Of a DNA stretch of 63,185 nucleotides, positions 1 through 63,185 are shown one piece after another. A program made the translations under genes and the position numbers. Below the pieces are notes generated by a model. The model was not told where the DNA came from. It saw only the letters and a program-made list of their open reading frames with translations, and made no database searches. Numbering within the stretch: position 1 is the stretch's first letter; every line of letters begins with the position of its first letter. This stretch comes from a virus. The stretch covers positions 1 through 63,185 of IMG/VR virus record IMGVR_UViG_3300013126_000002. One strand, written 5' to 3'.

Positions 1-123
1 CTTCTCCGCCTCACTCTTGGTGTCGGCAGCGTTGGTCAGCACGTCAGCAATCGACTGTGCGAAGTTAATGCGGTCTTGCGCGGACTTGAACACAATATCC
101 TGCCCTGCGGACGTTACCAGATC
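1..123. repeat. Terminal direct repeat (left copy), assembly junction
   Basis: The first 123 bases are identical to the last 123 (63063-63185). The minus-strand reading frame of the giant virion gene stays in frame when the two copies are merged. The contig therefore closes on itself at about 63,062 bp. The repeat lies in the middle of a gene, so it is more likely an assembly overlap of a circularly permuted genome than a true packaged terminal repeat. Confidence 0.95.
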
Positions 124-3100
124 GCGCAGGTGGGTAATGTACTCGCGCACGGCCATATTCCGGTTGGCATTTGCCATCTGGTTATAGTGCGCCATAAGCT
201 GGCTGTTGCCCTTGGCTTCCCGGTACGCATCCTTAAGCTGCTTGAACCACTCTACTTCGTGCGGACGCGGTGTGCCGTTGGCCTTGTGGTTGGCAATATC
301 AGCCACCTTTTCGCGCAGCTTCGTAACGGATTCTTCCCACTTGGCGATGGAGTCCTTCAGCGCATTGATGCGTTCCGCCTTGGCGGTCTTCATCTCCAGC
401 TTGGCTTCCTCGATCTTATCTTCCAGTTCCTGAATCTTGTCGCCCGCATTTTCACGTAGCGCATCCTGAGCCTGCATATCACGCAGTTCTTCCAGCGTGT
501 TGACGCGATCCAGCTTGCCCAGCGGTACGCGCAGCAGGGTAGAGTAGGCCATAAGAGCGCTCAGAATGGGGCGCTGTTTCGGGTGGACTTCCAGATGGCT
601 CATCAGGTTGGCGATGTGCTGGTTGGTACGTTCTACCAGTCGAGTAGCCTCAGCCGTTTGCCGCTGGCTGAACTTAACGTATTCGCCGATTTCTGGCATC
701 AGCCGCTTGTACCAAGACGCCAAGTGGTTCAAAGACCCCCAAGCGATCATCTCCTTTACCGTGCCGCCATTAACGTCACGGGTGGAGGTCAGGGAGTCTA
801 ACCATTTCCGAACTGACCCCCATAGGCTGCTCATGGCGGTAGACAATGCGGGAATCTGCTGCACGGTGCCAGCAGTATTGGCAGTCATGTAGCTAACGCC
901 TGTCCGGCCTTGATCAGCCTTATCGATGCCCTTGGCAAGCACTTGCGGGATACTGACGATCTCGGCCAGCACGGACACACGATCTGCGGTAATGGGGATA
1001 CGGAGGATAGCGGCAATCGTCTCGATCAGCGACCGCCATGCCGACTTCTTGGCAATGGGGGCTTCGATATTAGCCAGCGCATTCTGGAACGCGGCGTTGG
1101 ACATGGCCTCAGCGATAAACTCACGCACGTCCTTACCGGCATAGGCGGCAGGGAATGCTGCTGCCAGTTGGCTCTTGGTAAGGTCTTTGAGCCGTTGCAG
1201 GCGTGCAAGTGCGCTCTGCTGGCTATCTGTCAGCAGATGAGGGTTGCGAATGGCGTAGTCCAGCGCTGCATGGGTAATTTCATGTGCGATGGCGTGCATA
1301 CTGCCAGAACTGCCTTCGCTGATGTAGATCGTATTCTCTGCGCCAACGTACGCCCCCAGCGCTGCCGTATTCTTCGGGAAGCGCTTAAGCATCTCCTCCT
1401 TCGTCAGCATCACCAGCTTAACGTCAGGATTGATCAGGCTTGCTACGCGTGCGATCTCGCGCACGATAGGGTTGGTGCGGGTAGCAACACCGGTCAGCAG
1501 ATCGTAGACGGCCTTCATATCACCTGCGGCAATGGCGTCCTTAAGGTCAGCAATATCCTGCTTATCCGCAAGCGTCTTACGCATGGGCTCATAGCCCTTG
1601 GGCGACTTGTCTACTTCGATCTCATCATCTTCGGCTTCACCTGCCTGATCTTCCATGCTTTGCTCAGCGGCCTTACGAGTCTTTCCGGACGGCAGAGCGC
1701 GGCCTTCCGTCACCATAAAGGCGCGGGCCTTCTCGTTCCATATCCGGACAGACTCGCTATCAGTCAGGTCTACCTCCCCGATGGCGTCTACGATCTTGCG
1801 TACGGGGACTCCCGACTTGGCTACCTGCTTCAGCAGCCTCTCATGCGCTGACAGCAGCGATTGGGTAGGCGGAGTCTTCGGCTTGGTTTCTACCTGCACG
1901 GGAGCGGGCTCGGCCTGCGCGGACGCAGCTTCGGCCTTGGCCTGCTTAGCCTCCTTGGCTACCTGTGCTTTGGTCTTCGGCTTGGTTTCTTTAGCTACTT
2001 GCTCTTTGGTTTTGGCGGGCGCAACATTCCCAGCTTCTTGGGCAGGGGCTTGTTCTTGGGCGTTTCCGCTTGCCACTCCTTCGCCAGTTCCGGCTTGTTG
2101 GCGTACATCCACTTGCGCTGCTGCTGGCTTTTGAACGGCATTCTTCTTCCCCTTTACAGGTTTGGCGGCAGGGGCAGGCTCTGCGGCAGCCTGCGCCCGC
2201 TCTTGAACTACCATTTCGTAATCCCGCATGTCTGTGGCAAAGTCAGTCTTGCCACGACGTAGCGCATCCATAAACTGCGGAGCGTTGAGTTCTACGAACG
2301 CAGCGGGGCCTTCCGGGTGCGCGATAGCTGCTTCCCGGTTAGCTGCATACCACTGCTTAGCCGTTTTGACCTGCTCTGCCTTATTAGCGGCAGGCCGTCC
2401 ACCCAACGGAATAACAGGAGCGGTGCGGACAGGGCGCGACTCAGGGATAATGATCTGCCCCGTCGGCTGTTGTAGCGGCGGAAGTTCCGTCGATCTCTGG
2501 GCCACCTGTACGAAGCCGGGGCCCTGCTCAAACACGGGTACAGTGGCCGGAATAGCTGCTGGAAACTCTACTTGCGGTGCGTTGAAGTCCAACCGCCGTT
2601 GCATCGGAGAAACAGGCTGAGCAGGGGCTTCTACGGCAGTCTCTGCCGCAGGGGCTGCTACTTCCCCGCTGGGGGCAAGCGCAAAATTGGGGCGCTCAGG
2701 GGTAAGGGAATACCCGGCATCCGTCGGGGCCAGCGCCATACCGCTCGGAGGCTGTACTGTAGCGGCAGCCTCTTGGGCCGCTTGCAGTTGCGCTGTCAGA
2801 TACTGATTGTACGCGCTCAGGGCAACCTTCATGGCTTGCGGGCTGGGCGTTTCCGACAGTAAATCGGCCTGCACGTCCTCTGGCAATGTCCGCAGGAAGT
2901 CGCCCATACCTATGGCATCAGGTATCGCGTCTCCCATCTGCTGCTTCATAGCTACATACTCGTAGGACAGGTCGCTACGAGTTTTTTCCAGCTCCGCCAG
3001 CTCAGCCCTATCAATAGCTGCCGCATCTGCTTTTTCCACGGCAGCGGTCTGGTCAGGAGTAAGGGTGCGATCAGGCAACGCCCGAATCGGATTGGGTAGC

Positions 3101-4194
3101 CCCAGCGGCATACCTGCTGCTTCAGGGGCTTCAGGGGCTTCCGGAGCTTCCGGAGGTGCGGGCGGGGTGATCCCCGGAGTACGCGGAGCGGGCGGAGATA
3201 CAAGCCCTGCAAATCCGCCACCCACACCACCAAGCAGGCCACCAGCCAGCGCACCTTCAAGTGCCGCATCAATAGCACCATCCAGCACCTTGGTAGCCGG
3301 ATCAATGTACATAGCCCGCGAGGGATTGGTAAGAATCTGCTCAGCGCCAGACTGTACGAATTCTTGGCCGGACTCACGAATCATGCCCTTGAAGGCTTCG
3401 GTGAGCATCTTGGCTCCCGCCACACGGGGGCCAAACAGTGCAGGCAGTACGCCAGCCCCAGCAACAGCAGAGCCGAACAATGTACCTGCGGCAGATAGCG
3501 TAGACGCCTGCTCTGCGCGGGCTTCGTACAACCTACGAGCTTTTACGGGGTCGCCCTGCGCGTCAGCCAAGGCCTTCTGATACCCCTCGGTATCCTGAAT
3601 CTGCTCAGTGCTAAGCGCCTGAAGCTGGTGGCCTACATCGGCAGGCGTCTGTACAGCGGTGACCGCTGCTTCCCCTACCCCGTAAGTAGCCAGATCGCGC
3701 AGGCGCTCTGCGGTCTTCGCCCCTACACCAGTGGCTGTAGCGATACCTTCGGCTGTAGGGGCTACCTTGGCGAGCGTGTTACCCAGCATACCTGCCGGGA
3801 TCATGGACGGTGCGGACTCGGCAGCGCCGTATGCAGCCTTGCGAAGTAGGTTACCTTCGTCCCATGCCTCACCGACAGTCTGGCCGCGAACCTGCTGCGC
3901 TTTCGGGGACAGGTACTTTTCCGTGGTGTCCGCGCCACGATACATGGCTTCGCGGAAGGAACCACCCAGATCACTCAGAAACTGGTTGCCAGTGACATCC
4001 CCAACCATCTTGGTCGGTGTGCCAAGCCCTGCGCCCATGAGCTTCCATGCGCCCATGAACCCCAGACGAGGATAATCCCCGATGCTAGACTCTAATTCCG
4101 TAGAAACGGGGGCCGTAGCCCCCATAGACATAATTTCTTCGTCGGATTTGCCTGCTGCAATCGCCGCTAGAATCTGCTCATCGGTTAGTGCCAT
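1..4194 (-). CDS. Giant internal virion protein, N-terminal 1,398 residues (continues at 63062)
   Basis: The ATG at 4194 opens a minus-strand frame that runs off base 1 without a stop and continues in frame at 63062-60408, giving one protein of 2,282 residues. This half has a signal-less N-terminus, Ala/Gly-rich segments near residues 280-340 (possibly membrane-active), a long Pro/Ala/Gln-rich low-complexity region (about 350-850), then an HEITH zinc-metallopeptidase motif (His971, Glu972, His975) followed by charged coiled-coil-like sequence (about 1220-1330). Giant polyvalent proteins of this kind in podoviruses are ejected with the DNA and may cut or cross the envelope; that role is inferred. 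It lies downstream of two other internal-virion-like genes in the late unit. The family is recognised only by architecture. Confidence 0.85.
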   Translation of the reverse strand, partial: MALTDEQILAAIAAGKSDEEIMSMGATAPVSTELESSIGDYPRLGFMGAWKLMGAGLGTPTKMVGDVTGNQFLSDLGGSFREAMYRGADTTEKYLSPKAQQVRGQTVGEAWDEGNLLRKAAYGAAESAPSMIPAGMLGNTLAKVAPTAEGIATATGVGAKTAERLRDLATYGVGEAAVTAVQTPADVGHQLQALSTEQIQDTEGYQKALADAQGDPVKARRLYEARAEQASTLSAAGTLFGSAVAGAGVLPALFGPRVAGAKMLTEAFKGMIRESGQEFVQSGAEQILTNPSRAMYIDPATKVLDGAIDAALEGALAGGLLGGVGGGFAGLVSPPAPRTPGITPPAPPEAPEAPEAPEAAGMPLGLPNPIRALPDRTLTPDQTAAVEKADAAAIDRAELAELEKTRSDLSYEYVAMKQQMGDAIPDAIGMGDFLRTLPEDVQADLLSETPSPQAMKVALSAYNQYLTAQLQAAQEAAATVQPPSGMALAPTDAGYSLTPERPNFALAPSGEVAAPAAETAVEAPAQPVSPMQRRLDFNAPQVEFPAAIPATVPVFEQGPGFVQVAQRSTELPPLQQPTGQIIIPESRPVRTAPVIPLGGRPAANKAEQVKTAKQWYAANREAAIAHPEGPAAFVELNAPQFMDALRRGKTDFATDMRDYEMVVQERAQAAAEPAPAAKPVKGKKNAVQKPAAAQVDVRQQAGTGEGVASGNAQEQAPAQEAGNVAPAKTKEQVAKETKPKTKAQVAKEAKQAKAEAASAQAEPAPVQVETKPKTPPTQSLLSAHERLLKQVAKSGVPVRKIVDAIGEVDLTDSESVRIWNEKARAFMVTEGRALPSGKTRKAAEQSMEDQAGEAEDDEIEVDKSPKGYEPMRKTLADKQDIADLKDAIAAGDMKAVYDLLTGVATRTNPIVREIARVASLINPDVKLVMLTKEEMLKRFPKNTAALGAYVGAENTIYISEGSSGSMHAIAHEITHAALDYAIRNPHLLTDSQQSALARLQRLKDLTKSQLAAAFPAAYAGKDVREFIAEAMSNAAFQNALANIEAPIAKKSAWRSLIETIAAILRIPITADRVSVLAEIVSIPQVLAKGIDKADQGRTGVSYMTANTAGTVQQIPALSTAMSSLWGSVRKWLDSLTSTRDVNGGTVKEMIAWGSLNHLASWYKRLMPEIGEYVKFSQRQTAEATRLVERTNQHIANLMSHLEVHPKQRPILSALMAYSTLLRVPLGKLDRVNTLEELRDMQAQDALRENAGDKIQELEDKIEEAKLEMKTAKAERINALKDSIAKWEESVTKLREKVADIANHKANGTPRPHEVEWFKQLKDAYREAKGNSQLMAHYNQMANANRNMAVREYITHLRDLVTSAGQDIVFKSAQDRINFAQSIADVLTNAADTKSEAEK

Positions 4195-4206
4195 CTGGTG
4201 CCCTTA

Positions 4207-5286
4207 TTATCTGCCGCGCAGTTGCTGGATACGTGCAAGCTCCGCCAGTTGGTCCTTAGTATACACCTGCGGAACCCCGCCTTGGTTTTTGTTGGTCATG
4301 GTAAGCGTGCCAGTCAACTCATCCAAATTGGTCGTAAAAACATCATTTTTCGCGGTTCCGCTCATAGAGGCAAGCATCTCGTTAAGCCGGTCAAAGGGGA
4401 GATTGCCGTTCAACGCTTCCTGAATAAGCAACGTCTTGTACTGCTGTTGCTGCGCCTCCGGAGCCTTTTGCAGAAGCTCGGCCTGTTTTGCCTGTAACGT
4501 AGCATCAGAAGCGATCCGCTGTTTCTGCAAATCGCCCTGCGTCTTGATGCCCTCTTGCTCGATATCGCCTTCGTTAGCCATCTCCTGTATTTCCATGCCG
4601 TACTGTCCCTTCATACGAGCGGCATCTACGTTCCCTTGTGCCTGTGCCTTGTGCTGCTCCAGCATACCGCCGGGGCCTGCCTGCTTCATCAGGTTATTGA
4701 GGGACTGTGCGGACGCTTGCCAGCGCGGAATATCGCCAATACCAGACGGGCCATTCTTGTAGTCCCGCTGCATGGTATCAATCGTGTCCAGCATATCGGA
4801 ACGCAGGCGCATATTCTGCATGTTATCAAGCTGATTCTGGTACACGTTACCGCCGATGCCAGCATCGGGGATTCCAGTAGGGGCGAGACTCGTCAGTTTG
4901 CGGTTGCCTTGGTCATCATAGGTAACATCGTACCCGTTCTCGGAAGCCAGTGCGTCAGACTCGCGGCGGCGTCGCGCGGCCAACTCCATATTGGCCCCCT
5001 TGTCGATTGCCATATCGGAACGCTGCTGCTCCGTATACGGAGTAGTATCGCGTGCCGCCGCAATAACCAGATTACCATTTGCTGCTGACGGTGTGGCGGC
5101 GGAAGCCGCAGGGGGGGTCATACCGGCTGGCTTAGTAGCTTGGATGGGTGCGGCAGGCGGTAAGACCGGCTTGGGCGGCTGGGCATTCTTATGAATGAGC
5201 TTACTAAAATCCGCAGTCTGCCCGGTCGGGGAATACCAACCGCCACGCGGAGTTGGCATAAGCATTTGTTCAAGATATCCGGCCAT
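4207..5286 (-). CDS. Probable internal virion / structural protein
   Basis: 359 residues. The N-terminus is Pro/Ala-rich (roughly 30-75); the rest is charged and Gln-rich with predicted long helices (about 200-300), including Gln/Lys/Ala stretches that could form a coiled coil. No catalytic motif is visible. It sits 12 nt upstream of the giant HExxH virion protein and 6 nt downstream of another helical protein, all on the same strand, which matches the internal virion protein block of podoviruses. No family recognised; the structural role comes from position. Confidence 0.75.
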   Translation of the reverse strand: MAGYLEQMLMPTPRGGWYSPTGQTADFSKLIHKNAQPPKPVLPPAAPIQATKPAGMTPPAASAATPSAANGNLVIAAARDTTPYTEQQRSDMAIDKGANMELAARRRRESDALASENGYDVTYDDQGNRKLTSLAPTGIPDAGIGGNVYQNQLDNMQNMRLRSDMLDTIDTMQRDYKNGPSGIGDIPRWQASAQSLNNLMKQAGPGGMLEQHKAQAQGNVDAARMKGQYGMEIQEMANEGDIEQEGIKTQGDLQKQRIASDATLQAKQAELLQKAPEAQQQQYKTLLIQEALNGNLPFDRLNEMLASMSGTAKNDVFTTNLDELTGTLTMTNKNQGGVPQVYTKDQLAELARIQQLRGR

Positions 5287-5292
5287 AGTTTC

Positions 5293-6276
5293 TTACCCCT
5301 GTACAGTGGTCACGTTGCCAATGTTGGCAAGCGACTGGTTAGCATTGATGGCGGAGGAGGCGATCTGGGCAACGGCTTCCGCAGCCTTCGTAGCTGCTGC
5401 CACGCGAGACTGTGTGTTGCTGTTCACCAGATTAACGAACGCTTCGTTGTTCCGCATCTGCATTTCGGAATTGAATTTGTCGGCGTCAAGCAGATAGCCG
5501 TACTTGGCTACCAGTGCGCGAACGTAGTCGGATGCGGAGTCCCACATCCAGCGGTTGGCTTCGGCTTTCGCCTTTGCCATATCTGCGGCAGCGGTAGGGA
5601 GCGCCATCCATGCACGAATGTAATCGCCCAGCGCAGCAGCGATGCCAAGGCGCAGCTTGGTCATTTCTTGGATAGCTACCTTGGTCATCTCGACCGAGAT
5701 TTCCGTGTTCTTGATCGCCAGCTCGCGGTTGATGGTCGCCGACTGATCGCTTGCCTTGGCGCGGGCTTGCATCTGACGTGCCAGAAGTGCGCCGGGCGGC
5801 ATGGAGTAGCCCATAGCAGCAAACGCCGACATGGCTTCAGCCTCAAGCTGGATAGCGTCGTTGATCTCACGCCCACGGGCGCGATCCCAGATTTGCGTCT
5901 CGACTGCGGCAGGGATACCAATGTATCCGTCATTCACCACAGCACACAGCCACGCATCTTCGGACGGCTGAATGCACGGGTCAAGCACAGGGAAGTATGT
6001 ATCCATCCAGTCAGTCATCATCCCCCTGATCCAGTCTTCCAGATCGCCCCAAATATCATCAAGGTCGGACTGGTATTGGTACACCAAATCCTTGTTGGGG
6101 TTGAACGGGGGGATGGGAAAGTCAACAGCCCGAACTTCGTCCGGGCCGGTGATGGTGGTGACGTTTACCGCATTAGTTTGCGCCTCTTTAGCGAGCGCCT
6201 GCGCCAGTTCGCTGTTCTCGTTAGCGACTGTCTGGTTGTTGTTGATTACCGCAGTTACTTGGGCTTCAGCACTCAT
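5293..6276 (-). CDS. Probable structural / internal virion protein
   Basis: 327 residues, Ala-rich and mostly helical, with repeated Asn-Ser-Gln and Ala-Ala stretches at the C-terminus. A Trp/Asp-rich segment at about 70-95 holds several Trp-Asp-Asp-type pairs and could be an interaction surface. No enzymatic motif or signal peptide is seen. It lies between a LamG-containing tail protein and another helical protein in the late unit, so a virion component is likely. Exact role unknown. Confidence 0.75.
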   Translation of the reverse strand: MSAEAQVTAVINNNQTVANENSELAQALAKEAQTNAVNVTTITGPDEVRAVDFPIPPFNPNKDLVYQYQSDLDDIWGDLEDWIRGMMTDWMDTYFPVLDPCIQPSEDAWLCAVVNDGYIGIPAAVETQIWDRARGREINDAIQLEAEAMSAFAAMGYSMPPGALLARQMQARAKASDQSATINRELAIKNTEISVEMTKVAIQEMTKLRLGIAAALGDYIRAWMALPTAAADMAKAKAEANRWMWDSASDYVRALVAKYGYLLDADKFNSEMQMRNNEAFVNLVNSNTQSRVAAATKAAEAVAQIASSAINANQSLANIGNVTTVQG

Positions 6277-6313
6277 GGCGCAGCTCCGCTAAATGTTGCC
6301 TAACAGTATATCA

Positions 6314-8176
6314 CTACACACGGCGCGTCAACATGACTGGGAACCACTCCACAGCCTCGATTTCAAAGTCCGATCCTGCCACGTTAGTAATCTCAAACTG
6401 CCAGTAGCGCGACTTCACGCCACGGCCAAGGTCGATCTTGGCTTCGCGCACGGTGGTGTTGTTCACGTCCAGCAGATACGTACGGCGCTCGTTCTCGTTA
6501 GCGATGGTCGTCAGGTACATCTGGCCGTCCGTGGACAGCCCCAAGTACGCCTTCAACATGCGCTTCATCACGCTATCGCCAAAGTCATCACGACCAGTCA
6601 GCACGGCAGCGTTAATGTCATCGCCGTCATCCGTGCCACCGGTAAGTTCGTAGATGCCGTCTTCCGTAGCGCCAAGCTGTACGCCCTGCACGTCAGTGAA
6701 CGAATTGAACGGGTACTGCACGTACCGCGATACGGCGTGCGTGTTGGCATTCATCACCCAGCCGGTGTACTGCTCGCCACTGATAATGGCCCCGATACCG
6801 ATGATGAACCCGTCGTTGATGGCACTAATCATGAGCTGCGTCATGGATTGTACGCCATCGAATGTAACGGTATCCGTTACGACCCCAAGGGCTTCGCGCA
6901 GGGCGATAACCGATTCACTCATCGTAATGGTCTGCGCCACCAAGTTCTCGTAGCTGGAACCACCAGCCGACAGGTCGGACATGGTTACGGAGTCGGTTAC
7001 GACGATCACCAGCGGTACAGTATCGATCTGGCTTGCAGTGAGCGAGATGCCTTCCGTCATCACCGTGCTATCGATAAGCTGGTAGGTCTGGCTAATGCTC
7101 ACACCATCAGATAGCGAGTTCTGCTTAACCCCGACAGCTTCCCATGCCAGATCAAACCATGCGCCGTAGCCAGCACCTGCGTAATAGTGCGCCGCGATGC
7201 GCTCCGCCGATAGGACTTTGTTGTAGAACGCCATATTGCCGTAATACCCGATGGCCCCAAGCTGGGACGACGTAGCCGGAATGTACGACCCCATGTATAT
7301 CGCATCTGCGGTGGTCATCGTCGGCGTGAAGTACGCGCTGTCGTATGTCTGCGAGTACCCCCGTTGCTGCCCGTCAATGAATATCTTTAACTCTTTAGTC
7401 ACTGTGCTAAACGTGGTGACAATATGATGCGCCTGCCCATCTAGTACATTAACCGCTCTAAGCGGGTATGTAGAATAGTAATTTGGGTCCGTGGCTTCCG
7501 CGTCCTGTACAGGGTCAACGAATGTGGCATCTGAATAGTTGCCTGCCGCCAAGTTCCAATTTGAAGGCCCGCCCGTGACGGCGGTGACTGCTGTTACGTT
7601 TCCGGAAGTACCATCTACCGCCCCCCAAATATTTGTTTGGACTGCCCCGTTAGCTTGTACAAATAAAGCCCAGCTAGACGTGGATAGCGTAGCGTTTCGT
7701 CTTGCCATTAAATACTGCGCTTGCCTGTGGATTGTATTACTGCCGCCATACGTATTGCGAATGTCGTTAGTGGCCTTGAACCAGCACTCGGCTGTAAACG
7801 CAGTAACGTCCCACGCTGCGTTATCAGCAGCGGCTAGATACCCTCCAGACCCTTCCCGTGAGGTGTTCCAGTACCTAGTGGGGGAGAGGCCATTATTGCT
7901 GAAATAGACGCTTTTGTCCCCAGACTGTGTAGCTATAAGGCTGGCTCTGTTAAGCAGAATGCCGACGTTCGCCGCGTTTGTAGCGGATATGGTCAGCTTT
8001 GTGGTGCCTGTGTAGTACCCGGTATCGTACGTGCCATTGACATTTACGGAGCCAGTCCAACCATTGGCGAAAGCGTAGTTTGTCTCGGTGACAGACCCCG
8101 GCGTACCGCCAGTGGTCTGCACCATCTTGTAATAGAACAGCGGCTGGTCCGTCTGGACTTCAGAATCGTAACTCAT
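6314..8176 (-). CDS. Tail/fibre protein with LamG-like (concanavalin-type) domain
   Basis: 620 residues. Residues about 115-340 have the features of a LamG/ConA-like jelly-roll: a Phe-Thr-Ala-Glu-Cys-Trp-Phe strand, a Trp-Ala-Leu-Phe strand, a His-His-Ile-Val-Thr-Thr-Phe strand, an Ile-Phe-Ile-Asp-Gly-Gln strand and an Ala-Phe-Tyr-Asn-Lys-Val-Leu-Ser element. Such domains often bind glycans. A Ser/Thr-Val-Thr-Met-Ser repetitive region (370-440) follows, then a C-terminal beta-rich domain. It overlaps the next upstream gene by 4 nt. A host-surface-binding role is inferred. Confidence 0.8.
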   Translation of the reverse strand: MSYDSEVQTDQPLFYYKMVQTTGGTPGSVTETNYAFANGWTGSVNVNGTYDTGYYTGTTKLTISATNAANVGILLNRASLIATQSGDKSVYFSNNGLSPTRYWNTSREGSGGYLAAADNAAWDVTAFTAECWFKATNDIRNTYGGSNTIHRQAQYLMARRNATLSTSSWALFVQANGAVQTNIWGAVDGTSGNVTAVTAVTGGPSNWNLAAGNYSDATFVDPVQDAEATDPNYYSTYPLRAVNVLDGQAHHIVTTFSTVTKELKIFIDGQQRGYSQTYDSAYFTPTMTTADAIYMGSYIPATSSQLGAIGYYGNMAFYNKVLSAERIAAHYYAGAGYGAWFDLAWEAVGVKQNSLSDGVSISQTYQLIDSTVMTEGISLTASQIDTVPLVIVVTDSVTMSDLSAGGSSYENLVAQTITMSESVIALREALGVVTDTVTFDGVQSMTQLMISAINDGFIIGIGAIISGEQYTGWVMNANTHAVSRYVQYPFNSFTDVQGVQLGATEDGIYELTGGTDDGDDINAAVLTGRDDFGDSVMKRMLKAYLGLSTDGQMYLTTIANENERRTYLLDVNNTTVREAKIDLGRGVKSRYWQFEITNVAGSDFEIEAVEWFPVMLTRRV

Positions 8177-8955
8177 GTGAAGGTTACTCCCAGAACGAAG
8201 GAAATAGGTGTGGTAGATGTGCCCGTAGTTTCAGACCCAGCCGTAACTGTACGGCGAATCCAGACGCCGAATTTGCCGGTTGTCGCTACGGAGGCTACGT
8301 ATAGCCCGTCCCCGGAGTTGGTAGGCGTCGTAAACGTAACGCCGCTCGGTGCAGTGTTCTCGTCTGCAATAGTGGTAGCACTACCGCCCGTGCCTGCCGG
8401 GTCAAGCCCGATAGCAATGCTGCTGCCTGTCGGCACTGTGTAAAGCCACAGACGGAAATTGCTCAACGTGCTGGCACTGGCGTTATAGACATAGAAGCAG
8501 CGGTAGTTGGTGTGCCCGTTGATACTGTCGGACGCGGAAATATTATCCAGCAGCCCTCCGGCGTTCTTCGATACGGTGACGGCTGTAGACGCGTCGCTGC
8601 CGGGCAGACTGCCTGCAACAACAGAAATACGCAAGGCTTGGATACCATCCAGAGAGTACAGTGTGTATCGCCCTGTCGTGCCTATGTTCACATCGGGCCC
8701 TGCGGCAGACCCGAAAGCGGCCCAAGTAGCCAGCGTACCCGTGGTCGTGTACTCCAACGTGCCTGCGCCAACGGACGACCGAGGAGCATCAAGCACTGTA
8801 ATTCCTGAAATCGGTGTGGTGACGCTTACGTTGTTGGACTTGATGAACCCGTCAGGGAATGACGCTGTGGACATGGCCCCACCCAAAGATGCAGCAGCGC
8901 TGGTGTTGGCGGCCCCGCCCGACAGTCGATATTCAATGTCTGCTTGTGTTGGCAT
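8173..8955 (-). CDS. Structural protein, beta-rich, family unknown
   Basis: 260 residues, rich in Thr, Ser, Gly and Val in alternating patterns typical of beta-sandwich virion proteins. No transmembrane segment or catalytic motif. The start overlaps the stop of the 742-residue gene by one base and its end overlaps the LamG protein start by 4 nt, so it is translationally coupled to both. Probably a tail or fibre accessory protein. Confidence 0.75.
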   Translation of the reverse strand: MPTQADIEYRLSGGAANTSAAASLGGAMSTASFPDGFIKSNNVSVTTPISGITVLDAPRSSVGAGTLEYTTTGTLATWAAFGSAAGPDVNIGTTGRYTLYSLDGIQALRISVVAGSLPGSDASTAVTVSKNAGGLLDNISASDSINGHTNYRCFYVYNASASTLSNFRLWLYTVPTGSSIAIGLDPAGTGGSATTIADENTAPSGVTFTTPTNSGDGLYVASVATTGKFGVWIRRTVTAGSETTGTSTTPISFVLGVTFT

Positions 8956-11183
8956 TACGCAGCCCCTATAAACACGCTATTCACTGATTCGCCAGTATAC
9001 GCGCCAATCTTGGAAATGTAATTACAGAATGTCTCACCGCCAACGGCGCTGGCCGTAGCGAAATTCACTGGTGTAGAAAATGGAAAACTGCGCGATGGGG
9101 CGATCTGGTTGTATGACCAGTTGACCGGAACAGGCACCGTGCCACCGTACCCAATGTAGTAATTGGTAGGGTCAGCTTGCGTAGACTCGGTGCCGGGATA
9201 CGTCGGTGTATTGACGATACTCTCCCCCGGAGACGTGGCCGCAGTCATAAACTCAAATATAGGGCTTCCACCAGCGGGGCAGTTCACCTTGACTTTGTAG
9301 CGGGCTTCGCTTACCGCCGTAGTGAGTGTACGAACCGCGATCACGCGCGAAGTCTCCATCCCGCGATTGCCGATAAACACCCCAGAGCAGTCGTTCATTG
9401 GGATGATTACAATCGCGCGTTCCCGCTCAGTTCCGCTGCCCAATAGGTCGAATGTGGACCACCCTTCTGCCACAGTTACCCATTCTGTATCGAAATTCGG
9501 GCAGGAATATCCTAGCCCGTTGATATAGTCATTATAGTCAGTGATGAACTGATTGTACCCCGTCACTTCTTTCAGGTAGTCCGTCGGTGGTGCTGGCTCT
9601 CTGCCTGTAGTGCGCTTATCGTACTGCTCGTCTCGTATCCCCCAGTCTTGGGAGTTGCCGCTGGTTAGCGACTTGTTCAGGCTTGGAAACACCTGCCCCC
9701 CTACCGATATAACGCCTTCGTGCCCACCCGCGTACTGAATATCATGCGCGTGCCCATTCCCAGCCAACGTCCATACGTAGTTACCAGCCCATTGAAACAC
9801 CGGGTCCACAACAGTATCCCTGTACCCAGCGAATTCGCTGGCTTCAATAGCTATTACCTTCAGCGTGTCGGACTTATCGTAGAAGCAGTACAACTCCCCG
9901 CTGCCTTGGCTGACTATGGAAGTGTTCAAGTCTTGAAACAGCACTAGCTGGTTGGACGTATAGTCGGGAATCCAGATATTCTGGAACGAAAACTCAGTCA
10001 TCCACGCGCCTTTGTATTGCGCGTCAACGGAAATAGTCCACCGTGCCGATTCTTCCTGTATCGGCGTAGATGCCGACGGGGCAAACTCGATGGAGTCCCT
10101 ATGCAGGTTTATAGTTACGCGGGTGGACTCGTTCACACTTGTAGGCCCGCTACCGCTACCCTCCAGCATGACAATCGACGCCTTATCCCCACCCCATGTG
10201 AACGACCATCCATACGCTACCGATGATCCATGCGTAGCCGGAATGCCGGTATCGCGCGTAAACCTGAATTCAGAGTCGATGGTAATGTCGGCCAGAACAT
10301 AGGCCTCCGCTATGGCCTTGTCTTCCCGCGACAGTCCAGCATTCTTCAACCATGCAATGATGTTCTTGCCGCACGGGGTCGGCGTCATGCGGGTAATCTG
10401 GACTTTGTAGTTGCCGTCCTTGAAGATGTAGACGAGCCAGTAATTCCCGTCGTCGTCGGTGTAGATGCCGTGGCTATTGGCTGAAGTGTTCAGCAGTGAG
10501 GTGTTCCCGCTGGTGGTGGATACCCGGATGCCCGGAACCCCGCTAAACGACACGGGTTGCCACCGCCGCGTACCTTTGAACGTGGCCTGCGAAGCGTACA
10601 GTGACTGAATGAACAGCCTGAGCTTGCCGCTGTACATCGACGGAGGGCACTGCCCCAGCGCTTCTTTGCTGGTACGAAACTGCTCCATCTTTTCATTGAT
10701 CACGGCCTGACTTGTGCCGGGCGAAAACGTAGGCTTGGAGAACTCCGGAATCGCCGTGCCGCTAGGGTATGGAGCAGAAGACGGACGATCATCACCAAGC
10801 TCTGGAACAAGCCCGGATTCGCCAACCGTAATGCTTCCCCACACGGTATTGCCGGTTAGATGTGCAGCTTCGGTATACAGCAGGGGTGACTCGTACCGAA
10901 GTACGTTCTCAGGTGCGTAGATACCCAGCCGGAGAAGGCCGTGATAGGACAGCAGCGAACAGCCGCCACCGGCCTCGATGGAAACCCAATTTCGTGTGTG
11001 GTTGGTCGCTGTGGCGTGGATGTGGACCTTCACATCGGCGCTGACCATAAAGGTCTTGTCCAAAAACGGAAGGCCAAGAGTAACGCACTGACCAATTAGC
11101 CAGTTGCATTGATTCTTGGCCCATCCAACGTACGTAGCCGCTTTGGCTGTATCCCCGAACAGGCGGACCTGTACGTTCGCCAT
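8955..11183 (-). CDS. Large tail-associated structural protein, family unknown
   Basis: 742 residues, without signal peptide or clear membrane segment. Composition is Trp/Tyr/Ser/Thr-rich with many predicted beta strands. It begins one base beyond the stop of the 173-residue gene and shares a base with the next gene. Its place after the gp12/gp10-like tail gene suggests a tail, neck or baseplate-like component. No family recognised. Confidence 0.75.
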   Translation of the reverse strand: MANVQVRLFGDTAKAATYVGWAKNQCNWLIGQCVTLGLPFLDKTFMVSADVKVHIHATATNHTRNWVSIEAGGGCSLLSYHGLLRLGIYAPENVLRYESPLLYTEAAHLTGNTVWGSITVGESGLVPELGDDRPSSAPYPSGTAIPEFSKPTFSPGTSQAVINEKMEQFRTSKEALGQCPPSMYSGKLRLFIQSLYASQATFKGTRRWQPVSFSGVPGIRVSTTSGNTSLLNTSANSHGIYTDDDGNYWLVYIFKDGNYKVQITRMTPTPCGKNIIAWLKNAGLSREDKAIAEAYVLADITIDSEFRFTRDTGIPATHGSSVAYGWSFTWGGDKASIVMLEGSGSGPTSVNESTRVTINLHRDSIEFAPSASTPIQEESARWTISVDAQYKGAWMTEFSFQNIWIPDYTSNQLVLFQDLNTSIVSQGSGELYCFYDKSDTLKVIAIEASEFAGYRDTVVDPVFQWAGNYVWTLAGNGHAHDIQYAGGHEGVISVGGQVFPSLNKSLTSGNSQDWGIRDEQYDKRTTGREPAPPTDYLKEVTGYNQFITDYNDYINGLGYSCPNFDTEWVTVAEGWSTFDLLGSGTERERAIVIIPMNDCSGVFIGNRGMETSRVIAVRTLTTAVSEARYKVKVNCPAGGSPIFEFMTAATSPGESIVNTPTYPGTESTQADPTNYYIGYGGTVPVPVNWSYNQIAPSRSFPFSTPVNFATASAVGGETFCNYISKIGAYTGESVNSVFIGAA

Positions 11184-11184
11184 A

Positions 11185-11706
11185 TTAGGTCGATGCGGCT
11201 GCGATAGTGTAGGTAATCAGCAGTTGGTCGCCGTTTTGGACGGAACGCGCAGATGCAAAACGTGCGGCTGCCATCAGCGTACCAGCACCGGTAGAACCCT
11301 TGGTAGACACGGACGCCAAGAATGCACCGTAGATCGTCTTGGTGGCATTGATGGAGAACGTAGCCTTGCTGGCGCTGTTGGTGATGGACTGGCCCGACGG
11401 GGCTGCTTCCACGTATTCCTGACGACCGGCTTCGGTGTAGGCTGTACACTCGGTAGCGACAGTAGCGAAGCCACCGGCACCAGCGTGAACGTCAGCGGCC
11501 ACGGGGGTGTAGTTGCCTTCAAACAGGCCGACATACCATGTCGTGACTTGCGTACCGGCGTTGAAAACAGCGCCGAGAATGTGGTTCAGACCTTCGTTGA
11601 CGATGAGATTGGCGTCTTCCCACACATCAACCACTTTGCCGTCACGGACGAGTTCAAACGCGAACTTACCGCCGACCTTGATACTTCCGTTGCTCATATC
11701 GTTCAT
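11185..11706 (-). CDS. Virion protein, probable tail/fibre component
   Basis: 173 residues when started at the ATG at 11706, which has an AAGGAG site 7 nt upstream; a start 10 codons further upstream lacks a good site. The protein starts polar, then has a Val-Val-Asp-Val-Trp-Glu segment and an Asn-Leu-Ile-Val-Asn-Glu-Gly-Leu-Asn-His-Ile segment. The latter resembles a motif seen in phage proteins of about 170-200 residues annotated as structural in podoviruses. The C-terminal half is Ala/Thr/Ser-rich beta. It lies between two tail genes. Confidence 0.75.
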   Translation of the reverse strand: MNDMSNGSIKVGGKFAFELVRDGKVVDVWEDANLIVNEGLNHILGAVFNAGTQVTTWYVGLFEGNYTPVAADVHAGAGGFATVATECTAYTEAGRQEYVEAAPSGQSITNSASKATFSINATKTIYGAFLASVSTKGSTGAGTLMAAARFASARSVQNGDQLLITYTIAAAST

Positions 11707-11716
11707 GTCGAACTCC

Positions 11717-13015
11717 TTATCCAAATGACCTGACAACTTCCGCTTCTACGTAATCGGTAGCTTGCAGAGAGTTAGCTTCCGTCCCACCTTGCACTGCACC
11801 AATCAACTGCCGCACACTGTCGTGTTCGCGGAACAGCGCCGCCCCAGACTCATACGTCTGCGATGGTATCACATTTCCTTCCATGTGATTGACGGCCTTC
11901 CCGCCAGCTCCGCCAACGCACCAGCCGCGTGTAGAAAGCCACGCAACGTCGGTAGAATTGGGGATGTTGATGCCTGTGCCGGGGGTAACTGCGTAAGGGA
12001 ATACCTGCGTACGAATATACTTGCCCGGCTCATCCGCGTCACCGCCTGAGAACCAGTACGTAGCTTCGGAATCCGCGATGTACAACCCGTCAGGAACCGC
12101 CTTGATCATTGTGACCGGCGATTCAAACGAGTAGAAATTCTTGCTGAGTTCGGTCAGCCTGTATCGAAGCGCCGACGTGAAGTACACGAAGTTGCCTGAC
12201 GCGCCGAAAATGCGGCCCTTATGGTACTCAAGCATACCGCACGGCGGGAACGGGTACTGGTACCACGACCTCAGTGGGATGCTCAGCGTAGCGCTGGGCA
12301 GGATCGTAAGCGACGTAGTACCGATGGGGTATTCCCCGTACAGATACTCAACCTCGCCATTCTGATACGTCACGTACACGCGCACGCGCGTGATGTGGGC
12401 GTGCGGGGCTACAGCAGGGATGCCGGTGACAAGGATCGATCCGCCATCGGGCACAACCACCAGCTCGGAAGAATCCACGCCGCCTTCTTCGCCAGTGTTC
12501 AATACGTAAGTGACAGCGACTTGGTAAGTGCCACCGGGCAGGCCGCCGCCAGCTACGCCCAGCGCATTGACGACAGGGCCAACGGGGATACCCCAGATGG
12601 ACATGGTGCCGTCTTCGCGGATGGTGCCAGTAACTGTGGCTGCATCAGACCAATATGTCGTGCCGTTGACTTCAACAAAGGAAGGCTTGGTGGCTGTATT
12701 CAAGCCAACTGTCAGCGTTGACGCTGTGTAGTCGGCATTCAATTGCTTCAGCTCCGCACCTTCGGCAAACAGCGTGCGCCCGGCCCCGCGCCACAGCCCG
12801 CGCACGTTGGTTCCTGCGTAGCGTTGCACGCGGCCATCGCGGCGGCGAACCTTGCCAGCGTCATTGATATCCACGTTCACTGCGTCACGCAGCGTGCCGT
12901 CAGGCAGCGCGTAGTCAGGCATGACGTTGTTCATACCCTTCGGCCAGCCATCCGTGCGGATAGGCTCGACCGGTGCCGCAGATGCTGCGGAGTTCGGGTC
13001 TTTCAGGATAGCCAT
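11717..13015 (-). CDS. Tail tube / stabilisation protein (gp12- or gp10-like)
   Basis: 432 residues with repeated short beta-propeller-like strands (Gly-rich turns, Trp/Tyr at regular intervals). It begins with a segment typical of podoviral tail tube or tail-stabilising proteins, in which a Gly-Met-Asn-Asn motif is followed by Leu-Arg-Asp-Ala-Val-Asn-Val-Asp. These proteins form the tube or nozzle below the portal. It overlaps the adaptor gene by one base, the usual portal-adaptor-nozzle gene order. Family assignment is by pattern, not alignment. Confidence 0.75.
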   Translation of the reverse strand: MAILKDPNSAASAAPVEPIRTDGWPKGMNNVMPDYALPDGTLRDAVNVDINDAGKVRRRDGRVQRYAGTNVRGLWRGAGRTLFAEGAELKQLNADYTASTLTVGLNTATKPSFVEVNGTTYWSDAATVTGTIREDGTMSIWGIPVGPVVNALGVAGGGLPGGTYQVAVTYVLNTGEEGGVDSSELVVVPDGGSILVTGIPAVAPHAHITRVRVYVTYQNGEVEYLYGEYPIGTTSLTILPSATLSIPLRSWYQYPFPPCGMLEYHKGRIFGASGNFVYFTSALRYRLTELSKNFYSFESPVTMIKAVPDGLYIADSEATYWFSGGDADEPGKYIRTQVFPYAVTPGTGINIPNSTDVAWLSTRGWCVGGAGGKAVNHMEGNVIPSQTYESGAALFREHDSVRQLIGAVQGGTEANSLQATDYVEAEVVRSFG

Positions 13016-13782
13016 TAGTTGCTGTTCCTAGCCCAGCTAAACCCGGAGCGACCGAACGCAAAGCGGGTGGAGGAGAACATCTTGCGTTTGGCTTCCTGCT
13101 CGGCTTCTTCCAGCACGGTTTCAAACGCCTTCTTGAACTTCTCGGCCTTGGCTTCGGCGCTGCCATCGACATCATGGTTGGACAAGGCGCGGTACGCGGC
13201 CCAGCCCAGCATATCGAGATGGTAGTCTTCCGGAATCTCCGGCTCATCGGCCAGATTAGCCAACGTGACGTTACCGACTGGTAGCCGGGCAACGCGCATG
13301 TAGATGACCTTATCCAGCTCATCATCGCTCGGCGTAGGATACACGCGCAGGTTGATCTGCGTCTGCGAGCCAATGGTCACGGCTTCGTCAGTGGTGTATG
13401 CACGGGGGCGTCCGGGCTGGGACGTGGATAGCTGGTTCACATCCCACATCAGCGGGTCTGTGTACGGCGTCACATTGAGATCGTCATGTGCTGCGTGAGG
13501 CAGGTCGTTCTCGTCAACGTCGTATTTAGCGGAAATGACTGCAAGCACCACGGGGTCCAGCTCATAGATGGACTGGCCGGGCACAAGGATAACTTGGGTG
13601 TATGCGGCAGTAATGTTGTCCCGCAACAGCAGGGAGCGACGGGCGAAGCGGCGGTAGGCATCGTTGATGTACCGCATGAGCGTGTCATCGCTCCAGAGAA
13701 AATCGTTAGGGCCGGATACGATATCCGACCCGTCACGGAGCATATTGAGCCTCAACTCATCCAGCAATTCCTGAAATGTCAA
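13015..13782 (-). CDS. Head-tail adaptor (connector) protein
   Basis: 255 residues. The N-terminal half is helical (Leu-Asp-Glu-Leu-Arg start, then Tyr-Ile-Asn-Asp-Ala-Tyr-Arg-Arg-Phe-Ala-Arg), the hallmark of podoviral adaptors that plug beneath the portal. A middle beta segment contains a Tyr-Pro-Thr-Pro motif (near 150) followed by basic residues. The C-terminus is highly helical and charged. It lies directly upstream of the tail tube gene and downstream of the head genes, as expected. Confidence 0.8.
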   Translation of the reverse strand: MTFQELLDELRLNMLRDGSDIVSGPNDFLWSDDTLMRYINDAYRRFARRSLLLRDNITAAYTQVILVPGQSIYELDPVVLAVISAKYDVDENDLPHAAHDDLNVTPYTDPLMWDVNQLSTSQPGRPRAYTTDEAVTIGSQTQINLRVYPTPSDDELDKVIYMRVARLPVGNVTLANLADEPEIPEDYHLDMLGWAAYRALSNHDVDGSAEAKAEKFKKAFETVLEEAEQEAKRKMFSSTRFAFGRSGFSWARNSN

Positions 13783-13803
13783 TTGAGGCTCCTTGCGATA
13801 TGG

Positions 13804-14130
13804 TTAAGCGATTGTACGCTCAAGAACTCGGTACGGGAAGCGCAGCTTCTTGCGGAAACCAGTCACCTGATCACCGTTGACGATGGGCACATCCTGAATC
13901 GCGTCATCCAGCACGCTCAGCAGGGATTCCGGAACATCGGCAGGCTCACCGGGACGTAAAACATACCCAATGCCATTGATGCCAAAAAACTGCCCAGTCG
14001 GCGGGATTTCGGGGGATTCCTCCAGAATGATCTTCACGCGACGTTCGGCTTGTTGCGTCTTCGCCTGCGCCACTGAGTCCAGTCCGTCCGATACCGGAAC
14101 TGCTTTGTCTACCTTGATTTCGTTCGCCAC
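13804..14130 (-). CDS. Small head-region protein with Ile-Asn-Gly-Ile-Gly-Tyr motif
   Basis: 108 residues. After an N-terminal charged segment, a short domain starting at about residue 50 (Ile-Asn-Gly-Ile-Gly-Tyr, then Pro-Ala-Asp-Val-Pro) resembles the domain in the neighbouring 72-residue protein, so the two are probably paralogous modules. A structural role (head completion or decoration) is suggested only by position between the capsid and adaptor genes. Confidence 0.7.
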   Translation of the reverse strand: MANEIKVDKAVPVSDGLDSVAQAKTQQAERRVKIILEESPEIPPTGQFFGINGIGYVLRPGEPADVPESLLSVLDDAIQDVPIVNGDQVTGFRKKLRFPYRVLERTIA

Positions 14131-14141
14131 TTAATGCCTCC

Positions 14142-14360
14142 TTAGACTGCGCGAAACCGGCCAATAACATCAGCCACAGCTTGCGTAGTTTCCACTTCCA
14201 CATCTGCCGGATACGTATATCCGACCCCATTGATGCAACAAGAAACGGTCTTGTTGCCCTGCCCGTCAAACACGACCTTGATGGTATCGCTGGCCTGCTT
14301 GGGGACTTCCACAGCCTGCACGTCGTCAACAACGGCGGGCTTTTTCTTCGGAGTAGCCAC
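14142..14360 (-). CDS. Small head-region protein, paralogue of its downstream neighbour
   Basis: 72 residues. Lys/Pro-rich start, then Ile-Asn-Gly-Val-Gly-Tyr-Thr-Tyr-Pro-Ala-Asp-Val, matching the core of the 108-residue protein encoded just downstream. Two adjacent Cys residues precede this motif. Its start codon overlaps the stop of the upstream 70-residue gene by one base. Function unknown. Confidence 0.7.
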   Translation of the reverse strand: MATPKKKPAVVDDVQAVEVPKQASDTIKVVFDGQGNKTVSCCINGVGYTYPADVEVETTQAVADVIGRFRAV

Positions 14361-14572
14361 TAGTCTTCCTCCTTGCGTTTACCGATGGCGATTTCAAAGG
14401 CGGTAGAAAACTCGTCCTTTTCCTCGACCGGCTTCAGTTTAGGCAGCTCAGCCTGAATCTTGGCTACAGCTTCGGCTTCGCTGTTGTACAGGTACTCTTT
14501 CCATTCTGTGCCATAAGCCAGATAGACTTCATACCCATTCTCGGCTTTCTCGACTTTTACTACGCAACTCAT
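14360..14572 (-). CDS. Small hypothetical protein in head cluster
   Basis: 70 residues, acidic and Lys-rich, with an early beta strand pair (Tyr-Glu-Val-Tyr-Leu-Ala-Tyr) and a helical C-terminus. It follows a GC-rich hairpin and is translationally coupled to the next gene. Unrecognised. Confidence 0.65.
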   Translation of the reverse strand: MSCVVKVEKAENGYEVYLAYGTEWKEYLYNSEAEAVAKIQAELPKLKPVEEKDEFSTAFEIAIGKRKEED

Positions 14573-14581
14573 GTTAAGAAC

Positions 14582-14597
14582 GGGGGCCGAAGCCCCC
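14582..14597 (-). terminator. GC-rich hairpin downstream of decoration gene
   Basis: Read leftward, six G/C pairs (GGGGGC / GCCCCC) close a four-base TTCG loop just after the stop of the 112-residue gene. The following bases (GTTCTTAAC) are only weakly T-rich, so it is probably a partial terminator or an mRNA 3'-end stabiliser that tunes capsid-gene expression relative to tail genes. Confidence 0.55.
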
Positions 14598-14603
14598 TAT
14601 TCC

Positions 14604-14942
14604 TTAGCCTTGAGCGACCCAAGAAAGTGCTTGGGCGTTCACAGCAGCAGCGGCAGAGATCAGGAACGTGCCGACAGCGCCGTTAGCGGTGGTGCCATCG
14701 CCGATCAGGATCGCGCTGGTTGCGTCAGCCGTGGTAGTACCGGCAGTCACGGTCTTGATGGTGATGGTGTTACCCATACCTTCAAACTTTTCCCAGACGA
14801 TCACGCCAGTGGTGTTGAACACCTTGATCCAGCGGGGGACAAAACCCACAGTAACGGTGGTGGCAGTGCCGTCACCAGTGAAAGAACCAGACGCGAAGTT
14901 TACAACTCCCATCTGCTGAGAAGTGGCGGATACAGAGGCCAT
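14604..14942 (-). CDS. Probable capsid decoration protein
   Basis: 112 residues, Thr/Ala/Gly/Val-rich, all beta. It contains a Gly-Phe-Val-Pro-Arg-Trp-Ile-Lys-Val segment and a Trp-Glu-Lys-Phe-Glu-Gly-Met segment, a pattern common in small proteins encoded next to phage major capsid genes. It lies immediately downstream of the capsid gene and is bracketed by two hairpins, as expected for an abundant head protein. Decoration role inferred. Confidence 0.7.
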   Translation of the reverse strand: MASVSATSQQMGVVNFASGSFTGDGTATTVTVGFVPRWIKVFNTTGVIVWEKFEGMGNTITIKTVTAGTTTADATSAILIGDGTTANGAVGTFLISAAAAVNAQALSWVAQG

Positions 14943-14971
14943 GATATTTCCTTTCTATTCAGATTTCAGAA

Positions 14972-14987
14972 GGGGGCCGAAGCCCCC
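14972..14987 (-). terminator. GC-rich hairpin downstream of major capsid gene
   Basis: In the leftward direction GGGGGC-TTCG-GCCCCC, with an ultra-stable UUCG-type loop, lies 6 nt after the capsid stop codon and is followed by TTCTG. It is near-identical to the hairpin at 14582-14597. It likely protects the 3' end of capsid mRNA or attenuates read-through. Confidence 0.55.
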
Positions 14988-14992
14988 ATTCA

Positions 14993-16066
14993 TTAGGCGG
15001 TAGCGCCAACTTCCAGACGAACCATCCATGCGTCGTTCAGGATGATTGCGTTCTGCCAAGCCTTCCAGCCCACGGTGCCACGCTGAGCCAGCGGGTCGCC
15101 AGCGACCGGCTTCGGATTCACCACCATCGGGGTGATGGAGTCCTTGCCCTTCAGCGGGACGATACCGTATGCGTCACGGCCAAACACCAGCACCGGATAC
15201 ACGTCGATGTTACCACCGGTAGCACGCAGGCCGGTTGCGCCGACTGCTGCGCCTTCGCCGTAGAACGGGGTGCAAACGGTAGTGACGAGGTAGCGAACTT
15301 GCTCGACAGAGCCGATTTCGCCTTCGTACGGGGTGGTATGGGGGCCGTAATCAGCAACCGGCTTGAAGCCCGGCAGGTTACGGATGTCGCTTTCCAGATC
15401 GGGGTGGGTGACAGCGATGTAGCTGGCTTCCACAGACTTGGTGTTGAAGTCCGGGGTGGAGGCAACGACAGTCGTGATCTTCTTGGCGTTCTGACGATTC
15501 AGGATCGTAGATGCCGAGCGGCCCAGAGCGTTGGTCACGGAAGCCGGGGTGGTGGAGCCACCAATCGGCAGTGCAACCAAGTTACGGGTAGCGACGCCAC
15601 CGACGCGCAGGACGTTAGTACCAGCCTTCAGCACGTTGTAGCGGATGGTTTCGATGGTCAGAGCTGCGGACTCGCCCAGAACTTCAGTGGCTTGTTGCAG
15701 AATCTGGTCTTCGTGGGTATCCATGATCACATCGGTGATGGTCATGTAGTCGCCATACTGTTGCAGGGTGACAGTGTAGTCCTGATTAGCCAGCTTACGG
15801 CCAGTCGGGGTCACACCTTCAACCAGCGGAGTGGTGGACAGCGGAACAGACCATGCGTTTGCTGCATTGCCGTCAGCGGCTGCACCGGTAGAACCGGACA
15901 GGAAGTAGCGACGGAACTTGGCGACGCGGGTGCTGTTGTTCGGGATCGGATAGGTCTGACCGAACTTTTCGAAGTACATGTACGGCATACCACGGGTAAG
16001 CAGTTGCTTGACTGCGTACGCTGCGGTACGGGGGGTAATATCACCATAAACGGTTACTGCGGCCAT
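14993..16066 (-). CDS. Major capsid protein, N4-gp56-like
   Basis: 357 residues. The N-terminus (Asp-Ile-Thr-Pro-Arg-Thr-Ala-Ala-Tyr) followed by a Phe-Gly-Gln-Thr-Tyr-Pro-Ile-Pro segment, a Phe-Arg-Arg-Tyr segment, and a Gln-Gln-Tyr-Gly-Asp-Tyr-Met-Thr-Ile-Thr-Asp segment are typical of the N4-gp56 family of HK97-fold major capsid proteins. Length fits the family. It is preceded by an acidic scaffold-like gene and followed by a decoration-like gene and a hairpin, the usual order for a highly expressed capsid cassette. Confidence 0.9.
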   Translation of the reverse strand: MAAVTVYGDITPRTAAYAVKQLLTRGMPYMYFEKFGQTYPIPNNSTRVAKFRRYFLSGSTGAAADGNAANAWSVPLSTTPLVEGVTPTGRKLANQDYTVTLQQYGDYMTITDVIMDTHEDQILQQATEVLGESAALTIETIRYNVLKAGTNVLRVGGVATRNLVALPIGGSTTPASVTNALGRSASTILNRQNAKKITTVVASTPDFNTKSVEASYIAVTHPDLESDIRNLPGFKPVADYGPHTTPYEGEIGSVEQVRYLVTTVCTPFYGEGAAVGATGLRATGGNIDVYPVLVFGRDAYGIVPLKGKDSITPMVVNPKPVAGDPLAQRGTVGWKAWQNAIILNDAWMVRLEVGATA

Positions 16067-16089
16067 GATTGGCTCCTTTCAGTTCAAAA

Positions 16090-16995
16090 TTAACTTTTGC
16101 CGGTCGCCTCCGCCCACGCACCATCATAATCGTTTGCGTCGGTAACGGCAGGTACTTGCGTCCGTTTTGAACTTACTACACTCAGCTTTTGCGCCGCTTG
16201 TTTGGCCTTGGCGGGTGGTTCAGCAGGGGCGGATGGACTACCCGACCCTTGGGTTACTTGAGGCTTGGCTTTACCCGTAGCCTCTTTCCAAATCGTTACG
16301 AGGTCAGCAATTTCTTCTGCTGTGCCTCCCTTAACAATCTCAGAGAATACTTTACCACGGGTTCCGGTCTGTGTGCCAACCCAATCAATGACTTGGGGGC
16401 GAACAGTATCGTAATCTTCGTGGACAGATTTGATAGCTGCTTCATGCGAATCATATTCGCTGGTCTTGTAGTGGTCAACCAGCGGGGAGATCGCCTGCGA
16501 TACTTGGGCGAACACGTACTGGACGGCCTCGTACAAATCCTTACGGCGTTTCAAGGCTTCGGCGCGGCTGATCTCCGGCCAATCCTTCTCATATTCGGTA
16601 AGGAATTTCTGCTCGTCTTCGGTCAGCGCGAACCCGGTTGGGGTTTCAGCAGCAGGTACTTCAGGCTCAGCAGCAGGTGCGGGTGCAGGCGGCTCTGCGG
16701 GCTTAGCGATCTCTTGACGTAACTTCGCCAGCTCTTGAGCGAAGTTCGATTCGCCGGACGATTCTGCCGCACCGTCTCCTTCAGCTTCCGTAGCAGCCGG
16801 TTCCGATTCACCGCCGTCAGTCGCTGCGGCCCCCCCGTCGCCCATTTCACCTTCTGCTTCAGCAGCATTACCGTCCTCCCCGTTGGTAACCGGAGCTACG
16901 TCTGCCGGAGGCGTGCCTTCAGGGGCCACACTTTCGGCAAATGCAGCCGCAAATTCGTCTTCTGGTGCCTGTACTTCATTGTTTTCAGTAGTCAT
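16090..16995 (-). CDS. Capsid scaffolding protein
   Basis: 301 residues, very acidic in the first half (Ala/Glu/Gly/Pro-rich, low complexity to about residue 110), then helical and charged, with a basic Lys-rich end. That is the usual build of a phage scaffold: a disordered acidic N-terminus and a basic C-terminal capsid-binding helix. It sits between the portal-side gene and the major capsid gene. No protease domain is visible, so capsid maturation may be protease-free. Confidence 0.8.
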   Translation of the reverse strand: MTTENNEVQAPEDEFAAAFAESVAPEGTPPADVAPVTNGEDGNAAEAEGEMGDGGAAATDGGESEPAATEAEGDGAAESSGESNFAQELAKLRQEIAKPAEPPAPAPAAEPEVPAAETPTGFALTEDEQKFLTEYEKDWPEISRAEALKRRKDLYEAVQYVFAQVSQAISPLVDHYKTSEYDSHEAAIKSVHEDYDTVRPQVIDWVGTQTGTRGKVFSEIVKGGTAEEIADLVTIWKEATGKAKPQVTQGSGSPSAPAEPPAKAKQAAQKLSVVSSKRTQVPAVTDANDYDGAWAEATGKS

Positions 16996-17012
16996 ATTCC
17001 CGCCTTATACCC

Positions 17013-17270
17013 CTATGATTTTTGGTTGTCAACGCCGAAGCCTTCGTTATGGATGATGTCGAGCATCTTCCTATATCCGTTGGCCTCCCCTTGCAGCCTA
17101 GACACGGTTGCAGCGTCACTAGCTACCAGCAACCTGTCCTTTGCTACTTCTACGCCATATTCCAGCAATTGCTCGATTGCCAGAATGGATGGGTCATTTC
17201 GGAACTGCTGGACCGTTGCCCGTAGGCTTGCCAGCTTCTCCTGAACTGCCTCCCGCTTCTTGTACGCCAC
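17013..17270 (-). CDS. Small helical protein overlapping the portal gene
   Basis: 85 residues if started at the GTG at 17270, which lies 8 nt after a perfect AGGAGG. A TTG two codons upstream (17276) is too close to that site. The start lies inside the 3' end of the portal gene, overlapping it by 77 nt. Charged and entirely helical, ending before the scaffold gene. Could be a portal-associated or head-assembly cofactor; not recognised. Confidence 0.65.
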   Translation of the reverse strand: MAYKKREAVQEKLASLRATVQQFRNDPSILAIEQLLEYGVEVAKDRLLVASDAATVSRLQGEANGYRKMLDIIHNEGFGVDNQKS

Positions 17271-19380
17271 TTTCAAGTCCTCCTAACAGTTGGTTGACCA
17301 CCTCCGCAGACTGGGCATCAGCCGCAGCCTGATTCTTGTTGCCCTGCGTAACCGCCTTGAAGGCGTCGGCAAGGGCCGCACGAATTTGTACCCGCATCAT
17401 TTCTTCCTGCTGCGCCGCTGCACGCTGGGCGCTCTGAGCCTGATTCTCCTTGATGCGCTTGGCTTCTTCGCGGGTGACGATGACGTTCTCGGTCAAATCG
17501 CGGGCAGCCGCACGTTCGCGCAACAGCTCGTACCCGTCTACGAAGGCCTTTTCTTCTTCCGACAGGGTTTGCACAAAGGAATCCAATTGCATCCCCCGCA
17601 CTTCCTTCGCCATCAGGCTGGTAGACCCCTTGGCCTGCACTTGGAAGTCGCCCTGAATATGGGGCTTCGGGTTCAACTGCTGGTTGAATGCTACGAGCGA
17701 AGTAATAACCGATTCGGTGAACACATCGAAATTGCGTACCACGTCCTTGAACGGCAGGGCGGCATCGTTACGGATCAGGCTGGCCCCTGCTGCCGTACGG
17801 AACGGCTCGGACGGGGCTTTCTGCATGTCTCCGCCTGTGGCCGGGCCTACGAAGGTCTCGGCATCGGCAAACTGCTGGAACAGGTTAATCACCTGCGTCA
17901 GTTCGGTAATGTGGCTGTCGATCTTGATCTCGCGGATGGCGGGCATGTTGGCGTCTGCGCCGAGCCCTTCCCGATACCACAGCTTGTGCGGGCTGACGCT
18001 ACGCAAGTCCTGATCCATACGGAGCAGGTCGGTGTTCAGCTCAAGGTTGGGGCCACAGACGACCGAGGCGTTGTCCATCATCATCATGGACGCGGCAGTA
18101 ATACTCATCTGGCTGTCGCGCATGATATTGGGCAGGCCGTTGCCAGTCAGGCTGGTATCGTCTTCCTCAAACACGAACTGGTGGTACATGTTGACCTTAT
18201 AGCCGGTATCCAGCTCCACCCACGGGCTAATGTCGGCCTTGATGACCTCATTGTCGAGCATCCAGATGTCTGCCTCGACTTCCTCGTTGCGGAGTTCTTC
18301 CGGCACTTCCACGCCGCACTGAATCAGGTCGTAGGCGCTGATGTAGCCGTACCACTGGATGGCCTCGTACTTGCGCCCCTGCTGGTCGCCGGTATTGAGC
18401 GCAACGCCCATCGACTTCAGCTCGGTCTCGTACGTGCGACGCTTGTAGTTGCCATTGGGCGTCTTGTTCAGATACGCCTTGATGTTCTCCCCAAGGAAGT
18501 CCGACCGGTCGGCCAGCTTGCGAAGCTGGTGGCGGCTGAGGACGTGGCGCTGGAACTGGCCGTCCATCTGGCTGAACGTCTTGGCCGTCATGTCGGGGTA
18601 GTAATCCCATATCGACACGAACTCAAACTGCGGGCGGTAGACCTGCGTAGTCACCGGCTCCCACATCCCCGTCATCGGATTTTGTGTCCATGAGCGCTGC
18701 ATCTGCGTACGTGACATGGGGCCCTTAAGCACGCCAATGCCGAACGTAACGCCGGACTTGATGACCTGTTTGCAGAGGGTAACGTAGGAAATGCTGCGAT
18801 CTCCGCCCAACTCCTCCAACTGGTCGTCAATTTCCAGTTCCAAGTTGCGTCCGCGTTCAGCGGCAAAGCGTATGACCGCTTCCTCGATCTCCTCATCGCC
18901 CATCTCGCCGCCAGTTTCCTCGTACAGCGCGGTGAGTACGCTGTTCATGTCTTCGGGGCTGAGGTTGGGTACGGGGGAGGGCTCGATGCCGTAGTTCTTG
19001 TCGGACTCAGGGAACAGCAGGTTCATCAGCCGTGCGACCATGCTGACGGTCTTCACGCGGGTGACGCGCGGGTAGGTCTTGGCTTTGTTGGGGTCCAGCT
19101 TGGCTTCGACTTCGGGGTCATGCTGGCCGAGGTACTGGCGCAGGTTCCGCATCCATTTGATTTCCGCGATGCGGCGTTCGCGTTCATACGTTTCGAAGCG
19201 TTGGTACAGTTTCAGGCCGAGAGTCCGGAGTTTTTCCGGATCGAGGGCGCGTGCTGCGCTCTGTACGGCCTGTTCTCCTGTCATTTCGGGTGGGGCCACA
19301 CCGGCACCTGTGGCGAGCGGGGAGGCAGTGCCGGGGGCCCCATTGATCGGGACGTTAGGGTCTAAGGGTTGTTGTGCCAT
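17194..19380 (-). CDS. Portal protein
   Basis: 728 residues, the length of podoviral (P22/N4-like) portals that form the dodecameric DNA gate at the head vertex. It begins with a disordered Pro/Gly/Ala segment (1-45), then a Leu-Tyr-Gln-Arg-Phe-Glu-Thr-Tyr helix. A Trp-Asp-Tyr-Tyr-Pro-Asp-Met segment near 255 is typical of portal stem-region proteins, and a long Gln/Ala/Arg-rich helical tail fits the portal barrel. It directly follows the large terminase gene, the standard order. Confidence 0.85.
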   Translation of the reverse strand: MAQQPLDPNVPINGAPGTASPLATGAGVAPPEMTGEQAVQSAARALDPEKLRTLGLKLYQRFETYERERRIAEIKWMRNLRQYLGQHDPEVEAKLDPNKAKTYPRVTRVKTVSMVARLMNLLFPESDKNYGIEPSPVPNLSPEDMNSVLTALYEETGGEMGDEEIEEAVIRFAAERGRNLELEIDDQLEELGGDRSISYVTLCKQVIKSGVTFGIGVLKGPMSRTQMQRSWTQNPMTGMWEPVTTQVYRPQFEFVSIWDYYPDMTAKTFSQMDGQFQRHVLSRHQLRKLADRSDFLGENIKAYLNKTPNGNYKRRTYETELKSMGVALNTGDQQGRKYEAIQWYGYISAYDLIQCGVEVPEELRNEEVEADIWMLDNEVIKADISPWVELDTGYKVNMYHQFVFEEDDTSLTGNGLPNIMRDSQMSITAASMMMMDNASVVCGPNLELNTDLLRMDQDLRSVSPHKLWYREGLGADANMPAIREIKIDSHITELTQVINLFQQFADAETFVGPATGGDMQKAPSEPFRTAAGASLIRNDAALPFKDVVRNFDVFTESVITSLVAFNQQLNPKPHIQGDFQVQAKGSTSLMAKEVRGMQLDSFVQTLSEEEKAFVDGYELLRERAAARDLTENVIVTREEAKRIKENQAQSAQRAAAQQEEMMRVQIRAALADAFKAVTQGNKNQAAADAQSAEVVNQLLGGLESGVQEAGGSSGEAGKPTGNGPAVPK

Positions 19381-19410
19381 AGGTCGCTCCTAGCGAAGAT
19401 GCCGTTCACT

Positions 19411-20868
19411 CTACCCGAAGTTATATCTGTTGTCGAATCGCGGCGGTACGAACGCGTTGGTACTGTTGCGTGCGGCGCGGTTTGCGCCTTTGCGGAAGTA
19501 TTTGGCGAGGTACTGTACGGCATCCAGTGGGTGGCTGTACTCGTTCTTGTCCGGTTCGGCGGCGGTTGTGCCTTTACGGCTGATGGCGTAGCGATACCCG
19601 CCTTCGAAGCCACGGATTATGGTTCGGCATCCGGGGTCGATGAGCAGGGCGGGGCCTACGTCTGTCAGGCGCATGAGGTAGTGTTCCACTGCGTCCAAGC
19701 GTGGTTGCAGGGTGTTATCGGTGTCGTATTTGACTTCGAAGTGTTTGCGATACACGTCCACGACTGATTTCTCGTCGGATTGTGCGCGTATGGCGGCTGC
19801 GGGGTCGGGGACGACCAGTGGGTTCTTGAACATCTGGTATTTCGCCCGCAGGAGGGGTTTCAGCCGTTCTGCGATCTGCCTTTCAGCGCCCATGTCGCGC
19901 TGGATCAGTTCATCGTAGATGAGCAGTCTGCCGTGGCTGTCTTCTTGGCCGATGGCGATGGCGCTGAAGTTGAGTCCGGGGTCCAGACTGATGATGAGGG
20001 GCAGGTGGGGGTTTGGCATGAGCGGTTTGGCTGACACATGCAGATCGCGGTTGAACGCGGGGAACACCGGCTGGCCGTCTAGGCTGAAGCCCCATTGTAC
20101 CTCGATGAACTGTTTTACCCACTCCTTGGACTTCCCTTCGGCTTGGGAGGTGTAGTACTCGGTTCTACCGGGCAGGTTGTCGGTATTTTCTGCGGTCGGC
20201 AGGAACCCCGACGGTTGCACGAACAGCCGCACGTTGTTGGGCAGCGGGTTCTTGACGAGGTAATCGTACCACCATGAGTTCTCGTCTCCGGTGTTGGATG
20301 AGCCCCACATGCCCCAGTTGGACGCGCCGCCGTGTAGCGCGGGCGGGTATCGTCCGCAGCGTGCTGCCAGTGCTTCCACGATCTCCTTGCGTATCTGCAC
20401 GAACTCATCGAGGATGGCAAACGTGACTTCCAGCGACAGTACGCGTGCCACGTCATCGGGGGTATCCAGCGGTCGGAACAGCACTTCGCACTCCACGTCG
20501 GCGTAGCGCAGGATGAACTTGTATTCTGACGCTTTCCAAGTACCCGCCTGCCCGTCCTTGAACCAATAGTTCCACGAACTGAGGGTGGTATCGCGCAGTT
20601 GCGGCATGGTGTTACGGACGATCACCGCGCGGGAGCGCCTGATGCCGTCGATGGGGGAGGGTGCCTGAAGGCCTGCCATGTAGGCCAGCTTGAACATGAT
20701 GCCGGTGGTCTTGCCCGAACCTACCGGGCCGAGAATCCAATCGTAGAACATGCGTGCCGGGGTGTAGTCGAGGATGAACGCATCGACTGTCGGCGGTGGG
20801 GTGTAGTTGATCGTGTTGGCGTCATTGACCTTGTTGGCCGCAGTGGTGAAGTCCCCGATGTCAGCCAT
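19411..20868 (-). CDS. Terminase large subunit
   Basis: 485 residues. The ATPase domain has a Walker A GPVGSGKT (47-54) and a Walker B with catalytic acid in AILDEF (151-156). The C-terminal RNase H-like nuclease has its first metal-binding Asp at about 296 in a Ser-Leu-Asp-Pro-Gly motif. The enzyme drives ATP-dependent DNA packaging through the portal and cuts concatemers. It overlaps the small-subunit-like gene by 8 nt and is followed by the portal gene. Confidence 0.95.
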   Translation of the reverse strand: MADIGDFTTAANKVNDANTINYTPPPTVDAFILDYTPARMFYDWILGPVGSGKTTGIMFKLAYMAGLQAPSPIDGIRRSRAVIVRNTMPQLRDTTLSSWNYWFKDGQAGTWKASEYKFILRYADVECEVLFRPLDTPDDVARVLSLEVTFAILDEFVQIRKEIVEALAARCGRYPPALHGGASNWGMWGSSNTGDENSWWYDYLVKNPLPNNVRLFVQPSGFLPTAENTDNLPGRTEYYTSQAEGKSKEWVKQFIEVQWGFSLDGQPVFPAFNRDLHVSAKPLMPNPHLPLIISLDPGLNFSAIAIGQEDSHGRLLIYDELIQRDMGAERQIAERLKPLLRAKYQMFKNPLVVPDPAAAIRAQSDEKSVVDVYRKHFEVKYDTDNTLQPRLDAVEHYLMRLTDVGPALLIDPGCRTIIRGFEGGYRYAISRKGTTAAEPDKNEYSHPLDAVQYLAKYFRKGANRAARNSTNAFVPPRFDNRYNFG

Positions 20869-21457
20869 TGATGGTTACCGCCTCGCTGTCGATGGTGGGC
20901 CGGGGTGATGCGCTACCCCCGAAGTTGATGTTGATCTGGAACCCCGCTCCGGCAGCGCTGGGCTTCTCGTTGGTGTCTGTATAGTCGGCCCACTTCATCG
21001 TCTGCTTGATGAGGTCTGCCCGCACCGCAGCCGGGGTCGATTCGTCATGGATCATGAGGTACGACGTGTCCAGCAACGCCTCAGCCTGTATCCGCGCCTT
21101 GAGTTTGAACGCCGCGTTCTCGTTCTTGGCAATGTAGTTGCGTGCCCTGTCCACCGTGCGCTGGAACAGCGCGGACGACGAGATCGCCTCCCAATCCATC
21201 GGGTTGATCTTGTACGCCTTCAGCAGATCAGGGATGGGTGCCGTCCCTAGCGCTACCTCGATGGGTAGCGTGGACGGGAACCCAAGATCACCCTCCGGGG
21301 TCAGCGGAGCCGCAGTCCGGGGTTCAGGGAAGGTCTCGTTAAGGAAGGGCGTGTCCGGCGTCGCCTCGGTAATGGGCAGCAAGGCGTTCAGGTCGCCACT
21401 CAGGTTCATCGCCTGCGCTTCCTCCTCATCTGATCCGAACAAGTTTAGCTCCGACAT
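20861..21457 (-). CDS. Probable terminase small subunit
   Basis: 198 residues. An acidic disordered N-terminus (1-90) precedes a helical domain (100-165), and a Gly/Asn-rich C-terminal strand segment could contact the large subunit. It is assigned mainly because it sits directly upstream of, and overlaps, the large terminase gene. No helix-turn-helix can be shown by eye. Confidence 0.65.
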   Translation of the reverse strand: MSELNLFGSDEEEAQAMNLSGDLNALLPITEATPDTPFLNETFPEPRTAAPLTPEGDLGFPSTLPIEVALGTAPIPDLLKAYKINPMDWEAISSSALFQRTVDRARNYIAKNENAAFKLKARIQAEALLDTSYLMIHDESTPAAVRADLIKQTMKWADYTDTNEKPSAAGAGFQININFGGSASPRPTIDSEAVTING

Positions 21458-21746
21458 TTGCTACCTCCTCAACCTTGGATTCGTTCAGCGTGCGTACGTC
21501 CACACCCTGCTCCTGTGCCTCCGCCAACCGGTTCGCAGCCTTGATCCGGTCTACATAGTTCTTCCGGCTCAGTCGGGAAGCCTCCGGATTGCGCGTACGC
21601 CACTCCTGCGACTTGATCTTCTGACACTCCCGGCAGTAATAGTGATACCCGCCTACCACACTCCGGTTCTTCGCAAACTCGGACAGGTTTTTCGACACCT
21701 TGCAGCGACTACAGACGCGCATGTAATCAGGGGTCTTCCGCTCCAT
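21426..21746 (-). CDS. Small zinc-binding protein, first gene of the late unit
   Basis: 106 residues from the ATG at 21746, which has GGAG 7 nt upstream; a GTG four codons earlier is the alternative. Two Cys-x-x-Cys pairs (about residues 12-15 and 38-41) separated by Phe-Ala-Lys-Asn and Tyr-His-Tyr-Tyr, then Trp-Arg-Thr-Arg-Asn-Pro-Glu. This is the widespread phage zinc protein related to the recombination-endonuclease-VII-like / HNH zinc fold, but no catalytic His-Asn pair is obvious. Promoter-proximal in the late operon. Confidence 0.7.
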   Translation of the reverse strand: MERKTPDYMRVCSRCKVSKNLSEFAKNRSVVGGYHYYCRECQKIKSQEWRTRNPEASRLSRKNYVDRIKAANRLAEAQEQGVDVRTLNESKVEEVANVGAKLVRIR

Positions 21747-21777
21747 TTCATTCTCCACTCAGGTTGATTCGGTGTCA

Positions 21778-21807
21778 ATTGTATGGGGGGTGAGAATTGA
21801 TTGTCAA
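21778..21807 (-). promoter_or_regulatory. Sigma70-type promoter for leftward late genes
   Basis: On the minus strand a perfect TTGACA (21807-21802) is separated by 18 bp from TACAAT (21783-21778), about 32 nt before the first late start codon. It faces away from the early promoter at 22031, making this a divergent control region. Confidence 0.7.
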
Positions 21808-21871
21808 GTAAGCAGGTGAAAAAACCCGGAAAATTTTTTGGGGGAAGGGGGCCTTTAATACCCCTAATTAG

Positions 21872-21952
21872 AGTAGGGTTATTATGTTTTTACCGGGAAT
21901 TTTAAATACCCATGCTCTAAGTAGGGTTATTATGTTTTTACTGGAAATTTTA
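21872..21952. repeat. Pair of 32-bp direct repeats in the divergent control region
   Basis: Two copies 48 bp apart, each starting GTAGGGTTATTATG and ending in an AATTTTA-type tract, with two mismatches (CGGG versus TGGA class). They lie in the AT-rich 364-bp gap between the late and early promoters. They may bind a regulator or assist DNA melting. Confidence 0.7.
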
Positions 21953-22030
21953 TTTATGAAAGGGGCAAAGCGACGGGCGCGTGAACCCAAAACCCCCTTG
22001 GGGGGCTTCGCCAGAAAAAAGAATTCTTAC

Positions 22031-22059
22031 TTGACAAACTAAGTGGGTTGTGAGATACT
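22031..22059 (+). promoter_or_regulatory. Sigma70-type early promoter
   Basis: TTGACA (22031-22036), 17-bp spacer, GATACT (22054-22059). It shares the ACTTGACAAA context with the other early promoters and drives the first rightward genes. No GTTAAC palindrome follows this one. Confidence 0.7.
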
Positions 22060-22110
22060 AGCATCGTGGTGAAGCAAGCCACATCTATCCAACTATCAAA
22101 GGAGCCTATC

Positions 22111-22350
22111 ATGGCAACAATGATTGCAAAGCCCGCCGCTGCTAAAGCGGTACCGGCTGCCCGCCCGTCGAATTCGGCGACAATGCGGGCAGACCTTATC
22201 CACGCAGCGTATGAGCTGTGCGCCGCTCATGTGCGCGAGGTGGCCGTCAACGGCAGCTCGTTTGAGCTGGTATGCGCGGCAGAGGATGCAGCGCGATTCG
22301 TTCGCAGCGTAGAAACCGCCATGCAGCGGTTTGAACGTAACCAAGACTAA
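22111..22350 (+). CDS. Small early protein, unknown
   Basis: 79 residues from the ATG at 22111, which has AAAGGAG 7 nt upstream; an upstream GTG lacks a site. Ala/Lys/Pro-rich start, then a helical Ala/Glu/Arg-rich body with two Cys. First gene after the early promoter, a common place for host-takeover proteins. Not recognised. Confidence 0.7.
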   Translation: MATMIAKPAAAKAVPAARPSNSATMRADLIHAAYELCAAHVREVAVNGSSFELVCAAEDAARFVRSVETAMQRFERNQD

Positions 22351-22385
22351 ATGGAGCTGGCGGGCGAAAGCCCGCCAGATAAATC

Positions 22386-22646
22386 ATGACATATCAAGAT
22401 ACCCTTGCTTTCCGCACTTTGATCCGCCAAATCGCCGACACGCTGGCTGCACAGTATAGCGACAAGCTGATCAAGCCTGCCAACTACAGCTATGCGATGG
22501 CTTATATTCGCGCAGTACCCAGCTTGTTAGATGGCGAGCTGCACGCACAGGGCCTGTACATCCAGAGCAATCTGGCATGGTGGCGCGGCGATACAGCAAA
22601 GCAATACAAGATCATGTTGAAGAACGCAACGAACGCAGTTAAGTAA
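22386..22646 (+). CDS. Small early protein, unknown
   Basis: 86 residues, helical, Tyr/Ala/Leu-rich, with a Trp-Trp-Arg-Gly segment and a basic Lys-rich end. 35 nt after the previous gene and followed by a strong terminator, so the two form a short early transcript. Unrecognised. Confidence 0.7.
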   Translation: MTYQDTLAFRTLIRQIADTLAAQYSDKLIKPANYSYAMAYIRAVPSLLDGELHAQGLYIQSNLAWWRGDTAKQYKIMLKNATNAVK

Positions 22647-22652
22647 GAACTT

Positions 22653-22678
22653 GGGGGCTTCGGCCCCCATTTCTTTTT
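22653..22678 (+). terminator. Rho-independent terminator
   Basis: GGGGGC stem, TTCG loop, GCCCCC, then a T-rich ATTTCTTTTT tract, 7 nt after the stop of the 86-residue gene. It isolates the first early transcript. Confidence 0.8.
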
Positions 22679-22692
22679 GCCCCTGTATTTTA

Positions 22693-22710
22693 GCGACATA
22701 GTAGTAGCCA
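22693..22710. repeat. Repeat 'GCGACATAGTAG' copy 1
   Basis: An 18-bp sequence beginning GCGACATAGTAG that recurs at 23690 and 24664, each time between a terminator and whatever follows. In this module it precedes the early promoter at 22749. It marks the boundaries of the duplicated early modules. Confidence 0.75.
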
Positions 22711-22748
22711 CCACCTTGCACCACATACCACTCAGCCACTAATATCAC

Positions 22749-22777
22749 TTGACAAACTTGTATCAGAAGTGCATAAT
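22749..22777 (+). promoter_or_regulatory. Sigma70-type early promoter, module 1
   Basis: TTGACA, 17-bp spacer, CATAAT. It shares the CACTTGACAAA start and a GTATCAGA element in the spacer with the promoter at 23745, showing the two promoters are duplicates. Confidence 0.85.
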
Positions 22778-22802
22778 ACACACATGATCTCGATTTGGGG
22801 TC

Positions 22803-22824
22803 ATCTGCCTGTTAACGGGCAGTC
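22803..22824. promoter_or_regulatory. GTTAAC palindrome, site 1
   Basis: Core GTTAAC at 22811-22816. The right arm is a perfect GGGCAGTC; the left arm (ATCTGCCT) matches consensus at five of eight positions. It lies about 25 bp downstream of a -10 box and ends 24 nt before an ATG. Confidence 0.8.
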
Positions 22825-22848
22825 AATTAACGCTAAAAGGAGCCTATC

Positions 22849-23565
22849 ATGGCACGTAATAACCGCGCGGCAGCCGCCGCATCCGCCGCTGCTCAGGCAG
22901 CATCCGTTCAACCCAGCATCGAAGACCTGATTGTTGCCGAGTGGCAGCATCTGTTCGAAGCAAAGAAAGATACCGCCAAGTACGCTGAAGAATTGAAGCG
23001 TGCCGCTGGCGGTGCTGGCAAGGCAGCGCTGCAAATCATGTTCATCATCCGCGAGGATGTGGTGATGATCGAAGTGAAAGAGACGCGCCGCCCAACGCTG
23101 AAATCTACCGCCAGCGCCGAGAAGGCAATCGCGCTGGGGCTGAAACTGGCGAACGAAGCCGGACTTTCGGATAAGACCATTGAAGACGTGCAAGCGCTGA
23201 TCCGCCGCTTTGCACGCATGGATGTGGCGAAGCGTACCGCCGTACTTAGCAAGGCAGCAGGTATGGGCATCAACGCTATGCGTAAGGTCTTTACCGCCGT
23301 GGAAACCGGCAATGCTGGCGGCGAAGAAGGCGGCAGCGGCGAAGGCAGCGGCGAAGGCAAAACCGCACCAGCAGCGAAAGACCTGAAAGAGCCGGAATTG
23401 GCGGAACTTCTCGCCAGCGTAACCGGCATGGGTGATCGCGTCACATGGCTGCAAGTGATCGCACTGGTGCAGGAAATCGGCGTGCAGACCAGCGCCGAAC
23501 TTCTGCAAAAAGAAGTAACCGCAATCGACAAGCAGCAGGCGGCGAAGCAAAAGAAAGCCGCTTAG
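22849..23565 (+). CDS. Early module protein A, paralogue of the next gene
   Basis: 238 residues. Helical, starts Ala/Asn-rich, and aligns throughout with the 216-residue product of the next module; shared segments include EDVQALIRRFARM and a Lys/Thr-Thr-Ala-Ser-Ala-Glu stretch. Residues 150-180 hold a Gly/Ser/Glu linker that differs between the two. No enzymatic motif, signal peptide or membrane segment. A strong promoter, a near-consensus SD (AAAGGAG) and a terminator of its own suggest an abundant early protein. It might bind DNA or host factors; function unknown. Confidence 0.8.
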   Translation: MARNNRAAAAASAAAQAASVQPSIEDLIVAEWQHLFEAKKDTAKYAEELKRAAGGAGKAALQIMFIIREDVVMIEVKETRRPTLKSTASAEKAIALGLKLANEAGLSDKTIEDVQALIRRFARMDVAKRTAVLSKAAGMGINAMRKVFTAVETGNAGGEEGGSGEGSGEGKTAPAAKDLKEPELAELLASVTGMGDRVTWLQVIALVQEIGVQTSAELLQKEVTAIDKQQAAKQKKAA

Positions 23566-23588
23566 TTCTACCTGATTCAATCCTTCCA

Positions 23589-23614
23589 GCCCCGCGAAAG
23601 CGGGGCTTTTTTTT
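23589..23614 (+). terminator. Rho-independent terminator after module 1
   Basis: Perfect 7-bp stem GCCCCGC / GCGGGGC with a GAAA tetraloop followed by eight T's, 23 nt after the stop codon. Confidence 0.95.
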
Positions 23615-23627
23615 GCCTTGAATTTGG

Positions 23628-23649
23628 GACTGGTCGTTAACGGGCAGTC
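23628..23649. promoter_or_regulatory. GTTAAC palindrome, site 2
   Basis: Left arm GACTGGTC, core GTTAAC (23636-23641), right arm GGGCAGTC. It lies between the module 1 terminator and the next promoter, so it is the only site in this module not close to a start codon. Confidence 0.85.
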
Positions 23650-23689
23650 CCGTTTTTTCTTTTTTGCCTGTACTTTCCTCCTGACTGGA

Positions 23690-23715
23690 GCGACATAGTA
23701 GTAGCCATGCCCCAA
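23690..23715. repeat. Repeat 'GCGACATAGTAG' copy 2
   Basis: 26 bp here; the first 18 match copy 1 and the whole matches copy 3 (24664-24689) with one change. It precedes the module 2 promoter by 30 bp. Confidence 0.8.
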
Positions 23716-23744
23716 TCCATCATCATGCACGCGTGAAATATCAC

Positions 23745-23773
23745 TTGACAAAATAGTATCAGACGAGCATAAT
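23745..23773 (+). promoter_or_regulatory. Sigma70-type early promoter, module 2
   Basis: TTGACA, 17 bp, CATAAT, with the same CACTTGACAAA and GTATCAGA elements as the module 1 promoter. Confidence 0.85.
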
Positions 23774-23780
23774 AACAATT

Positions 23781-23801
23781 CCCCTGCATTTTTCGCAGGG
23801 G
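23781..23801 (+). promoter_or_regulatory. 5'-end stem-loop in module 2 leader
   Basis: CCCCTGC and GCAGGGG pair around a 7-base loop, starting within a few bases of the expected transcription start. There is no T tract, so it probably protects the 5' end of the mRNA rather than terminating. Confidence 0.6.
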
Positions 23802-23807
23802 AAGCCT

Positions 23808-23829
23808 GACTGGCCGTTAACGGCCAGTC
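23808..23829. promoter_or_regulatory. GTTAAC palindrome, site 3 (perfect)
   Basis: The only fully symmetric copy: GACTGGCC, core GTTAAC, GGCCAGTC. It lies 35 bp after the -10 box and ends 28 nt before the module 2 ATG. Confidence 0.9.
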
Positions 23830-23857
23830 GATCAACTATCTAACTAGGAGCAATATC

Positions 23858-24508
23858 ATGGCTAAATCCAAGCCCGCAGTACCCGCAGTTGACACCCTCG
23901 ACACTCTTGCCCGTAGCGAATGGCAAGTGCTGTTTTCCGCAAAGGCCGCGACCCGCACGCACGCCGAGCAACTAAAGGCCGCAGCAGGAAGTGCTGGTGC
24001 TGCTACGTTGCACCTCATGTCCCTGATCAAGGATGACCTGACCCTGATCGAGATCAAAGAGGAACGCAGGCCTGCTATCAAGACGACCGCCAGCGCCGAA
24101 CGCGTGATCGCTATCGGGATCGAGATGGCTCGCGCAGGTGGAATGGCCGACAAAACAGTCGAGGACGTGCAAGCCCTCATCCGCAGGTTCGCACGCATGA
24201 CCGCAGAAAAGCGGGCTGCTGTGCTGACGCAAGGGATCGATAAAGGCCTGAATGCCCTGCGAAAGGTGTTCCTTGCCCTTGAGAACGGCGCAAAGGGGTC
24301 GGATGAGGGTGAGGGTTCAACCGCCCCAGAAAAACAGCTCACAGAGCCCGACATCGCCGAGCTGCTGACAAGCATAACGAAGCACGGCACGCGCGAGACG
24401 TGGTTGTCCCTGATCGCAGTCGCAGTTGACTATGGGGTCGAGGCCGCAGCCAAGTTGGTCGAGGCTGACCTGAACAAGCCAGCCAAGCGCACCCGCAAAG
24501 CAGCCTAA
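23858..24508 (+). CDS. Early module protein B, paralogue of the previous gene
   Basis: 216 residues, clearly homologous to the 238-residue protein upstream over nearly its full length (same Glu-Trp-Gln-x-Leu-Phe motif near residue 20, same EDVQALIRRFARM near 100, same Leu-Arg-Lys-Val-Phe). It lacks the long Gly/Ser linker and ends Lys/Arg-rich (Lys-Arg-Thr-Arg-Lys). The pair arose by duplication of the whole promoter-palindrome-gene-terminator unit and has diverged well beyond recent copying. Unknown function. Confidence 0.8.
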   Translation: MAKSKPAVPAVDTLDTLARSEWQVLFSAKAATRTHAEQLKAAAGSAGAATLHLMSLIKDDLTLIEIKEERRPAIKTTASAERVIAIGIEMARAGGMADKTVEDVQALIRRFARMTAEKRAAVLTQGIDKGLNALRKVFLALENGAKGSDEGEGSTAPEKQLTEPDIAELLTSITKHGTRETWLSLIAVAVDYGVEAAAKLVEADLNKPAKRTRKAA

Positions 24509-24529
24509 TCCCCTGCTGTTACCCTTAAA

Positions 24530-24555
24530 GCCCTGCTTTTGCAGGGCTTTTTTTT
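24530..24555 (+). terminator. Rho-independent terminator after module 2
   Basis: GCCCTGC stem, TTTT loop, GCAGGGC, then eight T's. Confidence 0.95.
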
Positions 24556-24622
24556 GTCCATTGTTCTCACCTGATAACATCTGCCCTGATATTCCCCAGC
24601 AAGATCAGACACTTAATGCTTT

Positions 24623-24644
24623 GACTGCCCGTTAACGGGCTGTC
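24623..24644. promoter_or_regulatory. GTTAAC palindrome, site 4
   Basis: GACTGCCC, core, GGGCTGTC: one change from perfect symmetry. Located in the non-coding stretch after the module 2 terminator, far from any clear gene. Confidence 0.85.
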
Positions 24645-24663
24645 GTAGTCACGCTCGACTGGC

Positions 24664-24689
24664 GCGACATAGTAGTCGCCATGCCCCAA
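24664..24689. repeat. Repeat 'GCGACATAGTAG' copy 3
   Basis: Third copy, followed not by a recognisable promoter but by the AT-rich region. This looks like the decayed remnant of a third early module. Confidence 0.8.
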
Positions 24690-24750
24690 AAACACGTAGC
24701 ACTAACAGATGACGAGAACAATGAAGGAGAAAAAGTGTAATGAAATCAAT

Positions 24751-24772
24751 GACTGGCCGTTAACGGCTAGTG
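24751..24772. promoter_or_regulatory. GTTAAC palindrome, site 5
   Basis: GACTGGCC, core, GGCTAGTG. Directly preceded by a Shine-Dalgarno-like GAAGGAG and a seven-codon mini-ORF (ATGAAATCAATG start) whose TAA stop lies inside the palindrome core. Confidence 0.8.
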
Positions 24773-24847
24773 CAAAGTGATACGAATATCTACTTACACG
24801 CGAAAAAGCAAATGAGACGGGTATGAAAGTGAAAGTCTAAAAACGTA

Positions 24848-25015
24848 ATGAAATCAACGGAAACAGGTGCTCACAAAATAGGCATTGCGAGACGTGTAAG
24901 GGGTATGCACCCACTAGAGCCTGAAGTCCAAAATGTTATGGGTCTCCTACCTAAGTACCTGTTTTCTATATCTTTATTTATTATATTTATTATATGTATT
25001 GCATTTCTTGTCTAA
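24848..25015 (+). CDS. Possible small tail-anchored membrane protein
   Basis: 55 codons from the ATG at 24848. The N-terminal 35 residues are polar and basic; the last 18 are almost purely hydrophobic (Leu/Ile/Phe). No good ribosome site is visible. Hydrophobic codons are easily produced by AT-rich DNA, so this may be chance. If real, it would be a single-pass C-terminally anchored peptide. Confidence 0.25.
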   Translation: MKSTETGAHKIGIARRVRGMHPLEPEVQNVMGLLPKYLFSISLFIIFIICIAFLV

Positions 25016-25342
25016 AAACGGGAAATTACATACGCCACACGCGCGACCCCAACTTAAAGTAAAGTCTTAAGTTCTCATTTGAGACCTATAAGTCACCAAA
25101 AAACGCGTATCCTTATTTTTTTCGCCGAAATCTGCATTCTCACCATCCGGTAGTATATCCCCTTATTTTTCTCAATGAAATCAACGATCTTGCCAGCACC
25201 CAACAGGTTAGTACTTACACACCCGTCTCAAACTTCGCATACAATCTCAGATTCCCTTATATAAATCAAGCACTTAGGGGTCAGACCCACTTTCATCCGA
25301 TACTAATTATGTTGTTGATTTGTATAGACTTTCTCATTTGGT

Positions 25343-32902: not shown

Positions 32903-33054
32903 GGTACTGGATATGCAGGGAAGATGGTGACACGTTCATCCTTCCCGCCAAAACTGAAGCGGCAGCCCGTGAGGCTGCGATCATCTACAACGCCACGGTC
33001 GTAAGAGAGGCCACGGCAGACGAGGTGGCTGCGGCCAAACGGGAGGCAAAATGA
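32899..33054 (+). CDS. Small hypothetical protein
   Basis: 51 residues from the ATG at 32899 (ATGA coupling). Starts Arg-Tyr-Trp-Ile-Cys-Arg-Glu-Asp-Gly, then an Ala/Glu-rich helix. Looks like a compact beta-beta-alpha fold; unknown. Confidence 0.65.
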   Translation: MRYWICREDGDTFILPAKTEAAAREAAIIYNATVVREATADEVAAAKREAK

Positions 33055-33248
33055 CCGAGTACAGAGTGACATACAGGATATTTTGCGGCGGCGACTCGCG
33101 GCTGTTGTTTGTAGAAGCCGATGGCCCTATTGCGGCTGAAGCGGTGGCGCTGGATCACATCCGCCGTACCTATGGGCACGCGCAGTCCCATATCAGGTCG
33201 GTAGAGCCGTACATCCGCCCCGTAGGGGGGCGGGTAATTTCAGACTAG
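33051..33248 (+). CDS. Small hypothetical protein
   Basis: 65 residues, coupled to the previous gene by an ATGA overlap. Beta-rich with an Ala-rich central helix. Same general pattern (strands, Ala/Glu helix) as its upstream neighbour. Unknown. Confidence 0.65.
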   Translation: MTEYRVTYRIFCGGDSRLLFVEADGPIAAEAVALDHIRRTYGHAQSHIRSVEPYIRPVGGRVISD

Positions 33249-33259
33249 AGGAGAACGAA

Positions 33260-33424
33260 ATGTTCCGTAATTACGACAACATGGACGACTGGTGGGATGC
33301 GGTCGGAAAGGAGAAGTGGCGTGAACTGGAACGCGAGAAGGCAGCCGAGCGTGCAGCAGACGCTGCAAGAGCAGCACAGGAAGAACGTGACCGAGCTAAT
33401 CCTGAACATGATAAAGGAGTTTAA
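33260..33424 (+). CDS. Small charged helical protein
   Basis: 54 residues with GAGGAG upstream. Two adjacent Trp (11-12), then a highly charged Glu/Arg/Ala helix. Stop and next start share a base (TAATG). Unknown. Confidence 0.6.
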   Translation: MFRNYDNMDDWWDAVGKEKWRELEREKAAERAADAARAAQEERDRANPEHDKGV

Positions 33425-33636
33425 TGATGGACAAGAAGTATTCGGGCAAGGTAGTCAACCTGCCCATCGAGACGCACCAGCGGTTGGAAGCATATCGTGC
33501 AAAACTGTCGGCGCATTTAGGGTTTACACCCTCGTTGTCGGAGACTATCGCGTTCGCGCTTAAGGCGCGTGAACGTGACGAGCAGGCTAAAGACTGCCCG
33601 TTAACGACCAGTGAAGGTGCGACTGATGACCGTTAA
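33424..33636 (+). CDS. Ribbon-helix-helix-like protein, candidate DNA binder
   Basis: 70 residues. A strand with alternating residues (Gly-Lys-Val-Val-Asn-Leu-Pro), then two helices separated by a Gly-Phe-Thr-Pro-Ser-Leu-Ser turn match the CopG/Arc ribbon-helix-helix plan. Such dimers bind palindromic operators. Palindrome site 12 overlaps its last codons. Assignment is by pattern only. Confidence 0.55.
   Translation: MMDKKYSGKVVNLPIETHQRLEAYRAKLSAHLGFTPSLSETIAFALKARERDEQAKDCPLTTSEGATDDR
33592..33613. promoter_or_regulatory. GTTAAC palindrome, site 12
   Basis: GACTGCCC, core, GACCAGTG, inside the 3' end of the RHH-like gene and 12 nt before the ATG at 33626. Confidence 0.85.
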
Positions 33637-33943
33637 GGACGTTATCCTGCAAGCGTTGCAGGCCAAGGATCAGACCACTTCCGAGCTGGAGGCCTTGGGG
33701 TTTCACCGCGACACTGTGCAGCGCCGTACCAAGGAGTTGGTGGAGGAAGGGCTGGTGTTCAGGTGTGGCAGGGGCAGCAAGACCTACTACACGACCAAGG
33801 GCAAGGGCGTATTTCCCACCAAGAAAGAACGCCCCCTCACCCTGCCCGACCTCCCGCCACTTATGTTGTGGTGGGGCGGGTACAACGACAAATCCCCTGA
33901 TCCTGATCAGGGGCGATACATCAACGGAGGGCAATGGTCATGA
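33626..33943 (+). CDS. Winged helix-turn-helix protein
   Basis: 105 residues from the ATG at 33626. Residues 5-60 (Leu-Gln-Ala-Lys, Thr-Thr-Ser-Glu-Leu-Glu-Ala-Leu-Gly, Val-Gln-Arg-Arg-Thr-Lys-Glu-Leu-Val-Glu-Glu-Gly-Leu-Val) read as a typical wHTH with wing. The C-terminus is Pro/Leu-rich. Likely a transcription or DNA-replication factor; target unknown. Confidence 0.7.
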   Translation: MTVKDVILQALQAKDQTTSELEALGFHRDTVQRRTKELVEEGLVFRCGRGSKTYYTTKGKGVFPTKKERPLTLPDLPPLMLWWGGYNDKSPDPDQGRYINGGQWS

Positions 33944-34149
33944 GTACGAATCGCAGGTATAGCGTAGGAGACAAGGTAATGCTGAACACCGCAGCCTTGT
34001 TCGCCTCCCCCATCCGCACCAACAAGTGGATCGAGGCAGAAATCAAGGACAGGACGCCGACACGCGCATCGCCCCGCTATTGGGTATTCCACGACTGTGG
34101 CAGTCCTTTGTGGGTGTCTGATCACATGCTGAAGGAGAAAGAACAATGA
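33940..34149 (+). CDS. Small hypothetical protein
   Basis: 69 residues from the ATG at 33940, with GGAGGG upstream and an ATGA overlap; an ATG two codons earlier is too close to that site. Beta-rich with one Cys, basic start, ends charged. The SH3-like look (Val-Gly-Asp-Lys-Val near residue 10) is only suggestive. Confidence 0.65.
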   Translation: MSTNRRYSVGDKVMLNTAALFASPIRTNKWIEAEIKDRTPTRASPRYWVFHDCGSPLWVSDHMLKEKEQ

Positions 34150-34517
34150 ACGAAGAATTGCAGAAAAACGCAGCCGACCTGCTGCTGATGCTGAAAGACG
34201 GTATCGAAAAAGGTACGCAAGTAGCCGGTGAGCAACTGCCTGATCTGGCCTACCAGTATGTGATGTATGGTCGGGTAACGCTTACCTTCGGTGTGCTGTG
34301 CGGCATCGCCATGCTTGCCTTCACAGTCTATTACGCCAACAGAATAGCTAAAAGAGCCGAGGACGAAGGACAAGATCATGTCTTGGTGTGGATTGCAGCA
34401 GCAATCTCTCTAACAATCTTTGGTGTACCAACAACAGTTGCCTTGCCTGAGTTCTTCATGGTCTGGTTCGCCCCGAAAATCTGGTTGTTACAAGAAATTG
34501 CGAAGGTGCTGAAATGA
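34146..34517 (+). CDS. Small membrane protein, unknown
   Basis: 123 residues. Two clear hydrophobic segments (about 42-62 and 79-99) and a third shorter one near 103-115; the N-terminal 30 residues are an amphipathic helix. Early-region membrane protein, coupled to both neighbours (ATGA). Could affect membrane potential or exclude other phages; not recognised. Confidence 0.7.
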   Translation: MNEELQKNAADLLLMLKDGIEKGTQVAGEQLPDLAYQYVMYGRVTLTFGVLCGIAMLAFTVYYANRIAKRAEDEGQDHVLVWIAAAISLTIFGVPTTVALPEFFMVWFAPKIWLLQEIAKVLK

Positions 34518-34687
34518 CTTTCGATGAGTGGCTTGAAACCGCCAACACTGATCGTATAACTCTAAGGGATGCATGGCAAGCAAGCCGCAAACAGGCGTTT
34601 ATAGAGGCGGCAGGAGTATGTGATGACTTTGAGGCGTTTGCAGTTAAGGCGGACATCCTCGCCCTTGTGGAGAAAGAACATGACTGA
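34514..34687 (+). CDS. Small hypothetical protein
   Basis: 57 residues, ATGA-coupled. Acidic helical, with a Trp-Leu-Glu-Thr-Ala start (Phe-Asp-Glu-Trp) and an Ala-rich middle. The Glu-Trp ... Trp-Gln-Ala-Ser-Arg pattern is common in tiny phage proteins of the Ead/Eaa neighbourhood. Confidence 0.6.
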   Translation: MTFDEWLETANTDRITLRDAWQASRKQAFIEAAGVCDDFEAFAVKADILALVEKEHD

Positions 34688-34916
34688 CATTATCGAAAGA
34701 CTGCGCTCACCGGCTGTCGTGTTTTACGAGTACGCTGCAGATGACGGTGCGTTGCTTAAAGAAGCCGCTGATGAGATTGAACGCCTCCGTGAAGAACTAG
34801 CGAAAGCGCAGAAGGATGCGGAGAAGTGGCAGCAGCATGTAGCAAGACAACGCGCACCTGCCCATAGTTGTGACATTGAAGGTTGCGCTGTGTGCGACCC
34901 GACCTACGGATTGTGA
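34680..34916 (+). CDS. Ead/Eaa-like small protein
   Basis: 78 residues from the ATG at 34680 (8-nt overlap). Starts Asp-Ile-Ile-Glu-Arg-Leu-Arg, then Ala-Ala-Asp-Glu-Ile-Glu-Arg-Leu-Arg-Glu-Glu-Leu, the typical opening and coiled coil of the widespread early phage Ead/Eaa-type proteins, ending with a Cys-x-x-x-x-Cys-x-x-Cys cluster. Function unknown in the family. Confidence 0.65.
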   Translation: MTDIIERLRSPAVVFYEYAADDGALLKEAADEIERLREELAKAQKDAEKWQQHVARQRAPAHSCDIEGCAVCDPTYGL

Positions 34917-34961
34917 GGAATCGAAATGAAAGACCAAGTAACTTTAACCAAGGAGAAACAA

Positions 34962-35270
34962 ATGAACAGTCAAGCAGAAACTATCACTATCAATGGCGTT
35001 GATTATGTGCGTGCAGATCAAGCCAAACATATCATCGGGAATCGCCAAGTTGTTGTCGTGGATCGTGGTTGGATTTTCGCCGGAGATATGGAGCGCGTTG
35101 ACGGACGTATCAAGCTGACCCGCGCACTCCACGTTTTCAAGTGGGAATCCATCGGCTTTGCAAAGATGGTAGAAACCGCCAAAGCAGACCTGCGCCCGAT
35201 TGCTGATGTTGACATTCCAGCAGACTCCGAAATCTTCTCTATTCCGGTAGAAGAATCATGGGGGCTGTAA
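34962..35270 (+). CDS. Small hypothetical protein
   Basis: 102 residues from the ATG at 34962 with AAGGAG; an in-frame ATG 12 codons upstream (34926) is the alternative. Mixed alpha/beta, with a hydrophobic Val-Val-Val-Val strand and the Asp-Arg-Gly-Trp-Ile-Phe-Ala-Gly-Asp segment. Overlaps the next gene. Unknown. Confidence 0.65.
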   Translation: MNSQAETITINGVDYVRADQAKHIIGNRQVVVVDRGWIFAGDMERVDGRIKLTRALHVFKWESIGFAKMVETAKADLRPIADVDIPADSEIFSIPVEESWGL

Positions 35271-35512
35271 CGGAGTTTAGACCTGTCGGCTACGGCGACG
35301 GCAACGGCAACGGCAGCGGCTACGGCAACGGCAGCGGCTACGGCGACGGCGACGGCAACGGCTACGGCAACGGCAGCGGCTACGGCAACGGCGACGGCAA
35401 CGGCTACGGCGACGGCTACGGCTACGGCAACGGCGACGGCAACGGCTACGGCGACGGCGACGGCTACGGCTACGGCACTATCAGAAAGAACAACCGGAGG
35501 CGTAGATCATGA
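35258..35512 (+). CDS. Gly-Tyr/Asp/Asn low-complexity repeat protein
   Basis: 84 residues. About 62 residues alternate Gly with Tyr, Asp, Asn or Ser, encoded by runs of GGC-NAC/AGC codons that form a near-perfect hexanucleotide repeat over about 35287-35477. The tail is Arg/Lys-rich. ATG overlaps the previous stop. The region may be prone to slippage and length change; the function of such phage repeats is unknown. It could be a flexible or phase-separating peptide, or a non-selected repeat expansion. Confidence 0.6.
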   Translation: MGAVTEFRPVGYGDGNGNGSGYGNGSGYGDGDGNGYGNGSGYGNGDGNGYGDGYGYGNGDGNGYGDGDGYGYGTIRKNNRRRRS

Positions 35513-35835
35513 CCACCAAAGACCAAGAGCCAGTAGCGTGGGAATGTGTAAACCGAGTAGATAAGACTGTCTACCTGACACGCCAACCGATTACGTCAGA
35601 GTTTGCTGACACACTTTGGAAATGCACCCCGCTCTACGCCCACCCCACAGACCTCGTTGCCGAGAACGGAACATGGACATGGGGAAAGAATGAAAAAGAC
35701 GGGGAGTTTTTCATCGAATCATCCGATTTCACCCATGATGTGCGCTTGTATCTCAACGGAGACTTTGCGGATGAACAGCAGAAGATTATGTACCTGACCG
35801 AGATTGCCAAACGGCTTAACCTCAACGGAGTATGA
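35509..35835 (+). CDS. Ead-type small protein
   Basis: 108 residues, ATGA-coupled. Pro-Val-Ala-Trp-Glu-Cys-Val near the start and Pro-Leu-Tyr-Ala-His-Pro at about 42 are signatures of a common family of early phage proteins with no known function. The rest is acidic and helical. Confidence 0.65.
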   Translation: MTTKDQEPVAWECVNRVDKTVYLTRQPITSEFADTLWKCTPLYAHPTDLVAENGTWTWGKNEKDGEFFIESSDFTHDVRLYLNGDFADEQQKIMYLTEIAKRLNLNGV

Positions 35836-35836
35836 A

Positions 35837-36016
35837 ATGACCAAGCGAATCGTTCTTAACCGTGTACTGACGCGCGAGATTGGAAGGCCGGTTAGAACAG
35901 GATCGAGCAGGTACAACAGACAACGCACCTTGAGGATATTCACTAGCTGCCGGTACAGAGGCGGCGTGTGGCTGACCAGAGAGGTAAGGCGCAGCATGAT
36001 GGAGGATTTGAAATGA
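35837..36016 (+). CDS. Small basic protein
   Basis: 59 residues, strongly basic (many Arg, often as Thr-Arg or Arg-Arg), suited to binding nucleic acid. GGAG site upstream, ends with an ATGA overlap. Unknown. Confidence 0.55.
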   Translation: MTKRIVLNRVLTREIGRPVRTGSSRYNRQRTLRIFTSCRYRGGVWLTREVRRSMMEDLK

Positions 36017-36348
36017 CCACCAGAGAGGTATTGATTGAGGCGGCACAGGCTGTGCGCTACATACTGGATACTGACACGCCAGATCACGACAACAGAAAGT
36101 TGGAGGTTCGCATAGCCCAAGCAGTCATTGACTGCGTAAAACAAGAAGCCCTCGTTGCCGAGAAGGATGCTGAGCTTGAACGGCTGCGCGCTGAGATTGC
36201 CAAACTTACCAAGTGCATTGAACGGATGCGTGTTGCAGGTGGTTCACAAGAGTTCCACGCGGCGTTTGAACTAGCGAAGGATGCAATTGCGCCAAACAGC
36301 GACCATCACGGAGAGGATTGGACACAACGAGATTCGGAGTATTTGTAA
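36013..36348 (+). CDS. Small helical protein
   Basis: 111 residues from the ATG at 36013 (GGAGG upstream). Central coiled-coil-like stretch (Glu-Lys-Asp-Ala-Glu-Leu-Glu-Arg-Leu-Arg-Ala-Glu-Ile-Ala-Lys-Leu) of the Ead/Eaa style. Stop and next start overlap (TAATG). Confidence 0.65.
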   Translation: MTTREVLIEAAQAVRYILDTDTPDHDNRKLEVRIAQAVIDCVKQEALVAEKDAELERLRAEIAKLTKCIERMRVAGGSQEFHAAFELAKDAIAPNSDHHGEDWTQRDSEYL

Positions 36349-36794
36349 TGAACTGTTCAAACTGGCCTAGCGCCTACGAAGTATGGGTACAACGCAGTGA
36401 CACTAATCACGGATGGCGGCGGTATAGCATTTATGAATCTTATGAGCAGGCGGAAGCCACGGTAAAACGTGTCGAAGGTGCGCCGCTGGAATTGAAGATT
36501 GTTCCGCTGTATGTCGCAGCACCTGACCAAACAGACGCCCTCGTTGCAGCCACATACATGGCGGCAGCGGATGTGTGTGAAAAAGCAATGCCACTTCATG
36601 CAACCGCTACGGGGGTATATGTTTCAGAAAAAATCCGCGCTCTCACCCCTGCTGATGCGCTGGCAAAGCTCAGGGAGTTGATGCTGGAGGTGGCGACACG
36701 GGCAGCGTTTGATGCGGTACTAAAAGGCGGCAGATCGATGGATGACCTTGAAGCCATAGTAGACGAGGTGCTTGGGAAACGTAAAGCCAAATGA
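36348..36794 (+). CDS. Small early protein with 'Pro-Leu-Tyr-Val' motif
   Basis: 148 residues from the ATG at 36348. A beta domain ends in Val-Pro-Leu-Tyr-Val-Ala-Ala-Pro (the Ead-like linker) and is joined to a helical C-terminus (Ala/Asp/Leu-rich, 65-148). Unknown function; ends in an ATGA overlap and in the GAAACGTAAA repeat. Confidence 0.65.
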   Translation: MNCSNWPSAYEVWVQRSDTNHGWRRYSIYESYEQAEATVKRVEGAPLELKIVPLYVAAPDQTDALVAATYMAAADVCEKAMPLHATATGVYVSEKIRALTPADALAKLRELMLEVATRAAFDAVLKGGRSMDDLEAIVDEVLGKRKAK

Positions 36795-36899
36795 CCGGAA
36801 ACGTAAAGGGGTTCTGCATGGCAATCATTAGAGAGAGCAAAAGTCTTGAAGTGGATGGGTGTGTGGAGAAACGTAAAGCCAGCGAATAGGAAACGTAAA
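36777..36899. repeat. Four copies of GAAACGTAAA within 123 bp
   Basis: The 10-mer occurs near 36777, 36797, 36870 and 36890, in several reading frames; the first and third are both followed by GCC. Copies span a gene end, a tiny gene and the leader of the next one. May be a recombination scar from small-gene turnover or a protein site. Confidence 0.6.
36791..36889 (+). CDS. Very small protein (32 residues)
   Basis: ATGA-coupled, no strong SD of its own. Ends Glu-Lys-Arg-Lys-Ala-Ser-Glu, echoing the end of the preceding protein because of the repeat. May be a degraded fragment. Confidence 0.35.
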   Translation: MTGNVKGFCMAIIRESKSLEVDGCVEKRKASE

Positions 36900-36900
36900 C

Positions 36901-37011
36901 ATGAAACCTAACGTGCGCCGCCCAATGTGGCGGATGCGGGTAGTCAAGTCCCGCAAGGGTAAAGGTAGTTTTAAACGAAAGGAAAAATATGAAACGGCAG
37001 ACAAAGGCTGA
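36901..37011 (+). CDS. Very small basic protein (36 residues)
   Basis: More than one third Arg/Lys, with Lys-Ser-Arg-Lys-Gly-Lys-Gly. Weak SD. Overlaps the next gene by 23 nt. Possible nucleic-acid-binding peptide. Confidence 0.4.
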   Translation: MKPNVRRPMWRMRVVKSRKGKGSFKRKEKYETADKG

Positions 37012-37288
37012 AGTCAGGTACGAACGGCAGGTCAAGGAGTGGCTATATGCACAGCATAATGTGGAGGAGGCCTTGCTTACCTTGGACTATATGGATCAGC
37101 TAATCCGTGATCGGGATGCCGCTGTACGCCACGCGAATTTTGTCTCTGACCTAGGGCTTCGATACAAAAAGACTAGGGACATCTATAAGGCGGTTCTCAG
37201 GGCGTGCAAGGCCGTGGGTACGCCTGAACTGGTGCCCCGTGTGGTGAAGGAAGTACGCCGCATAGTATGGGCAAAGAACATCGATTGA
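36989..37288 (+). CDS. Small hypothetical protein
   Basis: 99 residues with AAAGGAAA upstream. Helical and basic, with two long helices and Tyr/Arg-rich ends. Unknown. Confidence 0.65.
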   Translation: MKRQTKAEVRYERQVKEWLYAQHNVEEALLTLDYMDQLIRDRDAAVRHANFVSDLGLRYKKTRDIYKAVLRACKAVGTPELVPRVVKEVRRIVWAKNID

Positions 37289-37301
37289 AAGGAGGAGGGT
37301 T

Positions 37302-37469
37302 ATGTGCGACAGTCGATTTAGCGTACTGGTGTTTCTGGCCTACTGCCTGCTGTGTACTATCGTAGGTGCGCTTGCCATGTGGCTTGCGCTGAGCGGTACG
37401 CATACGTGCAGTGTAGAGGTTCAGCATACCGATCATGTGGCCGTTTACATTACCGAGTGCAAGATATAG
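37302..37469 (+). CDS. Small membrane protein (signal anchor)
   Basis: 55 residues with an excellent GGAGGAGGG site. One hydrophobic segment (about 7-30, Leu/Ala/Cys-rich) followed by a short polar tail with two Cys. Likely an N-in single-pass protein with an outward tail that could form a disulfide. Role unknown. Confidence 0.6.
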   Translation: MCDSRFSVLVFLAYCLLCTIVGALAMWLALSGTHTCSVEVQHTDHVAVYITECKI

Positions 37470-37567
37470 ACTAGCAATTCGGCCTCACCTTTATTGCGAA
37501 AGCAGCCCAAGATATTGTGATGATTATCTTAAACCGAGGTGGGGCCGATTCTACTTGGGGAGGTAGT

Positions 37568-37795
37568 GTGGAAGGTACGATCAAAGTTAATAACGTCTTG
37601 ATGCCGATGATGCCGTACGGCTGTCACTCGGACAATTCCCCCGACAGATTCAAAGAACCCCTGCTCACCAATGGCCGCGTGGTATGGCCGCACCGCATGA
37701 GTACGCAGTGCAGGTACGATGGGCGCGAGCGCGACCAGCGATGCGCCGAGTGCGAGCATGTGTGGGATACCGCGTACGTCGAAACCCTTATCTAG
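37568..37795 (+). CDS. Small Cys-containing protein
   Basis: 75 residues if the GTG at 37568, just after GGGGAGG, is used. An in-frame start at 37517 gives 92 residues but has no ribosome site. C-terminal Cys-Arg-Tyr ... Cys-Ala-Glu-Cys-Glu-His may bind zinc. Confidence 0.5.
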   Translation: MEGTIKVNNVLMPMMPYGCHSDNSPDRFKEPLLTNGRVVWPHRMSTQCRYDGRERDQRCAECEHVWDTAYVETLI

Positions 37796-37803
37796 GAGCC
37801 TTT

Positions 37804-37989
37804 ATGGAGAAACTGGCAACAATCATCCCGCAGGATAGATGGTGGCGCAGAGGGGAGTGCGTAGTGCGTATTCTCAGTCGCGGCCATTACCCTGACACCG
37901 CATGGGTACGTCTGCCCAACGATGTAGAAACCGAGGTCTACATCAGCGATCTTGAGAACCCGCCTCCTCTACCCGTTAACGGACAGTGA
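37804..37989 (+). CDS. Small hypothetical protein
   Basis: 61 residues from the ATG at 37804 with TAGGAG upstream. Strand-rich with Trp-Trp-Arg-Arg and Arg-Gly-His-Tyr-Pro turns, SH3-like in feel. Palindrome site 13 covers its last seven codons, and its stop is just outside the core. Confidence 0.65.
   Translation: MEKLATIIPQDRWWRRGECVVRILSRGHYPDTAWVRLPNDVETEVYISDLENPPPLPVNGQ
37967..37988. promoter_or_regulatory. GTTAAC palindrome, site 13
   Basis: CTCTACCC, core, GGACAGTG: the weakest left arm. It ends 3 nt before the ATG at 37992, so it occupies the ribosome-binding region of the next gene. It is the last copy before the replication block. Confidence 0.7.
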
Positions 37990-37991
37990 TC

Positions 37992-38279
37992 ATGAACATT
38001 CTTGAAGAAGCCCAAAGCATTATCTATGGTGACCGCGAGCAGACGTACGGCCACCCCGCCAAGAACATCAACCACATCGCCGCGCAGTGGACGCTATACC
38101 TCCACCAGCGCCACGGCATAGTAGTGACACTTACTGCCGAGGACGTGTGCTGGATGATGGTAGACCTTAAGAAAACCCGCCAGATGAACGCACAGAAGCG
38201 GGATAACGTAGTGGATGGCGCAGGCTATCTAGCCCTTATCGAACGTATTGGAGAACACAATGGAACTGCTGACACTTGA
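37992..38279 (+). CDS. DUF6378-like protein
   Basis: 95 residues. The Ile-Tyr-Gly-Asp-Arg-Glu-Gln-Thr-Tyr-Gly-His-Pro block, the Val-Cys-Trp-Met-Met-Val-Asp-Leu-Lys-Lys-Thr-Arg block and the Asp-Asn-Val-Val-Asp-Gly-Ala-Gly-Tyr end are the conserved parts of this common phage family, often next to replication genes. Function unknown. Overlaps the polymerase start by 20 nt. Confidence 0.75.
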   Translation: MNILEEAQSIIYGDREQTYGHPAKNINHIAAQWTLYLHQRHGIVVTLTAEDVCWMMVDLKKTRQMNAQKRDNVVDGAGYLALIERIGEHNGTADT

Positions 38280-40068
38280 TTTCGAAACATTCTATTCCAA
38301 GGACTACACGCTCAAGAAACTGACCACCGAGGGGTACATCCGCGACTCGCGCTTCAAGGCGCACGGCTGTGGGTTTAAGTGGAATGAGGAGGGTAGTTTC
38401 TGGGTCTCCGGCAAGGACTTGCCCGCCTTCTTTGAGGCAAACCGCACGCGTATCGAACAGGCTGCTGTACTGGCCCACCACGCGCATTTTGACGGGCTCA
38501 TCCTGTCGCATCATTACGGCATTGTGCCCAAGGCCTACTTCGACACCCTGAGCATGGGACGGGTACTGCACGGCCACGACGTTGGCGGCTCACTGGCTAA
38601 GCTGGTGGCGCACTACAAACTGCGCCGCAAGATGTCGGAGCGGCTAGTTGCTACAATGGGTATCGAGGAACTTGGCCCTGATCTGGAGACGGCGCTGGCC
38701 GAATACTGCTTGGGTGACGTGGATAACACCTACGACCTGTGCCAGATTTTCCTGCCGCAGTTCAAGCGTACCGAGCTGAAGTTCATCGACATCACCGTCA
38801 AGATGTTCACGCGCCCGCTGCTTACACTGGATACCGCCCTGCTGGAAGAAGCTGAGCGCCGTCTTGCCGAAGATATTGACGGGCTGCTGCGCGAAGCAGG
38901 GGTGGACAACAAGGAGGTGCTGCGGAGCGATGCCAAGTTTGCCGAACTGCTTGGCGCGTACATCGGCCCTGAGAACGTCCCGACCAAGATCAGCAAGACG
39001 ACGGGGTTGCCCGCATACGCGTTCGCCAAGACGGACAAGGCGTTCACCGATCTTGTGGATAGTGGCGACCCCACGGTAGCTGCACTGGTGCTGGCACGGC
39101 TTAGCACCAAGACCAGTATCATGGTCTCCCGCACTGCGCGTATGTCCGCTATGGCGAAGCGCGGCCCCGCGCCCGTCTACATCAAGTACGCAGGCGCTGT
39201 GCAGACGCACCGCACGTCAGGCGGCGACAAGATGAACTGGCAGAACCTCAGCAAGGGTAGTGTCCTGCGTAAGGCCGTCATGGCTCCGGAAGGCTACGTG
39301 CTGGGGGTGTGCGATAGCTCCAACATCGAGTCACGCGTACTGGATACGCTGGCAGGGCAGATGGACGCTGTGCAGCGCTACCGCGACAGGCAAGACCCCT
39401 ATACGCACTTGGCATCCAAAATCTACCACCGCGTCATCACCAAGGAGGACGCCGATGAGCGCCAGTTGGGCAAGGTGGCTAAGTTGGGGCTGGGGTTCGG
39501 CATGGGGGCGAAGAAGTTTAAGGTCACGGCTCAGAACTGGGGCATCAACATTGACGACGAGATGGCGTTCAATACGGTGGAGACCTACCGCAATACCCAC
39601 GGCAAGGTAGTCGAGCTGTGGAACAGGGCAGGGTTCGCCATCGAGGCCATGTCGAAGGGTATGCGCGTGAATGTCGATTCGGCGGGTCTAGTTGTCACGG
39701 ATGTTCAGTCCCTGATCCTGCCGAATGGCCTGCGCCTGCGCTATCCGCAGTTGCGCCGAGGGCGTGACGGGTGGGAGTTTTTCAACGGGAAATTCTGGAC
39801 AAAAATCTACGGCGGTAAGCTGGTAGAAAATATCGTTCAGGCACTTGCGCGGATCATTGTTTCGGAGCAAACTGTCCTTATCGCGCGTGAACTTCCCGTC
39901 GTAATGTTCGCGCATGACGAAGCTGTGACCCTAATGCCGGAGGCAACGGCTGATGCAGGGCTCAGTTACATGCTGGAATGTATGCGTACACCACCTGAGT
40001 GGTGGCCGACTGTTCCTATTGGTGCTGAAGCGGGGTATGCTGTACGTTACAGTGACGCCAAAAAATAG
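38260..40068 (+). CDS. DNA polymerase, family A, with 3'-5' exonuclease
   Basis: 602 residues from the ATG at 38260 (GGAG upstream; a TTG four codons earlier is a poorer choice). Exonuclease motif I Asp7-x-Glu9. Palm motif A Ser-Asn-Ile-Glu-Ser-Arg-Val-Leu near 352, motif B with Arg-Gln-x-Gly-Lys-x-x-x-Leu-Gly-x-Gly near 405, and motif C His552-Asp553-Glu554. There is no 5'-3' nuclease domain, as in T7-like phage enzymes. Replicates phage DNA with the AEP primase-helicase downstream. Confidence 0.95.
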   Translation: MELLTLDFETFYSKDYTLKKLTTEGYIRDSRFKAHGCGFKWNEEGSFWVSGKDLPAFFEANRTRIEQAAVLAHHAHFDGLILSHHYGIVPKAYFDTLSMGRVLHGHDVGGSLAKLVAHYKLRRKMSERLVATMGIEELGPDLETALAEYCLGDVDNTYDLCQIFLPQFKRTELKFIDITVKMFTRPLLTLDTALLEEAERRLAEDIDGLLREAGVDNKEVLRSDAKFAELLGAYIGPENVPTKISKTTGLPAYAFAKTDKAFTDLVDSGDPTVAALVLARLSTKTSIMVSRTARMSAMAKRGPAPVYIKYAGAVQTHRTSGGDKMNWQNLSKGSVLRKAVMAPEGYVLGVCDSSNIESRVLDTLAGQMDAVQRYRDRQDPYTHLASKIYHRVITKEDADERQLGKVAKLGLGFGMGAKKFKVTAQNWGINIDDEMAFNTVETYRNTHGKVVELWNRAGFAIEAMSKGMRVNVDSAGLVVTDVQSLILPNGLRLRYPQLRRGRDGWEFFNGKFWTKIYGGKLVENIVQALARIIVSEQTVLIARELPVVMFAHDEAVTLMPEATADAGLSYMLECMRTPPEWWPTVPIGAEAGYAVRYSDAKK

Positions 40069-40077
40069 GAGGTTGTT

Positions 40078-40353
40078 ATGCCGTCTAGCTCAAACTACGT
40101 GCGTGATTACGCGCAGGAGTACAAAACGTCCAAGAAACGTGGGGAGGGCAAAGGCAACGCCCTCCGCCATAAGGCTCGCCGCAAGGCGGTCAAACTTGGC
40201 ATGGTAAAGCCCGGCGATGGTAAGGATGTTGATCACAAGCAGGCGCTGAGCAAGGGGGGCAGTAACGACAAGTCGAATTGGCGCGTCACATCTGCCAGCG
40301 AGAACCGGAGCTTCCCGCGTAATAAACGCGGGGGCATGATAAGGAATACATGA
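40078..40353 (+). CDS. HNH endonuclease-like protein
   Basis: 91 residues, very basic. Asp-Val-Asp-His, Leu-Ser-Lys-Gly-Gly-Ser-Asn, Ser-Asn-Trp-Arg-Val and Ser-Glu-Asn-Arg-Ser-Phe match the compact HNH form common in T7-like and related phages. May be a repair/recombination nuclease or a homing element; it sits between the polymerase and the Cas4-like nuclease with an ATGA overlap. Confidence 0.75.
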   Translation: MPSSSNYVRDYAQEYKTSKKRGEGKGNALRHKARRKAVKLGMVKPGDGKDVDHKQALSKGGSNDKSNWRVTSASENRSFPRNKRGGMIRNT

Positions 40354-41018
40354 AACAGCCTAACTGGTCGTTCTCCTCATTGGAGAAATTCAGGACGTGC
40401 CCCAAGCAGTTCTACCATGTACGGATTGCGAAAGATGTAGTTGAACCCCCCGGCGAGGCGGCAACGTGGGGCAGCAGGGTACACAAGGCCATCGAAGATT
40501 ATCTACGCGATGGCAAGCCGTTGGAACCTGAGTTGTCGATGTATGAGAAGTACTGCCGTGGGTTGGCAGATATTAAGGCGGAGCAGTTTCTGATCGAGCA
40601 TCCTATGTCGATCAACGCCAATATGTCGCCCTGTGAATGGGCGGCAGAAGATGTATGGTGCAGGGCGATTGCCGACGTGCTGGCCGTTAAAGGCGAACGT
40701 GCGCTGGTATGGGATCACAAGACCGGAAAGAAGAAACCCTCCGATCAGTTGGCCCTGAACGCCCTGCTGGTGTTCATCCATTACCCTGAAGTCGAGGAAG
40801 TAAAGTCGGTATTCTACTGGCTGAAGATCGATGACTATACGGAGGAGACGTTCTTCCGGACGGAGATTCCGCAGTTGTGGCAGCGCTTCCTGCCGGACTT
40901 GCAGCAGTACAACAAGGCGCATGAGACGGGCGTATTCAATGCAAAACCGTCAGGCCTTTGCAACGGATGGTGTGCGGTAGAAAGCTGCCCGCACTGGCGT
41001 CCGAAGCGTAAGAAATAA
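40350..41018 (+). CDS. PD-(D/E)XK nuclease, Cas4/RecB-like
   Basis: 222 residues. An early Cys-Pro-Lys-Gln-Phe-Tyr, Gly-Ser-Arg-Val-His-Lys-Ala-Ile-Glu near 42, an Ala-Asp-Val strand near 109, Val-Trp-Asp-His-Lys-Thr-Gly near 120 and a Gln-Leu-Ala-Leu helix form the RecB/Cas4 catalytic set. Near the C-terminus a Cys-x-x-x-Cys-x-x-x-x-x-Cys group plus the early Cys could hold an Fe-S cluster, as in Cas4. Likely a 5'-3' or 3'-5' exonuclease for recombination; no CRISPR array is present. Confidence 0.8.
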   Translation: MKQPNWSFSSLEKFRTCPKQFYHVRIAKDVVEPPGEAATWGSRVHKAIEDYLRDGKPLEPELSMYEKYCRGLADIKAEQFLIEHPMSINANMSPCEWAAEDVWCRAIADVLAVKGERALVWDHKTGKKKPSDQLALNALLVFIHYPEVEEVKSVFYWLKIDDYTEETFFRTEIPQLWQRFLPDLQQYNKAHETGVFNAKPSGLCNGWCAVESCPHWRPKRKK

Positions 41019-41022
41019 AAAA

Positions 41023-41049
41023 CCTCCGGTGCTGGAGAGACACCGGAGG
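41023..41049 (+). other. Stem-loop between nuclease genes
   Basis: CCTCCGGTG and CACCGGAGG pair perfectly over nine bases with a nine-base loop. No T tract follows, so this is probably not an efficient terminator. Confidence 0.55.
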
Positions 41050-41078
41050 CAACCCTTAGTTATAGGAGCCCATAGGAG

Positions 41079-41432
41079 ATGAGCAAGGCAATTGTATTTA
41101 CGAACGAAGCCGATGTAAAGCGGGAAGTCAAGAAAATCCTGAAAAAGCACGGCATCCACCCGTATGCAGCACCCATTGTAGAAGGCGCACGCGGCTACTA
41201 CTTCATGCCGTCAGCCAATGCGTATGGCAGCAACGGCACCAGCGACTTCATCGTCAACGTCAAAGGGCACTTCGTAGCCATCGAGACGAAGTTCGGGCGT
41301 AACCAGCCTACCCCACTGCAACAGCGTTTTATAGACGCCACCAACCAGACAACGGGTATCGCCTGTGTAGTTAATGAGCTGTGCCTTGACCAGCTTGATC
41401 AGCTTTTGACCCACCACTTCGGGGGGCTGTGA
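41079..41432 (+). CDS. VRR-NUC domain nuclease
   Basis: 117 residues. Gly-Thr-Ser-Asp-Phe-Ile-Val, Phe-Val-Ala-Ile-Glu-Thr-Lys and Pro-Thr-Pro-Leu-Gln-Gln-Arg-Phe match the VRR-NUC PD-(D/E)XK core (Asp, Glu-x-Lys, Gln). Family members cleave branched DNA. Overlaps the helicase gene (TGATG), so the two probably act together in recombination or fork processing. Confidence 0.85.
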   Translation: MSKAIVFTNEADVKREVKKILKKHGIHPYAAPIVEGARGYYFMPSANAYGSNGTSDFIVNVKGHFVAIETKFGRNQPTPLQQRFIDATNQTTGIACVVNELCLDQLDQLLTHHFGGL

Positions 41433-43009
41433 TGCAAGTCGTTACTGATCAACGTGCGCTATTGCTACGCGTCAGGCATCCTGATGCGGTAAAGCAGTTC
41501 ATCCCCCGTAGCAAAGTCCTGCCTCCGGATATTCAGGCGCAGGTCGATGGGCACAACGTATCCGTGTACCACGGGCTGGAGGAGTTCAAGGTTCTTCGCA
41601 ACCTGAACATCAAGGCTCCCAGTCCGATCATGTATTACTACGACTGGCCGGGCAAGTACACGCCGTTCGCCCACCAGAAGGAAACTTCCGCGTTCCTGAC
41701 GCTGCACCATAGGGCGTTCGTGCTGAATGAGATGGGTACGTCCAAGACCGCATCCAACTTGTGGGCTGCCGACTTCCTGATGCAACAGGGTGCAATCCGC
41801 AAAGTGCTGGTGCTGTCGCCGCTGTCTACGCTGGAGCTGGTATGGCTCAATGAAATCTTCTCTGCCGTACCCCATCGTTCGGCGGTAGTCCTGCACGGCC
41901 CCGCAAAGAAGCGGTTTGAACTGCTGGCACAGGACGCAGACTTTTACATCATGAACCACGATGGCTTGAAGGTCACGGGGATGGTAGCCGAACTGGCGAA
42001 AAAGGCAGGGATCGACTTGATCATTGTCGATGAGGCCAGCGTATTCCGCAACGCAGGCACCAAGGCGTATAAGCTACTCAAGAGCCTGATCACCCCCCGT
42101 ATGAGGCTCTGGCTGAACACGGGCACCCCCTGCCCGAACGCGCCGACTGACGCATGGGCACTGGCTCGACTGGTGTGCCCTGATCGGGTGCCGCAGTTCT
42201 TCGCTACCTACAAACGGCAGCTTATGTTTCAGGTGTCGCAGTACAAATGGAAGGCTAAGCCCGAAGCCTACGAACTGGCGTTCCAGTCCATGCAACCTGC
42301 GATCCGGTACAAGAAAAGCGAGTGCCTTGATCTGCCGCCAGTCATGTTTGAGAACCGCGAAGCCGAGTTGTCTGAAGAACAGAAGCATACCTATAAGGTG
42401 ATGAAGTCCAAGATCATGTCGGCGCAGATTGACGGGGCGCAGATCACGGCGGTCAATGCTGCTGACCAGATCAACAAGCTGCGGCAAATCCTGTGCGGCG
42501 TAGTCAAGAACCCTGAGACAGGCGACTATCTGGAGATCGACCATAGCGCACGCACAAGGCTGCTGCTGGAGATTATCGAGGAGGCCAGCGCCAAGGTGCT
42601 GGTAGTCGTGCCGTTCAAGGGGATCATCGAGACGCTGGCAAAGGAAGTAGGCAAACACCACTCGGTTGCCGTGCTGAACGGGGACGTATCGCGTAACGAG
42701 CGCACCCGCATCGTCAATGAGTTCAAGACCCAGAAAGACCCGCATGTGCTGCTATGCCACCCCAAGGTTATGGCGCACGGGCTGAATCTGGTCGAGGCAG
42801 ATACGATGGTGTTCTATGCCCCGATCTACTCCAACGACGAAGCGTTGCAGGTGGTAGAACGATTCAACCGCGCAGGCCAGACCCGCAAGATGACTGTCGT
42901 TAAGATCGGCGCTCACCCGCTGGAGTGGGGCATCTACGACACGCTGAACAGCCGCAAGACCGCGCAGGAGACCATTCTTGATCTGTACAAAAAAGAGTTG
43001 CAAACTTAA
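41432..43009 (+). CDS. SNF2-like superfamily 2 helicase
   Basis: 525 residues from the ATG at 41432 (a GTG one codon earlier is possible). Walker A-like Asn-Glu-Met-Gly-Thr-Ser-Lys-Thr near 98-105, DEAS box near 199-202, Asn-Thr-Gly-Thr-Pro near 228, and the motif VI Val-Glu-Arg-Phe-Asn-Arg-Ala-Gly-Gln near 475-483. These are SNF2/SWI2 ATPase signatures. With the VRR-NUC just upstream it likely remodels or unwinds recombination intermediates. The stop codon lies within the next promoter. Confidence 0.9.
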   Translation: MQVVTDQRALLLRVRHPDAVKQFIPRSKVLPPDIQAQVDGHNVSVYHGLEEFKVLRNLNIKAPSPIMYYYDWPGKYTPFAHQKETSAFLTLHHRAFVLNEMGTSKTASNLWAADFLMQQGAIRKVLVLSPLSTLELVWLNEIFSAVPHRSAVVLHGPAKKRFELLAQDADFYIMNHDGLKVTGMVAELAKKAGIDLIIVDEASVFRNAGTKAYKLLKSLITPRMRLWLNTGTPCPNAPTDAWALARLVCPDRVPQFFATYKRQLMFQVSQYKWKAKPEAYELAFQSMQPAIRYKKSECLDLPPVMFENREAELSEEQKHTYKVMKSKIMSAQIDGAQITAVNAADQINKLRQILCGVVKNPETGDYLEIDHSARTRLLLEIIEEASAKVLVVVPFKGIIETLAKEVGKHHSVAVLNGDVSRNERTRIVNEFKTQKDPHVLLCHPKVMAHGLNLVEADTMVFYAPIYSNDEALQVVERFNRAGQTRKMTVVKIGAHPLEWGIYDTLNSRKTAQETILDLYKKELQT

Positions 43010-43025
43010 CAAGTTTGTGTATAAT
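42998..43025 (+). promoter_or_regulatory. Promoter with inverted repeat in the spacer
   Basis: TTGCAA, 16 bp, TATAAT. The spacer contains CAAACTT-AAC-AAGTTTG (43001-43017), a 7-bp-arm palindrome that a repressor could use. It overlaps the helicase stop. Confidence 0.6.
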
Positions 43026-43066
43026 ACGTGTAAGTTTCACCCTTAGCCCACTATTAGGAGAATAAT

Positions 43067-43471
43067 ATGAGCATCGATCTTTCCAGCCACACTGTCGATA
43101 AGCTGGTGGCGACCTACATTCGGCTGCGCGATCAACGCGCCGAAGCTACCCGTGCCTATGAAGCCGAGGACAAAGAATTTTCTGCTGCCTTGGCCGACTT
43201 GTCTGCCGAACTGCTGCGCCGTGCCCAAGAGTCTGGCGTAGAGGGGTTCAAGACCGAACATGGCACCACCTACAAGAAGGTATCCGTCAAGGCGTCTATT
43301 GCCGATGACAACATTTTCTATAACTGGCTGCGCGATAACGATGCGGCGGCTGCGTTCCTTGAGCGCCGCGTCAAGTCGTCCTCTGTCGCCAGTTATATGG
43401 AAGAACACGAAGCTGCGCCGCCCGGCCTGAACGTGTTTAAAGAACTGACCATGCAGGTCAGGAAGTCTTAA
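43067..43471 (+). CDS. Helical replication-region protein, unknown
   Basis: 134 residues with TAGGAG upstream. Two-part architecture: an N-terminal coiled coil (8-50, Arg/Ala/Glu-rich) and a C-terminal domain with Lys-Thr-Glu-His-Gly-Thr-Thr-Tyr-Lys-Lys. Its pattern recalls small proteins found before phage SSB-like genes, but the family is not certain. Confidence 0.65.
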   Translation: MSIDLSSHTVDKLVATYIRLRDQRAEATRAYEAEDKEFSAALADLSAELLRRAQESGVEGFKTEHGTTYKKVSVKASIADDNIFYNWLRDNDAAAAFLERRVKSSSVASYMEEHEAAPPGLNVFKELTMQVRKS

Positions 43472-43491
43472 CCCCAACTAAGGAGCATATT

Positions 43492-44493
43492 GTGAGCGCA
43501 CTTATTCCGTTTGAATCTGCTTCGGTTCCCGCCCACGTCCTCGCGGCGTTCGGTGGCGAGTCGAATATCCCGCAACGCGCATCTATCCCCAGCCTGACGT
43601 TCCGTGGCAAGGTGTGGCGCATTAACCTTGAGGGCGAGGAGACGCCCATCACCAAGGAAACCGAGGATGGTGTCGAGCCGGTTAGCACCGTCAGCGTTGT
43701 CATCCTGAACTTCAACCGCAACCGCAGCCGCGCGTATTACGAAGGCTCGTTTGAGGAAGGCAAGAGCCAAGCTCCGGCCTGTTGGTCTAGCGATGGCGTA
43801 GCCCCCGACAAGGGTGTGTCTGAGCCGTGTGCTGCTACCTGTGCCGCGTGCCCCAACTCCGTCAAGGGTAGTCGCGTAACCGACAACGGCAAGGCCGTCA
43901 CCGCTTGTTCGCAGTTCCAGCGTCTGGTCGTGGTGCCGTCTACCAGCCTCAACTTTGAGCCGCTGCTGCTCCGTCTGCCGCAGACTTCTCTGTGGGATAA
44001 GGACAACGCAGCCAACGAGGCGCAAGGCTGGTACGCATGGAGTCAGTTCGTAGACTTCATCCGCGCACGCGGCGTCACCAACTCGGCTACCATTGCCGTC
44101 AAGGTGAAGTTCGACTCCCGCGTAGCCTACCCGAAGCTGTTGTTCAAGGCTGATCGGTATCTGGATGCGGACGAGCTGAACGTCACCCGCGATCTGTGGA
44201 AAAGCACGAAGGTGCTGGACTTGATCAATGGCGCGAACTTCGTTGGCCCGACCAGCGACACGCCTGCGATTGCCCAGCCGCAGAAGGGTAAGGTAACGCC
44301 CATCAACGCCGCCAAGCAGGCGAGTACTGTGGCGGTGCCGGAAACGTCTGATGAGGATGAAGCTGCCGGTACGTGGGGTGCAGCATCTGCATCTGCCCCC
44401 GTTGCTGAGCCGGAGCCCGCCCCTGTGGCAGCCCAAGCAGTTGAGGTTGGTAGCAAGCTCGGTGCCGCCCTGACTAGCTGGGATGACGCATAA
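43492..44493 (+). CDS. Probable single-stranded DNA-binding protein
   Basis: 333 residues from a GTG start with AAGGAG upstream. An OB-like N-terminal half (Leu-Thr-Phe-Arg-Gly-Lys-Val-Trp), a Cys-Ala-Ala-Thr-Cys-Ala-Ala-Cys zinc cluster near 118, a further Cys near 142, a disordered Ala/Pro/Glu region (265-320), and an acidic end Ser-Trp-Asp-Asp-Ala like the protein-contact tail of T7 gp2.5-type SSBs. Sits between recombination genes and primase. Assignment by architecture. Confidence 0.6.
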   Translation: MSALIPFESASVPAHVLAAFGGESNIPQRASIPSLTFRGKVWRINLEGEETPITKETEDGVEPVSTVSVVILNFNRNRSRAYYEGSFEEGKSQAPACWSSDGVAPDKGVSEPCAATCAACPNSVKGSRVTDNGKAVTACSQFQRLVVVPSTSLNFEPLLLRLPQTSLWDKDNAANEAQGWYAWSQFVDFIRARGVTNSATIAVKVKFDSRVAYPKLLFKADRYLDADELNVTRDLWKSTKVLDLINGANFVGPTSDTPAIAQPQKGKVTPINAAKQASTVAVPETSDEDEAAGTWGAASASAPVAEPEPAPVAAQAVEVGSKLGAALTSWDDA

Positions 44494-44502
44494 TTAACCA
44501 AC

Positions 44503-44520
44503 AGGGGGCTTCGGCCCCCT
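44503..44520 (+). other. UUCG hairpin after SSB-like gene
   Basis: AGGGGGC, TTCG, GCCCCCT: seven perfect pairs, same core as the late-gene hairpins at 14582 and 14972 but on the early strand. No T tract. Likely a 3' stabiliser of the SSB-like mRNA. Confidence 0.55.
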
Positions 44521-44541
44521 ACCTACCCTTCGGAGACCATA

Positions 44542-44928
44542 ATGAGTAAAACTGTTGCCCGTCGAGGCCGTCCCCTGTCTCTCTATGATGAGACTACCCA
44601 ACGCATCAATAACGCTGTTGCCCGCGATCCTGCCCAGCTTGGCCCCCGCCTTGGCCTGTGCGCTCGTCAGTGCGGACTGTCCGCCCGCGAAGTGGCTGGC
44701 CTTTTAGATGCTTCCCTTCCAACCGTATACCGCTGGTTCTTTGGCGAAAGCGAGCCGTCCCGTGCCTATCGTGGTCGTGCGCTGCGGATGCTGAAGATCA
44801 TGGAGTGGGCCGTCAAGACCGGTCGTATCCCGATTCTCGGATATTCGCCGGAAGAAACTGTTTTAAATTATCGAGCCGTTTCAACCGATTACGCAAAAGC
44901 CAAAGATGCCCCTGTTGATGTAGGTTGA
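44542..44928 (+). CDS. Helix-turn-helix DNA-binding protein
   Basis: 128 residues. Gly-Leu-Ser-Ala-Arg-Glu-Val-Ala-Gly-Leu-Leu-Asp-Ala-Ser-Leu-Pro-Thr-Val-Tyr-Arg (about 47-66) is a good Cro/C1-type HTH. Could regulate the promoter 1.5 kb upstream or act on the late region. Confidence 0.75.
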   Translation: MSKTVARRGRPLSLYDETTQRINNAVARDPAQLGPRLGLCARQCGLSAREVAGLLDASLPTVYRWFFGESEPSRAYRGRALRMLKIMEWAVKTGRIPILGYSPEETVLNYRAVSTDYAKAKDAPVDVG

Positions 44929-44953
44929 ACTCCGCATTTTGCGGGTGTAATCT
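44925..44953 (+). promoter_or_regulatory. Promoter before the primase-helicase gene
   Basis: TTGAAC, 17 bp, TAATCT; the -10 is identical to that of the 31445 promoter. The spacer contains a small CCGCA/TGCGG hairpin. Confidence 0.6.
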
Positions 44954-44978
44954 AGTTCTTTATCGATAAGGGGGCACT

Positions 44979-47894
44979 GTGGAAACGCTTGAATTTTTGC
45001 GGCGTGTCTGGCCGCAGGAGGGATATTATTGCATAGCTGTCCCACGAACCGGACTCATCAAGGGTGAGCAACGCTCTTGGTTTGACCACCATGTCTATGC
45101 AACTATCGAAGCCGCAGCGGCCAAGGCCTTGGAGTTGGATGCCCAAGGGGATGACGTGTACTACGCACTGTCGTCACTCAGTCAGCCAGAGTATTACGAG
45201 GAGACCAAGGCAGGCCGTAAGCGCAGGGTGCGTACAAAGCAGAACCTGCACCTGCTGGGCACTTTGTTCTTGGAAGTCGATGTCGGGGAAGGGAAGGACT
45301 ACGCAACTGCTGAGGAAGCGCTCGATGCAGTAAAGCAGTTCGCCTACCAGATCGGCTGGCCGCTTCCAGAAGTCGTGTCCAGCGGGTACGGCCTCCATCT
45401 GTATTGGCGACTTGATCAGCCAATCGCCGCACGTATGCAAGACACCATCGCCGATCTGCTGAAGGTAGCCGCTGATACGGTAGGATTCCATCTGGATCGT
45501 CAGGCTTTGGACTGTGCGCGGGTGTTTCGGGTGGTCGGTACGCACAATTATAAGCGTGGCGGCAAAAAACCGGTGGAAATGGTACGCCCATCTAGGACAC
45601 ACTCTCCAAAAGCCCTGTATACGGCCCTCAAATCGTTTTGCGGGGAGCATGTAGCTAACACCCTTAGCCGCGCTGCGATCTCCAGTCCTAGCGCGACTGT
45701 GCAAGCCGGTTTTGAGGACAACCTCAAAAAATCACACGCCCCGTTGAATTTCGATGGTTTGCTCCGGTGTAAGCAGATTCGGGAGACTGTCGAGGAGAAT
45801 GGCAACGTAGAATACGGTCAATGGTGGCACACGATTCAGGTTATCCGACTGTGTGACAACGGGCGGGAACGCGCTCATGAGATTTCGCAGCATGGGGAAA
45901 AATACAGCGCCGCCGATCTGGACAAGTACCTTGATAATTTTGAGGTCAACGACATCGGCCCTACCCTGTGTTCCACGTTTGCGGCAAAGAGCCCCGGCAA
46001 ATGTGACGGCTGCCCATTCCGAGGTGACATCACATCTCCGGCGAAGCTGGGCAGGGTAGCGGTAGAAGCTGCCCCTCCCGTAGTCAAGTTCAACGGCAAG
46101 GAACATGTGATCCCCGTAGCGGCAGAACACATTGAGATTCCCAACCCGCCGTTCCCGTATGTACGTCGTGAAGGTGGTGGCATTGTCATCAGATCGTCCA
46201 GACAGGATGGCGATGGTGAGGTGGTGCAGGAGGAGGAAGTAATCTTCGACTACGACATCTTTCCGGTCAAGCGTATGCACCATACAGGTCAGCAGGTAGA
46301 GACGACCCTGTGGCATATCGAGATTCCAACGGACGGCAAGAAGGAAGTGGAGATCGCGGCTGCCGATCTATACGACAAGCGGGCGTTTTCCAAGGCCATT
46401 ACGGCTAAGGGGGTTTATCCATCTACGGGTGGTATTGAGGCATTGAGGTCATTTATGGTTGCTTACATCAGGTTGCTGCAACAGCGTGCCAAGGCGGAGC
46501 GGAAGTACCACACCCTTGGCTGGCAGGAGGACGGCTCGTTCGTGCTGGGGGATCGCGTGTACGCCAAGGACAGCATCCAGCACTGCGACATAGTAGACAC
46601 ACCCCCCATCGACCAGATCAAGACCAAGGGGCGGATCGAGGCATGGTGCGACGTGCTTGACCTGTACAACCACGATGCGTTTGTGGCACACCAGTTTGCG
46701 TTCTTTGCTGGGGCGGGGTCTATATTCACCCCCCTGTCGAACTACGAAGGTGCGTCCATTTGGTTGCACGGGCACTCCGGCGCATCCAAGACTTCTATCC
46801 AGTACCTGATCAATTCTGTGTATGGTACGCCCAAGGGCATGATCCTGAGCGGTGATCCGGCCATGTCCACCTACAACGCCAAGATCACCCATATCGCCAC
46901 TTTGAAGAACCTGCCTACCACGCTGGACGAGGCTACCCGTATGTCACGGGAGGAACTGGAGACGTTCAGCTATACCTTCACCCAAGGGCAGAACAAGGCT
47001 CGTCTGAACCCTGACGGCACGATGAAGCAAGACCCGCGCAAATGGAAGGCCATCTGCGTACTGTCGGCGAACGAGGGCGCTTACGACAAGCTGGCTAGTA
47101 GCCAAGGCAATAGTAACGCCAAGGCGCTACGTATCATGGAGCTGTACGTTCCCGTGACCCACGTTTATACCAAGCATGACTTCGATGAACGGTATCAGGC
47201 GCTGTGGGAAAACTACGGACTGGCAGGCCACCTGATCGTGAACTGGGCGGTCAACCACTACGAAGAATTGCAAGCCATGACGCAGGCGTTCAAGGTGCAG
47301 TTTGAGCGTGACGCCGCCATATCGGCAGAGGAGCGGTATTGGTCGCTGCTGGCAGTAGCAGCCATGACAGCCTTCACCATCATGAAACAGCTTGGCCTGC
47401 ATGGTATGCGTATGGAGCCGATGTACGACTACATCGTATCGCGTGCCGGAGTTAACCGTAGTACGGTGCAGACCAACCAGTTTACGGCGAAGGATATGCT
47501 GTCCGAATACATCAACGCGCACACCACGCAGATGCTGGTCACACAGGAGCCGCTGGAGGGCTTCGCAGGCCAAGGGCCGATTGTCAGCGTCATGCCTCGC
47601 GGCGAGTTGCAGATGCGGATGGACATGACTACCCAACGGCTTTATATGGCGAAGGCTCCGTTCCGCGACTGGTGTACAAAACGTGGCATGTCGGCTACCA
47701 ACGCCATCACGGAACTGTTCACTGCGGGGGTCATCACAGACCGCAACACCCGCCGTGCGCTGGGACAGGGTACGCAGTTCGCTACTGGTGCTGTGGCTTG
47801 CGTGGAAGTAGACATGACGAAGCTGGTGGAAGGTGCGGTGTCCATCACCAAACTGGTGGAGGAGGCCAAGCATGACAGTCTTCCGGCGCATTAA
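44979..47894 (+). CDS. Primase-helicase (AEP primase plus P-loop helicase)
   Basis: 971 residues from a GTG start with AAGGGGG upstream. The archaeo-eukaryotic-primase part (about 1-210) shows Leu-Phe-Leu-Glu-Val-Asp-Val, Ser-Ser-Gly-Tyr-Gly-Leu-His-Leu-Tyr-Trp and Cys-Ala-Arg-Val-Phe-Arg-Val-Val-Gly-Thr-His-Asn. A Cys/zinc region follows (about 325-345: Cys-Asp-Gly-Cys). The C-terminal helicase has a DUF927-like Gly-His-Ser-Gly-Ala-Ser-Lys-Thr P-loop near 598. Primes and unwinds phage DNA for the family A polymerase. Confidence 0.85.
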   Translation: METLEFLRRVWPQEGYYCIAVPRTGLIKGEQRSWFDHHVYATIEAAAAKALELDAQGDDVYYALSSLSQPEYYEETKAGRKRRVRTKQNLHLLGTLFLEVDVGEGKDYATAEEALDAVKQFAYQIGWPLPEVVSSGYGLHLYWRLDQPIAARMQDTIADLLKVAADTVGFHLDRQALDCARVFRVVGTHNYKRGGKKPVEMVRPSRTHSPKALYTALKSFCGEHVANTLSRAAISSPSATVQAGFEDNLKKSHAPLNFDGLLRCKQIRETVEENGNVEYGQWWHTIQVIRLCDNGRERAHEISQHGEKYSAADLDKYLDNFEVNDIGPTLCSTFAAKSPGKCDGCPFRGDITSPAKLGRVAVEAAPPVVKFNGKEHVIPVAAEHIEIPNPPFPYVRREGGGIVIRSSRQDGDGEVVQEEEVIFDYDIFPVKRMHHTGQQVETTLWHIEIPTDGKKEVEIAAADLYDKRAFSKAITAKGVYPSTGGIEALRSFMVAYIRLLQQRAKAERKYHTLGWQEDGSFVLGDRVYAKDSIQHCDIVDTPPIDQIKTKGRIEAWCDVLDLYNHDAFVAHQFAFFAGAGSIFTPLSNYEGASIWLHGHSGASKTSIQYLINSVYGTPKGMILSGDPAMSTYNAKITHIATLKNLPTTLDEATRMSREELETFSYTFTQGQNKARLNPDGTMKQDPRKWKAICVLSANEGAYDKLASSQGNSNAKALRIMELYVPVTHVYTKHDFDERYQALWENYGLAGHLIVNWAVNHYEELQAMTQAFKVQFERDAAISAEERYWSLLAVAAMTAFTIMKQLGLHGMRMEPMYDYIVSRAGVNRSTVQTNQFTAKDMLSEYINAHTTQMLVTQEPLEGFAGQGPIVSVMPRGELQMRMDMTTQRLYMAKAPFRDWCTKRGMSATNAITELFTAGVITDRNTRRALGQGTQFATGAVACVEVDMTKLVEGAVSITKLVEEAKHDSLPAH

Positions 47895-48093
47895 TTTCGG
47901 CCCCAGAAAGTGTAGTAGGTGCGGCGAGCGTGCCTACGATGGGGAGTTTCTGGTTTTTAACGGCGGGCTCAATCGTAGATGGGTCTGCCACACATGTGGA
48001 GGCAAAAATGCTGGCGAAAATGGAAGTAGAACTTCTGGATGTTATGGGTTCGGACTTGACGGTAGTAAATGCGGCGCGGGTTTCGATGGCTAA
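47872..48093 (+). CDS. Small zinc-ribbon protein
   Basis: 73 residues from the ATG at 47872 (GGAGGAGG upstream), overlapping the primase-helicase by 23 nt and thyX by 86 nt. Cys-Ser-Arg-Cys and Cys-His-Thr-Cys pairs 25 residues apart form a zinc ribbon; the Gly/Ser/Cys tail lies in the thyX overlap. Confidence 0.6.
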   Translation: MTVFRRINFGPRKCSRCGERAYDGEFLVFNGGLNRRWVCHTCGGKNAGENGSRTSGCYGFGLDGSKCGAGFDG

Positions 48094-48742
48094 GGAATCC
48101 GAGTGGGATGAGTATGCCGTAGTCGAGTGCGCGGACTGCTTCGGGGCTGGGTGCCAGCACTGCGGCGGTGATGGCGAGGTGATCATTCGGGAACTGAAGG
48201 CTGGAGACAGGAAGCTGATCAGCTACTTGGCTGAGCATAAACACTGGAGCCCGTTTGCCCACCCGCAACTGTCCTTCCGTATCAAAGCCCCTATTGCTAT
48301 TGCCAGACAGCTCGGCAAGCATCAGGTAGGCCTGACGTGGAATGAGATTAGCCGCAGATACGTGGATAGCCCCCCTGAGTACTACCTGCCGGATATATTC
48401 CGGAAGCGGGCGGACAACGTGAAACAGGGTAGCTCGCCTGAGCCTGTCGAACACAACGAAGACCTGAAGCATGAGTTTGCCAACTTCCTGAACATCGTGA
48501 ATGGCTATTACTTGCAGATGATCGAGGACGGGGTATGCCCAGAGCAGGCCAGATTCATCCTGCCTCAAAACATGATGACCGAGTGGATATGGACGGGATC
48601 GTTGTACGCGTTTGCTAGGGTAGTTGCCCTGCGGTTGGATAATCACGCGCAGGCGGAGTGCAGGGAGATTGCAGGTGTGCTGGCAGAGGAATGCGCCAGA
48701 CACTTCCCTGTATCGTGGGTAGCCATCCAGTCTAACGCCTAA
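48008..48742 (+). CDS. thyX: Flavin-dependent thymidylate synthase
   Basis: 244 residues from the ATG at 48008 with GGAGG. RQLGKHQVGLTWNEISRRY near 98-116 is the ThyX signature in a phage variant (Lys-His-Gln in place of Arg-His-Arg). The C-terminal Leu-Arg-Leu-Asp-Asn-His-Ala-Gln-Ala-Glu is the second conserved block. Makes dTMP from dUMP with FAD/NADPH and methylene-folate. Odd: a Cys-Ala-Asp-Cys-Phe-Gly-Ala-Gly-Cys-Gln-His-Cys-Gly-Gly insertion at about 40-53 looks like a DnaJ-type zinc knuckle. Last gene of the early unit. Confidence 0.9.
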   Translation: MLAKMEVELLDVMGSDLTVVNAARVSMAKESEWDEYAVVECADCFGAGCQHCGGDGEVIIRELKAGDRKLISYLAEHKHWSPFAHPQLSFRIKAPIAIARQLGKHQVGLTWNEISRRYVDSPPEYYLPDIFRKRADNVKQGSSPEPVEHNEDLKHEFANFLNIVNGYYLQMIEDGVCPEQARFILPQNMMTEWIWTGSLYAFARVVALRLDNHAQAECREIAGVLAEECARHFPVSWVAIQSNA

Positions 48743-48744
48743 CA

Positions 48745-48768
48745 AAAACCCGGCTTTCGCCGGGTTTT
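48745..48768. terminator. Bidirectional terminator between convergent units
   Basis: AAAACCCGGC pairs perfectly with GCCGGGTTTT around a four-base loop. Rightward it ends thyX; leftward it supplies a U tract for the lysis-block transcript. Confidence 0.9.
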
Positions 48769-48807
48769 CTACTTCTTCTTACCGCCACCCTTCTTCTTAC
48801 AAGCCAC
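48769..48807 (-). CDS. Twelve-residue Lys/Gly peptide (MACKKKGGGKKK)
   Basis: GTG start with AAGGAGGGTGATCCC directly upstream, then Ala-Cys and a Lys/Gly run to a TAG that abuts the terminator stem. Very short, so chance cannot be excluded, but the ribosome site is one of the best in the late unit, and similar tiny Lys-rich peptides occur at the ends of phage operons. Confidence 0.35.
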   Translation of the reverse strand: MACKKKGGGKKK

Positions 48808-48811
48808 GGGA

Positions 48812-48901
48812 TCACCCTCCTTTCTGCTGACATTTACGACAAGTCGCCCCTTCGCAGGGACAGTAAGGTTTCCCACATTTCGGGCAGGTAGGTGCGCTCA
48901 T
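48812..48901 (-). CDS. Tiny zinc-ribbon protein (29 residues)
   Basis: Six Cys in 29 residues: Cys-Pro-Lys-Cys, Cys-Pro-Cys, then Cys-Arg-Lys-Cys. ATGA overlap with the upstream 33-residue gene. Probably binds zinc; function unknown. Confidence 0.5.
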   Translation of the reverse strand: MSAPTCPKCGKPYCPCEGATCRKCQQKGG

Positions 48902-48999
48902 GCCAACCACCAATAGATCATCCACCAAGCAGTGAACGCCCAGCCAATCCCATTCCATGTGGCTTTAGTGCTAATTTCCGCGCAGATTAGTCCAACCAT
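48898..48999 (-). CDS. Tiny membrane protein (33 residues)
   Basis: Trp-rich hydrophobic segment (about 18-33: Trp-Ala-Phe-Thr-Ala-Trp-Trp-Met-Ile-Tyr-Trp-Trp). Overlaps the upstream gene by 29 nt and the downstream one by ATGA. Could be a minor lysis effector. Start uncertain. Confidence 0.4.
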   Translation of the reverse strand: MVGLICAEISTKATWNGIGWAFTAWWMIYWWLA

Positions 49000-49351
49000 A
49001 GCGTTGTAACCCCTCAAGCATAGCCGGTCCGACCGGATCACCATTTGCCAGTGCGCCAGCACCATACCCAAGCGCACCACCCACACTCGGCGCAACAGCG
49101 AGTCCAGCCGCGCCAAGCCCCATACCCAACCGCGCAGCCTTGGCTGCCTGTGCAGCACGCCATTGACCAGCCGCCTGACCGGCAGGAGATGCTACAGGCT
49201 TAGGGGCAGCAGTCGCTGCGGGTGTGTGGCTCTGGAAGCCAGCGCGTTCCAGTTCGGCAATAGCCGGGTTCTTAACGGGGTCCATCAGGCGGTGCGTGGC
49301 ACCCTGATTTTGCAGCACATCAATACCTTGCGGGGGGATCATTCCGGCCAT
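48971..49351 (-). CDS. Small Ala/Gly-rich protein near lysis genes
   Basis: 126 residues with AAGGAG upstream. Ala/Pro-rich middle and a Gly/Ala-rich hydrophobic stretch (75-105) that could insert in membranes. Position after Rz1 suggests a lysis or late structural role; unrecognised. Confidence 0.65.
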   Translation of the reverse strand: MAGMIPPQGIDVLQNQGATHRLMDPVKNPAIAELERAGFQSHTPAATAAPKPVASPAGQAAGQWRAAQAAKAARLGMGLGAAGLAVAPSVGGALGYGAGALANGDPVGPAMLEGLQRYGWTNLRGN

Positions 49352-49352
49352 G

Positions 49353-49640
49353 TTACTTCTCCTTTTGGTTCACCGCATCTACCAGCCCATTGTGGCGGGT
49401 AGCGCATAGATTATACTCAGAAGCCCAGCGCAGCAGAGTAGAAACAAGCATAGTGCCAGTAGTTCCTTCATGCTCACTTAGCGGGTCGCACTTCGTCAGC
49501 AGGTTTTGCTGGATCGGCGGCACCACCTCTGGCTGCTTTGTTAATAAGCTGCACCCCGGAAGCATCAAGGCAATGCTGAGAATAAACGGGACGGTCAATA
49601 ATCTTGAGCTTTTCACGTTCGATTGTACGTTCATTTGCAC
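49353..49640 (-). CDS. Outer-membrane spanin lipoprotein (Rz1-like)
   Basis: 95 residues. A basic N-terminus, a hydrophobic core (about 16-27) and a Leu-Pro-Gly-Cys lipobox (Cys30) define an outer-membrane lipoprotein. Starts within the Rz-like gene in another frame, the hallmark Rz/Rz1 nesting. Together they fuse inner and outer membranes in the last step of lysis. Confidence 0.85.
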   Translation of the reverse strand: MQMNVQSNVKSSRLLTVPFILSIALMLPGCSLLTKQPEVVPPIQQNLLTKCDPLSEHEGTTGTMLVSTLLRWASEYNLCATRHNGLVDAVNQKEK

Positions 49641-49839
49641 GCAACTCCTTCAGTCGTTCCTCGACTACCGCTGCTACGCGGCCTTCTTCCGCCCGCACGG
49701 CGTTAATCATTTCAACCCGTGCTTCCTGCGCTGCCAGCTCGGCCTCTGCTACAAACGCGCCTTTGGTACGCCAGCCGAGGCTGAAACACACGACAGCGAA
49801 TGCGATGACGGCCAATAGCCTGATAACCAGCGGGTTCAT
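49474..49839 (-). CDS. Inner-membrane spanin (Rz-like)
   Basis: 121 residues from the ATG at 49839 (ATGA overlap with the holin-like gene). One transmembrane segment (4-22) followed by a long Ala/Glu/Arg coiled coil that spans the periplasm. The 3' half overlaps the Rz1-like gene. Family behaviour: pairs with Rz1 to disrupt the outer membrane. Confidence 0.85.
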   Translation of the reverse strand: MNPLVIRLLAVIAFAVVCFSLGWRTKGAFVAEAELAAQEARVEMINAVRAEEGRVAAVVEERLKELRANERTIEREKLKIIDRPVYSQHCLDASGVQLINKAARGGAADPAKPADEVRPAK

Positions 49840-50042
49840 TGTTCGTCCTTCTTCGGAGCCTTGTACTCTACGATGCGCTTGCTGACTTCGTAGCCACCTA
49901 CTGACACCAAGAATACACCAAGCAGTTCCGCACCGATAGTGTCGGCCTGACGCCAGACGACGTAGGTTGCCAGAGCGAATGCAATGTTGGTCCACACCTT
50001 CGACATGCTTGGCCGTCCACGGCTATAGAATAGAAACTTCAT
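49836..50042 (-). CDS. Holin-like membrane protein
   Basis: 68 residues from the ATG at 50042 (AAGGGGG upstream). Two hydrophobic helices (about 19-28 and 36-50) and a charged Lys-rich tail, like small class II-type holins. Sits between a 37-residue membrane protein and the spanins. Probably sets the timing of lysis. Confidence 0.65.
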   Translation of the reverse strand: MKFLFYSRGRPSMSKVWTNIAFALATYVVWRQADTIGAELLGVFLVSVGGYEVSKRIVEYKAPKKDEQ

Positions 50043-50058
50043 AGAGAACCCCCTTCGG

Positions 50059-50172
50059 TTAGTCCCGTTCATCTTCATCCTGCCACGGCTCAACATCGTC
50101 TGAAATAATCACCAGACCCCAGATGATAAACATGACGCACACACATGCGCCTATAAGCAACCAGTCGTTCAT
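50059..50172 (-). CDS. Small membrane protein, possible antiholin or pinholin
   Basis: 37 residues, GGAGG upstream, ATGA overlap with the endolysin gene. One strong transmembrane helix (4-23) and an acidic tail. Between endolysin and the holin-like gene, so a holin partner is likely. Confidence 0.55.
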   Translation of the reverse strand: MNDWLLIGACVCVMFIIWGLVIISDDVEPWQDEDERD

Positions 50173-50579
50173 GGTAAAAAGAACCTCCGTCCAGAGCCGG
50201 GTTTGCGGCTTGACCAGTGCGACCAGCGCGGCGTAGCCGACTTGTGTTCAAACCACAGCCCGCTGCTGTTCAACATTGCGTAATTACGATACAGCCACTC
50301 GTCGATCTTGTTGTCAGGGTCGTAGATGTCCACAGCCATGCCTTGCTTGTGGGCGCTGTTTGGTGCGCCAATGGGGCAGTTCTGCGGGCGGAAGCCGCCA
50401 AGGGTTTCACCACCTACGATAGAGCCGGTGATCGGGTTGATCTTAAACTCTACGCCGTCAGCTACCATCACTTCGATCAGCGCGTTACATGTAGCGACAA
50501 GCTGCTCGATGTTGTTCTCTTGGGCAGGCGTGACATGCCCTGCCCACTTACCGATGACCTGTTCTTTAGTCAGGAACAT
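50169..50579 (-). CDS. Endolysin, M15 peptidase (D,D-carboxypeptidase-like)
   Basis: 136 residues from the ATG at 50579; a longer frame would overlap the upstream gene. Ser-Ala-His-Lys-Gln-Gly-Met-Ala-Val-Asp carries the zinc ligands His and Asp, and Trp-Ser-His-Trp supplies the third His near residue 120. Cuts peptide cross-links in peptidoglycan. No signal peptide, so it depends on the holin. Confidence 0.85.
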   Translation of the reverse strand: MFLTKEQVIGKWAGHVTPAQENNIEQLVATCNALIEVMVADGVEFKINPITGSIVGGETLGGFRPQNCPIGAPNSAHKQGMAVDIYDPDNKIDEWLYRNYAMLNSSGLWFEHKSATPRWSHWSSRKPGSGRRFFLP

Positions 50580-50583
50580 GTTT

Positions 50584-50790
50584 CTACAACGACGGTACGT
50601 ATACCGCGCGAGTTGCTTGGGAGCCGGTGAATTCGCCAGCGTTGTTTTCCCAGTTTGTGTCGGACGCCTCAAGAATGACAATGGCTGCGTCTGCTTTGAC
50701 TTGGCTGGAACATGCGATTACGTCGGTGACGACACTGATAGGGTCGCCGAGCTTGTTGTGCAACGTGGTAGTTACGTAGAGCTTGCCCAT
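50584..50790 (-). CDS. Small late protein, unknown
   Basis: 68 residues, mixed beta/alpha, no motif. Four bases before the endolysin start codon and one base after the zinc protein. Unknown. Confidence 0.6.
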   Translation of the reverse strand: MGKLYVTTTLHNKLGDPISVVTDVIACSSQVKADAAIVILEASDTNWENNAGEFTGSQATRAVYVPSL

Positions 50791-50791
50791 G

Positions 50792-50968
50792 TCATTTCTC
50801 CAGATGTTGAAGTGCTGTGGCTATGCTGCTGTCTTCCCAATCATTGATACGCGGTTCTTCGTCGGGGTCGGGGCGATCACACTTACAGATTTCACCGTTT
50901 TCCGGCATGTATGCTGTCTTGCACAGGGGGCATTTCACAATCTTGCTCAAGACAGATTCGCGTGTCAT
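50792..50968 (-). CDS. Small zinc-binding protein
   Basis: 58 residues from the ATG at 50968 (ATGA overlap). Cys-Pro-Leu-Cys (13-16) and Cys-Lys-Cys (28-30) could bind zinc; acidic tail. Unknown. Confidence 0.6.
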   Translation of the reverse strand: MTRESVLSKIVKCPLCKTAYMPENGEICKCDRPDPDEEPRINDWEDSSIATALQHLEK

Positions 50969-51288
50969 TTCCCTGCTCCGGCGATCCATGCTGCCAGCTT
51001 CACCTGAACCCCGACTATGATTAAGCCGAGGATTAGAACCATCGAGAACCAGATGCCTTTGCGGATGGCTTCTTCACGGATACCTTGCCAGAACTTGGCC
51101 TCGGACTCGGCAGCCTTGATCTTGGCTTCGTGATACCGGCGATGGCCGGACACATCCACCTCGCCATCTACAATAGGGAACGCAGTGTTCAGGTGGCTCA
51201 CCTGCTTGATGATGGTGTCAAGCTGCTGCTCGATGTGGCTGAACTGTCTTCGTTCTGGGCCTGAGTAGTCAGGGTTTTCCATCGACAT
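50965..51288 (-). CDS. Late membrane protein with C-terminal anchor
   Basis: 107 residues, AAAGGA upstream. Polar helical N-terminal 75 residues and one transmembrane segment (about 82-104). Resembles holin-adjacent proteins that regulate lysis, but not proven. Confidence 0.6.
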   Translation of the reverse strand: MSMENPDYSGPERRQFSHIEQQLDTIIKQVSHLNTAFPIVDGEVDVSGHRRYHEAKIKAAESEAKFWQGIREEAIRKGIWFSMVLILGLIIVGVQVKLAAWIAGAGK

Positions 51289-51343
51289 GTTGCGTCCTTT
51301 CGGTTCTTGATTTTATTGGATTGTACCAAAATCAACAGCAAAA

Positions 51344-52225
51344 CTATGCTACTTTTGTACAGTACAACTCAGAACCGGATCGTAATGACACCGCGCTTCC
51401 TGATGTAGTACTACTTTTGGCACGAAGTTGGAAATCACCTGCGGTGCTACTGGTTATAATCCGCGCTCTGTACCAGATTCCATAATCAGTGTTGTATGTA
51501 GCTGCCGCCGTACAAAAATGCGCAGTTTCTGTAGCCAACTCAAAAACGGTAGTGCTACCTCCAGTCCCGTTATAGTGAACTATCTGCTCAGACTTATACG
51601 TAGCCCCGCTCGGCAAAGTACAAGATACAGCAATCTGATATCCTCCAGATATGTTATCCTGCCACGTCAAAAACCCCTCAATCAGATACGTAGAATTTGC
51701 ATCTAGCGCGATGGTGGGCATATTGGTGACGGACATGAACGAAGTCGTGTTAATCGTCTGTCCTGCGGACATAGACACTCGCGTAGTGCCACCGCCACTT
51801 CCACCGCCTGTTGCCTCTACCACGATGTACACGTTCAGATCAGCAGCACCTACACCAGCGCTGGTCACGTCGATGGTCAGGTAGTCGCTGGGTGTGAGTG
51901 CACTGGTAATACTGACAAGGCTGGACAGGTGGCTGCTGGCTGCGATGGTCGGGTACGTGCCGCTGAAGATGCTGGTGCCGTTCTTCTTCACGTCGATGAC
52001 CACAGAACCGCTAGAGCTTGTCGTGCCCAGCGAGATGTACACGCCCGTGATGTTAGTGCTGGTCGGGTGGTAATAGCGATACGTGCCGGTAGACGTAGTG
52101 ACGGGGCCAGCGAAGCTGGACATGATCGGGTCTGACCCACCGTTGTAAGTGACAGGGATGGAGTCGCCAGACGGTAACTGCTGCACCTGCCCGCCGATGA
52201 TTACCAGTGGTTTCTGAACGGCCAT
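51344..52225 (-). CDS. Tail-associated protein with MAVQKPLVII N-terminal tag
   Basis: 293 residues from the ATG at 52225 (TAATG overlap). First 22 residues nearly match those of the gene at 54435, after which the sequences differ. The body is Ser/Thr/Gly-rich beta, with a Gly-Gly-Ser-Gly-Gly-Gly linker near 148 and a jelly-roll-like C-terminus. Probably a fibre or head fibre anchored by the shared tag. Confidence 0.7.
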   Translation of the reverse strand: MAVQKPLVIIGGQVQQLPSGDSIPVTYNGGSDPIMSSFAGPVTTSTGTYRYYHPTSTNITGVYISLGTTSSSGSVVIDVKKNGTSIFSGTYPTIAASSHLSSLVSITSALTPSDYLTIDVTSAGVGAADLNVYIVVEATGGGSGGGTTRVSMSAGQTINTTSFMSVTNMPTIALDANSTYLIEGFLTWQDNISGGYQIAVSCTLPSGATYKSEQIVHYNGTGGSTTVFELATETAHFCTAAATYNTDYGIWYRARIITSSTAGDFQLRAKSSTTSGSAVSLRSGSELYCTKVA

Positions 52226-52623
52226 TAGCCCCACCTCTGCGTCATGACTACGACTGTCGTACCGCCGCCGCTTTCGATAAGCTCAACCAGTCCCTGCTGC
52301 GGATCGTAGTAATAGTCACGGTCAGCGTAGTTGATGTCTTCGATCACAGGTACTTCGGTGTATGTAGCTACGTTTTGTCCTGACAACTCTACGGCACGAA
52401 TACCGGGGACTACGTGGGTAGAACGGTATCTGAAGTTGCCGTCCTCGTAGACCGTAGCCCCGAACAACTGGTGCGTGCCTTCGTATGCCTGTACCGTGAC
52501 CCGCAAAGCCTCACACCAGTTGGATTCTTCATACGTAACGAGCACGTCGAACCACTGCGGGAACGTACGGAACGCCGTACTTCCCACGCTAACAGTGAAC
52601 AGGTTTTGCGGTAGATACCTCAT
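52225..52623 (-). CDS. Small structural protein, unknown
   Basis: 132 residues, beta-rich, with Phe-Pro-Gln-Trp-Phe-Asp-Val and Tyr-Tyr-Tyr-Asp segments. Tightly coupled to both neighbours. Unknown. Confidence 0.65.
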   Translation of the reverse strand: MRYLPQNLFTVSVGSTAFRTFPQWFDVLVTYEESNWCEALRVTVQAYEGTHQLFGATVYEDGNFRYRSTHVVPGIRAVELSGQNVATYTEVPVIEDINYADRDYYYDPQQGLVELIESGGGTTVVVMTQRWG

Positions 52624-54263
52624 ACCGCGATATTTGCTACCGCCCTGACCTGTCCAGCAGCCGTGATCTTGATGTTGGTACTGGTCTCACCACCGCTGCT
52701 GGTCGTGATGGTCTTAGTCGTAGTGTCGTCCGAGAACGTACAGTTGGGCGAGTCGAACACCACCTGAACATCAGTAGCAATGCGCGAACCAGACGCATTG
52801 TACGCCGACAGGTTGAACGATGAATTGATGACCGTCCCGCTGTAGTTATAACTGCTGGATGCGAACGTCAGAGTGATCGTGGTAGCTACAGTCGGACTAT
52901 ACAAGCGAATCCCTGCCCCTATACCTCCTGCATCCATCACCCAAATCCGCCCCTCCATATCAACGCCGAAGGCTCCAGTGGTACTCGCCGTAGATACAGA
53001 CGAACTTGCGATATTATAGGGGATTGTCACTCCCTCGGAGTATCCATTAGTGTCGTCGAAAGTGTATAGCGTCGCTCCGCTAAACGTCATAACAGCGAGG
53101 GTTGTCCAGTCATCTTTGATCGGGAATACATTACGTATATGCCCGTGGGCTGTGCCTATGGCAATAGTTTCTTTGTAAACCAATGTAGTGGGGGTGCCTA
53201 CCGTAATCTTAAATCCGTACATCTTCAGATTAGAAGTGGTTTCGGTGGTGGTGCTTCCTGTCTCATATAAAGCAAAGTACACGTAGTCGTCAGTGGTAGT
53301 ATGTACGATCCACGTTCTCAAAGTGTGAGCAAAACTTGATTTTGCTGCTGCCGAAAATACAGCATCTGAATCCAACCCCCAGTCTATGGTGCAATTACCA
53401 ATAGATTGCGTTAGTCCACTCTCGCTGTATTGCTGGTATTTAACCGTATAGTAAGGAGCTGTTCCATTAGCCGTGGCAATGTATGAATACTTGCTATCAG
53501 AGGTATGTGCGTAACTGTGACTCGGAAACAGTTTCGGGAAAGTCGAGCTTATCCCGGTAGACGCATTTATAACCGTGGTCGTAAGCCCAGATTTAGCCAC
53601 CGCTAGAATACCAATCCTAGAGGCGTCCCCGCTAACTAGCCTACCAACCCCAATAAACCAGTATGTTGCATTCTCTGAAAGTAGCGTCGAGCGATACACA
53701 TATCCAGTACTATCAGAATAAATAGACGTACCGGCCCCCGGAGTGGCGGGCCATTTCCACATTGAATTTGCCACGGGTACGTTAGTACTACCCGAGTTCA
53801 TTAACCCTAACATGAATGATTGGCTAGCATCCCAACCCACGGGAACAAAACCAAAGAATACTGAGGTACCAAGATTGTATCTCGCTGTGTATCTACCAGT
53901 AAGATCAGTCTGTATATAGTAGGTGTTGTTATTACTGGTATTCCACCCATCGGGAGCGCCAGACATAAAATACTTGCTTGTTGAAGACTCTATAAACGAA
54001 TGGTTAGCCACAAGACCACCGGGGTCAGCTAGCGTTGAATCATACCAAGACTGAAAATCGGCAGCCGTGTTAATGGGGAGGCAGCAGAATCTGGCGGGTC
54101 GTAAAGCTGCGTGCGCGTAGGCTTGCGACGCTCCACAGGTAACCCCGAAAACTGGGGTTAGCGTATCTTTTGTGTATGCCTGCGTTCCGAGGTAGATATA
54201 CGAATCGTCCTCGACCATGTTAATGATCCCCAACGGAGCATTTTGCGTGGTAATCAGTGCCAT
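52620..54263 (-). CDS. Fibre-like or receptor-binding protein
   Basis: 547 residues with frequent short beta strands, Trp and Tyr clusters, and a C-terminal Ig-like domain (about 450-547) rich in Thr/Ser. Central region has beta-propeller-like repeats with Asp/Gly turns. Host-binding role inferred from position and composition. Lower GC than its neighbours by eye, suggesting recent acquisition. Confidence 0.7.
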   Translation of the reverse strand: MALITTQNAPLGIINMVEDDSYIYLGTQAYTKDTLTPVFGVTCGASQAYAHAALRPARFCCLPINTAADFQSWYDSTLADPGGLVANHSFIESSTSKYFMSGAPDGWNTSNNNTYYIQTDLTGRYTARYNLGTSVFFGFVPVGWDASQSFMLGLMNSGSTNVPVANSMWKWPATPGAGTSIYSDSTGYVYRSTLLSENATYWFIGVGRLVSGDASRIGILAVAKSGLTTTVINASTGISSTFPKLFPSHSYAHTSDSKYSYIATANGTAPYYTVKYQQYSESGLTQSIGNCTIDWGLDSDAVFSAAAKSSFAHTLRTWIVHTTTDDYVYFALYETGSTTTETTSNLKMYGFKITVGTPTTLVYKETIAIGTAHGHIRNVFPIKDDWTTLAVMTFSGATLYTFDDTNGYSEGVTIPYNIASSSVSTASTTGAFGVDMEGRIWVMDAGGIGAGIRLYSPTVATTITLTFASSSYNYSGTVINSSFNLSAYNASGSRIATDVQVVFDSPNCTFSDDTTTKTITTSSGGETSTNIKITAAGQVRAVANIAV

Positions 54264-54264
54264 A

Positions 54265-54432
54265 TCAAGCCTCTACTTTTTCCCAAGTGATTGGGGTGTC
54301 ATTCACCAGCCGCCAATAGGTATTATCTCTGTGCTGAAAACAGAGATTGCCGACTTCTTCCGGCAGCACACAGGTAATGCGCGCACGCTCGTTTTCAGTC
54401 GGCAACTCCCAAGATACAAATCCTTCAGGCAT
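54265..54432 (-). CDS. Small late protein (55 residues)
   Basis: ATG at 54432, 2 nt past the stop of the upstream gene; its TGA is followed by T and then the next ATG. Trp-Glu-Leu-Pro-Thr, Trp-Arg-Leu-Val-Asn and two Cys. Possibly a chaperone or trimming protein for the adjacent fibre. Confidence 0.6.
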   Translation of the reverse strand: MPEGFVSWELPTENERARITCVLPEEVGNLCFQHRDNTYWRLVNDTPITWEKVEA

Positions 54433-54434
54433 GA

Positions 54435-54911
54435 TTACGACAGCAGTACGCCGTTGTGGTCTAGTGTGATTTCCAGTTCGGTAGTGCTGATAGCAATACC
54501 GATCTTGACCACGTAGTTGCCGGAACCTGTCGGAGCGGTGGTAGTCAGCAGACCAGCCGATGTGGACAGATAGTACAGTGAACCGGCAGTCAGCGTGGTG
54601 GAGCCAGCAACATCGGTCCAGTCGGCAGAAGCCAGGATACCGTCAGTCTGAATAAAGCCGGAGCCAGCAGCGGCGATGGAAGCGTCCTTCACCAGACCCA
54701 GCACTTGGCGAGTACCGGCAGCGCCAGCAGAAGCCTTGTTCACGGAACCAGCAGCAGACACGTACACCGGCATACCGATGGTGATTGCGCCAGCGTTGGC
54801 GTTGGTCATCGCTACGACATCAACTTCGCTGGAAGCTGCTGACAGGGTATCCCCAGACGGGATTTGCTGAACCTGACCATTGATGATTACGAGGGGTTTC
54901 TGGACTGCCAT
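54435..54911 (-). CDS. Tail/decoration protein with shared tag and shared domain
   Basis: 158 residues, AAGGAG upstream. Residues 1-20 match the tag of the 293-residue protein; residues about 45-158 match the C-terminal domain of the next upstream gene (Gly-x-Pro-Val-x-Val ... Leu-Thr-Ala-Gly-Ser ... Arg/Lys-x-Gly-x-Ala). It is therefore a mosaic of two recurring modules. Confidence 0.7.
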   Translation of the reverse strand: MAVQKPLVIINGQVQQIPSGDTLSAASSEVDVVAMTNANAGAITIGMPVYVSAAGSVNKASAGAAGTRQVLGLVKDASIAAAGSGFIQTDGILASADWTDVAGSTTLTAGSLYYLSTSAGLLTTTAPTGSGNYVVKIGIAISTTELEITLDHNGVLLS

Positions 54912-54923
54912 GATAAGTCTCCT

Positions 54924-55493
54924 TTAGACCAAGAGGATTGGTTCCTCAATGTTGACGTTAAGTGTATCAGATTTGACTGCCATGCCAACCCTAGTTACAT
55001 ACCCAGTGCTGGGGGCGGTCAGCGTAATGGCCCCAGAACCAACAAAATAAGGCGAACCCGCCGTAAGTCCGGCAAGCGTTAAACTACCGCTAGTTACTAC
55101 CTTCGCAGTGAACGTAGCAAGAACTGTATCGCGGATAAGGCCGACGATCTGCGGATCGGTGTAGGACGCTGCGTAGACCTTGTTGGCAGATACCTTCACA
55201 GGTGTGCCCGGCGTCAGGTCTTCACCTGCCTCAAGTTCCAGCAACGCACCGCCGCCCCCACCGCCGCCAGAGAACTCGATCCACGTAACCAAGTCGTTAT
55301 CCAGCACCCACAGCGTACCCGTATCGCGGGTGTATACGGCCATGCCAGCAACGCGGCGTTCAGTGGTGATCGCATCGCGTGCGGTGTTATCCGCGACTTC
55401 GTGCCATCCACCTTTGCCATATACGCTTGAATGCGTGGCGTAGGTGTCGGACGGAGCCGTGGTTGCGATGTAGTCGGTGACTGGAATCGGCAT
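54924..55493 (-). CDS. Tail/fibre protein, paralogous domain
   Basis: 189 residues. N-terminal 75 residues end in a Gly-rich linker (eight Gly near 76-83); the C-terminal domain is homologous to the product of the following gene. The start base is shared with the upstream gene's stop. Structural. Confidence 0.7.
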   Translation of the reverse strand: MPIPVTDYIATTAPSDTYATHSSVYGKGGWHEVADNTARDAITTERRVAGMAVYTRDTGTLWVLDNDLVTWIEFSGGGGGGGALLELEAGEDLTPGTPVKVSANKVYAASYTDPQIVGLIRDTVLATFTAKVVTSGSLTLAGLTAGSPYFVGSGAITLTAPSTGYVTRVGMAVKSDTLNVNIEEPILLV

Positions 55494-56422
55494 CAGCTAA
55501 CAGCGATGTTAATCGCACCTCCGAGGATGTTGGTCGTGCGGTGGACGTAATAGTTGGTCGTCTGGCCGAACGTGTTGGTAATCGCAAGAGTGTACGCAGC
55601 TTGCATGGCTACGTCTAGGTTGGTAGCCGTGTCCTTGAACGTGGACTTCAACCCCCATGCAGTCGGGTAGGCAATCCACTTGTAGCCGCCGCCCAAGAAC
55701 GCGAACGTGCCGGTAAAGTTGGTCGCCAGCCCGGTGACGCGCAGGGCTTCTACGTCGGCTTCGACAAGGGCGGCTGTGGTGCTTTCTCCGTAGAACCGTC
55801 GCCACTGCCAACTGACGCTGAAGTCTCTGGTGAAGGTGGCTGCGTTGGTGTTGGTTCCGGTAATGCGCCATGTGTGGCTGGTTGCTGACGTTTTCGTAAT
55901 TGCTCCAATACCCAAGGCTTCTGACCCATCATTAGCACCTCCTGTGAGCAGGTTAGTACTGGCAGTGATGTCATCGATCTTGATCGTATTGGCTTGGACG
56001 TTGCTGCTGTTGCTGGTTGCCCAAGTGAAAGTCTTTGTGCCAGCCGCGATGGTATCTCCTACCTCAAGCGGGCTAGTCTGGCTAAAGCTGAACGAAGAAA
56101 AAGCTGGGGCTTGGTACGGGTAGAACAGTGTGTCCAGCGCGTCCTGCACTGTCCCTGAGAACGTATGCCCCGCCGATACGCCCCCAATCGTTGTAGGCAC
56201 AGGCGTGAGCCTGTTGTAATCTGCGTCACCATACCCAGCGGGGCCAGCCTGCCCCATCGTAACAACGTGGATATGGGTTTCTTCGGAGCTGACATGCGAC
56301 TCCGTATCTACGACAACTACATCGGTAGATTCATGGGTAAAGGAAACGACGGACTCGTCCGGTAGAACGACTACGTTCTTGTCCGGAACTACGACGCTTA
56401 CGGTATCTTTCTGTTCACCCAT
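55493..56422 (-). CDS. Tail fibre protein
   Basis: 309 residues. Acidic Val-rich N-terminus, Gly-Gln-Ala-Gly-Pro-Ala-Gly turn near 55, then a helix-turn segment (Asp-Ala-Leu-Asp-Thr-Leu-Phe-Tyr-Pro) typical of proteins that anchor fibres, and beta C-terminal domain with Trp-Gln-Trp-Arg-Arg-Phe-Tyr-Gly. Overlaps the small upstream gene by 25 nt. Confidence 0.75.
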   Translation of the reverse strand: MGEQKDTVSVVVPDKNVVVLPDESVVSFTHESTDVVVVDTESHVSSEETHIHVVTMGQAGPAGYGDADYNRLTPVPTTIGGVSAGHTFSGTVQDALDTLFYPYQAPAFSSFSFSQTSPLEVGDTIAAGTKTFTWATSNSSNVQANTIKIDDITASTNLLTGGANDGSEALGIGAITKTSATSHTWRITGTNTNAATFTRDFSVSWQWRRFYGESTTAALVEADVEALRVTGLATNFTGTFAFLGGGYKWIAYPTAWGLKSTFKDTATNLDVAMQAAYTLAITNTFGQTTNYYVHRTTNILGGAINIAVS

Positions 56423-56574
56423 ATCTCGTTCGACTCTGAAAAGGTTACAACGTCAGCCGTGTCGGCACGGACAAACAGTTGCCGGAAGAACCGCGATACG
56501 ACCTCGACAATATCGAACAGCCACGATTCGATACTGAAGCTGTTGGTGTCAAAGCTGTTGTCATCAAACGCCAC
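56398..56574 (-). CDS. Small late protein (58 residues)
   Basis: GTG start at 56574 overlaps the end of the repeat fibre gene by 11 nt. Begins Ala-Phe-Asp-Asp-Asn-Ser-Phe-Asp-Thr-Asn-Ser-Phe, a pattern of Asx-Ser-Phe repeats seen at the start of small phage structural proteins, then a Trp-Leu-Phe helix with basic residues. Confidence 0.55.
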   Translation of the reverse strand: MAFDDNSFDTNSFSIESWLFDIVEVVSRFFRQLFVRADTADVVTFSESNEIWVNRKIP

Positions 56575-57934
56575 GCCACTTGTCCAGACTGGTGCCGGTG
56601 CCTGTTACAGTCGCGCCGTTCATCTTCTTGGTGTCTGCATGGATCGGCGTTGCCTGCGCTGCCGCAATCACGGCTGCTGCAATGTCTGCGATCTGTGCCG
56701 GTGTAAGTTCCTGTTGTACGATCATATCGACCCCCAGATACTGCCTAGTGTTGAAGAACGTAACCCCTATTGTAAACGGAACCGCGTCACTTTCGGTAAG
56801 CGCGGGTGCAAGTATGATACTAGTGGCATCGAACGCCGTCAGCGTGATGGAAGTCGGGTCTGCGAGCGAACCTAGCGTGTTGGCTGCATTGAACGCAGTG
56901 AAGTTGAGCGTCGCAGAGTCAGCGTTACTGATGTAGGCAACAATGCCGGTAGCATCGGAGAACGTCAGGCTGTACGAAGTCGGTGCGAAGCTGCCCACGA
57001 TTGTAGCGGTGGCTGCGATGCCAGTGATCGACAGGGACGTGCTGTTTGCTACCGAGATAACCACCAGACCGCTAGTAGCATCGAACGCAGTGATCGACAG
57101 GCTGGATGCACCGGCTACGCTGGTGATGGCGTCCGCAGCGGCAAACGCTACAATCCCTTCGGATGTCGGAGTGGCGTTGCTGGTGATCGTGTCGGTTGCA
57201 GCAGACGCAGTGATCGACAGGCTGGTGGTAGCCCCTGCGCTGGTAATCGTGCCCGTAGCGGCGAACGCTACAAGCCCCTCAGTCGTAGGCCCGGCAGCGC
57301 TGACAATCGCGTCTGTGGCGTTAGCTGCTGTTACCGACAGGCTTGTAGTAGATAGACTGCTTACAATCGCTGCGGTGGCCGCCTGCGCGGTGATCGACAG
57401 GCTTGTGGGGTTCGCATCAGATTCAGTATTGACCGCGCCACCAGTGATCGTGTCAGTCGCGTCAAACGCTGTGATCGCTAGGCTGGTGGGTGCGGATACA
57501 GACGTGATGGCGTCCGTCGCCGTCGATGCAGTAATCGCTAGGCTGGTGGTGCCCGCTGCCGATACCAGAGCATCTGTTGCAGTAGACGCGGTGATCGCTA
57601 GGCTGGTTGCAGCAGATACGGACGTGATGGCGTCCGTAGCCGTAGACGCCGTAATCGATACGCTAGTCGGGTTTGCCGACGATATAGCCACCAACCCACT
57701 GGTGGCGTCAAACGCCGTGATTGTGAGGCTGGTGGTATTGAGCGCCGATACAACGCTGGCCGTCGCCGTCGAGGCTGTCAGCGTGACGCTGGCAGGGTCT
57801 GCGCTGGATGTGATGTTCCCAGACGCAGCCGAAGTTTCGACTACTTCGGTGTCAAACCAAGCCTCTGGTTGGATTTCTGCATCGAACCACGCATCTGGCC
57901 GGAGTTCTCCATCCCACCAACCTAACTTAGCCAT
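56564..57934 (-). CDS. Repeat-rich fibre/adhesin protein
   Basis: 456 residues. From about 35 to 380 it is a tandem array of roughly 16 imperfect repeats of about 20 residues each (Thr-Ser-Leu-x-Ile-Thr-Ala-x-x-Ala-Thr-x-x-Ile type), a likely beta-solenoid shaft. N- and C-terminal ends are unique (Trp/Phe-rich N-terminal cap, helical C-terminal end). The DNA repeats could change length by slippage or recombination and so tune host range. Confidence 0.75.
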   Translation of the reverse strand: MAKLGWWDGELRPDAWFDAEIQPEAWFDTEVVETSAASGNITSSADPASVTLTASTATASVVSALNTTSLTITAFDATSGLVAISSANPTSVSITASTATDAITSVSAATSLAITASTATDALVSAAGTTSLAITASTATDAITSVSAPTSLAITAFDATDTITGGAVNTESDANPTSLSITAQAATAAIVSSLSTTSLSVTAANATDAIVSAAGPTTEGLVAFAATGTITSAGATTSLSITASAATDTITSNATPTSEGIVAFAAADAITSVAGASSLSITAFDATSGLVVISVANSTSLSITGIAATATIVGSFAPTSYSLTFSDATGIVAYISNADSATLNFTAFNAANTLGSLADPTSITLTAFDATSIILAPALTESDAVPFTIGVTFFNTRQYLGVDMIVQQELTPAQIADIAAAVIAAAQATPIHADTKKMNGATVTGTGTSLDKWRGV

Positions 57935-57937
57935 GCG

Positions 57938-58102
57938 TTACCCCGGAGGCGAAAAAGTTACACCGTCATACGTCCAGCCGATATTTTCCTCGCCAGTCTG
58001 CTCGATGATTTCGTGTTCTGGGTAAATCTCGACTAAATCCTCGATGCCATCTACCGCAACGCAATGCTCGACAATGCCGCCTTTAACCAGAACGAAAATC
58101 AT
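57938..58102 (-). CDS. Small late protein (54 residues)
   Basis: ATG at 58102 adjoins the stop of the upstream gene. Strand-rich with Glu-Ile-Tyr-Pro-Glu-His and Gly-Trp-Thr-Tyr-Asp-Gly-Val-Thr-Phe; resembles fragments of tail fibre assembly proteins. Unknown. Confidence 0.55.
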   Translation of the reverse strand: MIFVLVKGGIVEHCVAVDGIEDLVEIYPEHEIIEQTGEENIGWTYDGVTFSPPG

Positions 58103-58103
58103 C

Positions 58104-59291
58104 TTATTTCTCCATAACGACAACTTCGCCGTTAAAGAACGTGGCCGTTGTCGCGCTTGCAAGAACACAATGCAGCATACAGGTGCCGTTATACAGCCGG
58201 ATGCCGGGAGCGCCGATAATCTTCTGTGCCGATACGTTAGCGATGGTGGTGCCAATCTTGGCGACATCTCGGCAGATCATCAGGCTGACTGCGCCGCCAC
58301 CTAGCGAGGTTCCGAGCGTGATCGACTGAACGGATCGCACGCCTTTGTCACCGGCCTGCAAGCTAAACCAGACAATCGTGCCGATAACCGGGGTTGCCGG
58401 AATCTGTGATCCTGCGATAGCCTTCAGCGTTGCCGTGCGGCCAGAAGTCCCATCGCTGTTTGTGTAGCTGACCGTGGTGTTGGCGATGGCCGAAGCGTTG
58501 GTATTGGCCGTAGTGGTCAGCAGCGCGATCAGACACCCTTCGCCGTTGGTTGTGCCGTTAATATCACGCGCAGGTAGGGTCGGCGTGGTGATCGCTTGCG
58601 CGGTAGTTGTAGTTACGGCAATCCCGCTGTTCACCCACAAGCAGTCGAAGAACAGGTGTGAGTGGTTGGTCGATGAAGCCATCTGAATTTCGGTCAAGTA
58701 GTTCGCGCCGGTTGCCGGGTTTTTGATCGGCACGCAACCGTTGTCCGATGCTGTAGTTCCGTCAGTGGCACGCCCATTGATGCCCGGAGTACCGGGTGCC
58801 CATGCGCCGGGGAAGCCTGCATCCTTACTAGTGCAGTACCAGCACCCGGCAACGTCTGCCGCTGTGCCGCTCTTCATGAACGGGAAGGCGTTTCCTGTAT
58901 AGGCACCAAGGCCCATTGCAGGATATTCTGCCCCCTGCTGATCGCGGTGTACCCACGACCCGTCCTCCCGATACCCCATGTTTTCGCCGGGAAGCAGCGT
59001 GAACTCGATAACCTCCACCGAGTTTGTGCCATCGTAATGCTGCACCGCGACTGTACAGGACGTTCCGGCGCTGGCATTGGTAATGTACAAGCCCTTCAGG
59101 TTGCGCGTAGTGCTTGCTGCCGGAGAAGCTACAACGGTCGTAGTGGTGGCGGTAGTGATCTTGGTATTCGTGCGCCCCGGCGTTACCGTGGTGCCGTTCA
59201 AGTCAACATAAGACGCGTGAACGTCGATGGAGTTGGCGGCGGCGCTGGTAACAACCCGGACTAGATCGGAAGTGCTATTAAGCAGCAGCAT
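58104..59291 (-). CDS. Structural protein, probably tail fibre
   Basis: 395 residues, Thr/Ala/Val/Gly-rich beta sandwich pattern, with four Cys in a Cys-Trp-Tyr-Cys and two further sites. No catalytic motif. Part of a run of fibre-type genes. Confidence 0.7.
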   Translation of the reverse strand: MLLLNSTSDLVRVVTSAAANSIDVHASYVDLNGTTVTPGRTNTKITTATTTTVVASPAASTTRNLKGLYITNASAGTSCTVAVQHYDGTNSVEVIEFTLLPGENMGYREDGSWVHRDQQGAEYPAMGLGAYTGNAFPFMKSGTAADVAGCWYCTSKDAGFPGAWAPGTPGINGRATDGTTASDNGCVPIKNPATGANYLTEIQMASSTNHSHLFFDCLWVNSGIAVTTTTAQAITTPTLPARDINGTTNGEGCLIALLTTTANTNASAIANTTVSYTNSDGTSGRTATLKAIAGSQIPATPVIGTIVWFSLQAGDKGVRSVQSITLGTSLGGGAVSLMICRDVAKIGTTIANVSAQKIIGAPGIRLYNGTCMLHCVLASATTATFFNGEVVVMEK

Positions 59292-59303
59292 GAGGTGCCC
59301 CTA

Positions 59304-59732
59304 TTACGCAATCGTCAAAATGGTGCCCGGATCGGTGTTGTTGAACTTGACTTGGAACGAGTCGCCAGAGTTCAGCGTAACCGCAGTGCCGTGATCCCAC
59401 CAAGCAATCAGTGCATCGACGGGGGATGTGGCAGTGTCGTTGTACAGGACGTAGTAGCGGAAGGTGCCCATTGCGCCGCCAGAAGCGGTGAAGGTCACGG
59501 ACGTGCCACTGATCGTCGTAGTGCCGGTAGATTCACTGATCGTGATGGTGGTTGCAGTACCGCCAGTCGGGTAGCCGTTCGTACCGCTGATCTGCGTAAT
59601 GTCAGTCAGGATGGTATTGGTTGCTACCGGTGCAGTGTTGGTGAGAGCGACTTTGAACGTATGCGCGTCCCAGTCGTGGACTCCGCGAGAAAGCTGCTCG
59701 GAGAAGTCTTGGAATTTCGTTACAGTTGCCAT
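59304..59732 (-). CDS. Structural protein
   Basis: 142 residues. Lys-Val-Ala-Leu-Thr-Asn-Thr and Ile-Thr-Gln-Ile-Ser-Gly-Thr-Asn-Gly-Tyr-Pro-Thr-Gly-Gly are typical of a common small phage structural family whose members are annotated only as hypothetical. Beta-rich. Confidence 0.75.
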   Translation of the reverse strand: MATVTKFQDFSEQLSRGVHDWDAHTFKVALTNTAPVATNTILTDITQISGTNGYPTGGTATTITISESTGTTTISGTSVTFTASGGAMGTFRYYVLYNDTATSPVDALIAWWDHGTAVTLNSGDSFQVKFNNTDPGTILTIA

Positions 59733-59743
59733 GTCGGCCTCCT

Positions 59744-60358
59744 TTAGTTCGTAACTTCAAGCTCAACGGTAACTTTGCCTTGGAGCAAATCAGTTACGAC
59801 TCCAGTGCCTGATACCATTTCAAGATCATACACCCCTTTGGTCCACGTAAACGCAGCGGTATCATCGGCGGCGATCTGCACGGTGATGGTCTTGCCTACG
59901 TTGTCCAACGTGATCGTAATCACATCTGCGGGGGTGTCTGCTACTTCGGTCGAGGCCAGCACTGTTCCGCCAACCTTGTCCTTGATCTTCATGCGTCCGG
60001 TATATCCGGACAGATCGACGGGGGTAAGCAGTTGCAAGTACCCGCCGCTAGTGTAGTTACCGTAATCGGTGCTGTTCACTTCGTTCAGCTCTACGGAATT
60101 AGCGTCAATAACCGTGGCGCGAACGTAGTCAGAATCAATCGGAGGGGCTTTCTTGGCGTTGATCTGCGTCATGCCCTTCACGGACACTACTGCAACGCGC
60201 CAGCCATCAGGGATCGAATGTCCGGTAGCTGTAACGACCGCAGGCGCACCTCTGGTGATGCCGGTGATGGCCTTGTACAAGTACGGCGGAGATTCCCAAC
60301 GCAGCACCCGTGTGAAGGTGCTGCCTTGCTTGATTGTCAGGTCTTGTTTAGCTGCCAT
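59744..60358 (-). CDS. BppU-like baseplate/fibre upper-domain protein
   Basis: 204 residues. Starts with Gln-Asp-Leu-Thr-Ile-Lys-Gln-Gly-Ser-Thr-Phe, then a beta-sandwich in which Thr-Trp-Thr-Lys-Gly-Val-Tyr-Asp-Leu-Glu-Met near 180 is the common end strand of the BppU N-terminal-type domain that attaches receptor-binding proteins. Likely an anchor for the fibres encoded downstream. Confidence 0.7.
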   Translation of the reverse strand: MAAKQDLTIKQGSTFTRVLRWESPPYLYKAITGITRGAPAVVTATGHSIPDGWRVAVVSVKGMTQINAKKAPPIDSDYVRATVIDANSVELNEVNSTDYGNYTSGGYLQLLTPVDLSGYTGRMKIKDKVGGTVLASTEVADTPADVITITLDNVGKTITVQIAADDTAAFTWTKGVYDLEMVSGTGVVTDLLQGKVTVELEVTN

Positions 60359-60407
60359 GCCCTGCTCCTTGCGGTTTCTAGTAGTGTAGCCTGCCTATGG
60401 GGCCACG

Positions 60408-63185
60408 TCAAAAGTTAAGGTTTTCATAGGCATAGGCGGCGTCACGGCGGCTCATACCCAACATGCCGGTATCCGTAGTCAGCCCGATCTGGCGTTCCAA
60501 TGCGCGGCGGCGAAGCCCCTCTGCAATACCGGTAATCGGGTGTTCCGCGTGCTTGGCATTGTACTCCTCCATACGCTTCTGCCAGTACTGACGATTCTCG
60601 TCATTCTTGCTCTCGATTGCGTAATACAGGTTGTCACGAATGCGCTCGCGCTTCATGTTGATGACGGCTTCGCGGGTACGCATGTACCGCCCCTTTTCTT
60701 CCGCCGTGGCCTTCTCGGACGGCTTGAAGCCCATCGCAGTCAGGGCGACCATGTAGGGGGAGGTCTCTACCGGAATCTTGTTTCCGGCAGCGTTGATGTA
60801 CCCCTCGTTATACACCATGCGCGTAGCGCGGAACATGTCCCGCACAAATGTCGGCATACCTTCAATGCCGCCATCGATAGTGGTGAGCGGCGTCGGGGCC
60901 CCGATCAATGTATTCTTTGTCACGCTGGCTCCGGCCATAGCCATCTGATAGAGCCCGATAACCATGTTGAACGCGGGAGATGCCTGCGACCAGCCAGCAG
61001 AGTCTTTCAGCTTGTCCTCAAATGTCCGCTGATCCGCGAAGAACCGGCTGCCGGGAATAATGTCTGCCTGCCCTGCACGGGTGGATAGATCGACGCCCAG
61101 CGCATTGGGAATACCCTTGGTCAGCAGTTCGCCGCCCTTATCGCCCAGCATTGCTGCGGCGTACTGGCGCATGGCAAGACGTACATCCCAAGGATCATCG
61201 TCCTTATCTCCGGCGATAGCAGCGACCATGTTGATCGCAGCGGCAATAGCCGTAATGAACGGCAGCCCCAAGGCCCCGGCGTAAACCATCGTCATACCAA
61301 GTAGCCCGACCAGTGCGGTCTTGGCCTCAGCGGCCATAAGTTTGGCCTCTGCAACGGCCTTCTTGGCCTTTTCGATCTCGTTAACCGTAGCCGTATAGCG
61401 CGTATTCTCGCGCAGCCGGGCCTCAGCGTCCTTCAGTTCTGCCGTAAGCTGAATACGCACGGCCTTGCGATCCTTGCCTGTAGCCTCCTTGATCTTCTGC
61501 TCCAGATCGGCAATCAGCTTCTCGGTAGCGGCCTTGTCCAGCGACTTGATCTCGGAAGGGAACGCTGCTTCGCGGGCCTCGGCATCAGCCAGTTCGGCCT
61601 GTGCCTGTCGGAGTTGATACCCGACAGCCTCGGAGATAGTACGGATGTGCAGCTCCAGCAACTGCGCGTTGAACTGCTGAAACGTAGCGACCAAGGGGGT
61701 GACCTTGCCGAGGAACCCATGCTTGCCCAACGCGCGGGCCACGTTAATGGCCGTGTAGCTGAACTGCGTATCACGAACTGCCTTCAGCGCGAAATCTGCT
61801 GCGGCTTCCGCAGTGGGCAGGGCACGGGCGTGTTTGGATCGTGCCAGTCGATAAGCAGCCAACCCGACAACCAGCCGGTTAGCTACTTCGGCGTAGTGGT
61901 TGGTCAGGCCAGCAGTCTTGGACAGCCGCGAGGTAGTATCGCTCTGTTCGGCTTCCAGTCGGGTAATTTCACGGGTGATACCGAAGTTCACTTCCCCGGA
62001 GTCCAGTGCCTGCTGGATAAACGCCCGTTCATCAGCGGTCAGGTTGGTGAAGTGTTCGTCCGCAATCAGCGTAGCGTTCAGGAACTTGTCCAGATACGCC
62101 TTGCCCCCTTCAGCAGATGCGGCCTGTTGCTTGGTGGCCTCAAACAGCGCTGCCAAGCCGGTCTTAACATCGCCGTAAGCCTTGTACATCTCAGCCGTAG
62201 CCATACGATACCCGAACCGCCCGCCAAGGATAGGCAGCGAGATTTGGGTCGGTTGCAGCAGGTTAAGTATCAGGTATGCAGGGCTCAGAGCCAGATAGGT
62301 GGTGTACGCCCCAGACCGCAGCAGATCGATCAGCGGGGTTTCAATCGGGTCCATCGCATTGGCATGGCGCAGCCGCAGCTCATCGTACACGCGCTTCGCG
62401 TCTACGGCACTGGCCGAGTGGTTGGCCTCCATCGTACGAACAGACTGGTTCATGCTGTTGAACGACTCGTTGATCAGCGGCAGGTACAAGTGGTTGGCGA
62501 AGTACCGGTGCGAATTCACTGCACGATCTGCATAGCTACGGATCATCTCATCCAGCTTGAAGCCGGGAACAGCCTCGCGGCGGGTTAGCGCCTTACGGAC
62601 AGACCCTTCAGGGAGCATAGCCAACCAGCTATTACGGGCAGCAGCCTTCATCGAGTTCTTCTGCTTGTCCGTGACATTCAGCCGGTCGATCTCACCCAGC
62701 ATACGGTTCAGGAATTCCGGCGTAACGGCATTAGCCTGCACGGAGGACTCGTCGCTAAGTTGCCCCCACCCATAGGCCTTCAGTTCACCACTGGCTACTT
62801 CCTTCTCCAGCTCAGCGCCACGGGCCTGCATCTCGCGCTGTGTTGCAAACCGCTCAAACCAGCGTACGCCATCATTGTCTTCGTAGGATACGAAATAATC
62901 GCCGAAGCGGCCTACGTGGAAGTACGGGGAGCGCTCAGCCATCCGCACGATCTTCTGCATCACGCGCATTTCCTTGACCACTTCCATACGGCGGGCCGGG
63001 TTCTCCATCTTGGCTACGACTTCAGCAGCCTTGTCTTCCACCAGCTTACGGGCAGCATCCATCTTCTCCGCCTCACTCTTGGTGTCGGCAGCGTTGGTCA
63101 GCACGTCAGCAATCGACTGTGCGAAGTTAATGCGGTCTTGCGCGGACTTGAACACAATATCCTGCCCTGCGGACGTTACCAGATC
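60408..63185 (-). CDS. Giant internal virion protein, C-terminal half (continues from base 1)
   Basis: The frame enters from base 1 (62 residues upstream in sequence) and stops at 60408; the apparent GTG start at 63155 is internal. This part corresponds to about residues 1,368-2,282. It contains a Pro-Ile-Leu-Gly-Gly-Arg-Phe-Gly motif near residue 1,676 (PLxRFG-like), a long Ala/Glu/Lys coiled coil (about 1,900-1,990), one or two Ala/Gly/Leu-rich hydrophobic stretches (near 2,000-2,040) that could insert in membranes, and an Arg/Lys-rich end. Ejection-type function inferred. Confidence 0.85.
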   Translation of the reverse strand, partial: DLVTSAGQDIVFKSAQDRINFAQSIADVLTNAADTKSEAEKMDAARKLVEDKAAEVVAKMENPARRMEVVKEMRVMQKIVRMAERSPYFHVGRFGDYFVSYEDNDGVRWFERFATQREMQARGAELEKEVASGELKAYGWGQLSDESSVQANAVTPEFLNRMLGEIDRLNVTDKQKNSMKAAARNSWLAMLPEGSVRKALTRREAVPGFKLDEMIRSYADRAVNSHRYFANHLYLPLINESFNSMNQSVRTMEANHSASAVDAKRVYDELRLRHANAMDPIETPLIDLLRSGAYTTYLALSPAYLILNLLQPTQISLPILGGRFGYRMATAEMYKAYGDVKTGLAALFEATKQQAASAEGGKAYLDKFLNATLIADEHFTNLTADERAFIQQALDSGEVNFGITREITRLEAEQSDTTSRLSKTAGLTNHYAEVANRLVVGLAAYRLARSKHARALPTAEAAADFALKAVRDTQFSYTAINVARALGKHGFLGKVTPLVATFQQFNAQLLELHIRTISEAVGYQLRQAQAELADAEAREAAFPSEIKSLDKAATEKLIADLEQKIKEATGKDRKAVRIQLTAELKDAEARLRENTRYTATVNEIEKAKKAVAEAKLMAAEAKTALVGLLGMTMVYAGALGLPFITAIAAAINMVAAIAGDKDDDPWDVRLAMRQYAAAMLGDKGGELLTKGIPNALGVDLSTRAGQADIIPGSRFFADQRTFEDKLKDSAGWSQASPAFNMVIGLYQMAMAGASVTKNTLIGAPTPLTTIDGGIEGMPTFVRDMFRATRMVYNEGYINAAGNKIPVETSPYMVALTAMGFKPSEKATAEEKGRYMRTREAVINMKRERIRDNLYYAIESKNDENRQYWQKRMEEYNAKHAEHPITGIAEGLRRRALERQIGLTTDTGMLGMSRRDAAYAYENLNF
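63063..63185. repeat. Terminal direct repeat (right copy), assembly junction
   Basis: Exact copy of bases 1-123. Merging the two keeps the giant gene in frame. Confidence 0.95.

Follow-up and report, generated by a model that had tools for sequence, protein, structure and literature searches.

Two putative first-early transcription units stand side by side in the window (the whole stretch of DNA analysed, 63,185 nt), and a dispersed palindrome, CTGSYCGTTAACGRSCAG, recurs in 13 copies, all inside 22.8–38 kb, one quarter of the genome. Judging from the DNA sequence, we put at roughly 60% the probability that the twin units were duplicated in tandem and that the palindromes are operators of a phage-encoded dimeric regulator ending early transcription. 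The 13-copy palindrome, the palindrome families that related phages have of their own, and a recurring layout with the GCGRCAYAGTAGT element and tandem duplication are new here.

The original prediction of two tandem modules was borne out at 22.69–23.61 and 23.68–24.55 kb: in both, the gene has the repeat, a sigma-70-like promoter and a palindrome ahead of it and an intrinsic terminator behind it (genes, promoters, terminators, repeat elements and the leader hairpin of B are on the plus strand). The promoters of module A (22749..22777) and module B (23745..23773) both read TTGACA-17-CATAAT, with 11 of 12 consensus letters, and the surrounding 38-nt blocks share 89% identity. The pattern CACTTGACAAANNNGTATCR...ATAATA was found only at 22746 and 23742 (0 in 100 shuffles). 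Gene A (22849..23565, 238 aa, an orphan) and its paralogue gene B (23858..24508, 216 aa) are followed by intrinsic terminators at 23588..23607 and 24527..24550, respectively, each with a run of 8 T at its end; these are the first two in a list of 24 terminators (16.2 expected). Exact copies of the repeat GCGACATAGTAG begin at 22693, 23690 and 24664, and these three extend into 33-nt blocks that are 70–94% alike. The elements there are GCGACATAGTAGTAGCC at 22693..22709 (copy 1, with a related element in relatives) and 23690..23706 (copy 2), and GCGACATAGTAGTCGCC at 24664..24680 (copy 3), near the start of a non-coding region. A fourth exact GCGACATAGTAG copy lies at 46585 within the primase-helicase gene, and the 9 copies obtained with two mismatches allowed do not exceed the chance level (mean 4.8; as many in 6 of 100 shuffles). 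For modules A and B, the evidence supports duplication in tandem of a whole transcription unit, from promoter and leader to gene and terminator, that encodes an unknown protein family.

The plan noticed in the two modules holds for both, but its promoter-leader part is found in four consecutive units, including those at 22031 and 25423. The preceding unit, with a sigma-70-like promoter at 22031..22059 (TTGACA-17-GATACT, 10 of 12 consensus letters), genes of 79 and 86 aa and an intrinsic terminator at 22652..22669, lacks the palindrome and otherwise follows the same plan as the modules; its SD-supported 79-aa ORF (22111..22350) had no PHROG match and a Pfam match at E 0.14 only. The next unit has a promoter at 25423..25451 (TTGACA-17-TACAAT) and a 179-aa gene (25556..26095), which matched nothing in Pfam or NCBIfam; its best PHROG (E 0.0047) has no function assigned there. 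Promoter-like sites in general are about as frequent across 21.5–40 kb as expected (14 vs. 10.8, sd 3.0). The map of the 63-kb phage is complete, with the twin modules at its start and the replication genes further along on the same strand, a gene order from which it is plausible that the modules are early. At a threshold of E 0.01, the window has no match to tyrosine or serine recombinases, ParA or S24 repressors (PF00589, PF00239, PF13614, PF00717), and a single integrase-like match occurred in one relative, G014. The phage is virulent-looking, with lysogeny genes undetected in the window. A scan for relatives of a 742-aa protein of the structural block gave none.

The palindrome was present in both modules, as had been described, but is not confined to them. 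Palindrome 1 (22803..22824) follows the −10 box of module A by 27 nt and so falls in its leader, palindrome 2 (23628..23649) just after terminator A, and palindrome 3 (23808..23829), a perfect 22-bp copy, in the leader of B. These are followed by palindrome 4 (24623..24644), palindrome 5 in non-coding DNA (24751..24772), palindrome 6 in the leader of the 179-aa gene (25508..25529), and palindromes 7 (26118..26139) and 8 (27628..27649), which lie 65 nt upstream of and inside a 1217-aa gene, respectively. Palindrome 9 (29844..29865) is upstream of a 432-aa GATase-like gene, palindrome 10 (31481..31502) upstream of a 56-aa ORF at 31518, palindrome 11 (32246..32267) inside a 268-aa gene, palindrome 12 (33592..33613) over the end of a 70-aa ORF and 14 nt before the winged-helix gene start at 33626, and palindrome 13, the weakest (37967..37988), at the ORF end before the DNA polymerase gene. 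The set is sharply delimited, the weakest site having a PWM score of 27.8 and the best non-site 2.9; the palindrome pattern gave 27 matches over two strands, two weak outliers among them, against 0.6 expected. In IMG/VR, the strict form was found in 0 contigs and a looser form in 3, with one site each, which we take as chance. A LexA box was rejected because the spacing CTG-N12-CAG is not compatible with one.

For six of the 13 palindromes, an SD-supported start follows within 60 nt. The expectation is 1.5 such palindromes when the control covers the whole region that the sites span (P = 0.0015), and 1.1 under a local control limited to 1.5 kb around them (0 of 4000). The leader palindromes of the A, B and 179-aa units stand 27–58 nt downstream of the −10 boxes. 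Some sites, such as palindromes 8 and 11 (27630 and 32248), have neither a start nor a promoter nearby. The arms show none of the covariation expected of an RNA or extruded hairpin (82.1% paired vs. 80.9% shuffled; 170 of 500 shuffles reach it), and the half-sites hold one consensus, making the sites two-fold symmetric; the palindrome therefore reads as a duplex-DNA site for a dimer. The first proposal was very high expression, tuned separately for each unit; the promoters do come close to consensus, yet a palindrome present in 13 copies suggests that control is shared and not individual.

In the mechanism we propose, host RNA polymerase would start at the near-consensus promoters of the A and B units, and each transcript would begin with a hairpin, carry one gene and stop at the intrinsic terminator. 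The three leader palindromes and ten further early-region copies would serve as operators of a two-fold symmetric DNA-binding phage protein. Once made during infection, this regulator would bind the palindromes and block RNA polymerase in leaders and within genes, turning the early region off as one regulon in a stoperator-like manner. If protein and sites change together between phages, each relative would have its own palindrome. A separate conserved region for control or replication would consist of the GCGRCAYAGTAGT element together with the AT-rich stretch that follows it.

Several candidate regulators are encoded within or beyond the span of the sites. The winged-helix protein at 33626..33943 matched a PHROG transcriptional regulator (E 8e-4) and Pfam HVO_A0261_N (1.4e-6, under its curated cut-off). 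The 70-aa ORF at 33424..33636 looks ribbon-helix-helix-like by eye, with MatP_C matched only at E 0.11. The 268-aa protein (31954..32760), N-terminally winged-helix-like, is a weak candidate, with NCBIfam Sso10a at E 0.0067 (under cut-off), Pfam HTH_45 at E 0.16 and no PHROG up to E 0.1. A helix-turn-helix protein (44542..44928) matched HTH_23, HTH_31 and HTH_3, all under cut-off, and has a homologue in G002. Across the window and 11 relatives, HTH_3 matched in 8 of 12 records, 6 of them over cut-off; it was matched in G020, which yielded no palindrome family, and not in the palindrome-bearing G002, G014, G009 and StenR_269. One HTH_3 family thus cannot serve all, and an XRE gene as common regulator was discarded as not universal.

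Related phages share the arrangement rather than the site. Nine of 12 related records have a dispersed palindrome family of their own, with 7–14 copies and eight different sequences, above shuffles, in a search that covered symmetric repeats only and with motifs defined on the same genomes in which they were counted. Since G021 and G024 are nearly identical, these nine records represent eight lineages. By the local control, 6 of 10 genomes show an enrichment of palindromes directly ahead of gene starts; nearness to starts was not significant in G002 (P = 0.26), G003 (0.08), G011 (0.22) and StenR_269 (0.09). The first-early units are laid out similarly, beside the terminase end, with their own promoter, terminator and palindrome and a GTAGT element behind, although not every part occurs in every relative. 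In relatives, the 13-bp GCGRCAYAGTAGT element again follows the first early gene, and tandem first-early pairs also occur in G009, L030 and L062. A lineage-specific signature on a largely kept layout suggests a fast-evolving genome-wide gene switch.

Proteins A and B are, as expected, clear paralogues, with 49% identity over 216 aa (E 1e-63), a similarity that is plainly significant. With dN 0.45 and dS 2.15, the latter near saturation, they form an old pair under purifying selection. The description of an unknown protein family also stood: no relatives were found via PHROGs, Pfam, NCBIfam, phages, IMG/VR or GTDB, nor among plasmids, searched with A only. No homologues appeared in 29 distinct related records, a search that had no positive control and shows little. 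Structure prediction, suggested as a check for both proteins, was run for the gene A protein on a two-row alignment and was unusable (pLDDT 41). The first early proteins of the relatives (alignment A2) form an unannotated helical family, of which A and B are the positional counterparts; homology to A2 was not detected (hhalign probability 0.2% and 0.5%, hmmsearch scores below zero), and no A2 match occurs in the window. A and B are probably host-takeover or regulatory proteins.

That A, B and the relatives' first early proteins are themselves the site binders, autoregulated via their own leaders, is in our estimate unlikely. The sites do flank the A and B units on both sides, pI exceeds 9 in 17 of 22 rows of the relatives' family, and residues 119–177 of A (profile A1) show weak similarity to lambda Cro and its variants (E 0.04–0.9, lambda Cro itself 0.04), although the seven Cro-type rows are related and count as one signal. 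Against this, neither A nor B matched an HTH domain above curated cut-off (Pfam, NCBIfam), phmmer of B alone gave no Cro match, both proteins are only slightly basic (net +2 and +3), and the structure predicted for one of the relatives' proteins (pLDDT 87) matched no known fold (best E 2.0 in PDB, 0.64 in BFVD). A broader proposal is speculative and decidedly unlikely: a broad, mostly uncultured group of virulent phages would steer its early genes with about a dozen symmetric operators per genome and replace this code wholesale between lineages while keeping the layout and GCGRCAYAGTAGT, and its fast-evolving first early proteins (A/B and A2) would be co-evolving, tandem-duplicating, all-helical binders of a new class of sequence-specific regulators.

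That a phage-carried RNA polymerase uses the palindromes as its promoters is quite improbable. The likeness is to the N4 hairpin promoters, inverted repeats upstream of early genes in a phage with a giant virion protein: the sites are confined to the early region, many stand right before the SD, 14–30 nt ahead of start codons, a giant minus-strand ORF of 2285 codons spans the contig ends on the virion side, a virion-associated RNA polymerase is annotated in StenR_269, and odd centres in four families (G003, G019, G011 and G021/G024) would fit a 3-base loop. However, neither half of the giant ORF product nor the StenR_269 protein matched an RNA polymerase structure in PDB (phmmer), and the palindromes of A and B sit downstream of good sigma-70-like promoters. 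According to PMC4496689, the N4 hairpins have a 3-base loop and need a paired stem, whereas centres are even in the window, G002, G014, G009 and StenR_269, and the arms in the window mismatch in a non-compensatory way.

We consider it very unlikely that the palindromes act in RNA, as hairpins in leaders that would make early messages more stable, serve in their processing or be bound by a repressor of translation. Palindromes in leaders adjoin the SD and fold as hairpins for A, B and the 179-aa gene, and the whole leader of B, palindrome included, has a fold z of −5.7. Against an RNA role stand the non-covarying arms, the several copies that follow terminators or lie within genes or non-coding DNA, and a separate 5′ hairpin in the leaders of B (CCCCTGC/GCAGGGG, 23779..23803), the 179-aa gene and several relatives. 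Known RNA families gave four matches up to E 0.5 in 21.7–26.3 kb, all well under gathering score.

The third repeat copy, at 24664, had been taken for a decayed module, a reading that is not supported, as there is no trace of the A/B gene in 24.5–25.55 kb. The best tblastn match of A and B to 24509–25555 has E 1.2, complete ATG ORFs in that stretch reach 55 aa at most, and single-module relatives show a palindrome, a repeat element and AT-rich non-coding DNA at the same place. This AT-rich stretch (24509..25555; GC 0.42 vs. 0.56) has no convincing gene and has a counterpart in relatives: in single-module ones such as G019, G003, G014, G011 and G024 the last terminator is followed by palindrome, GTAGT element and then 0.7–1.3 kb of AT-rich DNA, likewise without a convincing gene. 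It is a candidate origin or control region. DnaA boxes (one mismatch allowed) in the non-coding stretch number 4 of 65 in the window (1.1 expected), 4 in G003 (0.2 expected) and 3 in G009 (0.6 expected), with none or one in G019, G024, G014 and G011, so that a DnaA-box origin is suggestive at most. Cumulative GC skew places no origin there (window minimum at 31.4 kb), and no promoter box stands at a fixed spacing behind GTAGT. Multi-copy palindromes are also typical of centromeres and iterons, and two copies lie within the AT-rich stretch; yet a role as partition, replication or packaging sites instead of gene switches is very improbable, given the enrichment just before starts in six of the ten genomes and the lack of a ParA (AAA_31) match in 12 records.

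Temperate phages already provide examples of dispersed operators with lineage-specific codes, and there these operators determine immunity. If the operator reading is true, early shut-off in lytic growth can run on a genome-wide site code in phages with no detected lysogeny genes, and at least eight site families offer a natural series for reading the recognition code once the regulators are known. The orphan pair A/B now represents something that recurs, the first early unit in a group of phages, and the conserved element with its AT-rich region is a worthwhile candidate for a replication origin.

Among known systems, the conserved inverted repeats (CIR) of phiC31 are, by description, close to the sites reported here, being palindromic operators dispersed in the early region; phiC31 differs in being temperate. 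Both dispersed sites and three isoforms of the repressor are mentioned in PMC4557955. The stoperators of cluster A mycobacteriophages (L5, Bxb1) are likewise present in many copies per genome, with a distinct consensus per subcluster, at promoters and elsewhere along transcription units (PMC6550527), which resembles the 13 copies of one site over the early region of the window. Stoperators are, however, asymmetric, monomer-bound and mostly in one orientation (PMC4557955 and PMC6550527), whereas the palindromes of the window are two-fold symmetric, symmetric repeats being all that was searched for in the relatives; phages of the L5/Bxb1 type also have an identified repressor and prophage genes, neither of which was detected in the window. 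The SPbeta element SPBRE differs in being a 15-bp motif at prophage promoters, and its regulator MrpR in having a tyrosine-recombinase fold, for which the window gave no PF00589 match. Like our palindrome, SPBRE is a repeated site recognised from sequence within one phage: PMC10516654 describes it as an intergenic repeat first found by sequence and later shown to bind the master repressor MrpR.

The first 123 bases of the window are identical to its last 123. When the ends are joined, a 2285-codon ORF on the minus strand (60411-63185 plus 1-4203) continues uninterrupted over the junction; the sequence was therefore taken as a complete phage map of 63,062 bases. The C-terminal part of this ORF has matches among giant phage proteins, including DarB-like ones. 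In the related phage StenR_269, a comparably large gene is annotated as a virion-associated RNA polymerase; phmmer against known structures found no polymerase match for either giant protein. Left of 21.5 kb the minus strand carries terminase, portal-like and major head genes, and at 38-49 kb the plus strand carries genes for DNA polymerase, exonuclease, helicase, primase-helicase and thymidylate synthase. From the intervening 22-38 kb region, presumed early from gene order, only a 432-aa protein was matched in the 12 relatives compared. This class-II glutamine amidotransferase-like protein, with relatives in Methylophilales phages and StenR_269, adjoins a 1217-aa protein whose C-terminal part appears amidoligase-like by eye, with a weak PHROG match; together the two span 26203-31192. 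Where the two gene blocks diverge, two exact copies of the direct repeat GTAGGGTTATTATGTTTTTAC (21873 and 21921) precede the first early promoter.

Modules A and B are located at the beginning of the 22-38 kb region. All features listed in the original prediction of tandemly duplicated modules are present in the sequence, and genes A (238 aa, 22849..23565, plus strand) and B (216 aa, 23858..24508, plus strand) are clear paralogs, as it had claimed (49% identity, E = 1e-63). Judged by substitution estimates, the pair is old (dS 2.15) and under purifying selection (dN 0.45); taken alone, it is an orphan duplication. The promoter stretches of the two modules share 78% identity over 90 bp. The plan of near-consensus promoter, leader and gene occurs four consecutive times (22031, 22749, 23745 and 25423), and the unit at 22031, unlike the other three, lacks the palindrome. 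Controls gave no support to promoter-like sites across 21.5-40 kb (14 observed, 10.8 expected) or to the 12-mer repeat, which did not exceed chance with two mismatches allowed.

A symmetric PWM built from the palindrome sites and scanned over the genome yielded 13 copies scoring at least 27.8 bits, the next best position scoring 2.9. The copies span 22.8 to 38.0 kb, or 24% of the map. For six of the 13, an SD-supported start follows within 60 nt, compared to 1.5 expected in the site span (P = 0.0015) and 1.1 in a local control confined to 1.5 kb around each site (0 of 4000 as good); two are deep within genes (27630 and 32248). In the three promoter units carrying a palindrome, it starts 27, 36 and 58 nt downstream of the -10 box, which would place it in the transcribed leader and make a bound protein a road block. 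Use of the palindromes as N4-type hairpin promoters, as outlined in PMC4496689, is unlikely. The arms show no compensatory changes (82.1% of cells paired versus 80.9% when shuffled, equaled in 170 of 500 shuffles), which favors a duplex-DNA site bound by a protein with two-fold symmetry.

Searches with the major head protein retrieved 132 IMG/VR relatives, the best 80 of which had 62-69% identity, and 165 more distant phage records, the best being Rollin, StenR_269 and Y3 (37.5-42%). The nine longest of the best 80 contigs and these three phages formed the comparison set. Exact inverted repeats with arms of 5-7 and spacers of 0-12 were counted without a preset motif, with three shuffles per record; dispersed families exceeded the shuffles in 9 of the 12: GTTGATANNTATCAAC in G002, GATTAACNNGTTAATC in G014, CGTCAGANNNTCTGACG in G019, GTCAGGTNACCTGAC in G003, TTTGTKACNNNGTMACAAA in G011, TTTGT-N11-ACAAA in the near-identical records G021 and G024, TTGGGACA-N4-TGTCCCAA in G009, and GTTTAACGTTAAAC in StenR_269. 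No dispersed family was found in Y3, in Rollin (one local cluster of four only) or in the 45.8-kb record G020, where the first-early gene was likewise not found. At the sequence level, the site family differs by lineage. Motif recounts, allowing two mismatches for the window, G011, G021, G024 and G009 and one for the remaining records, gave 7-14 copies in each of the nine relatives. Shuffles, run for the window and for eight of these nine (all but G021), had means of 0-0.1. Under local control, nearness to starts reached significance in the window, G014, G019, G021, G024 and G009; the remaining four, G002 (P = 0.26), G003 (0.08), G011 (0.22) and StenR_269 (0.09), fell short of it. The apparent significance of G003 under whole-site-span control was set aside, since that span takes in late genes.

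In relatives whose record includes the early start, the first early unit typically comprises a promoter-like box, a hairpin leader, a gene of 187-264 aa and a terminator, behind which lie a palindrome, GTAGT elements and sparse DNA. Several leaders carry a palindrome as well; by the rule used, none was present in L030, L076 and L055, among others. The GTAGT element, counted after the motif had been seen, occurred on the early strand in 17 of 21 stretches (14 of 18 outside the window), with near-identical records entered once. Overlapping copies included, there were 32 on the early strand, compared to 6.6 expected and 2 on the other strand. It was absent from L076, L064, L070 and L026, two of these stretches being short (104 and 133 nt). 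Flanks not used in choosing copies extend it to GCGRCAYAGTAGT, a one-strand element found at 22693, 23690 and 24664 in the window and behind the first-early gene of relatives. In contrast to the palindrome, this element is common to lineages without a common palindrome.

The repeat at 24664 had been read as a decayed third module, which the evidence does not favor. Tblastn with A and B found no remnant of either (best E = 1.2) in the 1047 bp between B and the 179-aa gene (24509-25555; GC 0.42 versus 0.56 for the genome), and the longest complete ATG ORF there is 55 aa. In 7 of 8 genomes, including the window, DNA behind the last first-early gene is 9-16 GC points under the genome, the exception being G002 (256 bp); the far end was set at the first ORF judged real, ORFs of 60-90 aa being counted as chance. 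Because A/B remnants and long ORFs are lacking and relatives have AT-rich counterparts, the third repeat probably marks where a conserved region begins and is less likely a dead module. This stretch, a candidate replication origin with weak DnaA-box evidence, also contains AATGAAATCAA in three exact copies (24739, 24847 and 25174).

Iterated profile search united the first early proteins of relatives into one family of 22 rows (including one fragment and two near-identical rows), with pI above 9 in 17. Against PHROGs, none of the four members scanned reached an E-value below 0.07, and against Pfam the two scanned had no match. A model of one member (19 rows) had six helices and pLDDT 87; its best structural hits, at E = 2.0 in PDB and 0.64 in BFVD, did not amount to a fold match. 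Tandem copies recur in G009 (L041), L030 and L062. In a tree with many long branches and good support for 4 of 18 inner branches, the copies are sisters in L030 (support 100/97) and G009 (86/75), and the L062 duplication seems to predate the L062/L070 split. A, B and the G002 protein are positional counterparts of this family, to which no homology was found; divergence beyond detection and replacement by an unrelated protein are the two readings that remain.

The original observation is confirmed, and its interpretation is corrected and widened. Promoters, terminators and 13 symmetric sites limited to the early region are present as sequence; a phage-encoded regulator would bind the palindromes, turning the early region off. 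Candidates, all on the plus strand, are a ribbon-helix-helix-like ORF at 33424 (by eye), a winged-helix protein at 33626, a 268-aa protein at 31954 (weak) and an HTH protein at 44542. An HTH_3 gene lies behind the non-coding region in G003, G019 and G021/G024. Among the window and 11 relatives searched, HTH_3 had no match in four palindrome-bearing records and matched in G020, a record in which no palindrome family was found. In the same set, PF00239, PF13614 and PF00717 had no match and PF00589 matched only in G014 (IMGVR_UViG_3300045806_000080), as an over-cut-off integrase-like domain at 25470-25904, minus strand. Given these absences, the phage is probably virulent, and the site code would then serve lytic timing, not immunity; lysogeny genes of unrecognised types are possible.

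Searches by the phage names Rollin and StenR-269 found no paper on this group, and searches on recurrent early-region palindromes or inverted repeats showed nothing on it (titles and abstract openings, few subscription journals). The CIRs of phiC31 are palindromic and early. Dispersed sites are described for phiC31 (PMC4557955), and SPBRE sites bound by MrpR for SPbeta (PMC10516654). Stoperators of cluster A mycobacteriophages have, in the account of PMC6550527, their own site consensus and repressor per subcluster. The window sites are symmetric, unlike those of L5, and, in contrast to L5, SPbeta and phiC31, neither a lysogeny gene nor a repressor was found in this phage. Cluster A stoperators and SPbeta SPBRE are the nearest known arrangement; a regulon-like site code that differs between phages is unusual, and it can be tested directly.
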